Translations under genes and position numbers: made by a program
The notes under the pieces: generated by a model
What the model saw: the letters and a program-made list of their open reading frames with translations, nothing else
What the model was told of the DNA's origin: nothing
Database searches by the model: none
Part shown: in pieces, positions 1-64,000 of the stretch
Position numbering within the stretch: position 1 is the stretch's first letter
Layout of the letters: each line of letters starts with the position of its first letter
Origin: Eriocheir sinensis
Lineage: Eukaryota; Arthropoda; Malacostraca; Decapoda; Varunidae
Direction of reading: 5' to 3'
Assembly (NCBI RefSeq): GCF_024679095.1
Contig: NW_026111779.1
Span: 97,001 to 161,000 of the forward strand
Length of the DNA: 64,000 nucleotides

Positions 1-2180
1 TGATGTGTATTTTGCATATCTATTTCAATACAAATTTACTTTATTGTACATGCATTTTGTATATTTATTTTAATACAAACTTAACTATTTTATATGTATT
101 TTTTATATATATATATTTTTATGCAAATATGCGTTATTATATGGATATTTTGCATCTTTATTTTCATACAAATTTACATTATTTTATTGATATTCTCTTT
201 ATTTATTTTGATACGATTTAACATTATTCTATGTGTATTTTGTATATTTTTTTTATACATATTTACATTATTTAATGTTCATTTTGTATAAATATTTTAT
301 CCAAATTTATATTATTTTATTTGTATTTGTTTATATATTTTCATACAAATTTACATTATTTTATGTGTTTTTTGTATATATATTTTTCTACATATTTAAA
401 TTATTTTGTGTAATTTGTATCTACATTTTCATAAAAAAATTACGTTATTTTATTGTGTGTATAAGTATATATTTTGATACAAATTTTATACAAATTCATG
501 TTATTTAATGTGTATTTGCATATATATTTTCATACAAATTTATATTATTTTATGTGTATTTTTTCATATATTTCATTACAAATTTACCTTATTTTATGTT
601 TATTTTGTATATTTATTTCATTCAATTTTAAATTATTTGATGTGTATACTTGTATTTGTATTTAGGTTATTTTATGTGTATTTTGTATATATATTTTCAT
701 CCAAAATTACATTATTTTATTGGTATTTCTTAATTTAATTCGATACGAAATTAGATTATTTCATAGGTATTTTGTATACATATTTTTATACTCATTTACA
801 TTATCTAAAGTGTGTTTTGTATATATATTTTTATGCAAATTTATTTTATGTTCATTTTTGTACATATATTTTTATAGAAATTTGCGTTATTTTATGTATA
901 TAGTTTTATATAAATCTACGTTATTTTATGTGCATTTTGTATATTTATATTTATACAAATACACATTCTTTTATTGGTATATTGTTTATTTACATTTATA
1001 CGAATTTACATTATTTTATGTGTATTTTGTATACATTTTTTATACGTATTTACTTAATATTATGTGTATTTTGTATATGTATTTTTATAGAAATCTACGT
1101 TATTTTATGTGTATTCGTATATATATTTTGAAACAAATTTACATTATTTTATATGTTTTTTGCATATCTATTTCAATACAAATTTACCTTATTGTATGTG
1201 CATTTTGTATATTTATTTTAATACAAGTTCAAATATTTTATGTGTATTTTGGTATCAATAATTTTATAAAAAAGTGCGTTATTTTATAGGTATTTTGCAT
1301 CTTAATTTTCATTTTATATGTACTTTGTATATATATTTTTATACGCTCTTACATTATTTAATATTTATTTTGAATATATATTTTATACAAATTCATGGTA
1401 TTTTATGTGCATTTGTATATATATTTTCATATAAATTTACATTATTGTATGTGTACATATATTTTATTACAAATCTACCTTATTTTATGTTTATTTTGTA
1501 TGTGTATTTTGTATATTTATATTTATCCAAATACACATTCTTTTATTGGTATTTTGTTTATCTATTTTAATTCGAATTTACATTATTTTATGTGTATTTT
1601 GAATAAAAAATTTTATACGTATTTACTTAATTTTATGTGTATTTTGTATATATATTTTTATAGAAATCTACGTTTTTTTATTTGTATTCGTATATATATT
1701 TTGAAACAAATTTACATTGTTTTATATGTATTTTTGCATATCTCTTTCAATACAAATTTATCTTATTGTATATGCATTTTGTATATTTATTTCAATACAA
1801 ATTTAAAAATTTTATGTGTATTTTGGTATATATATATTTATAAGAAATGCGCTATTTTATGGGAATTTTGCATCTTTATTTTCATACAAATTTACATTAT
1901 TTTATTAATATTCTGTGTATTTATTTTGATACGATTTTACATTATTCTATTTGTTTTTTGTATATACTTTTTTATACATATTTACATTATTTAATGTGTA
2001 TCTTGCATATATATTTTATACAAATTTATTATCTATTATCTATTTTCATACAAATACACATTCTTTTCATGATATTTTGTTTATTTATTTTGACACGAAT
2101 TTACATTATTTGATATGTATTTTGTATATATATTTTTATACGTATTTACATAATTTCATATGTATTTTGTAAATATATTT
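1..2180 (+). repeat. Satellite block 1, T-rich orientation
   Basis: The block enters mid-array. About 1-1290 resembles 38775-40020, 47640-48950 and 57430-58670, sharing rare monomers such as those around 600-660 (TTCATTCAATTTTAAATTAT) and 720-770 (TTAATTTAATTCGATACGAA). From about 1290 to 2170 it resembles 3880-4730 and 6300-7150. The monomer carrying ATGCGCTATTTTATGGG at 1847, typical of the 1036-bp higher-order family, is present here. The block ends where TGTATTTTGTAAATATATTT is followed directly by A-rich repeats. Confidence 0.9.
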
Positions 2181-3211
2181 AATAGATATTCAAAATACAC
2201 ATAAAATAACCTAAATTTGTATCAAACTATATACAAAAATACACAAAAATATTTTAAATTTGTATGAAAATAAATATACAAAATACACATAAATTAGGTA
2301 AATTTGTATGGAAATACATACAAAATACACATAAAATAATGTAAATTTGAATGAAAATACATAAACAAATACACTTAAAATAACGTAAATTTGTATAAAA
2401 AAATATATACAAAACACAAATAGAATAATGTAAAATCGTATCAAAATAAATACACCGAATATTAAAAAAATAATGTAAATTTGTATGAAAATAAAGAGGC
2501 AAAATACCCATAAAATAACGCATTTTTTTATTTATAAAAATATATATACCAAAATACACATAAAAAAATTAGATTTGTATTAAAATAAATATATAAAAAA
2601 CACATACAATAAGGTAAATTTGTATTGAAATAGATACGCAAAATACATATAAAGCAATGTAAATTTGTTTCAAAATATGTATACGAATACACATAAAATA
2701 ACGTAGATTTCTATAAATATATATATATATATACAAAATACACATAAAATGAAGTAAATACGTATAAAAAAATGTATACAAAATACACATAAAATAATGT
2801 AAATTCGTATCAAAATAAATAAACAAAATACCAATAAAAGAATGTGTATTTGTATAAATATAAATATACAAAATACACATAAAATAACGTAAATTTATAT
2901 AAAACTATATACATAAATACACAGAAGTATTTAAATTTTTATGAAAATATATACAAAATACACACAAAATAAGCTAAATTTGAATTGAAATATATATACA
3001 AAATACATGAAATCAAGTAAATTTGTATCAAAATATTTATACAAATACACATATAATAACGTAAATTTGTATGAAAATATATAAACAAAATACACATTAA
3101 ATAATGTAAATACGTATAAAAAAAATGTGTACAAAATACACATATAATCATGTAATTCGTATCAAAATAAATAAACAAAATACCATTAAAATAATATAAA
3201 TTTGTGTGAGT
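2181..3211 (-). repeat. Satellite block 2, A-rich (inverted) orientation
   Basis: Monomers read as the reverse complement (AAAATACACATAAAATAA and relatives). The block matches 19380-20360 almost throughout, at an offset of about 17.15-17.17 kb. The match includes the unusual right edge, where TTTGTGTGAG runs into a T-rich TATTGTATATTTTTTCAATA segment. It is therefore part of a larger duplication that also carries the following + block. Confidence 0.9.
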
Positions 3212-3684
3212 GAACGTGTATATTGTATATTTTTTCAATACAAATTTACCTTATTATATACGCATTTTGTATATTAATTTTAATACAAATTTAATTATTC
3301 GATGTGTATTTTTGTATCTGTATTTTTATAAACATATGCTTTATTTTCTGGGTATTTTGCATCTTTATTTTCATACAAATATACATTATTTTATTGATAT
3401 TCTGCTTATTCATTTTGATACGAATTGACATTATTCTATGTGTATTTTGTATATATTTTTCATACAAATTTACGTTATTTTATGTGTATTTGTTTATATA
3501 TTTTGACACAAATTTACAATATTTTATGGCTATTTTGTATATACATTTCAAAAGAAATTTATCTAGTTTTATGTGTATTTTGTATATCTATTTTCATACA
3601 AACTCAAATTATTTCTATGTATTTTTGTATATATTTTAATACAAATTTTAGTTATGTTATGTGTATTTTGTAAATTTATTTTCA

Positions 3685-3835
<151 letters not shown>

Positions 3836-5159
3836 TTATTGGTGTTTTGTTGATTTATATTGATACGAATTTACATTATTTTATATGTACTTTGTATATA
3901 TATTTTTATACGCTTTTACATTATTTAATATTTATTTTGAATATATATTTTTATACAAATTCATGGTATTTTATGTGTATTTGTATATATATTTTCATAT
4001 AAATTTACATTATTTTATGTGTATTTTGTACATATATTTTATTACAAATCTACCTTATTTTATGTTTATTTTGTATATGTATTTTGTATATTTATATTTA
4101 TCCAAATACACATTCTTTTATTGGTATTTTGTTTATTTATTTTAAATCTAATTTACATTATTTTATGTGTATTTTGTATACATTTTTTTATACGTATTTA
4201 CTTAATTTTATGTGTATTTTGTATATATATTTTTATAGAAATCTACGTTTTTTTATTTGTATTCGTATATATATTTTGAACCAAATTTACATTGTTTTAT
4301 ATGTATTTTTGCATATCTCTTTGAATACAAATTTACCTTATTGTATGTGCATTTTGTATATTTATTTCAATACAAATTTAAATATTTTATGTGTATTTTG
4401 GTATATATATTTTTATAAGAAATGCGCTATTTTATGGGAATTTTGCATCCTTATTTTCATACAAATTTACATTGTTTTATTAATATTCGGTGTATTTATT
4501 TTGATACGAATTTACATTATTCTATTTGTTTTTTGTATATACTTTTTTTATACATATTTACATTATTTAATGAGTATCTTGCATATATATTTTATACAAA
4601 TTTATTATCTATTATCTATTTCTATACAAATACACATTCTTTACATGATATTTTGTTTATTTATTTTGACACGAATTTACATTATTTGATATGTATTTTG
4701 TATATATATTTTTATACGTATTTAAAAAATTTCATATGTATTTTGTATATATATTTCTATAGAAATCTACTTTATTTTATGTGTATTCGTATATATATTT
4801 TGAAACAAATTTACATTGTTTTATATGTATTTTTGAATATCTCTTTTAATACAAATTTACCTTACTGTATATGCATTTTGTATATTTATTTCAATACAAA
4901 TTTAAATATTTTATGTGTATTTTGGTATATTTATTTTTATAAAAAATGCGATAATTTTTGGGAATTTTGCATCTTTATTTTCATACAAATTTACATTATT
5001 TTATTGATATTATGTGTATTTATTTTGATACGATTTTACATTATTCTATTTGTTTTTTGTATATATATTTTTTTATACACATTTACATTCTTTAATGTGT
5101 GTCTTGCATATATATTTTATACAAATTTACGTTATTTTAAGTGTATTTGTTTATATATT

Positions 5160-6540
5160 TTCATTCAAATTTACATTATTTGATGTGTATTTTGTATATG
5201 TATTTCAATACAAATTTACCTAGTTTTATGTGTATTTTGTACATTTTTTTTCAAACAAATTTAAATTATTTTTGTGTATTTTTGTATATAGTTTTATACA
5301 AATTTAGGTTATTTTATGTACGCATTTACATTATTTAGTGTGTGTTTTGTATAAATATTTTTTTGCAAATTTACTTTATTTTATGTGCATTTTTGTACAT
5401 ATATTTTTATAGAAATTTGCGTTATTTGTATATGTTTTCTCATACAAATTTACATTATTTTATTGCTATTTAGTTTATTTATTTTGATACGAATTACATG
5501 ATTATATGTGTATTTTGTACATATTTTTTATACGTATTTACATTACTTAATGTGTATTTTGTTTATATATTTTTAAACAAATCTACGTTATTATATGTAT
5601 TTGTATAAATATTTTGATACAGATTTACATTATTTTATGTATTTTGTATGTACATTACAAATCAAATTTAGCTCATTTTAGCTGTATTTTGTATATATAT
5701 TTTCATACAAATTTAAATACTTCTGTGTATTTTTGTATATAGTTTTATACAAATTTACGATATTTTATGTGTATTTTGTATATTTATATTAATACAAATA
5801 CACTTTCTTTTACTGGTATTTTGTTTATTTATTTTGATACGATTTTTATGAATTTTTTGTATTCATTTTTTTTATACGTATTTACTTCATTTTATGTGTA
5901 TTTATTTTTATAGAAATCTACGTTATTTTATGTGTATTTTACAAATACACATTCTTTTATTGGTATATTGTTTATTTACATTTATACGAATTTACATTAT
6001 TTTATGTGTATTTTGTATATATTTTTTTATACGTATTTACTTAATATTATGTGTATTTTGTATATGTATTTTTATATAAATCTACGTTATTTTATGTGTA
6101 TTCGTATATATATTTTGAAACAAATTTACATTATTTTATATGTCTTTTGCATATCTATTTCAATACAAATTTACCTTATTGTATGTGCATTTTGTATATT
6201 TATTTTAATACAAGTTCAAATATTTTATGTGTATTTTGGTATCAATAATTTTATAAAAAATGCGTTATTTTATAGGTATTTTGCATCTTAATTTTCATTT
6301 TATATGTACTTTGTATATATATTTTTATACGCTTTTACATTATTTAATATTTATTTTTAATATATATTTTTATACAGATTCATGGTATTTTATGTGCATT
6401 TGTATATATATTTTCATATAAATTTACATTATTTTATGTGTATTTTGTACATATATTTTATTACAAATCTACCTTATTTTATGTTTATTTTGTATGTGTA
6501 TTTAGTATATTTATATTTATCCAAATACACATTCTTTTAT
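5160..6540 (+). repeat. Segment of about 1.37 kb present in one duplicate only
   Basis: Comparing the copies at about 3.2-9.7 kb and 20.4-25.3 kb, the offset is about 16,954 at 4946/21902 but about 15,584 from 7356/22937 onward. The left copy therefore holds roughly 1.37 kb of extra monomers between about 5160 and 6540. These resemble other parts of the window: 5894-6290 is close to 920-1290, and 5400-5700 is close to 40490-40740. The edges are approximate because the flanking monomers are similar to each other. Confidence 0.7.
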
Positions 6541-6840
6541 TGGTATTTTGTTTATTTATTTTAAATCGAATTTACATTATTTTATGTGTATTTTGTATAC
6601 ATTTTTTTAATCGTATTTACTTAATTTTATGTGTATTTTGTATATATATTTTTATAGAAATCTACGTTTTTTTATTTGTATTCGTATATATATTTTGAAA
6701 CAAATTTACATTGTTTTATATGTATTTTTGCATATATCTTTCAATACAAATTTACCTTATTGTATGTGCATTTTGTATATTTATTTCAATACAAATTTAA
6801 ATATTTTATGTGTATTTTGGTATATATATTTTTATAAGAA

Positions 6841-8900
6841 ATGCGCTATTTTATGGGAATTTTGCATCTTTATTTTCATACAAATTTACATTATTTTATT
6901 AATATTCGGTGTATTTATTTTGATACGAATTTACATTATTCTATTTGTTTTTTGTATACACTTTTATATACATTATTTAATGAGTATCTTGCATATATAT
7001 TTTATACAAATTTATTATCTATTATCTATTTTTATACAAATACACATTCTTTTCATGATATTTTGTTTATTTATTTTGACACGAATTTACATTATTTGAT
7101 ATGTATTTTGTATATATATTTTTATACGTATTTACATAATTTCATATGTATTTTGTATATATATTTCTATAGAAATCTACTTTATTTTATGTGTATTCGT
7201 ATATATATTTTGAAACAAATTTACATTGTTTTATATGTATTTTTGAATATCTCTTTTAATACAAATTTACCTTACTGTATATGCATTTTGTATATTTATT
7301 TCAATACAAATTTAAATATTTTATGTGTATTTTGGTATATATATTTTTATAAAAAATGCGATAATTTTTGGGAATTTTGCATCTTTATTTTCATACAAAT
7401 TTACATTATTTTATTGATATTCTGTGTATTTATTTTGATACGATTTTACATTATTCTATTTGTTTTTGTATATATTTTTTATACACATTTACATTATTTA
7501 ATGTGTATCTTGCATATATATTTTATACAAATTTACGTTATTTTAAGTGTATTTGTTTTTATATTTTCATTCAAATTTACATTTATTTTAATTCGAAATT
7601 ACATTATTTTATGTGTATTTTGTATACATTTTTTTATACGTATTTACTTAATTTTATGTGTATTTTGTATATATATTTCTATAGAAATCTACGTTTTTTT
7701 ATTTGAATTCGTATATATATTTTGAAACAAATTTACATTGTTTTATATGTATTTTTGCATATCTCTTTCAATACAAATTTACCTTATTGTATGTGCATTT
7801 TGTATATTTATTTCAATGCAAATTTAAATATTTTATGTGTATTTTGGTATATATATTTTTATAAGAAATGCGCTATTTTATGGGAATTTTGCATCTTTAT
7901 TTTCATACAAATTTACATTATTTTATTAATATTCGGTGTATTTATTTTGATACGATGTAACATAATTCTATTTGTTTTTTGTATATACTTTTTTATACAT
8001 ATTTACATTATTTAATGTGTATCTTGCATATATATTTTATACAAATTTATTATCTATGATCTATTTTCATACAAATACACATTTTTTTCATGATATTTTG
8101 TTTATTTATTTTGACACGTATTTACATTATTTGATATGTATTTTGTATATATATTTTTATACGTATTTACATAATTTCATATGTATTTTGTATATATATT
8201 TCTATAGAGATCTACTTTATTTTATGTGTATTCGTATATATATTTTGAAACAGATTTACATTGTTTTATATGTATTTTTGAATATCTCTTTCAATACAAA
8301 TTTACCTTACTGTATATGCATTTTGTATATTTATTTCAATACATATTTAAATATTTTATGTGTATTTTGGTAAATATATTTTTATAAAAAATGCGATAAT
8401 TTTTGGGAATTTTGCATCTTTATTTTCATACAAATTTACATTATTTTATTGATATTCTGTGTATTTATCTTGATACGATTTTACATTATTCTATGTATAT
8501 TTTGTATATATATATTTCATACAAATGAACGTTATTTTATGTGAATTTGTTTTCATTTCATACAAATTTACATTATTTTATGTGTATTTTGTACATGTAT
8601 TTAAATACAAATTTAACTAATTATATGTGTATTATGTATATCTATTTTCATACAAATTGAAAGTAATTTTGTGTATTTTAGTATATATTTTTATTCAAAT
8701 TTTCGTAATTTTATGTGAATTTTGTATATTTATTTTCCTACATATATACGTTCTTTTATCGGAATTTTGTTTATTTATTTTGATACGAGTTTTCATTATT
8801 TTAGGTGTATTTGATATATATATTTTTATACTTATTTACATAATTTTATATGTATTTTGAATATATATTTTCATAGAAATTTACTCTATTTTATGTGTAT
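6841..8900 (+). repeat. Compound higher-order repeat of about 1036 bp, copy set A
   Basis: Two marker monomers alternate. ATGCGCTATTTTATGGG occurs at 6841 and 7868, and ATGCGATAATTTTTGGG at 7356 and 8391. Like markers are 1027 and 1035 bp apart, and unlike markers about 515-523 bp apart. One unit is about 23 monomers, read as two shortened passes through the 16-type order (types 8, 9, 10, then a jump to 1-7 in each half). Type numbers are defined in the entry for 10108-10821. Confidence 0.85.
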
Positions 8901-11352
8901 TCGTATATATATTTTGATACAAATTTACATTATTTATGTGTATTTCGCATATCTATTTCAATACAAATTTTCTTTATTGTATGTGCCTTTTGTATATTTA
9001 TTTTGATGCAAATTTAATTATTTTATGTGTATTTTTGTATATATATTTTTAAACAAATATGCGTTATTATATGGGTATTTTGCATCTTTATTTTCATACA
9101 AATTTACATTATTTTATTGATTGTCTGTTTATTTATTTTGATACGATTTTACGTTATTCTGTGTATTTTGTATATATATTTTTAGACATTTTTACATTAT
9201 TTAATGTATATTTTGTACATATATTTTATGGAAATTTACGTTATCTTATGTGTATTTGTTTATATATTTTCATACAAATTTACATTATTTTATGTGTATT
9301 TTGTATATGTATTTCAATAAAAATTTGCCTAATTTCATTTGTATTTTGCATATCTATTTTCAAACAAATTTAAATTATTTTTGTGTATTTTTGTATTATT
9401 TTTATACAAATTTTTTTTATTTTATTTGTATTTTGTATATATATTTTCCTACACATACATTCTTTTAGAGGAAATTTTGTTTATTTATTTTGATACGAAT
9501 TTATATTATTTTATGTGTATTTTGTATATATATTTTTCTATGTATTTACATTATTTTATGTGTATTTTGTATATATATTTTCATAAAAATTTACGTAATT
9601 TTATTGTGTGTATTCGTATATATTTTGATAAAAAATTTCATTATTTTATGTGTTTTTTGCATATCTATTTCAATAAAAATCTACCTTATTGTATGTGTAT
9701 TTTGTATATTTATTTTAATACAAATTTAATTATTTTATGTGTATTTTTGTATATATTTTTTTTTTAAATATAAGATATTTTATGGGTAATTTGCATCTTT
9801 AATTATATAAATTTTTACATTACGTACATATCTTTTATACGTATTTACATTATTTAATGTGTATTTTGTTTATATATTTTTATACAAATTTACGTTATTA
9901 TATGTGTATTTGAATATATATTTTGATACAAATTTACATTATTTTATGTATTTTCTATATTTATTTCAATTCAAATTTAGCTTATTTTGTCTTTTGTATA
10001 TCTATTTTCATACAAATTTAAATATTTTTCTTTATTTTTGTATATAGTTTTATACAATTTTACGTTATTTTATGTGTATTTTGTATATTTATATTTATAC
10101 AAGTAAACATTCTTTTATTGGCATTTAGTTTATTTATTTTGATACGAATTTACATTATTTTATGTGTATTTTGTATACATTTTCTTATACGTATTTACTT
10201 CATTTTATGTGTATTTTGTATATATATTTTATAGGAATCTACGTTATTTTATGAGTATTCGTATGTATATTTTGAAACAAATTTACATTGTTTTATATGT
10301 ATTTTGCATATCTATTTCAATACAAATTTACCTTATTGTATGTGCATTTTGTATATTTATTGTAATACAAATTTAAATATTTTATGTGCATTTTGGTATA
10401 TATATTTTCATAAAAGATGCGTTGTTTTATGGGTATTTTGCATCTTTATTTTCATACAAATTTACATTATTTTATTAATATTCTGTGTATTTATTTTGAT
10501 ACTATTTTACATTATTCTATTTGTGTTTTGAATATATTTTTTTTATACATATTTACACGATTTAATGTGTATTTTCTATATATATTTCATACAAATTTTC
10601 GTTATTTTAAGTGTATTTGTTTATATATTTTTATTCAAATTTACATTATTTGATGTGTATTTTGTATATGTATTTCAATAGAAATTTACCTAATTTCATG
10701 TGTATTTTGTATATATATTTTATACAAATTCAAATTATTTTTTGTGTATTTTTGTATAGAGTTTTATTCAAATTTACAATATTTTATGTGTATTTTGTAT
10801 ATCTATTTTCATACAAATACACATTCTTTTATTGATATTTTGTTTATTTATTTTGATGCGAATTTACATTATTTAATGTGTATTGTGTATATATATTTTT
10901 ATACGTATTTACGTCATTTCATGTGTATTTTGTATATATATTTCTAAAGAAATATACGTTATTTTATGTGTTTCGTATATATATTTTGAAACAAATATAC
11001 ATTGTTTTATGTGCATTTTGCATATTTTTTCAAAACAAATTTACCTTATTGTACGTGCATTTTGTATATTAATTTTAATACAAATTTAGCTATTCTATGT
11101 GTATTTTTGTATATGTATTTTTATAAAAATATGCTTTATTTTATGGGTATTTTGCATCTTTATTTTAATACAAAATTACATTATTTTATTGACCTTCTGT
11201 GTATTTATTTTGATACGATTTTACATTATTCTATGTATATTTTGTATATCTATTTTATACCAATGTACGTTATTTTATGTGAATTTGTTTTCATTTCATA
11301 CAAATTTACATTATTTTATGTGAATTTTGTACATGTATTTAAATACAAATTT
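8615..11352 (+). repeat. Large unit of about 2.74 kb, copy 1
   Basis: The marker AACTAATTATATGTGTAT recurs at 8615 and 11353, a spacing of 2738 bp. The same unit is found twice in tandem at 24200-29948. Within it, the TTCTTTT landmark of monomer type 16 recurs at 8751, 9470, 10110 and 10824 (spacings 719, 640 and 714), so it is roughly four passes of the 16-type order. Positions 9059-9373 closely match 24644-24958 and 27661-27975. Confidence 0.85.
10108..10821 (+). repeat. Complete 16-monomer higher-order repeat, about 714 bp
   Basis: The best exemplar of the ordered unit runs from CATTCTTTT at 10108 to the same landmark at 10822. Type signatures in order: 1 TTTATTTATTTTGATACG; 2 TTATACGTATTTACTTC; 3 TATAGGAATCTACGTT; 4 ATTCGTATGTATATTTTG; 5 TTTTGCATATCTATTTC; 6 TGTGCATTTTGTATA; 7 AAGATGCGTTGTTTTA; 8 GGGTATTTTGCATCTT; 9 AATATTCTGTGTATTT; 10 CTATTTGTGTTTTG; 11 AATTTTCGTTATTTT; 12 AAGTGTATTTGTTTATA; 13 TATATGTATTTCAATAG; 14 AAATTCAAATTATTTTT; 15 TGTATAGAGTTTTATTC; 16 CATACAAATACACATTC. 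The same order, complete or with deletions, recurs across the window. Confidence 0.85.
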
Positions 11353-11620
11353 AACTAATTATATGTGTATTTTGTATATCTATTTTCATACAAATTGAAA
11401 TTAATTTTGTGTATTTTTGTATATATTTTTATTCAAATTTTCGTAATTTTATGTGTATTTTGTATATTTATTTTCCTACAAATATACGTTCTTTTATCGG
11501 AATTTTATTTATTTATTTTGATACGAATTTTCATTTTTTTAGGTGTATTTGATATATATATATTTTTACTTATTTACATATTTTATATGTATTTTGAATA
11601 TATATTTTCATAGAAATCTA

Positions 11621-11640
11621 CTCTATATGTATATGTATAG
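11621..11640. other. Inversion junction J1, copy a
   Basis: The sequence CTCTATATGTATATGTATAG joins T-rich monomers on the left to A-rich monomers on the right. The identical 20-mer is at 30211-30230, and its reverse complement is at 42461-42480 and 49886-49905. Flanks match as well (TATTTTCATAGAAAT on one side, AAAATACACATGAAATAATC on the other), so this is one ancestral junction copied four times. Confidence 0.9.
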
Positions 11641-14600
11641 AAAATACACATGAAATAATCTAAATTCGTATCGAAATAAATAAACAAAATACCGATAAAA
11701 TAATGTAATTTTGAATGAAAATATATATAGAAAATACACATAAAATAACGTAAATACAAATAAATATATACACATCAAATGATTTGAATTTGAATGAAAA
11801 TAGATATAAAAATAAACTTAAAATAAGGCAAATTTATAATGAAATATATATACAAAATACACATAAAATAATGTAGATTTGTTTCAAAATATATATACGA
11901 ATACACATAAAATAACGTAGATTTCTATAGAAATATATATACAAAATATACATGAAATGTTATAAATACGTATAAAAATATATATACTAAATACACATTA
12001 AATAATGTAAATTCGTGTCAAAATAAATAATTAAAATATCAATAAAAGAATGTGTATTTGTATGAAAATACATATACAAAATACACATAAAATAACGTAA
12101 ATTTGTATAAAACTATATATAAAAATACACAAAATTAAGTTAAATTTGTATGAAAATAAATATACAAAATACACATAAAATAATGTAAATTTGAATGAAA
12201 ATATATAAACAAATACACTTAAATTAACATAAATTTGTATAAAATATATATAAATAATGTAAATATGTATAAAATATATATATACAAAACACAAATAGAA
12301 TAATGTAAAATCGTATTAAAATAAATACACAGAATGTAAATACAATAATGTAAATTTGTATGAAAATAAAGATGCAAAATACCCATAAAATAACGCATTT
12401 TTTTATAAATATACAAACTACACATGAAAGGATGTAAATACGTATCAAAATATATATACAAAATACACATTAAATAATGTAAATTCGCGTCAAAATAAAT
12501 AAACAAAATGTCAATTAAAGAATGTGTATTTGTATGAAAATAAATATACAAAATACACATAAGATAACATAAATTTGTATAAAACTATATACAAAAATAC
12601 ACAAAAATAATTTAAATTTGTATGAAAATAAATATACAAAATACACATAAAATTAGGTAAATTTGTATTGAAATACATATACAAAATACACATAAAATAC
12701 TGTAAATTTAAATGAAAATACATAAACAAATACACTTAAAATAACGTAAATTTGTATAAAAAAATATATAAAAAACACAAATAGAATAATGTCAAATCGT
12801 ATCAAAATAAAAACACAGAATATTAATAAAATAATGTAAATTTGTATGAAAATAAAGAAGCAAAATACCCATAAAATAACGCATTTTTTTTAAATATATA
12901 TACAAAAATACACATAAAAAAATTATTTGTATTAAAATAAATATACAAAATACACATACAATAAGGTAAATCTGTATTGAAATAGATATGCAAAATACAT
13001 ATAAAACAATGTAAATTTGTTTCAAAATATATATACGAATACACATAAAATAACGTAGATTTGTATAAAAATATATATACAAAATACACGTAAAATGAAG
13101 TAAATACGTATAAAAAAATGTATACAAAATACACATAAAATAACGTAAATTCGTATCAAAATAAATAAACAAAATACCAATAAAAGAATGTGTATTTGTA
13201 TAAATATAAATATACAAAATACACATAAAATAACGTAAATTTGTATAAAACTATATACAAAAATACACAGAAGTAATTAAATTCGTATGAAAATAGATAT
13301 ACAAAATACAGATAAAATAAGCTAAATTTGAATTGAAATGTATATACAAAACATAAAGTAATGTAAATTTGTATCAAAATATTTATAAAAATACATATAA
13401 TAACGTAAATTTGTTTAAAAATATATAAACAAAATACACATTAAGTAATGTAAATATGTATAAAAAATATGTACAAAATACACATATAATCATGTAATTC
13501 GTATCAAACTAAATAAACAAAATAGCAATAAAATAATGTAAATTTGTATGAGAAAACATATACAAATACATATAAAATAACGCTAATTTCTATAAAAATA
13601 TATGTCCAAAAATGAACGTAAAATAAATTAACTTTGGATAAAAATATATATACAAAACACACATTAAATAATGTAAATGTGTACATAAAATAACCTAAAT
13701 TTGTATAAAACTATATACAAAAATACACAAAAATAATTTAAATTTGTATGAAAAGAAATATACAAAATACACATAAAATTAGGTTAATTTCTATTGAAAT
13801 ACATATACAAAATACATATAAAATAATGTAAATTTGAAAGAAAATATATAAACAAATACACATATAATAACGTAAATTTGTATGAAATATATATACAAAA
13901 TACACATTAAATAATGTAAATATGTATAAAAAAATATATAAAAAAACACAAATAGAATAATGTAAAATCGTATCAAAATAATACACAGAATATTAATAAA
14001 ATAATGTAAATTTGTATGAAAATTAAGATGCAAAATACCTATAAAATAACGCATTTTTTATAAAATTATTGATACCAAAATACACATAAAATATTTGAAT
14101 TTGTATCAAAATAAATATACAAAATGCACATACAATAAGGTAAATTTGTATTGAAATAGATATGCAAAATACATATAAAATAATGTAAATTTGTTTCAAA
14201 ATATATATGCGAATACACATAAAATAACGTAGATTTCTATAAAAATACATATACAAAATAACCATAAAATTAAGTAAATACGTATAAAAAAATGTATACA
14301 AAATACACATAAAATAATGTAAATTAGTATAAATATAAATAAACAATATAGCAATAAAAGAATGTGTATTTGTATAAATATAAATATACAAAATGCACAT
14401 AAAATAACGTAAATTTATATAAAACTATATACATAAAATAACGCAAATTTCTATATAAAAATATATGTACAAAAATAAACATAAAATAAATTTGCATAAA
14501 AATATATATACAAAACACACATTAGATAATGTAAATGAGTATAAAAATATGTATACAAAATACCTATGAAATAATCTAAATTCGTATCGAATTAAATTAA

Positions 14601-16630
14601 GAAAATACCAATATAATAATGTAATTTTGGATGAAAATATATATACAAAATACACATAAAATAACCTAAATACAAATACAAATATACACATAAAATAATT
14701 TAAAATTGAATGAAATAAATATACAAAATAAACATAAAATAAGGTAAATTTGTAATGAAATATATGAAAAAATACACATAAAATAATATAAATTTGTATG
14801 AAAATATATATACAAATACACATTAAATAACATGAATTTGTATAAAATTTGTATCAAAATATATACGAATACACACAATAAAATAACGCAATTTTTTTTA
14901 TGAAAATGTATATACAAAAAACACATAAAATAATGTAAATTTGGATAAAATATATATACAAAATAAACCTTAAATAATGTAAATATGTATAAAAAATATA
15001 TACAAAATACACATAGAATAATGTTAAATCGAGAATATCAATAAAATAATGTAAATTTTGTATGAAAATAAAGCTGCAAAATATCCATATAATAACGCAT
15101 ATTTGCATAAAAATATATATACAAAAATACATATAAAATAATTAAATTTGTATTAAAATAAATATACAAAATGCACGTACAGTAAAGAAAATTTGTATTG
15201 AAATAGATATGCAGAATACACATAAATATTGTAAATTTGTATCAAAATATATATACGAATACTCATAAAATATAGTAAATTTCTATGAAAATATACATAC
15301 AAAATAGATATACAAAATACACATATAACTAGTTAAATTTGTATTTAAATACATGTACAAAAAACACATAAAATAATGTAGATTTGTATGAAATGAAAAC
15401 AAATACATTTTATATAAAATATATATACAAAATACACATAGAATAATGTAAAATCATATCAAAATAAATACACAGAATATCAATAAAATAATGTAAATTT
15501 GTATGAAAATAAAGATGCAAAATACCCATAAAATAAAGCATATTTTTATAAAAAAAACATATACAAAAATACACATAGATTAATCAAATTTGTATTAAAA
15601 TTAATATACAAAATGCACATACAATAAGGTAAATTTGTATTAAAAAAATATGCAAAATACACATAAAACAATGTAAATTTGTTTCAAAATATATATACGA
15701 ATACACATAAAATAACGCAGATTTCTATAGAAATATATATACAAAATACACTTGAAATAATGTAAATACGAATAAAAATATATATACAAAATACACATTA
15801 AATAATGTTAATTCGTGTCAAAATAAATAAACAAAATATCATGAAAAGAATGTGTATTTGTATGAAAATAGATATACAAAATACACATAAAATAACCTAA
15901 ATTTGTATAAAACTATATACAAAAATACACAAAAATAATTTAAACTTGTATGAAAATAAATATACAAAAAACATATAAAATTAGGTAAATTTGTATTGAA
16001 ATACATATACAAAATACACATAAAATAATGTAAATTTGAATGAAAATATATAAACATATAGACTTAAAATAACGTAAATTGGTATTAAATATATATACAA
16101 AAAACACTTTAAATAATGTAAATATGTATAAAACAATATATACAAAACATAAATAAAATAATGTAAAATCGTATCAAAATACAGAAAATATTAATAAAAT
16201 AATGTAAATTTGTATGAAAATCAAGATGCAAAATACCCATAAAATAATGCATTTTTTATAAAAATATATATACGAAAAAACATAAAATATTTGATTTTGT
16301 ATTAAAATAAAGAGATATACAAAATACTCATAAAATAAGCTAAATTTGAATTGAAATATATATACAAAATACATAAAATAATGTAAATTTGTATCAAAAT
16401 ACTTATACAAATACACATATAATAACGTAAATTTGTATAAAAATATATAAACAAAATACACATTAAATAATGTAAATACGTATAAAAAAAATGTACAAAA
16501 TACACAAATACTCATGTAATTCGTATCAAAATAAATAGACAAAATACCAATAAAATAATGTAAATTTCTATGAGAAAACATATACAAAATACACATAAAT
16601 AACGCAAATATCAATAAAATATATATAATA
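11631..16630 (-). repeat. Satellite block 4, A-rich orientation
   Basis: Reverse-complement monomers throughout. Together with the next block up to about 17.85 kb it is an inverted copy of 36.1-42.48 kb. Both ends of the arm are defined by shared junctions (J1 at 11621/42461 and J2 at 16611/37357). The order of rare monomers is conserved in reverse: 14425-15223 mirrors 38775-39735, and 16174-16614 mirrors 37392-37828. Confidence 0.88.
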
Positions 16631-16650
16631 TAATATATTTTTATACATAT
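16611..16650. other. Inversion junction J2, copy a
   Basis: A-rich monomers end in AATATCAATAAAATATATAT, then ATAATATAATATATTTTTAT leads into T-rich monomers. The reverse complement is found at about 37357-37400 and 46217-46260. The core is almost a palindrome of A and T. Confidence 0.88.
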
Positions 16651-18926
16651 TTAAAATATTTAATGTATATTTTGTATATATATTTATCCAAATTTACGTT
16701 ATTTTATATGTATTTGTTTATATATTTTCATACAAATTTACATTATTTTATGTGAGTTTTGTATATGTATTTCAATACAAATTTGCCTAACTTTATGTGT
16801 ATTTTGCATATCTATTTTCAAACAAATTTAAATTATTTTTGTGTATTTTTGTATATATTTTTATACAAATTTTAGTTATTTTATTTGTTTTTTGTATATA
16901 TATTTTCCTACAAATATACATTCTTTTATTGGAATTTTGTGTATTTAATTTTTTACGAATTTACATTATTTTATGTGTATTTTGTATATATATTTTTCTT
17001 CGTATTTAAATTATTTTATGTGTATTTTATATATACATTTTCATAAAAATTTACGTTATTTTATTGTGTGTATTCGTATATATTTTGAAACAAATTTTAT
17101 ACAAATTCATGTTATTTTATGTGTATTTGTATATATATTTCATACAAATTTATATTATTTTATATGTATTCATACATATATTTTATTACAAATTTACCTT
17201 ATTTTATGTTTATTTTGTATATTTATTTCATTTAATATAATCAAATTTAAATTTAATGTATATGCATTTTGTATATTAATTTTAGTACAAATTTAATTAT
17301 TCTATGTGTATTTTTCTATTTGTATTTTTATAAAAATATGCTTTAATTTATGGGTATTTTGCATCTTTATTTTCATACAAATTTACGTTATTTTATTAAT
17401 ATTCTGCTCATTCATTTTTATACGATTTGACATTATTCTATGCGTATTTTGTATATATTTTTCATACAAATTTACGTTATTTTATGTGTATTTGTTTATA
17501 TATTTTGACACAAATTTACAATATTTTATGGGTATTTTGTATATATATTTCAAAGAAATTTACCTAGTTTTATGTGTATTTTGAATATCAATTTTCATTC
17601 AAACTCAAATTATTTTTATGTATTTTTGTATATATTTCAATACAAATTTTAGTTAGGTTATGTGTATTTTGTAAATCTATTTTCATTCAAATATATATTA
17701 TTTTATTAGTATTTTGTTGATTTAAATTGATACGAATTTACATTATTTTATATGTACTTTGTATATATATTTTTATACGCATTTACATTATTTAATTAAT
17801 TTATTTTGAGTATATAATTTTATACAAATTCATGGTATTTTATGTGTATTTGTATATATATTTTTATATAAATTTACATTATTTTATGTGTATTTTGTAC
17901 ATATATTTTTTTACAAATCTACCTTATTTTATGTTTATTTTGTATGTGTATTTTGTATATTTATATTTATCCAAATACACATTCTTTTATTGGTATTTTG
18001 TTTATTTATTTTAATTCGAATTTACATTATTTTATGTGTATTTTGTATACATTTTTTTATACGTATTTACTTAATTTTATGTGTATTTTGTATATATATT
18101 TTTATAGAAATCTACGTTTTTTTATTTGAATTCGTATATATATTTTGAAACAAATTTACATTCTTTTATATGTATTTTTGCATATCTCTTTCAATACAAA
18201 TTTACCTTATTGTATGTGCATTTTGTATATTTATTTCAATGCAAATTTAAATATTTTATGTGTATTTTGGTATATATTTTTATAAGAAATGCGCTATTTG
18301 ATGGGAATTTTGCATCTTTATTTTCATACAAATTTACATTATTTTATTAATATTCGGTGTATTTATTTTTATACGATTTTACATTACTCTATTTGTTTTT
18401 TGTATATATATTTTTTTATACATATTTACATTATTCAATGTGTATCTTGCATATATATTACATACAAATTTGTTATCTATTAATTATTTTCATACAAATA
18501 CACATTCTTTTCATGATATTTTGTTTATTTATTTTGTCACGAATTTACATTACTTAATATGTATTTTAAATATATATTTTTATACGTATTTACATAATTT
18601 CATGTGTATTTTGTATATATATTTCTATAGAAATCTACGTTATTTTATGTGTATTCGTATATATATTTTGAAACAAATTTACACTGTTTTATTTGTATTT
18701 TGCGTTTTTTTTTTCAATACAAATTTACCTTATTGTATGTGTGCATTTTGTATATTAATTTTAATACAAATTTAATTATTCTATGTGTATTTTTGTATAT
18801 GTATTTAAAAAAAAAAATGCTTTATCATATAGGTATTTTGCATCTTTATTTTCATACAAATTTAAATTATTTTATTGATATTCTGTGTACCTATTTTGAT
18901 ACGATTTTACATTATTCTATGTATAA
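16631..18926 (+). repeat. Satellite block 5, T-rich orientation
   Basis: 16797-17850 is the reverse complement of about 36095-37207. From about 17640 to 18926 it parallels 32040-33490 and 54930-56340 and ends at the same junction (J3). At about 18570, where those two paralogs carry long (TA)n arrays, this copy has only an ordinary monomer (ATTTTAAATATATATTTTTA), so it keeps an unexpanded allele of that site. Confidence 0.88.
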
Positions 18927-18945
18927 CAAAAATAAATACAGAATA
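18919..18945. other. Inversion junction J3, copy a
   Basis: T-rich TTCTATGTATAAC is followed by A-rich AAAAATAAATACAGAATACAC. The same junction occurs at 33489 and 56336, with GTATAACAAAAATAAATACA shared by all three. Confidence 0.9.
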
Positions 18946-20360
18946 CACAAAAATAGATATGCAAAATACATATAAACAATGTAAATTTGTTTCAAAATAT
19001 ATATTCGAATACACATGAAATAAGGTAGATTTCTATAAAAATATATATGCAAAATACACATAAAATTAAGTAAATACGTATAAAAAATGTATACAAAATA
19101 TACATAAAATAATGTAAATTAGTATCAAAATAAATAAACAAAATACCAATAAAAGAATGTGTATTTGTATAAATATATATATAGAAAATACACATTAAAT
19201 AATATAAATTTGTTTAAAACTATACAAAATACACATGAAATGATGTAAATACGTATAAAAATATATATACAAAATACACATTAAATAATGTAAATTAGCG
19301 TCAAAATAAATAAACAAAATATCAATAAAAGAATGTGTATTTGTATGAAAATAGATATACAAAATACACATAAAATAACCTAAATTTGTATCAAACTATA
19401 TACAAAAATACACAAAAATATTTTAAATTTGTATGAAAATAAATATACAAAATACACATAAATTAGGTAAATTTGTATGGAAATACATATACAAAATACA
19501 CATAAAATAATGTAAACTTGAATGAAAATACATAAACAAATACACTTAAAATATCGTAAATTTGTATAAAAAAATATATACAAAACACAAATAGAATAAA
19601 GTAAAATCGTATCAAAATAAATACACAGAATATTAATAAAATAATGTAAATTTGTATGAAAATAAAGAGGCAAAATACCCATAAAATAACGCATTTTTTT
19701 TATTTATAAAAATATATATACCAAAATACACATAAAGAAATTAGATTTGTATTAAAATAAATATATAAAAAACACATACAATAAGGTAAATTTGTATTGA
19801 AATAGATACGCAAAATACATATAAAGCAATGTAAATTTGTTTCAAAATATGTATACGAATACACATAAAATAACGTAGATTTCTATAAATATATATACAA
19901 AATACACATAAAATGAAGTAAATACGTATAAAAAAATGTATACAAAATACACATAAAATAATGTAAATTCGTATCAAAATAAATCAACAAAATACCAATA
20001 AAAGAATGTGTATTTGTATAAATATACAAAATACACATAAAATAACGTAAATTTATATAAAACTATATACATAAATACAGAAGTATTTAAATTTGTATGA
20101 AAATATATACAAAATACAAAATAAGCTAAATTTGAATTGAAATATGTATACAAAATACATGAAATAAAGTAAATTTGTATCAAAATATTTATACAAATAC
20201 ATATAATAACGTAAATTTGTATGAAAATATATAAACAAAATACACATTAAATAATGTAAATACGTATAAAAAAATGTGTACAAAATACACATATAATCAT
20301 GTAATTCGTATCAAAATAAATAAACAAAATACCATTAAAATAATATAAATTTGTATGAGT
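18927..20360 (-). repeat. Satellite block 6, A-rich orientation
   Basis: 19380-20360 is the partner of 2212-3211, with the same monomers in the same order and small indels. The 18927-19380 part starts at junction J3 and is not shared with block 2. The right edge (TATGAGTAAACGTTTATATTG) matches the block 2/3 junction near 3205-3225. Confidence 0.88.
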
Positions 20361-20833
20361 AAACGTTTATATTGTATATTTTTTCAATACAAATTTACCT
20401 TATTATATACGCATTTTGTATATTAATTTTAATACAAATTTAATTATTCGATGTGTATTTTTGTATCTGTATTTTTATAAACATTTGCTTTATTTTTTGG
20501 GTATTTTGCATCTTTATTTTCATACAAATATACATTATTTTATTGATATTCTGCTTATTCATTTTGATACGAATTGACATTATTCTATGTGTATTTTGTA
20601 TATAGTTTTCATACAAATTTACGTTATTTTATGTGTATTTGTTTATATATTTTGACACAAATTTACAATATTTTATGGCTACTTTGTATATACATTTCAA
20701 AAGAAATTTACCTAGTTTTATGTGTATTTTGTATATCTATTTTCATACAAACTCAAATTATTTCTATGTAGTTTTGTATATATTTTAATACAAATTTTAG
20801 TTATGTTATGTGTATTTTGTAAATTTATTTTCA

Positions 20834-20984
<151 letters not shown>

Positions 20985-21901
20985 TGGTGTTTTTTTTTTT
21001 TTTATTGATACTAATTTATATTATTTTATATGTACTTTGTATATATATTTTTATACGCTTTTACATTATTTAATATTTATTTTGAATATATATTTTTATA
21101 CAAATTCATGGTATTTTATGTGTATTTGTATATATATTTTCATATAAATTTACATTATTTTATGTGTATTTTGTACATATATTTTATTACAAATCTACCT
21201 TATTTTATGTTTATTTTGTATATGTATTTTGTATATTTATATTTATCCAAATACACATTCTTTTATTGGTATTTTGTTTATTTATTTTAATTCGAATTTA
21301 CATTATTTTATGTGTATTTTGTATACATTTTTTTATACGTATTTACTTCATTTTATGTGTATTTTGTATATATATATTTATAGAAATCTACGTTATTTTA
21401 TGTGTATTCGTATACATACAAATTTACATTGTTTTATTAATATTCGGTGTATTTATTTTGATACGAATTTACATTATTCTATTTGTTTTTTGTATATACT
21501 TTTTTATACATATTTACATTATTTAATGAGTATCTTGCATATATATTTTATACAAATTTATTATCTATTATCTATTTCTATACAAATACACATTCTTTAC
21601 ATGATATTTTGTTTATTTATTTTGACACGAATTTACATTATTTGATATGTATTTTGTATATATATTTTTATACGTATTTACATAATTTCATATGTATTTT
21701 GTATATATATTTCTATAGAAATCTACTTTATTTTATGTGTATTCGTATATATATTTTGAAACAAATTTACATTGTTTTATATGTTTTTTTGAATATCTCT
21801 TTTAATACAGATTTACCTTACTGTATATGCATTTTGTATATTTATTTCAATACAAATTTAAATATTTTATGTGTATTTTGGTATATTTATTTTTATAAAA
21901 A

Positions 21902-24430
21902 ATGCGATAATTTTTGGGAATTTTGCATCTTTATTTTCATACAAATTTACATTATTTTATTGATATTCTGTGTATTTATTTTGATACGATTTTACATTAT
22001 TCTATTTGTTTTTTGTATGTATTTTTTTTATACACATTTACATTATTTAATGCGTATCTTGCATATATATTTTATACAAATTTACGTTATTTTAAGTGTT
22101 TTTGTTTTTATATTTTCATTCAAATTTACATTTATTTTAATTCGAAATTACATTATTTTATGTGTATTGTGTATACATTTTTTATACGTATTTACTTAAT
22201 ATTATGTGTATTTTGTATATATATTTTTATAGAAATCTACGTTTTTTTATTTGTATTCGTATATATATTTTGAAACAAATTTACATTGTTTTATATGTAT
22301 TTTTGCATATCTCTTTCAATACAAATTTACCTTATTGTATGTGCATTTTGTATATTTATTTCAATACAAATTTAGATATTTTATGTGTATTTTGGTATAT
22401 ATATTTTTATAAGAAATGCGCTATTTTATGGGAATTTTGCATCTTTATTTTCATACAAATTTACATTATTTTATTAATATTCGGTGTATTTATTTTGATA
22501 CGAATTTACATTATTCTATTTGTATTTTGTATACACTTTTATATACATATTTACATTATTTAATGAGTATCTTGCATATATATTTTATACAAATTTATTA
22601 TCTATTATCTATTTTTATACAAATACACATTCTTTTCATGATATTTTGTTTATTTATTTTGACACGAATTTACATTATTTGATATGTATTTTGTATATAT
22701 TTTTATACGTATTTACATAATTTCATATGTATTTTGTATATATATTTCTATAGAAATCTACTTTATCTTATGTGTATTCGTATATATGTTTTGAAACAAA
22801 TTTACATTGTTTTACATGTATTTTTGAATATCTCTTTTAATACAAATTTACCTTACTGTATATGCATTTTGTATATTTATTTCAATACAAATTTAAATAT
22901 TTTATGTGTATTTTGGTATATATATTTTTATAAAAAATGCGATAATTTTTGGGAATTTTGCATCTTTATTTTCATTCAAATTTACATTATTTTATTGATA
23001 TTCTGTGTATTTATTTTGATACGATTTTACATTATTCTATTTGTTTTTTGTATATATTTTTTTTATACACATTTACATTATTTAATGTGTATCTTGCATA
23101 TATATTTTATACAAATTTACGTTATTTTAAGTGTATTTGTTTTTATATTTTCATTCAAATTTACATTTATTTTAATTCGAAATTACATTATTTTATGTGT
23201 ATTTTGTATACATTTTTTTATACGTATTTACTTAATTTTATGTGTATTTTGTATAAATATTTCTATAGAAATCTATGTTTTTTTATTTGAATTCGTATAT
23301 ATATTTTGAAACAAATTTACATTGTTTTATATGTATTTTTGCAAATCTCTTTCAATACAAATTTACCTTATTGTATGTGCATTTTGTATATTTATTTCAA
23401 TGCAAATTTAAATATTTTATGTGTATTTTGGTATATATATTTTTATAAGAAATGCGCTATTTTATGGGAATTTTGCATCTTTATTTTCATACAAATTTAC
23501 ATTATTTTATTAATATTCGGTGTATTTATTTTGATACGATGTTACATTATTCTATTTGTTTTTTGTATATACTTTTTTATACATATTTACATTATTTAAT
23601 GTGTATCTTGCATATATATTTTATACAAATTTATTATCTATGATCTATTTTCATATAATTACACATTTTTTTCATGATATTTCGTTTATTTATTTTGAAA
23701 CGTATTTACATTATTTGATATGTATTTTGTATATATATTTTTATACGTATTTATATAATTTCATATGTATTTTGTATATATATTTCTATAGAGACTACTT
23801 TATTTTATATGTATTCGCATATATATTTTGAAACAGATTTACATTGTTTTATATGTATTTTTGAATATCTCTTTCAATACAAATTTACCTTACTGTATAT
23901 GCATTTTGTATATTTATTTCAATACAAATTTAAATATTTTATGTGTATTTTGGTAAATATATTTTTATAAAAAATGCGATAATTTTTGGGAATTTTGCAT
24001 CTTTATTTTCATACAAATTTACATTATTTTATTGATATTCTGAGTATTTATTTTGATACGATTTTACATTATTCTATATATATTTTGTATATATATATAT
24101 TTCATACAAATGAACGTTATTTGATGTGAATTTGTTTTCATTTCATACAAATTTACATTATTTTATGTGTATTTTGTACATGTATTTAAATACAAATTTA
24201 ACTAATTATATGTGTATTATGTATATCTATTTTCATACAAATTGAAATTAATTTTGTGTATTTTAATATATATTTTTATTCAAATTTTCGTAGTTTTATG
24301 TGAATTTCGTATATTTATTTTCCTACAAATATACGTTCTTTTATCGGAATTTTGTTTATTTATTTTGATACGAGTTTTCATTATTTTAGGTGTATTTGAT
24401 ATATATATTTTTAAACTTATTTACATAATT
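21902..24430 (+). repeat. Compound higher-order repeat of about 1036 bp, copy set B
   Basis: ATGCGATAATTTTTGGG occurs at 21902, 22937 and 23974 (spacings 1035 and 1037). ATGCGCTATTTTATGGG occurs at 22416 and 23452 (spacing 1036). Unlike markers are about 521-522 bp apart within units. This is the most regular copy set in the window. Confidence 0.88.
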
Positions 24431-27217
24431 TTATATGTATTTTGAATATATATTTTCATAGAAATTTACTCTATTTTATGTGTATTCGTATATATATTTT
24501 GATACAAATTTACATTATTTATGTGTATTTCGCATATCTATTTCAATACAAATTTTCTTTATTGTAAGTGCCTTTTGTATATTTATTTTGATGCAAATTT
24601 AATTATTTTATGTGTATTTTTGTATATATATTTTTAAACAAATATGCGTTATTATATGGGTATTTTGCATCTTTATTTTCATACAAATTTACATTATTTT
24701 ATTGATTGTCTGTTTATTTATATTTATTCGATTTTACGTTATTCTGTGTATTTTGTATATATATTTTTAGACATATTTACATTATTTAATGTATATTTTG
24801 TACATATATTTTATGGAAATTTACGTTATCTTATGTGTATTTGTTTATATATTTTCATACAAATTTACATTATTTTATGTGTATTTTGTATATGTATTTC
24901 AATAAAAATTTGCCTAATTTCATTTGTATTTTGCATATCTATTTTCAAACAAATTTAAATTATTTTTGTGTATTTTTGTATTATTTTTATACAATTTTTT
25001 TTAATTTTATTTGTATTTTGTATATATATTTTCCTACACATATACATTCTTTTAGAGGAAATTTTGTTTATTTATTTTGATACGAATTTATATTATTTTA
25101 TGTGTATTTTGTATATATATTTTTCTATGTATTTACATTTTTTTTGTGTATTTTGTATATATATTTTCATAAAAATTTACGTAATTTTATTGTGTGTATT
25201 CGTATATATTTTGATAAAAATTTTCATTATTTTATGTGTTTTTTGCATATCTATTTAATAAAAATGTACCTTATTGTATGTGTATTTTGTATATTTATTT
25301 TAATACAAATTTAATTATTTTATGTGTATTTTTGTATATATATTTTTTTAAATATAAGATATTTTATGGGCAATTTGCATCTTTAATTATATAAATTTTT
25401 ACATTACGTACATATCTTTTATACGTATTTACATTATTTAATGTGTATTTTGTTTATATATTTTTATACAAATTTACGTTATTATATGTGTATTTGAATA
25501 TATATTTTGATACAAATTTACTTTATTTTATGTATTTTCTGTATTTATTTCAATTCAAATTTAGCTTATTTTATGTCTTTTGTATATCTATTTTCATACA
25601 AATTTAAATATTTTTGTTTATTTTTGTATATAGTTTTATACAATTTTACGTTATTTTATGTGTATTTTGTATATTTATATTTATAGAAGTAAACATTCTT
25701 TTTTTGGCATTTAGTTTATTTATTTTGATACGAATTTACATTATTTTATGTGTATTTTGTATACATTTTCTTATACGTATTTACTTCATTTTATGTGTAT
25801 TTTGTATATATATTTTATAGGAATCTACGTTATTTTATGAGTATTCGTATGTATATTTTGAAACAAATTTACATTATTTTATATGTATTTTGCATATCTA
25901 TTTCAATACAAATTTACCTTATTGTATGTGCATTTTGTATATTTATTGTAATACAAATTTAAATATTTTATGTGCATTTTGGTATATATATTTTAATAAA
26001 AAATGCGTTGTTTTATGGGTATTTTGCATCTTTATTTTCATACAAATTTACATTATTTTATTAATATTCTGTGTATTTATTTTGATACTATTTTACATTA
26101 TTCTATTTGTGTTTTGTATATATTTTTTTATACATATTTACACGATTTAATGTGTATTTTCTATATATATTTCATACAAATTTTCGTTATTTTAAGTGTA
26201 TTTGTTTATATATTTGATGTGTATTTTGTTTATGTATTTCAATAGAAATTTACCTAATTTCATGTGTATTTTGTATATATTTTTAAAAATTTAAATTATT
26301 TTTGTGTATTTTTGTATAGAGTTTTATTCAAATTTACAATATTTTATGTGTATTTTGTATATCTATTTTCATACAAATACACATTCTTTTATTGATATTT
26401 TGTTTATTTATTTTGATGCGAATTTACATTATTTAATGTGTATTGTGTATATATATTTTTATACGTATTTACGTCATTTCATGTGTATTTTGTATATATA
26501 TTTCTATAGAAATATAAGTTATTTTATGTGTATTCGTATATATATTTTGAAACAAATATACATTGTTTTATGTGCATTTTGCATATTTTTTCAATACAAA
26601 TTTACCTTATTGTACGTGCATTTTGTATATTAATTTTAAAACAAATTTAGCTATTCTATGTATATTTTTGTATATGTATTTTTATAAAAATATGCTTTAT
26701 TTTATGGGTATTTATTTTGATGCGAATTTACATTATTTAATGTGTATTGTGTATATATATTTTTATACGTATTTACGTCATTTCATGTGTATTTTGTATA
26801 TATATTTCTATAGAAATATAAGTTATTTTATGTGTATTCGTATATATATTTTGAAACAAATATACATTGTTTTATGTGCATTTTGCATATTTTTTCAATA
26901 CAAATTTACCTTATTGTACGTGCATTTTGTATATTAATTTTAAAACAAATTTAGCTATTCTATGTATATTTTTGTATATGTATTTTTATAAAAATATGCT
27001 TTATTTTATGGGTATTTTGCATCTTTATTTTCATACAAATTTACCTTATTTTATTGATATTCTGTGTATTTATTTTGATACGATTTTACATTATTCTATG
27101 TATATTTTGTATATATATTTCATACAAATGAACGTAATTTTATGTGAATTTGTTTTCATTTCATACAAATTTACATTATTTTATGTGTATTTTGTACATG
27201 TATTTAAATACAAATTT
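24200..27217 (+). repeat. Large unit, copy 2 (3018 bp, with internal duplication)
   Basis: The marker AACTAATTATATGTGTAT falls at 24200 and 27218. After subtracting the 304-bp internal duplication the unit is about 2714 bp, close to the 2738 and 2731 bp of the other two copies. Its rare monomers, for example those with TTGATTGTCTGTTTATTTAT near 24700 and TCTTTTAGAGGAAATTTTG near 25050, recur in the next unit. Confidence 0.88.
26408..27015 (+). repeat. 304-bp tandem duplication, two near-identical copies
   Basis: 26408-26711 is repeated at 26712-27015 with an exact 304-bp offset (for example TTTTGATGCG at 26411 and 26715). I saw no difference between the copies on reading. Rare variants are shared, including ATTGTGTATATATATTTTTA, AATATAAGTT and TTTTAAAACAAATTTAGC. 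304 bp is about seven monomers, and the join lies inside a type 8/type 1 boundary (TTATGGGTATTTATTTTGAT), which fuses two monomers. The other copies of the larger unit lack the duplication. Confidence 0.93.
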
Positions 27218-29948
27218 AACTAATTATATGTGTATTATGTATATCTATTTTCATACAAATTGAAATTAATTTTGTGTATTTTAGTATATATTTTTATTCA
27301 AATTTTCGTAATTTTATGTGAATTTTGTATATTTATTTTCCACAAATATACGTTCTTTTATCGGAATTTTGTTTATTTATTTTGATACGAATTTTCATTA
27401 TTTAAGGTGTATTTGATATACATATTTTTATACTTATTTACATAATTTTATATGTATTTTGAATATATATTTTCATAGAAATTTACTCTATTTTATGTGT
27501 ATTCGTATATATATTTTGATACAAATTTACATTATTTATGTGTATTTCGCATATCTATTTGAATACAAATTTTCTTTATTGTATATGCCTTTTGTATATT
27601 TATTTTGATGCAAATTTAATTATTTTATGTATATTTTTGTATATATATTTTTAAACAAATATGCGTTATTATATGGGTATTTTGCATCTTTATTTTCATA
27701 CAAATTTACATTATTTTATTGATTGTCTGTTTATTTATTTTGATACGATTTTACGTTATTCTGTGTATTTTGTATATATATTTTTAGACATATTTACATT
27801 ATTTAATGTATATTTTGTACATATATTTTATGTAAATTTACGTTATCTTATGTGTATTTGTTTATATATTTTCATACAAATTTACATTATTTTATGCGTA
27901 TTTTGTATATGTATTTCAATAAGAATTTGCCCAATTTCATTTGCATTTTGTATATCTATTTTCAAACAAATTTAAATTATTTTTGTGTATTTTTGTATTA
28001 TTTTTATACAAATTTTTTTTTATTTGTATTTTGTATATATATTTTCCTACACAGATATATTCTTTTAGAGGAAATTTTGTTTATTTATTTTGATACGAAT
28101 TTACATTATTTTATGTGCATTTTTTATATATATTTTTCTATGTATTTACATTATTTTATGTGTATTTTGTATATATATTTTCATAAAAAATTACGTAATT
28201 TTATTGTGTGTATTCGTATATATTTTGATAAAAAATTTCATTATCTTATGTGTTTTTTGCATATCTATTTCAATAAAAATCTACCTTATTGTATGTGTAT
28301 TTTGTATATTTATTTTAATACAAATTTAATTATTTTATGTGTATTTTTGTATATATTTTTTTTTAAATATGAGATATTTTATTGGTATTTTTCATATTTA
28401 ATTTTATAAATTTTTACATTACGTACATATCTTTTATACGTATTTACATTATTTAATGTGTATTTTGTTTATATATTTTTATACAAATTTACGTTATTAT
28501 ATGTGTATTTGAATATATATTTTGATACAAATTTACACTATTTTATGTATTTTCTATATTTATTTCAATTCAAATTTAGCATATTTTATGTCTTTTGTAT
28601 ATCTATTTTCATATAAATTTAATTATTTTTGTTTATTTTTGTATTAAGTTTTATACAATTTTACGTTAATTTATGTGTATTTTGTATATTTATATTTATA
28701 CAAGTAAACATTCTTTTATTGGCATTTAGTTTATTTATTTTGATACGAATTTACATTATTTTATGTGTATTTTGTATACATTTTCTTATACGTATTTACT
28801 TCATTTTATGTGTATTTTGTATATATATTTTATAGAAATCTACGTTATTTTATGTGTATTTGTATGTATATTTTGAAACAAATTTACATTGATTTATATG
28901 TATTTTGCATATCTATTTCAATACAAATTTACCTTATTGTATATGCAATTTGTATATTTATTGTAATAGAAATTTAAATATTTTATGTGCATTTTGGTAT
29001 ATATATTTACATAAAAAATGCTTCGTTTTATGGGTATTTTGTATCTTTATTTTCAAACAAATTTACATTATTTTATTAATATTCTGTGTATTTATTTTGA
29101 TACTATTATACATTAGTCTATTTGACTTTTGTATATATATTTTTTATACATATTTACATTATTTAATGGGTATTTTCTATATATATTTCATACAAATTTT
29201 CGTTATTTTAAGTGTATTTGTTGATATATTTTTATTCAAATTTATATTATTTTATGTGTATTTTGTATATGTATTTCAATAGAAATTTACCTAATTTCGT
29301 GTGTATTTTGTATATATATTTCATACAAATTTAAATTATGTTTTGTGTATTTTTGTAGAGTTTTATTCAAATTTACAATATTTTATGTGTATTTTGTATA
29401 TCTATTTTCATACAAATACACATTCTTTTATTGATATTTTGTTTATTTATTTTGATGCGAATTTACATAATTTAATGTGTATTGTGTATATTTTTCTACG
29501 TATATACGTCATTTCATGTGTATTTTGTATATATATTTCTATAGAAATATACGTTATTTTATATGTATTCGTATATATATTTTGAAACAAATATACATTG
29601 TTTTATGTGCATTTTGCATATTTTTTCAATACAAATTTATCTTATTGTACGTGCATTTTGTATATTAATTTTAATACAAATTTAGCTATTCTATGTGTAT
29701 TTTTGTATATGAACTTTTATAAAAATATGCTTTATTTTATGGGTATTTTGCATCTTTATTTTCATACAAAATTACATTATTTTATTGATATTCTGTGTAT
29801 TTATTTTGATACGATTTTACATTACTCTATGTATATTTTGTATATCTATTTTATACCAATGTACGTTATTTTATGTGAATTTGTTTTCATTTCATACAAA
29901 TTTACATTATTTTATGTGAATTTTGTACATGTATTTAAATACAAATTT
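27218..29948 (+). repeat. Large unit of about 2.73 kb, copy 3
   Basis: The marker AACTAATTATATGTGTAT at 27218 and 29949 gives 2731 bp. It is in direct tandem with the preceding unit and parallel to 8615-11352. Downstream (29949-30230) it follows the same path as 11353-11640, including junction J1. Confidence 0.88.
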
Positions 29949-30210
29949 AACTAATTATATGTGTATTTTGTATATCTATTTTCATACAAATTGATTTGTG
30001 TATTTTTGTATATATTTTTTTCAAATTTTCGTAATTTTATGTGTATTTTGTATATTTATTTTCCGACAAATATACGTTCTTTTATCGGAATTTTATTTAT
30101 TTATTTTGATACGAATTTTCATTTTTTTTAGGTGTATTTGAAATATATATTTTTATACTTATTTACATAATTTTATATGTATTTTGAATATATATTTTCA
30201 TAGAAATTTA

Positions 30211-30230
30211 CTCTATATGTATATGTATAG
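30211..30230. other. Inversion junction J1, copy b
   Basis: Identical 20-mer to 11621-11640, with matching flanks on both sides. The downstream A-rich block again parallels that of copy a for several hundred bases (30231-30880 against 11641-12260). Confidence 0.9.
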
Positions 30231-31910
30231 AAAATACACATGAAATAATCTAAATTCGTATCGAAATAAATGAACAAAATACCGATAAAATAATGTAATT
30301 TTGAATGAAAATATATAGAAAATACACATAAAATAACGTATATACAAATAAATATATACACATAAAATGATTTGAATTTGAATGAAAAAAGATATGAAAA
30401 TAAACTTAAAATAAGGCAAATTTATAATGAAATATATATTCCAAATACACAAAATAATGTAAATTTGTTTCAAAATATATATACGAATACACATAAAATA
30501 ACGTAGATTTCTATAGAAATATATATACAAAATACACATGAAATGTTGTAAATACGTATAAAAATATATACAAAATACACATTAAATAATGTAAATTCGT
30601 GTCAAAATAAATAATTAAAATATCAAAAAGAATGTGTATTTGTATGAAAATACATATAAAATACATAAAATAACGTAAATTTGTATAAAACTATATATAA
30701 AAATACACAAACATAAGTTAAATTTGTATGAAAATAAATATACAAAATACTCATAAAACTAGGTAAATTTGTAAAGAAATACATATACAAAATACACATA
30801 AAATAATGTAAATTTGAATGAAAATATATAAACAAATACACTTAAATTAACATAAATTTGCATAAAATATATATAAAAAATACTCATTAAATAATGTAAA
30901 TATGCATAAAAAATATATATACAAAACAAAATAGAATAATGTAAAATCGTATTAAAATAAATACAGAATGTAATAAATAAATAATGTAAATTTGTATGAA
31001 AATAAAGATGCAAAATACCCATAAAATAACGCATTTTTTTATAAATATACAAAACACAAATGTAAGGATATGTATAAAATATATATACAAAATACACATT
31101 TAATAATGTAAATTCACGTCAAAATAAATAAACAAAATGTCAATAAAAGAATGTGTATTTGTATGAAAATAAATATACAAAATACACATAAGATAATATA
31201 AATTTGTATAAAACTATATACAAAAATACATAAAAATAATTTAAATTTGTATGAAAATAAATATACAAAATACACATAAAATTAGGTAAATTTTTATTGA
31301 AATACATATACAAAATACACATAAAATACTGTAAATTTGAATGAAAATACATAAACAAATACACTTAAAATAACGTAAATTTGTATAAAAAAATATATAC
31401 AAAACACAAATAGAATAATGTAAAATCGTATCAAAATAAATACAGAGAATATTAATAAAATAATGTAAATTTGTATGAAAATAAAGAAGCAAAATACCCA
31501 TAAAATTACGCATTTTTTTTAAATATATATACAAAAATACGCATAAAAAAAATTATTTATATTAAAATAAATATACAAAATACACATACAATAAGGTAAA
31601 TCTGTATTGAAATAGATATGCAAAATACATATAAAACAATGTAAATTTGTTTCAAAATATATATATACGAATACACATAAAATAACGTAGATTTGTATAA
31701 AAATATATATAAAAAATACACGTAAAATGAAGTAAATACGTATAAAAAAATGTATACAAAATACACATAAAATAATGTAAATTCGTATCAAAATAAATAA
31801 AAAAAATACCAATAAAAGAATGTGTATTTGTATAAATATAAATATACAAAATACACATAAAATAACGTAAATTTTTATAAAACTATATACAAAAATACAC
31901 AGAAGTAATA
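30221..31910 (-). repeat. Satellite block 8, A-rich orientation
   Basis: Parallel to 11631-13270 in the same orientation, with small deletions. Both show the fused monomer with AACGCATTTTTTTATAAATA (about 12394 and 31028), a type 3/type 7 join that skips types 4-6. It ends abruptly at about 31910 (AGAAGTAATATATTCTGACA), where T-rich sequence begins. Confidence 0.87.
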
Positions 31911-33490
<1,580 letters not shown>

Positions 33491-33583
33491 ATAACAAAAA
33501 TAAATACAGAATGCACAAAAACAGATATTCAAAATACATATAAACAATGTAAATTTGTTTCAAAATATATATACGAATACACA
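33491..33583 (-). repeat. Mini-inversion of about 93 bp (two monomers)
   Basis: Two A-rich monomers (AAATACAGAATGCACAAAAA to ATATATACGAATACACATGA) sit between T-rich blocks. The left edge is junction J3 and the right edge is ACATGACATGGGTATTTTGA. The same mini-inversion with both edges is at 56341-56431. At 18927 only the left edge is shared and the A-rich run continues for 1.4 kb. Confidence 0.88.
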
Positions 33584-36090
33584 TGACATGGGTATTTTGA
33601 ATTTTAATTTTCATACAAATTTACATTTATTTATTAATATTTTCTGTATTTATTTTGATGCGATTTTACATTATTTTATTTTTGTTTTGTATATATTTTT
33701 TTATACATATTTACATTATTTAAAGTGTTTTTTATATATATTTGATACAAATTTACGTTATTTTAAGTCTATATGTTTATATATTTTCATTCAAATTTAC
33801 ATTACTTTGTGTGTATTTTGTATATGTATTTCAATACAAATTTACCTAATTTTATGTTTTTTGTATATTTATTTTCATACAAGTTTAAACTATTTTGTTT
33901 ATTTTTGTATATAGTTTTATACAAATTTAGGTTATTTTATGTGTATTTTGTATATCTATTTTCATACAAATACACATTCTTTTCATGATATTTTATTTAT
34001 TTATTTGACACGAATTAACCTTATTTAATGTGTATTTTGTATATATATTTTTATACGTATTTACATTATTTCAAGTGTATTTTGTATATATATATTCTAT
34101 AGAAATCTACGTAATTTTATGTGTATTCGTATATATATTTTGAAACAAATTTACATTGTTTTATGTGTATTTTGCATATTTTTTTAATACAAATTTACCT
34201 TATTGTATGTGCATTTTGTATATTAATTTTAATACAAATTTGATTAATCTATGTGTATTTTTGTGTATGTATTTTTATAAAAATATGCTTTATTTTATGG
34301 GTATTTTGCATCTTTATTTTCATACAAATTTACATTATTTTATTAATATTCTGTGTATATATTTTGATACGATTTTACATTATTCTTTTTGTGTTTTGTA
34401 TATATTTTTTTATACATATTTACATTATTTAATGTGTATTTTGTATTTGATCCAAATTTACGTTATTATATGTGTATTTGTTTATATATTTTCTTTCAAA
34501 TTTACATTATTTTATGTGTATTTTGTATATATATTTCAATAGAAATTAACCTAATTTTATGTGTATTTTGTATATATCTTTTCATAGAAATTTAAATTAT
34601 TTTTGTGTATTTTTGTATATAATTTAATACAAATTTAGGTTATTTTATGTACGCATTTACATTATTTAATGTGTGTTTTGTATATATATTTTTATCCAAA
34701 GTTAATTTATTTTACGTTCATTTTTGGACATATATTTTTATAGAAATTAGCGTTATTTTATATGTATTTGTATATGTTTTCTCATACAAATATACATTAT
34801 TTTATTGCTATTTTGTTTATTTTGTTTGATACGAATTACATGATTATATGTGTATTTTGTACATATTTTTTATACGTATTAACATTACTTAATGTGAATT
34901 TTGTTTATATATTTTTAAACAAATTTACGTTATTATATGTATTTTTATAAATATTTTGATACAAATTAACATTATTTTATGTATTTTGTATATACATTTC
35001 AATTCAAATTTAGCTTATTTTATCTGTATTTTGTATATCTATTTTCATACGAATTTAATTACTTCTCTGTATTTTTGTATATAGTTTTATACAAATTTAC
35101 GTTATTTTATGTGTATTTTGTATATTTATATTTATACAAATACACATTCTTTTATTGGTATTTTGTTTATTTATTTTGATACGAATTTACATTATTTTAT
35201 GTGTATTTTGTATACAATTTTTTATAGGTGTTTACTTCATTTTACGTGTATTTTGTATATATATTTTTATACAAATCTATATTATTTTATGTGTATTCGT
35301 ATATATATTTTGAAACAAATTTACATTGTTTTCTATATATTTTGCATATCAATTTCAATACAGATTTACCTTATTGTATGTGTATTTTGTATATTTATTT
35401 TAATACAAATAAATTTTTTTATGTGTATTTTTGTATATATATTTTATGGGTATTTTGCTTTTTTATTTTCATACAAATTTACATTATTTTATTAATATTC
35501 TGTGTATTTATTTTGATACGATTTTACATTATTCTATTTGTGTTTTATATATATTTTTTTATACAAATTTACGTTATTTTAAGTGTATGTGTTTATGTAT
35601 TTTCATTCAAATTTACAGTATTTTATGTGTATTTTGTATATGTATTTCAATACAAATTTACCTAATTTTATGTGTATTTTGTATATTTGTTTTTATACAA
35701 ATTTAAATTATTTTTGTGTATTTTTGTATATAGTTTTATACAAATTTATGTTATCTTATGTTTATTTTGTATATTTATTTTCATACAAATACACATTCTT
35801 TTATTGACATTTTGTTTATTTATTTTGACGCGAATTTACATTATTTAATGTGTATTTTGTATATATATTTTTATACGTTTTTACATCCTTTCATGTGTAT
35901 TTTGTATATTTATAAAAAAAAATGCGTTATTTTATGGGTATTTTGCATCTTTATTTTCATACAAATTTACATTATTTTATTTACATTCTGTGTATTTATT
36001 TTAATACGATTTTACATTATTCTATTTGTGTTTTGAATATATATTTTTTATTAATATTTACATTATTTAATGAGAATTTTTTATATATAT
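33584..36090 (+). repeat. Satellite block 11, T-rich orientation
   Basis: Up to about 34330 it matches 56432-57180. Beyond that it switches to monomers matching 40060-41700 and 58700-59780 (for example the TTTTCTTTCAAATTTAC and ATTTTTGGACATATATTTTT monomers), so a recombination boundary lies near 34330. The end of the block (about 35900-36090) matches 41640-41810. Confidence 0.87.
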
Positions 36091-37378
36091 TAAATGAAAT
36101 ATATGTACAAAATACACATAAAATAATGTAAATTTATATGAAAATATATATACAAATAGACATAAAATACCATGAATTTGTATAAAATTATATACCCAAA
36201 ATAAATATTAAATAATGTAAATGCGTATAAAAATATATATACAACGTACATATAAAATAATGTAAATTCGTATCAATATAAATCAACAAACTACCAATAA
36301 AATAATATATATTTGAATGAAAATAGATTTACAAAATACACATAACCTAACTAAAATTTGTATTGAAATATATACAAAAATATATAAAAATAATTTGAGT
36401 TTGAATGAAAATAGATATTCAAAATTCACATAAAACTAGGTAAATTTCTTTGAAAAATATATACAAAATACCCATAAAATATTGCAAATTTGTGTCAAAA
36501 TATATAAACAAATACACGTAAAATAACTTAAATTTGTATGAAAAATATATACAAAATACACATAGAATAATGTCAAATCGTATCAAAATGAATGAGCAAA
36601 ATATCAATAAAATAACGTAAATTTGTATGAAAATAAAGATGCAAAATACCCATAAAATAAAGCATATTTTTATAAAAATACAAATAGAAAAATACACATA
36701 GAATAATTAAATTTGTATTAAAATTAATATACAAACTGCATATACAATAAATTTAAATTTGATTATATTAAATGAAATAAATATACAAAATAAACATAAA
36801 ATAAGGTAAATTTGTAATAAAATATATGTATGAATACACATAAAATAATATAAATTTGTATGAAAATATATATACAAATACACATAAAATAACATGAATT
36901 TGTATAAAATTTGTTTCAAAATATATACGAATACACACAATAAAACAACGTAAATTTTTATGGAAATGTATATATAAAATACACATTAAATAATTTAAAT
37001 ACGTAGAAAAATATATATACAAAATACACATAAAATAATGTAAATTCGTAAAAAATTAAATACACAAAATTCCAATAAAAGAATGTATATTTGTAGGAAA
37101 ATATATATACAAAACACAAATAAAATAACTAAAATTTGTATAAAAATATATACAAAAATACACAAAAATAATTGAAATTTGTTTGAAAATAGATATGCAA
37201 AATACACATAAAGTTAGGCATTTTTGTATTGAAATACATATACAAAACTCACATAAAATAATGTAAATTTGTATGAAAATATATAAACAAATACATATAA
37301 AATAACGTAAATTTGGATAAAATATATATACAAAATATACATTAAATATTTTAAATATGTATAAAAATATATTATATT
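36091..37378 (-). repeat. Satellite block 12, A-rich orientation
   Basis: It parallels 44980-46240 in the same orientation and is the reverse complement of 16631-17850. Its left edge (ATATTAAATGAAATATATGT) is an abrupt T-rich to A-rich switch. Its right edge is junction J2. Confidence 0.88.
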
Positions 37379-37400
37379 ATATATATTTTTATTGATATTT
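37357..37400. other. Inversion junction J2, copy b
   Basis: ATGTATAAAAATATATTATA followed by TTATATATATTTTTATTGAT. It is the reverse complement of 16611-16650 and matches 46217-46260 directly. Confidence 0.88.
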
Positions 37401-40400
37401 GTGTTAATGTGTATTTTGTATATGTCTTCTCATAGAAATTTACATTATTTTATTGGTATTTTGTCTTTTTATTTTGATACGAATTACATGATTATTTGTG
37501 TATTTTGTACATTTTTTTATACGTATTTACATTATTTAATTTGTATTTTGTTTATATATTTTTATACAAATTTACGTTATTATATGTGTATTTGTATAAG
37601 TATTTTGATACAAATTTACATTATTTTATGTATTTTGTATATATATTTCAATTCAAATTTAGCTTATTTTATGAGTATTTTGTATATCTATTTATTTTAA
37701 TACAAAATGAAATATTTTATGTTTTTTCGTATATATATTTTTATAAAAAATGCATTATTTTATGGGTATTTTGCATCTTAATTTTCATACAAATTTACAT
37801 TATTTTATTAATATTTTCTGTATTTTGATACGATTTTACATTATTTTATTTATGTTTTGTATATATTGTTTTATACATATTTACATTATTTAATGTGTTT
37901 TTTGTATATATATTTAATACCAATTTACGTTATTTTAAGTCTATATGTTTATATATTTTCAGTCAAATTTACATTATTTTATGAGTATTTTGTATATGTA
38001 TTTCAATAAAAATTTACCTAATTTTATATGTTTTTTGTATATTTATTTTCATACAAGTTTAAATTATTTTTGTGTATTTTTGTATATAGTTTTATACAAA
38101 TTTAGGTTATTTTATGTGTATTTTGTATATCTATTTTCATACAAATACACATTCTTTTCATGATATTTTGTTTATCTATTTTGACACGAATTAACATTAT
38201 TTAATGTGTATTTTGTATATATATTTTTATTCGTATTTACATTATTTCAAGTGTATTTTGTATATATATTTCTATAGAAATCTGCGTTATTTTATGTGTA
38301 TTCGTATATATATTTTGAAACAAATTTACATTGTTTTATGTGTATTTTGCATATTTTTTTAATAAAAATTTACCTTATTGTAAGTGCATTTTGTATATTA
38401 ATTTTAATACAAATTTGATTAATCTATGTGTATTTTTGTATATGTATTTTTATAAAAATATGCTTTATTTTATGGGTATTTTGCACCATTATTTTTATAC
38501 AAATTTACATTATTTTATTGATATTCTGTGTATTTATTTTGATATGATTTTACATTATTCTATGTATATTTTGTATATATATTTTATATAAAATGTATTT
38601 GTTTTCATTTCATACAAATCTACATTATTTTATGTGTTTTTTGTACATGTATTTAAATACAAATTTAACTAGTTATATGTGTATTTTGTATATCTATTTT
38701 GTATGTATATTTTCATAGAAATTTACTCTATTTTATGAGTATTCGTATATATATTTTGATACAAATTTACATTATTGATGTGTATTCTGCATATCTATTT
38801 CAATACAAATTTTCTTTATTGTACGTGCATTTTGTATATTTATTTTAATACAAATTTAATTATTTTATATGTATTTTTGTATATATATTTTTATGCAAAT
38901 ATGCGTTATTATATATATATTTTGCAGCTTTATTTTCATACAAATTTACATTATTTTATTGATATTCTCTTTATTTATTTTGATACGATTTAACATTATT
39001 CTATGTGTATTTTGTATATATTTTTTATACATATTTACATTATTTACGGTTTATTTTGTATATATATTTTATCCAAATTTACATTATTTTATGTGTATTT
39101 CTTTATATATTTTTATACGAATTTTCATTATTTTATGTGTATTTTGTATATACATTTTCATAAAAAAAATTGCGTTATTTTATTGTGTGTATTCGTATAT
39201 ATTTTGATACAAATTTTATACAAATTCATGTTATTTAATGTGTATTTGTATATATATTTTCATACAAATTTATATTATTTTATTTGTATTTTTTCATATA
39301 TTTCATTACAAATTTACCTTATTTTATGTTTATTTTGTATATTTATTTCATTCAATTTTAAATTATTTTATGTGTATATTTGTATTTGTATTTAGGTTAT
39401 TTTATGTGTATTTTGTATATATATTTTCATCCAAAATCACATTATTATATTGGTATTTTCTTAATTTAATTCGATACGAATTTAGATTATTTCATAGGTA
39501 TTTTGTATACATATTTTTATATTGATTTACATTATCTAATGTGTGTTTTGTATATATATTTTTATGCAAATTTATTTTATGTTCATTTTTGTACATATAT
39601 TTTTATAGAAATTTGCGTTATATTATGTATATAGTTTTATATAAATTTACGTTATTTTATGTGCATTTTGTATATTTATATTTATACAAATACACATTCT
39701 TTTATTGCTATATTGTTTATTTATATTTATACTAATTTACATTATTTTATGTATATTTTGTATACATTTTTTTATACGTATTTACTTAATTTTATGGTTA
39801 TTTTGTATATGTATTTTTATAGAAATCTACGTTATTTTATGTGTATTCGCATATATATTTTGAAACAAATTTACATTATTTTATATGTATTTTGCATATC
39901 TATTTCAATACAAACTTACCTTATTGTATATGCATTTTGTATATTTATTTTGATAGAAATTCAAATATTTTATGTGTATTTTGGTATCAATAATTTAAAA
40001 AAAAAATGCGTTATTTTATAGGTATTTTGCATCTTAATTTTCATACAAATTTACATTATTTTATTAATATTCTGTGTATATATTTTGATACGATTTTACA
40101 TTATTCTATTTGTGTTTTTTATATATTTTTTATACATATTTACATTATTTAATGTGTATTTTGTATATATATTTCATACAAATTTACGTTATTATATGTG
40201 TATTTGTTTATATATTTTTTTTCAAATTTACATTATTTTATGTGTATTTTGTATATGTATTTCAATAGAAATTAACCTAATTTTATGTGTATTTTGTATA
40301 TTTCTTTTCATACAAATTTAAATTATTTTTGTGTATTTTTGTATATAGTTTTATACAAATTTAGGTTATTTTATGTACGCATTTACATTATTTAATGTGT

Positions 40401-42478
40401 TTTGTATATATATTTTTATCCAAAGTTAATTTATTTTACGTTCATTTTTGGACATATATTTTTATAGAAATTAGCGTTATTTTATATGTATTTGTATATG
40501 TTTTCTCATACAAATTAACATTATTTTATTGGTATTTTGTTTATTTAGTTTGATACGAATTACATGATTATATGTGTATTTTGTACATATTTTTTATACG
40601 TATTTACATTACTTAATGTGTATTTTGTTTATATATTTTTAAACAAATTTACGTTATTATATGTATTTTTATAAATATTTTGATACAAATTTACATTATT
40701 TTATGTATTTTGTATATACATTTCAATTTAAATTTAGCTTATTTTATCTGTACTTTGTATATCTATTTTCATACGAATTTAATTACTTCTGTGTATTTTT
40801 GTATATAGTTTTATACAAATTTACGTTATTTTATGTGTATTTTGTATATTTATATTTATACAAATACACATTCTTTTATTGGTATTTTGTTTATTTATTT
40901 TGATACGAATTTACGTTATTTTATGTGTATTTTGTATACATTTTTTATACGTATTTACTTCATTTTACGTGTATTTTGTATATATATTTTTATACAAATC
41001 TACGTTATTTTATGAGTATTCGTATATATATTTTGAAACAAATTTACATTGTTTAATATGTATTTTGCATATCTATTTCAATACAGATTTACCTTATTGT
41101 ATGTGTATTTTGTATATTTATTTTAATACAAATAATTTTTTTTATGTGTATTTTTGTATATATATATTTTATGGGTATTTTGCTTCTTTATTTTCATACA
41201 AATTTACATTATTTTATTAATATTCTGTGTATTTATTTTGATACGATTTTACATTATTCTATTTGTGTTTTGTATATATTTTTTTATACAAATTTACGTT
41301 ATTTTAAGTGCATTTGTTTATGTATTTTCATTCAAATTTACAGTGTTTTATGTGTATTTTGTATATGTATTTCAATACAAATTTACCTAATTTTATGTGT
41401 ATTTTGTATATTTATTTTCATAAAAATTTAAATTATTTTTGTGTATTTTTGTATATAGTTTTATACAAATTTATTTTATCTTATGTGTATTTTGTATATT
41501 TATTTTCATACAAATACACATTCTTTTATTGACATTTTGTTTATTTATTTTGACGCGAATTTACATTATTTAATGTGTATTTTGTATATATATTTTTATA
41601 CGTATTTACATCCTTTCATGTGTATTTTGTATATTTATAAAAAATGCGTTATTTTATGGGTATTTTGCATCTTTATTTTCATACAAATTTACATTATTTT
41701 ATTTACATTCTGTGTATTTATTTTAATACGATTTTACATTATTCTATTTGTGTTTTATATATATATTTTTTATACATATTTTCATTATTTAATGAGTATT
41801 TTTTATATATATTTTATACAAATTTATGTTAATTTAAGTGTATTTGTTTATATATTTTCATTCAAATTTACATTATTTTATGTGTATTTTGTATATGTAT
41901 TTCTTTACAAATTTACCTAATTTTATGTGTATTTTGTATATTTATTTTCATACAAATTTAACTTATGTTTGTGTATTTTTATATATAGTTTTATACAAAT
42001 TTACGTTATTTTATGTGTATTTTGTATATGTATTTTCATACAAATACACATTCTTTTATTGATATTTTAATTATTTATTTTGACACGAATTTACATTATT
42101 TAATATGTATTTTGTATATATATTTTTATACGTATTTACAACATTTCATGTGTATTTTGTATATATATTTCTATAGAAATCTACGTTATTTTATGTGTAT
42201 TCGTATATATATTTTGAAACAAATCTACATTATTTTATGTGTATTTTGTATATATATTTCATTATAAATTTGCCTTATTTTAAGTTTATTTTTATATCTA
42301 TTTTCATTCAAATTCAAATCATTTTATGTGTATATATTTATTTGTATTTACGTTATTTTATGTGTATTTTCTATATATATTTTCATTCAAAATTACATTA
42401 TTTTATCGGTATTTTGTTCATTTATTTCGATACGAATTTAGATTATTTCATGTGTATTTTCTATACATATACATATAG
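37379..42478 (+). repeat. Satellite block 13, T-rich orientation
   Basis: It forms the right arm of a large inverted duplication with 11631-16630. 38775-40020 is also paralogous to 47640-48950 and 57430-58670. Near 41640 a type 3 monomer is fused directly to a type 7 monomer (TATATTTATAAAAAATGCGT), skipping types 4-6. The block ends at junction J1 in reverse. Confidence 0.88.
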
Positions 42479-42480
42479 AG
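42461..42480. other. Inversion junction J1, copy c (reverse)
   Basis: CTATACATATACATATAGAG is the exact reverse complement of the 20-mer at 11621-11640. Only about 75 bp of A-rich sequence follows here before the array flips back. Confidence 0.9.
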
Positions 42481-42555
42481 CAAATTTCTATGAAAATATA
42501 TATTCAAAATACATATAAAATTATGTAAATAAGTATAAAAATATATATATCAAAT
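42479..42555 (-). repeat. Mini-inversion of about 77 bp
   Basis: A short A-rich segment (TTCTATGAAAATATATATTC to AAAAATATATATATCAAATA). The same sequence begins a long A-rich block at 49904, so this copy is the remnant of a longer inverted block cut off at about 42555. Confidence 0.85.
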
Positions 42556-44708
42556 ACTTCATTTTATGTGTATTTTGTATATATTTTTATATAAATCAAC
42601 GTTATTTTATGCGTCTTCGTATATATATTTTGAAACAAATTTACATTGTTTTATATGTATTTTGCATATCTATTTCAATACAAATTTACCTTACAGTATG
42701 TGCATTTTTTATATTTATTTTAATACAAATTTTAATATTTTATGTGTATTTTTGTATATATATATTTATAAAAAATGCGTTATTTTATGGCTATTTTGCA
42801 TCTTTATTTTCATACAAATTTACATTATTTTATTAATATTCTGTGTATTTATTTTGATACGATTTTACATTATTCTATTTGTGTTTTGAATATATTTTTT
42901 TTATACATATTTACATTATTTAATTAGTATTTTGTATATATATTTGATAAAAATTTACTTTAATTTAAGTGTATATGTTTATATATTTTCATTCAAACTT
43001 CCATTATTTTATGTGTATTTTGTATATGTATTTCAATACAAATTTACCTAGTTTTATGTGTATTTTGTATATTTATTTTCATACAAATTTAAATTATTTT
43101 TGTGTATTTTTGTATATAGTTTTATACAAACTTAGGTTATTTTATGAGTATTTTTTATATCTATTTTCATACAAATACACATTCTTTTATTGATATTTTG
43201 TTTATTTATTTTGACGAGAATTTAAATTATTTAATGTGTATTTTGTATATATATTTTTATACGTATTTACATCATTTCATGTGTATTTTGTATATATATT
43301 TCTATAGAAATCTACGTTATATTATGTGTATTCGTATATAGATTTTTAAACAAATTTACACTTTTATGTGTATTTTGCATATTTTTTCAATACAAATTTA
43401 CCTTATTGTATATGCATTTTGTATATTAATTTTAATACAAATTTAATTATTCTATGTGTATTTTTGTATATGTATTTTATAAAAATATGCTTTATTTTAT
43501 GGATATTTTGCATCTTTATTTTCATACAAATTTACGTTATTTTATTGATATTCTGCTCATTCATTTTGATACGATCTGACATTATTCTATGTGTATTTTG
43601 TAAATATTTTTCATACAAATATACGTTATTTTATGTGTAATTGTTTATATATTTTGACACAAATTTACAATATTTTATGGGTATTTTGTATATATATTTC
43701 AAAAGATATTTACCTAGTTTTATGTGTATTTTGAATATCTATTTTCATACAAACTCAAATTATTTATATGTATTTTTGTATATATTTCAATACAAATTTT
43801 GGTTATGTTATGTGTATTTTGTAAATCTATTTTCATTCAAATATATATTATTTTATTGGTATTTTGTTGATTTATATTGATACGAATTTACATTATTTTA
43901 TATGTACTTTTTATATATATTTTTATACGCATTTACATTATTTAATATTTATTTTGAATATATAATTTTATACAAATTCGTGGTATTTTATGTGTATTTG
44001 TATATATTTTCATATAAATTTACATTATTTTATGTGTATTTTGTACATATATTTCATTACAAATTTACCTTATTTTATGTTTATTTTGTATGTGTATTTT
44101 CTATATTTATATTTATCCAAATACACATTCTTTTATTGGTATTTTGTTTATTTATTTTAAATCGAATTACATGATTATATGTGTATTTTGTACACATTTT
44201 TTTATACGTATTTACATTATTTAATGTGTATTTTGTTTATATATTTTCATACAAATTTACGGTATTATATGTGTATTTGTATAAATATTTTGATACCAAT
44301 TTATTTTATTTCATGTATTTTGTATATATATTTCAATTCAAATTTAGCTTATTTTCTGTGTGTTTTGTATATATTTTCATACAAATTTAATTACTTCTGT
44401 GTATTTTTGTATATAGTTTTATATAAATTTACGTTATTTTATGTGTATTTTGTATATTTATATTTATACAAATACACATTCTTTTATTGGTATTTTGTTT
44501 ATTTATTTTGATACGAATTTACATTATTTTATGTGTATTTTGTATACATTTTTTATACGTATTTACTTCATTTTATGTGTATTTTGTATATATATTTTTA
44601 TAGAAATCTACGTTATTTTAGGTGTATTCGTATACATATTTTGAAACAAATTTACATTGCTTTATATGTATTTTGCATATCTATTTCAATACAAATTTAC
44701 CTTATTGT
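42556..44708 (+). repeat. Satellite block 15, T-rich orientation
   Basis: From about 42566 to 43190 it follows types 3 to 16 of the ordered unit without a gap. 43140-44090 parallels 54296-55260 (offset about 11.15 kb) but has an unexpanded TATATATT site at about 43845, like its partner at about 54992. After about 44165 it switches to monomers like the reverse complement of 2.2-3.2 kb. Confidence 0.87.
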
Positions 44709-46240
44709 ACATATAAAACAATGTAAATTTGTTTCAAAATATATGTACGAATACACATAAAATAACGTAGATTTCTATAAAAATATATATACAAAATACA
44801 CATAAAATTAAGTAAATAAGTATAAAAAAATGTAAACAAAATACACATAAAATAATGTAAATTCGAAACAAAATAAATAAACAAAATACCAATAAAAGAA
44901 TGTGTATTTGTATAAATATAAATGTACAAAATACACATACAAAATAAACATAAAATAAGGTAAATTTGTAATGAAATATGTACAAAATACACATAAAATA
45001 ATGTAAATTTATATGAAAATATATATACAAATACACATAAAATACCATGAATTTGTATAAAATTATATTCAAAATAAATATTAAATAATGTAAATGCGTA
45101 TAAAAATATATATACAAAGTACATATAAAATAATGTAAATTCGTATCAATATAAATCAACAAAATACCTATAAAATAATATATATTTGAATGAAAATAGA
45201 TTTACAAAATACATAACATAACTAAACTTTGTATTGAAATATATACAAAATACATAAAAATAATTTGAGTTTGAATGAAAATAGATATTCAAAATACACA
45301 TAAAACTAGGTAAATTTCTTTGAAATATATACAAAATACCCATAAATATTATAAATTTGTGTCAAAATATATAAACAAATACACATAAAATAACGTAAAT
45401 TTGTATGAAAAATATATACAAAATACACATAGAATAATGTCAAATCGTATCAAAATGAATGAGCAGAATATCAATAAAATAACGTAAATTTGTATGAAAA
45501 TAAAGATGCAAAATACCCATAAAATAAAGCATATTTTTATAAAAAAAAACATATAGAAAAATACACATAGAATAATTAAATTTGTATTAAAATTAATATA
45601 CAAAATGCATATACAATAAATTTAAATTTGATTATATTAAATGAAATAAATATACAAAATAAACATAAAATAAGGTAAATTTGTAATAAAATATATGTAT
45701 CAATACACATAAAATAATATAAATTTGTATGAAAATATATATACAAATACACATAAAATAACATGAATTTGTATAAAATTTGTTTCAAAATATATACGAA
45801 TACACACAATAAAATAACGTAATTTTTTTATGAAAATGTATATATAAAATACACATAAAATAATTTAAATACGTAGAAAAATATATACAAATACATAAAA
45901 TAATGTAAATTGTAAAATTAAATACACAAAATTCCAATAAAAGAATGTATATTTGTAGGAAAATATATATACAAAAACAAATAAAATAACTAAAATTTGT
46001 ATAAAAATATATACAAAAATACACAAAAATAATTTAAATTTGTTTGAAAATAGATATGCAAAATACACATAAAGTTAGGCAAATTTGTATTGAAATACAT
46101 ATACAAAACTCACATAAAATAATGTAAATTTGTATGAAAATATATAAACAAATACATATAAAATAACGTAAATTTGGATAAAATATATATACAAAATATA
46201 CATTAAATATTTTAAATATGTATAAAAATATATTATATTA
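44709..46240 (-). repeat. Satellite block 16, A-rich orientation
   Basis: The left edge is abrupt (TTATTGTACATATAAAACAA). About 44830-45560 parallels block 24 (59973-60719), and about 44980-46240 parallels block 12. It ends at junction J2. Confidence 0.87.
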
Positions 46241-46260
46241 TATATATTTTTATTGATATT
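46217..46260. other. Inversion junction J2, copy c
   Basis: Same sequence as 37357-37400, with the same continuation TTTTTATTGATATTTG into T-rich monomers. Confidence 0.88.
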
Positions 46261-49200
46261 TGCGTTATTTATGTGTATTTGGTATATGTTTTCTCATAGA
46301 AATTTACTTTATTTTATTGGTATTTTGTCTATTTATTTTGATACGAATTACATGATTATTTGTGTATTTTGTACATTTTTTTATACGTATTTACATTATT
46401 TAATGTGTATTTTGTTTATATATTTTTATACAAATTTACGTTATTATATGTGTATTTGTATAAGTATTTTGATACAAATTTACATTATTTTATGTATTTT
46501 TTATATATATCTCAATTCAAATTTAGCTTATTTTATGAGTATTTTGTATATCTATTTATTTTAATACAAATCAAATATTTAATGTTTTTTCGTATATATA
46601 TTTTTATAAAAAAATGCGTTATTTTATGGGTATTTTGCATCTTAATTTTCATACAAATTTACATTATTATATTAATATTTTCTGTATTTATTTTAATACG
46701 ATTTTACATTATTTTATTTGTGTTTTGTATCTATATTTTTTATACATATTTACATTATTTAATGTGTTTTTTGTATATATATTTGATACAAATTTACGTT
46801 ATTTTAAGTCTATATATTTATATATTTTCATTCAAATTTACATTATCTTATGTGTATTTTGTAGATGTATTTCAATACAAATTTACCTAATTTTATATGT
46901 TTTTTGTATATTTATTTTCATACAAGTTTAAATTATTTTTGTGTATTTTTGTATATTGTTTTATACAAATTTAGGTTATTCTGTGAGTATTTTGTATATC
47001 TATTTTCATACAAATACATATTCTTTTCATGATATTTTGTTTATTTATTTTGACACGAATTAACATTATTTAATGTGTATTTTGAATATATATTTTTATA
47101 CGTATTTACATTATTTCAAGTGTATTTTGTATATATATTTCTATAGAAATCTGCGTTCTTTTATGTGTATTCGTATATATATTTTGAAACAAATTTACAT
47201 TGTTTTATGTGTAGTTTGCATATTTTTTTAATACAAATTTACCTTATTGTATGTGCATTTTGTATATTAATTTTAATACAAATTTGATTAATCTATGTGT
47301 ATTTTTGTATATGTATTTTTATAAAAATATGCTTTATTTTATGGGTATTTTGCATCTTTATTTTCATAAAAATTTACATTATCTTATTGATATTCTGTGT
47401 ATTTATTTTGATATGATTTTACATTATTCTATGTGTATTTTGTATATATATTTTATATAAAATGTATTTGTTTTCATTTCATACAAATCTACATTATTTG
47501 ATGTGTTTTTTGTACATGTATTTAAATACAAATTTAACTAGTTATATGTGTATTTTGTATATCTATTTTGTGTATATATTTTCATAGAAATTTACTCTAT
47601 TTTATGAGTATTCGTATATATATTTTGATACAAATTTACATTATTAATGTGTATTTTGCATATCTATTTCAATACAAATTTACTTTATTGTACATGCATT
47701 TTGTATATTTATTTTAATACAAATTTAATTATTTTATATGTATTTTTGTATATATATTTTTATGCAAATATGCGTTATTATATGGATATTTTGCATCTTT
47801 ATTTTCATACAAATTTACATTATTTTATTGATATTCTCTTTATTTATTTTCATACGATTTAACATTATTCTATGTGTTTTTTTATATATTTTTTTATATA
47901 TATATTTACATTATTTAATGTTAATTTTGTATATATTTTTTATCCAAATTTACATTATTTTATGTGTATTTGTTTATATATTTTCATACATATTTCCACT
48001 ATTTTATGTGTTTTTTGTATATATATTTTTCTACGTATTTAAATTATTTTATGTGTATTTTGTATATACATTTTCATAAAAAATTACGTTATTTTATTGT
48101 GTGTATAAGTATATAATTTGATACAAATTTTATACAAATTCATGTTATTTAATGTGTATTTGTATATATATTTTCATACAAATTTATATTATTTTATGTG
48201 TATTTTTTCATATATTTCATTACAAATTTACCTTATTTTATGTTTATTTTGTATATTTATTTCATTCAATTTTAAATTATTTTATGTGTATATTTGTATT
48301 TGTATTTAGGTTATTTTATGTGTATTTTGTATATATATTTTCATCCAAAATTACATTATTTTATTGGTATTTCTTAATTTAATTCGATACGAATATAGAT
48401 TATTTTATAGGTATTTTGTATACATATTTTTATACTCATTTACATTATCTAATGTGTGTTTTGTATATATATTTTTATGCAAATTTATCTAATGTTCATT
48501 TTTGAACATATATTTTTATAGAAATTTGCGTTATTTTATGTATATAGTTTTATATAAATTTACGTTATTTTATGTGCATTTTGTATATTTATATTTATAC
48601 AAATACACATTCTTTTATTGGTATATTGTTTATTTACATTTATACGAATTTACATTATTTTATGTGTATTTTGTTTACATTTTTTTATACGTATGTACTT
48701 AATTTTATGTGTATTTTGTATATGTATTTTTATAGAAATCTACGTTATTTTATGTGTATTCGTATATATATTTTGAAACAAATTTACATTACTTTATATG
48801 TATTTTCCATATCTATTTCAATACAAATTTACCTTATTGTATGTGCATTTTGTATATTTATTTTAATACAAGTTCAAATATTTAATGTGTATTTTGGTAT
48901 CAATAATTAAAAAAAAAAATGCGTTATTTTATAGGTATTTTGCATCTTAATTTTCATTTTATATGCACTTTGTATATATATTTTTATACGCTCTTACATT
49001 ATTTAATATTTATTTTGAATATAATTTTTTATACAAATTCATGGTATTTTATGTGTATTTGTATATATATTTTCATATAAATTTACATTATTGTATGTGT
49101 ATTTTGTACATATATTTTATTACAAATCTACCTTATTTTATGTTTATTTTGTATGTGTATTTTGTATATTTATATTTATCCAAATACACATTCTTTTATT

Positions 49201-49903
49201 GGTATTTTTTTATTTAATGAGTATTTTTTATATATATTTTATACAAATTTATGTTAATTTAAGTGTATTTGTTTATATATTTTCATTCAAATTTACATTA
49301 TTTTATGTGTATTTTGTATATATATTTCTTTACAAATTTACGTAATTTTATGTGTATTTTGTATATTTATTTTCATACAAATTTAACTTATTTTTGTGTA
49401 TTTTTATATATAGTTTTATACAAATTCACGTTATTTTATGTGTATTTTGTATATGTATTTTCATACAAATACACATTCTTTTATTGATATTTTAACTATT
49501 TATTTTGACACGAATTTACATTATTTAATGTGTATTTAGTATATATATTTTTATACGTATTTACAACATTTCATGTATATTTTGTATATATATTTCTATA
49601 GAAATCTACGTTATTTTATGTATATTCGTATATATATTTTGAAACAAATCTACATTATTTTATGTGTATTTTGTATATATATTTCATTATAAATTTGCCT
49701 TATTTTAAGTTTATTTTTATATCCATTTTCATTCAAATTCAAATCATTTTATGTTTATATATTTATTTGTATTTACGTTATTTTATGTGTATTTTCTATA
49801 TATATTTTCATTCAAAATTACATTATTTTATCGGTATTTTGTTCATTTATTTCGATACGAATTTAGATTATTTCATCTGTATTTTCTATACATATACATA
49901 TAG
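46241..49903 (+). repeat. Satellite block 17, T-rich orientation
   Basis: Direct paralog of block 13 and shorter by about 1.4 kb. 46260-48900 follows 37400-39990, then about 48950-49215 follows 1310-1580. At about 49210 the sequence jumps (GGTATTTTTTTATTTAATGA) to rejoin block 13 at about 41790 and follows it to junction J1 (49886-49905). Confidence 0.87.
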
Positions 49904-49905
49904 AG
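49886..49905. other. Inversion junction J1, copy d (reverse)
   Basis: Same 20-mer as 42461-42480, followed by TAGATTTCTATGAAAATAT and a 2.2-kb A-rich block. Confidence 0.9.
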
Positions 49906-52103
49906 TAGATTTCTATGAAAATATATATTCAAAATACATATAAAACTATGTAAATAAGTATAAAAATATATATATCAAATACACCAAAAAAAATGAAAAT
50001 TCGTATCAAAATAAATAAATAAAATTCCGATAAAAGAACGTATATTTGTAGGAAAATAAATATACAAAATACACATAAAATTACGAAAATTTAAATAAAA
50101 ATATATACAAAAATACACAAAATTAATTACAATTTTTATGAAAATAGATATACAAAATACACATATAATTAGTTAAATTTGTATTTAAATACATGTACAA
50201 AATTCATATAAAATAATGTAAATTTGTATGAAATGAAAACAAATTCACATAAAATAACGTACATTGGTATAAAATAGATATACAAAATATACATAGCATA
50301 ATGTAAAATCGCATCAAAATAAATACACAGAATATCAATAAAATAATGTAATTTTGTATGAAAATAAAGATGCAAAATACCCATAAAATAAAGCATATTT
50401 TTATAAAAATACATATACAAAAATACACATAGAATAGCTAAATTTGTATTAAAATTAATATACAAAATGCACGTACAATAAGGTAAATTTGTATTGATAA
50501 AATATGCAAAATGCACATAAAACAATGTATATTTGTTTCAAAATATATATACGAATACACATAAAATAACGTATATTTCTATAGAAATATATATACAAAA
50601 TACACATGAAATGACGTAAATACGTATAAAAATATATATACACAATACACATTAAATAATGTAAAGTCGCATCAAAATAAATAAACAAAATATCAATAAA
50701 AGAATGTGTATTTGTATGAAAATAGATATACAAAATACTCATAAAATATTGTAAATTTGAATAAAACTCTATACAAAAAATACACAAAAAATAATTTAAA
50801 TTTGTATAAAATATATATACAAAATACACATGAAATTAGGGAAATTTCTATTGAAATACATATACAAAATACACATAAAATAATGTAAATTTGAATAAAA
50901 ATATATAAACAAATACACTTAAAGTAACGAAAATTTGTATGAAATATATATAGAAAATACACATTAAATAATGTAAATATGTATAAAAAAATATATATAA
51001 AACACAAATAGAATAATGTAAAATAGTATCAAAATAAATACACAGAATATTAATAAAATATTGTACATGTATACACATAAAATATTTAAATTTGTATTGA
51101 AATAAATATACAAAATGCACATACAATAAGGTAAACTTCTATTGAAAGAGATATGCAAAAATACATATAAAACAATGTAAAATTGTTTCAAAATATACAT
51201 AATAATACTCATAAAATAACGAATATTTCTATAAAATATATATAAAAAATACACAAAATTAAGTAAATACGTATAAAAATGTAAACAAAATACACATAAA
51301 ATAATGTAAACTCGAAACAAAATAAATAAACAAAATACCAATAAAAGAATGTTTATTTGTATAAATATAAATGTACAAATACAAAATAAACATAAAATAA
51401 TGTAAATTTGTAATGAAATATATGTACAAAATACACATAAAATTATGTAAATTTATATGAAAATATATATACAAATACACCTAAAATACCATGAATTTGT
51501 ATAAAATTATATATTCAAAATTAATATTAAATAATGTTATTGCATATAAAAATATATATACAAAGTACATATAAAATAATGTAAATTCGTATCAATATAA
51601 ATCAACAAAATACCAATAAAATAATATATATTTGAATGAAAATAGATTTAAAAAATACACATAACATAACTAAAATTTGTATTGAAATATATACAAAAAA
51701 ACATAAAAATAATTTGAGTTTGTATGAAAATAGATATTCAAAATATATATAAAACTAGGTAAATTTCTTTTGAAATATATATACAAAATACCCATAAAAT
51801 ATTGTAAATTTGTGTCAAAATATATAAACAAATACACATAAAATAACTTAAAATAACGTAAATATGTATCAAATATATATACAAAAAACACATTAAATAA
51901 TGTAAATATGTATAAAAAAATATATACAAAACATAAATAAAATAATGTAAAATCGTATCAAAATAAATACAGAAAATATTAATAAAATAATGTAAATTTG
52001 TATGAAAATTAAGATGCAAAATAACCATAAAATAACGCATATTTTATATAAATATATATATACGAAAAAACATAAAATATTTGATTTTGTATTAAAATAA
52101 TAG
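49904..52103 (-). repeat. Satellite block 18, A-rich orientation
   Basis: 49904-51010 is the reverse complement of about 29080-30230, so with block 7 it forms an inverted pair around J1. Further right it changes to monomers like 44830-45330 (reverse of the 32-kb family), then like 16100-16310. It is thus a composite of at least three sources and ends abruptly at about 52103. Confidence 0.85.
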
Positions 52104-54078
52104 ATATACATTCTTTTATTGGTATTTTGTTTATTTATTTTGTTTTGAATTTACATTATTTTATGTGTATTTTCTTTACATTTTTTTATACGTATTTACT
52201 TAATTTTATGTGTATTTTGTATATATATTTTTATAGAAATCTACGTTATTTTATGTGTATTCGTATATATATTTTGAAACAAATTTACATTGTTTTACGT
52301 GTATTTTTGCATATTTCTTTCAATAGAAGTTTACCTTATTGTATGTGCATTTTGTATAATTATTTCAATACAAATTTAAGTATTTTATGTGTATTTTGGT
52401 ATATATATTTTTATAAGAAATGCGCTATTTGATGGGAATTTTGCATCTTTATTTTCATACAAATTTACATGATTTTATTGATATTCGGTGTATTTATTTT
52501 GATACGATTTTACATTATTCTATTTGTGTTTTGTATATATATTTTTTATACATATTTACATTATTTAATTAGTATTTTATATATATATTTGATACAAATT
52601 TACGTTATTTTAAGTGAATACGTTTATATATTTTCATTCAAATTTCCATTATTTTATGTGTATTTTGTATATGTATTTCAATACAAATCTACCTAATTTT
52701 ATGTGTATTTTGTATATTTATTTTCATACAAATTTAAATTTTTTTTTGTGTATTTTTGTATAAAGTTTTATACAAACTTAGGTTATTTTATAAGTATGTT
52801 GTATATCTATTTTCATACAAATACACATTCTTTTATTGATATTTTGTTTATTTATTTTGAAGAGAATTTAAATTATTTAATGTGTATTTTGTATATATAT
52901 ATTTTTATACGTATTTACATCATTTCATGTGTATTTTGTATATATATTTCTATAGAAATCTACGTTATTTTATGTGTATTCGTATATAGATTTTTAAACA
53001 AATTTACGCTTTAATGTGCATTTTGTATATTTTTTCAATACAAATTTACCTTATTGTACGTGCATTTTGTATATTAATTTTAATACAAATTTAACTATTC
53101 TATGAGTATTTTTGTTTATGTATTTAAAAAAAAATATGCTTTATTTTATGGGTATTTTGCATCTTTATTTTCATACAAAATTACATTATTTTATTGATAT
53201 TCTGTGTTTTTATTTTGATACGATTTTACAATATTCTATGTGTATTTTGTATATATTTTTCATTTAATTTAGCTTATTTTATGTGTATTTTGTATATTTA
53301 TATATTTTAATACAAAATCAAATATTTTATGTTTTTTCGTATATATATTTTTATAAAAAATGCGTTATTTTATGGGTATTTTGCATCTTAATTTTCATAC
53401 AAATTTACATTATTTTATTAATATTTTCTGTATTTATTTTGATACGATTTTACATTATTTTATTTGTGTTTAGTATATATATTTTTTATACATATTTACA
53501 TTATTTAATGTGTTTTTTATATATATATATTTGATACAAATTTACATTATTTTAAGTCTATATGATTATATATTTTCATTCAAATTTACATTATTTTCTG
53601 TGTATTTTGTATATGTATTTCATTTCAAATTTACCTAATTTTATGTTTTTTGTATATTTATTTTCATACAAGTTTAAATTATTTTTGTGTATTTTTGTTT
53701 ATAGTTTTATACAAATTTAGGTTATTTTATGTGTATTTTGTATATCTTTTTTCATACAAATACACATTCTTTTCATGATATTTTGTTTATTTATTTTGAC
53801 ACGAATTAACATTATTTAATGTGTATTTTGTATATATATTTTTATACGTATTTACATTATTTCAAGTGTATTTTGTATATATATTTCTATAGAAATCTGC
53901 GTTATTTTATGTGTATTCGTATATATATTTTGAAACAAATTTACATTGTTTTATGTGTATTTTGCATATTTTTTCAATACAAATTTACCTTATTGTATGT
54001 GTATTTTGTATATTAATTTTAATACAAATTTGATTAAACTATGTGTATTTTTTGTATATGTATTTTTATAAAAATATG
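52104..54078 (+). repeat. Satellite block 19, T-rich orientation
   Basis: Starts mid-monomer (TAGATATACATTCTTTTATT). Contains a single ATGCGCTATTTGATGGG marker at 52420 and runs through types 8 to 16 and 1 to 4 up to about 53010. From about 53270 to 54050 it parallels 37660-38440. Confidence 0.85.
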
Positions 54079-54201
54079 TAATTAGTTAAATTTGTATTTA
54101 AATACATGTACAAAATACACATAAAATAATGTAAATTTGTATGAAATGAAAACAAATTCACATAAAATAACGTACATTTGTATAAAATAGATATACAAAA
54201 T
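54079..54201 (-). repeat. Mini-inversion of about 122 bp
   Basis: A-rich AATTAGTTAAATTTGTATTT to ATAGATATACAAAATA. It matches the A-rich segment near 50165-50285, so it looks like a short piece of that block placed inside a T-rich block. Confidence 0.85.
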
Positions 54202-56340
<2,139 letters not shown>

Positions 56341-56431
56341 ACAAAAATAAATACAGAATGCACAAAAACAGATATGCAAAATACATATAAAGAATGTAAA
56401 TTTGTTTCAAAATATATATACGAATACATAT
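56341..56431 (-). repeat. Mini-inversion of about 91 bp, partner of 33491-33583
   Basis: Same two A-rich monomers and same two edges (GTATAACAAAAATAAATACA on the left, ATGACATGGGTATTTTGAAT on the right), with a few substitutions and a 2-bp length difference. Confidence 0.88.
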
Positions 56432-59972
<3,541 letters not shown>

Positions 59973-60719
59973 ATAAAAAAATGTAACCAAAATACACATA
60001 AAATAATGTAAATTCGAAACAAAATAAATAAACAAAATACCAATAAAAAAAAGTGTATTTGTATAAATATAAATGTACAAAATACACATACAAAATAAAC
60101 ATAAAATAAGGTAAATTTGTAATGAAATATATGTACAAAATACACATAAAATAATGTAAATTTATATGAAAATATATATACAAATACACAAAAAATACCA
60201 TGAATTTGTATAAAATTATACATTCAAAATAAATATTAAACAATGTAAATGCGTATAAAAATATATATAAAAAGTACATATAAAATATGTAAATTCGTAT
60301 CAATATAAATCAACAAAATACCAATAAAATAATATATATCTGAATGAAAATAGATTTACAAAATACACATAACATAACTAAAATTTGTATTGAAATATAT
60401 ACAAAAATACATATAAATAATTTGAGTTTGTATGAAAATAGATATTCAAAATACACATAAAAACTAGGTAAATTTCTTTTGAAATATATATACAAAATAC
60501 CCATTAAATATTGTAAATTTGTGTCAAAATATATAAACAAATACACATAAAATAACGTAAATTTGTATAAAAATATATACAAAATACACATAGAATAATG
60601 TCAAATCGTATCAAAATGAATGAGCAGAATATCAATAAAATAACGTAAATTTGTATGAAAATAAAGATGCAAAATACCCATAAAATAAAGGATATTTTTA
60701 TAAAAATACATATACAAAA
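59973..60719 (-). repeat. Satellite block 24, A-rich orientation
   Basis: Parallels 44830-45560 in the same orientation. Both edges are abrupt (CTGTGTATATAAAAAAATGT on the left, ACATATACAAAAATTTACAT on the right), with no shared junction elsewhere in the window. Confidence 0.85.

Positions 60720-64000
<3,281 letters not shown>

What the first reader, a model, noticed from the sequence alone, without database searches (positions are those of the whole stretch)
10108..10821. A fixed 16-type monomer order forms a higher-order repeat of about 715 bp
Reading the array monomer by monomer shows about 16 distinguishable types in a constant order, for example GAAATCTACGTT (3), then ATTCGTATATATATTTTG (4), CATATCTATTTC (5), TGTGCATTTTG (6), ATGGGTATTTTGCATC (8) and TTCTGTGTATTTATTTTGAT (9). 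One full pass is about 714 bp. Most of the window can be written as passes of this order with deletions and joins. Alpha-satellite-like higher-order organisation in a 45-bp AT-rich minisatellite is noteworthy, and this is the main hidden structure of the window.
Basis: seen in the sequence. Interest (0 to 1): 0.8.

Follow-up and report, generated by a model that had tools for sequence, protein, structure and literature searches.

The report
Scrambled crustacean satellite with 16-monomer order

Summary
Positions 10108-10821 are exactly 16 monomers in phase. Labelling the window's other monomers by nearest reference monomer alone gives the next type in 97.3% of 560 confident neighbour pairs (70.2% of all 1179 pairs; shuffled 6%). 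Types trained on the window keep the order in 98.2% and 98.4% of confident pairs in the flanking array and in 481 of 490 pairs on other contigs. Three corrections. (1) The 16-mer is a dimer of an older 8-mer: types i and i+8 are 87% alike against 81% permuted (0 of 20,000 reach it). (2) Complete passes are a minority; the commonest return distance is 12 monomers (about 540 bp), then 16, 15 and 8. (3) It is not alpha-satellite-like in homogenisation: next-pass neighbours are no more alike than distant same-type copies. Yet 98% of the 207-kb array has another copy at 92% or more, it collapses to about 20 kb of distinct sequence, and copy pairs lie at uniform distances with about 40% inverted, though the two most identical long pairs are local. 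Best reading: an old higher-order repeat, scrambled by long-range copying of kilobase blocks in both orientations, in a decapod-like 1.77-Gb genome. Function unproven, probably heterochromatic.

The parts
1..64000 (.). whole window: 45-bp AT-rich (16% GC) satellite array, part of an array running from contig position 54,317 to between 261,000 and 270,001 (window = contig 97001-161000)
10108..10821 (+). reference pass: 16 monomers, types A-P (1-16), 714 bp
10822..11486 (+). next pass, 15 monomers (665 bp); the order is kept, with one monomer lost around types 10-12
   Evidence: which monomer was lost is read by eye
11487..11620 (+). start of a third pass, cut by a strand switch
10108..10464 (+). 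first half of the pass (types 1-8), one copy of the inferred older 8-mer
   Evidence: types i and i+8 87% identical vs 81% permuted, 0 of 20,000
10465..10821 (+). second half of the pass (types 9-16), the other copy of the older 8-mer
11622..11630 (.). strand-switch junction (+ to -) of the commonest class, 10 copies in the 207-kb array; in this window also near 30215, 42474 and 49899
16628..16632 (.). strand-switch junction (- to +) of the second class, 9 copies in the array; in this window also near 37387 and 46235
3210..3215 (.). strand-switch junction (- to +) of the third class, 7 copies in the array; in this window also near 20364
3688..3831 (.). (AT)n tract of 144 bp inside the array; others at 20877, 32971, 55867, 59786 and 61717
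8050..9822 (+). example of a kilobase block that recurs at 23634-25406 with the same internal spacing and nearly the same type string
   Evidence: segment table; type strings

Best explanation
An old higher-order repeat in a decapod-like genome. A 45-bp AT-rich monomer diverged into 8 types in a fixed order; the 8-mer was doubled to a 16-mer (about 714 bp) and this spread through arrays on many contigs (the sequence pattern is shown; the order of events is inferred). Tandem copying of the 16-mer has left no recent trace. What now keeps the array alike is copying of blocks (0.5-7 kb in the pairs measured; 0.5 kb was my lower cut) to other places in the same array, mostly without regard to distance and in both orientations, plus some local duplication and some exchange between arrays (pattern shown, process inferred). 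The likeliest enzymology is break repair by strand invasion or template switching into any homologous copy (break-induced replication), or reinsertion of excised circles; simple unequal exchange cannot make inversions. The function is probably passive or (peri)centromeric heterochromatin (inferred only).
For: Order. 8-mer doubling. Next-pass copy 0.893 identical, no better than the mean distant same-type copy (0.896). 98% of array bases have a copy at 92% or more over 200 bp; 19.6 kb of distinct sequence in 206.7 kb. 994 copy pairs at 93% or more: distances fit uniform placement (KS p = 0.38), identity does not fall with distance (rho = -0.008), 13-17% lie within 15 kb in each identity bin up to 99% against 14% expected. 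Toy simulation: local duplication gives median distance 0.107 of the array and no inversion; random placement (half inverted by construction) gives 0.28; observed about 0.30 and about 40% inverted. 80 strand switches: 34 junction classes, 64 of the 80 in classes of two or more when switches under 300 bp apart are not compared (without that care gave 32 and 67). Same order on other contigs, also in diverged sequence.
Against: The two most identical pairs of 2 kb or more (99.2%, 2.9 and 3.7 kb) both lie 9.0 kb apart in the same orientation, so the newest long duplication seen is local and tandem; they are 2 of 9 such pairs at 97.5% or more, in a table cut at 20,000 matches. Inverted pairs are 32-45% by identity bin against 46.8% expected from strand composition, so same-strand copying is mildly favoured. 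Unselected pieces of other arrays match this array less well (median 94.9%, n = 15) than this array matches itself (97.5%, n = 120; p = 0.004), so exchange between arrays is weaker than within. No reads were available to check the assembly.
Confidence: 0.55

Rival explanations
1. A conventional higher-order-repeat array kept alike by unequal exchange of the 16-mer between sister chromatids, as in human alpha satellite.
For: A fixed order of types and variant pass lengths of 12, 15 and 16 monomers is what unequal exchange makes, and it is a natural origin for the 8-mer and 16-mer. Local duplication of larger blocks still happens.
Against: Adjacent passes are no more alike than distant ones; copy pairs show no fall of identity with distance; about 40% of copy pairs are inverted, which unequal exchange does not give.
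Confidence: 0.12
2. The scrambling and inversions are largely assembly artefacts, from misjoined or misoriented pieces of a simple array.
For: The assembly has 2158 contigs, some with round lengths such as 800,000 and 1,115,000, which suggests scaffolding software cut and moved pieces; no reads were available.
Against: The array has no N. 64 of 80 switches belong to classes seen two or more times, with matching sequence across the junction. The commonest junction is crossed by a 96.5-98.5% match on 6 of 7 other contigs fetched by similarity to the 714-bp query and on 1 of 2 C56 stretches fetched by place. Random misjoins do not recur. The order test does not depend on kilobase-scale joins.
Confidence: 0.1
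3. The blocks are the inside of a mobile element that carries the repeat from place to place.
For: 98-100% copies of the 714-bp pass on 32 contigs in both orientations, the window's own included.
Against: The left border of the array is a sharp change from about 42% to 16% GC with no element end recognised by eye; no gene was recognised in the window (its 90 ORFs look low-complexity; they were not searched against families). The search of the border sequence in the genome did not complete, so this is not excluded.
Confidence: 0.07
4. The array is functional centromere DNA, with its inverted subarrays acting as fold-back elements, as proposed for Tribolium.
For: Large AT-rich blocks, mixed orientation and recurrent inversion sites resemble Tribolium madens (PMC13081366: abstract, section 7 part 2 and search passages seen). 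In the four scaffolds over 8 Mb probed (C56, C57, C68, C69) array was found within about 1.2 Mb of one end.
Against: Related 45-bp sequence lies in several separate places on some scaffolds, e.g. five regions on C2, and C57 and C68 have further matches at 9.5 and 1.46 Mb, so not one place per chromosome. The two arms at a switch are no more alike than arms of different switches (0.817 vs 0.828).
Confidence: 0.25

Closest known systems
Human/primate alpha-satellite higher-order repeats (PMC8997354, search passages seen; monomer length and near-identity of tandem copies recalled)
   Same: Distinct monomer types in a fixed order forming a longer repeat; nested history of duplication (here 8-mer to 16-mer).
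   Different: 45-bp monomer instead of 171 bp; passes in tandem have diverged instead of being nearly identical; frequent strand switches; kilobase blocks scrambled.
Tribolium madens major/minor satellites with macro-dyad symmetries (PMC13081366: abstract, section 7 part 2 and search passages seen)
   Same: Kilobase subarrays in opposite orientation with recurrent, conserved inversion sites; intermingling of sequences from different contigs; higher-order units built from one short ancestor.
   Different: No sequence comparison was made; 45 bp instead of about 110 bp; 16-type order; identity of the two arms not above control; place on chromosomes unknown. That paper says such symmetries were documented only in Tribolium.
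Decapod satellite DNAs (PMC10454600, PMC13130569: search passages only)
   Same: Decapod genomes carry many satellite families; AT-rich satellites are discussed there as packing heterochromatin.
   Different: In the passages seen no 45-bp family with a 16-type order is described; 'higher-order' had no occurrence in PMC13130569. Supplements were not readable, so a match there cannot be excluded.

Membership tests
Higher-order-repeat satellite (general sense) | Several distinguishable monomer types recurring in a constant order | tested here: met
   97.3% of 560 confident pairs, 70.2% of all 1179 pairs, vs 6% shuffled; flanks 98.2% of 543 and 98.4% of 1181 confident pairs
Alpha-satellite-type HOR array | Successive HOR copies in tandem nearly identical, while monomers within one copy differ strongly (recalled) | tested here: not met
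   Next-pass copies 0.893 vs 0.896 for the mean distant same-type copy; best 714-bp copy within 1.5 kb 81.9%, best further away 95.6%
Alpha-satellite-type HOR array | Long head-to-tail orientation | tested here: not met
   81 strand runs, median 1.78 kb, in 207 kb
Alpha-satellite-type HOR array | Centromere location with CENP-A | not testable with these tools
   No chromatin data; chromosome position of the contig unknown
Tribolium-type macro-dyad satellite arrays | Multi-kilobase subarrays in opposite orientation | tested here: met
   81 runs, median 1.78 kb
Tribolium-type macro-dyad satellite arrays | Recurrent, conserved inversion sites | tested here: met
   64 of 80 switches in recurrent classes; commonest junction on 6 of 7 similarity-fetched contigs and 1 of 2 stretches fetched by place
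Tribolium-type macro-dyad satellite arrays | Symmetry of the two arms about the inversion site | tested here: inconclusive
   Arm-arm identity not above control (0.817 vs 0.828); arm-length symmetry not measured
Tribolium-type macro-dyad satellite arrays | (Peri)centromeric on all chromosomes | not testable with these tools
   No cytogenetics; arrays or related sequence at scaffold ends and inside scaffolds
Crab poly d(A-T) satellite (recalled) | Almost pure alternating AT | tested here: not met
   45-bp monomers with 16% GC; only six pure (AT)n tracts of 40 bp or more, 100-220 bp each, in the window

The most novel reading that the evidence does not exclude
A satellite array in which copying is largely blind to distance and orientation: kilobase blocks drawn from a roughly 20-kb repertoire are copied anywhere in a 200-kb array, so the short-range 16-mer order survives as a fossil while every location is refreshed from far away. 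If so, this is a mode of concerted evolution distinct from the neighbour-driven one, together with inverted-subarray architecture outside Tribolium.
Probability: 0.4. Interest if true: 0.65.

Novelty: new variant of a known kind. Interest (0 to 1): 0.5.

Why it matters
How satellite arrays stay alike is an old question, with unequal exchange and break-induced replication as main models (PMC8997354, passages seen). This array keeps two layers apart, an old fixed monomer order and a more recent scrambling of kilobase blocks, so the models make different predictions that long reads can test. It also shows inverted-subarray architecture, which one 2026 paper says was documented only in Tribolium (PMC13081366, passage), in a genome that looks decapod.

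Tried and rejected
20+25-bp sub-repeat inside the 45-bp monomer, suggested by Tandem Repeats Finder: self-identity at lags 20 and 25 was 0.47, below the mean shuffled maximum (0.534), so dropped. A 4-mer or 2-mer stage before the 8-mer: not supported (offset 4: 1153 of 5000 permutations as good; offset 2: 4915 of 5000). Macro-palindromes with matching arms: not above control. Precise fold-back at the inversion sites: looking over the junction columns by eye gave no clear excess of matching phases; no test was run. 'The closest relatives of the unit lie on other contigs' (first impression) was rejected as a selection effect after an unselected comparison. One array per chromosome: not supported. 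The first junction count (67 of 80 in 32 classes) compared neighbouring switches whose windows overlap; the recount gives 64 of 80 in 34 classes. The ORFs were not followed: monomers of 45 = 3 x 15 bp with a stop-free frame would give long low-complexity frames. Pattern in viral contigs: 0. Total array amount in the genome: could not be estimated because the pattern searches meant for it did not complete.

Full report
Setting. The window is positions 97001-161000 of contig C1553 (354,266 bp) of an unnamed 1.765-Gb genome in 2158 contigs. Apart from short interruptions and (AT)n tracts, all of it is 45-bp AT-rich satellite at about 16% GC. The array starts at contig position 54,317, at a sharp change from about 42% GC, and ends between 261,000 and 270,001. 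The 206.7 kb of it that I hold contains no N. The left flank carries reverse-transcriptase and transposase-like frames and microsatellites (names by eye, the first one also). The genome has 38 hemocyanin-domain matches; the one fetched is far closer to two hemocyanins (6l8s, 1hc1, E about 1e-130; shrimp and spiny lobster by recall) than to the next group (E about 1e-54 and weaker; scorpion and horseshoe crab by recall). So it is most likely a decapod crustacean; the species was not identified.

The observation. A cyclic profile of the monomer cut the window into 1501 pieces, 1327 of them full (another cut phase was used later). I labelled each monomer by the nearest of the 16 reference monomers, without using its neighbours, and left the reference pass out. 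The next label is +1 in 70.2% of all 1179 pairs, 88.7% of 693, 97.3% of 560 and 97.8% of 407 as the margin filter is raised; shuffled order gives about 6%. Type profiles made from the window and applied outside it give 98.2% of 543 pairs to the left and 98.4% of 1181 to the right (confident monomers only, 3191 of 4215 full ones in the whole array). Clustering without reference agrees. Nine stretches of other contigs give 481 of 490 confident pairs; seven of these were fetched by similarity to the query and two by place on C56. Small samples from C62, C2 and C29, chosen because they hold the general consensus, show a long run (C62), shorter runs (C2) and fragments (C29) of the same order in diverged sequence. 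Autocorrelation has the strong 45-bp peak and weak peaks at 665, 624 and 710.

First, the 16-mer is a dimer. Consensus types i and i+8 are 86.9% identical against 80.7% for permuted pairs, none of 20,000 permutations reaching it, and they share 1.75 derived states on average against 0.19-0.50 at other offsets. No earlier doubling is detectable. Second, complete passes are few: 13 runs from A to P in 207 kb (labels of any confidence), 35 of 995 runs with 16 or more monomers in order from any starting type; same-type monomers come back mostly after 12, 16, 15 or 8 monomers. Third, the order is an old layer. Same-type monomers are 89.5% alike, i/i+8 80.3%, other types 74.9% (monomers whose both neighbours fit). 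A monomer is as different from its copy in the next pass (0.893, 1159 monomers) as from distant same-type copies on average (0.896), while its best copy over 5 kb away is 0.991, a maximum over many. For 714-bp windows the best copy within 1.5 kb averages 81.9% and the best further one 95.6%; the further one wins in 129 of 132 (6 of the 138 windows had no near hit).

The recent layer. At 92% identity over at least 200 bp, 98.0% of array bases have another copy (median 16 matching pieces, which may overlap), and only 19.6 kb of 206.7 kb is not a copy of something earlier in the array. I kept 994 copy pairs of at least 500 bp and 93% (pairs cut by query-chunk edges, shorter ones and near-duplicates were dropped). 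Their distances fit uniform placement (KS p = 0.38; at 96% or more, p = 0.54; at 98% or more, p = 0.50 with 24 pairs) and identity does not depend on distance (rho = -0.008; same orientation -0.066, p = 0.11; inverted +0.096, p = 0.06). Between 32% and 45% are inverted depending on identity, about 40% in all; 46.8% is expected from the strand composition. A toy simulation shows that local duplication would give short distances and no inversion, while random placement, half inverted by construction, gives distances like those seen. It is a sketch, not a fit. Against this, a table made with other settings, cut at 20,000 matches, has as its two most identical pairs of 2 kb or more (99.2%) two that lie 9.0 kb apart in the same orientation, 2 of 9 at 97.5% or more: the newest long duplication is local. 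The array changes strand 80 times (runs under 60 bp ignored). Not comparing switches under 300 bp apart, they fall into 34 junction classes, the largest with 10, 9 and 7 copies, 16 with a single one; 64 of 80 are in classes of two or more. So most switches were inherited inside copied blocks. Between arrays, 40 of 40 scored candidates for the 714-bp query, the window's own copy among them, matched at 98-100% and full length, on 32 contigs (2754 candidates were seen, 40 scored). That is a best-of selection: 400-bp pieces of other arrays not chosen by similarity match this array at a median of 94.9% (n = 15), less than this array matches itself (97.5%, n = 120).

Place in the genome. In four scaffolds over 8 Mb, probes and hits found array at 11.0-11.3 Mb and at the very end of C56 (12.2 Mb), at 11.8-12.02 Mb (the end) of C57, at 0.49-0.62 Mb of C69 (8.6 Mb) and at 0.06-0.2 Mb of C68 (8.9 Mb). 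These four were picked because the 714-bp query hit them, and most of their length was not probed. The exact general consensus of 39 bp occurs 422 times in the genome (reversed control 0), in places listed on 37 of contigs C1-C74 and in several regions of some scaffolds, C57 and C68 included (listing cut at its first places), but not once in this array. So related sequence is widespread and not confined to one place per scaffold.

Mechanism. Shown: the fixed order, its 8-mer origin, lack of likeness between neighbours, block copies at all distances and in both orientations, recurrent junctions. Inferred: unequal exchange or slippage made the 8-mer and doubled it; later repair by strand invasion into any homologous copy, or reinsertion of circles, copied blocks around, with local duplication as well. 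A/T tracts recur every 11.15 bp, a quarter of the monomer (without a shuffled control), which may bend the DNA; bending was not computed. Function is inferred only: heterochromatin, perhaps near centromeres.

Known relatives. The order resembles alpha-satellite higher-order repeats (PMC8997354, passages), but two features of that class were tested and not met: likeness of tandem copies (the standard is recalled) and head-to-tail orientation. The orientation pattern resembles the macro-dyad arrays of Tribolium madens (PMC13081366; abstract, section 7 part 2 and passages), whose authors say they were documented only in that genus. A later search for the term found one more paper, which has it only in its reference list (PMC13427858). 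Searches for higher-order repeats or satellites in crustaceans, crabs and decapods showed no description of this family in the listings and passages seen; most subscription papers are not in the library and supplements could not be read.

Noticed in passing
window 3688-3831, 20877-20976, 32971-33160, 55867-55996, 59786-59891, 61717-61936: Pure (AT)n tracts of 100-220 bp interrupt the array, the first two at the same point of the monomer-type string (after O-P).
   Followed up: partly
window, whole: 90 ORFs of 100 aa or more with a repeating F/Y/I-rich motif; probably a by-product of 45 = 3 x 15 bp and a stop-free frame, not genes.
   Followed up: no
whole genome G000: The exact 39-bp general consensus occurs 422 times in the genome but not in this 207-kb array: other arrays carry a different mix of monomer variants.
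   Followed up: partly
contig C1553 about 167.8-185.8 kb (right of the window): A recent tandem duplication with a period of about 9 kb, 99.2% identical, the youngest long event seen in the array.
   Followed up: partly
L029-L034 (C18, C48, C98, C60, C70): Pieces of mitochondrial COX1 in scaffolds of up to 21.6 Mb, i.e. probably nuclear copies of mitochondrial DNA.
   Followed up: no
G000 C70:5387868-5461418 and C4:25531603-26032201: Clusters of hemocyanin genes, many with the middle domain in one open frame.
   Followed up: no
L036 (end of contig C1553): The contig ends in another repeat, unlike the 45-bp array (seen in its last 200 bases).
   Followed up: no
L058, L074, L081: Probes at C56 11.9 Mb, C69 8.0 Mb and the start of C68 read all N: assembly gaps or withheld stretches.
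   Followed up: no
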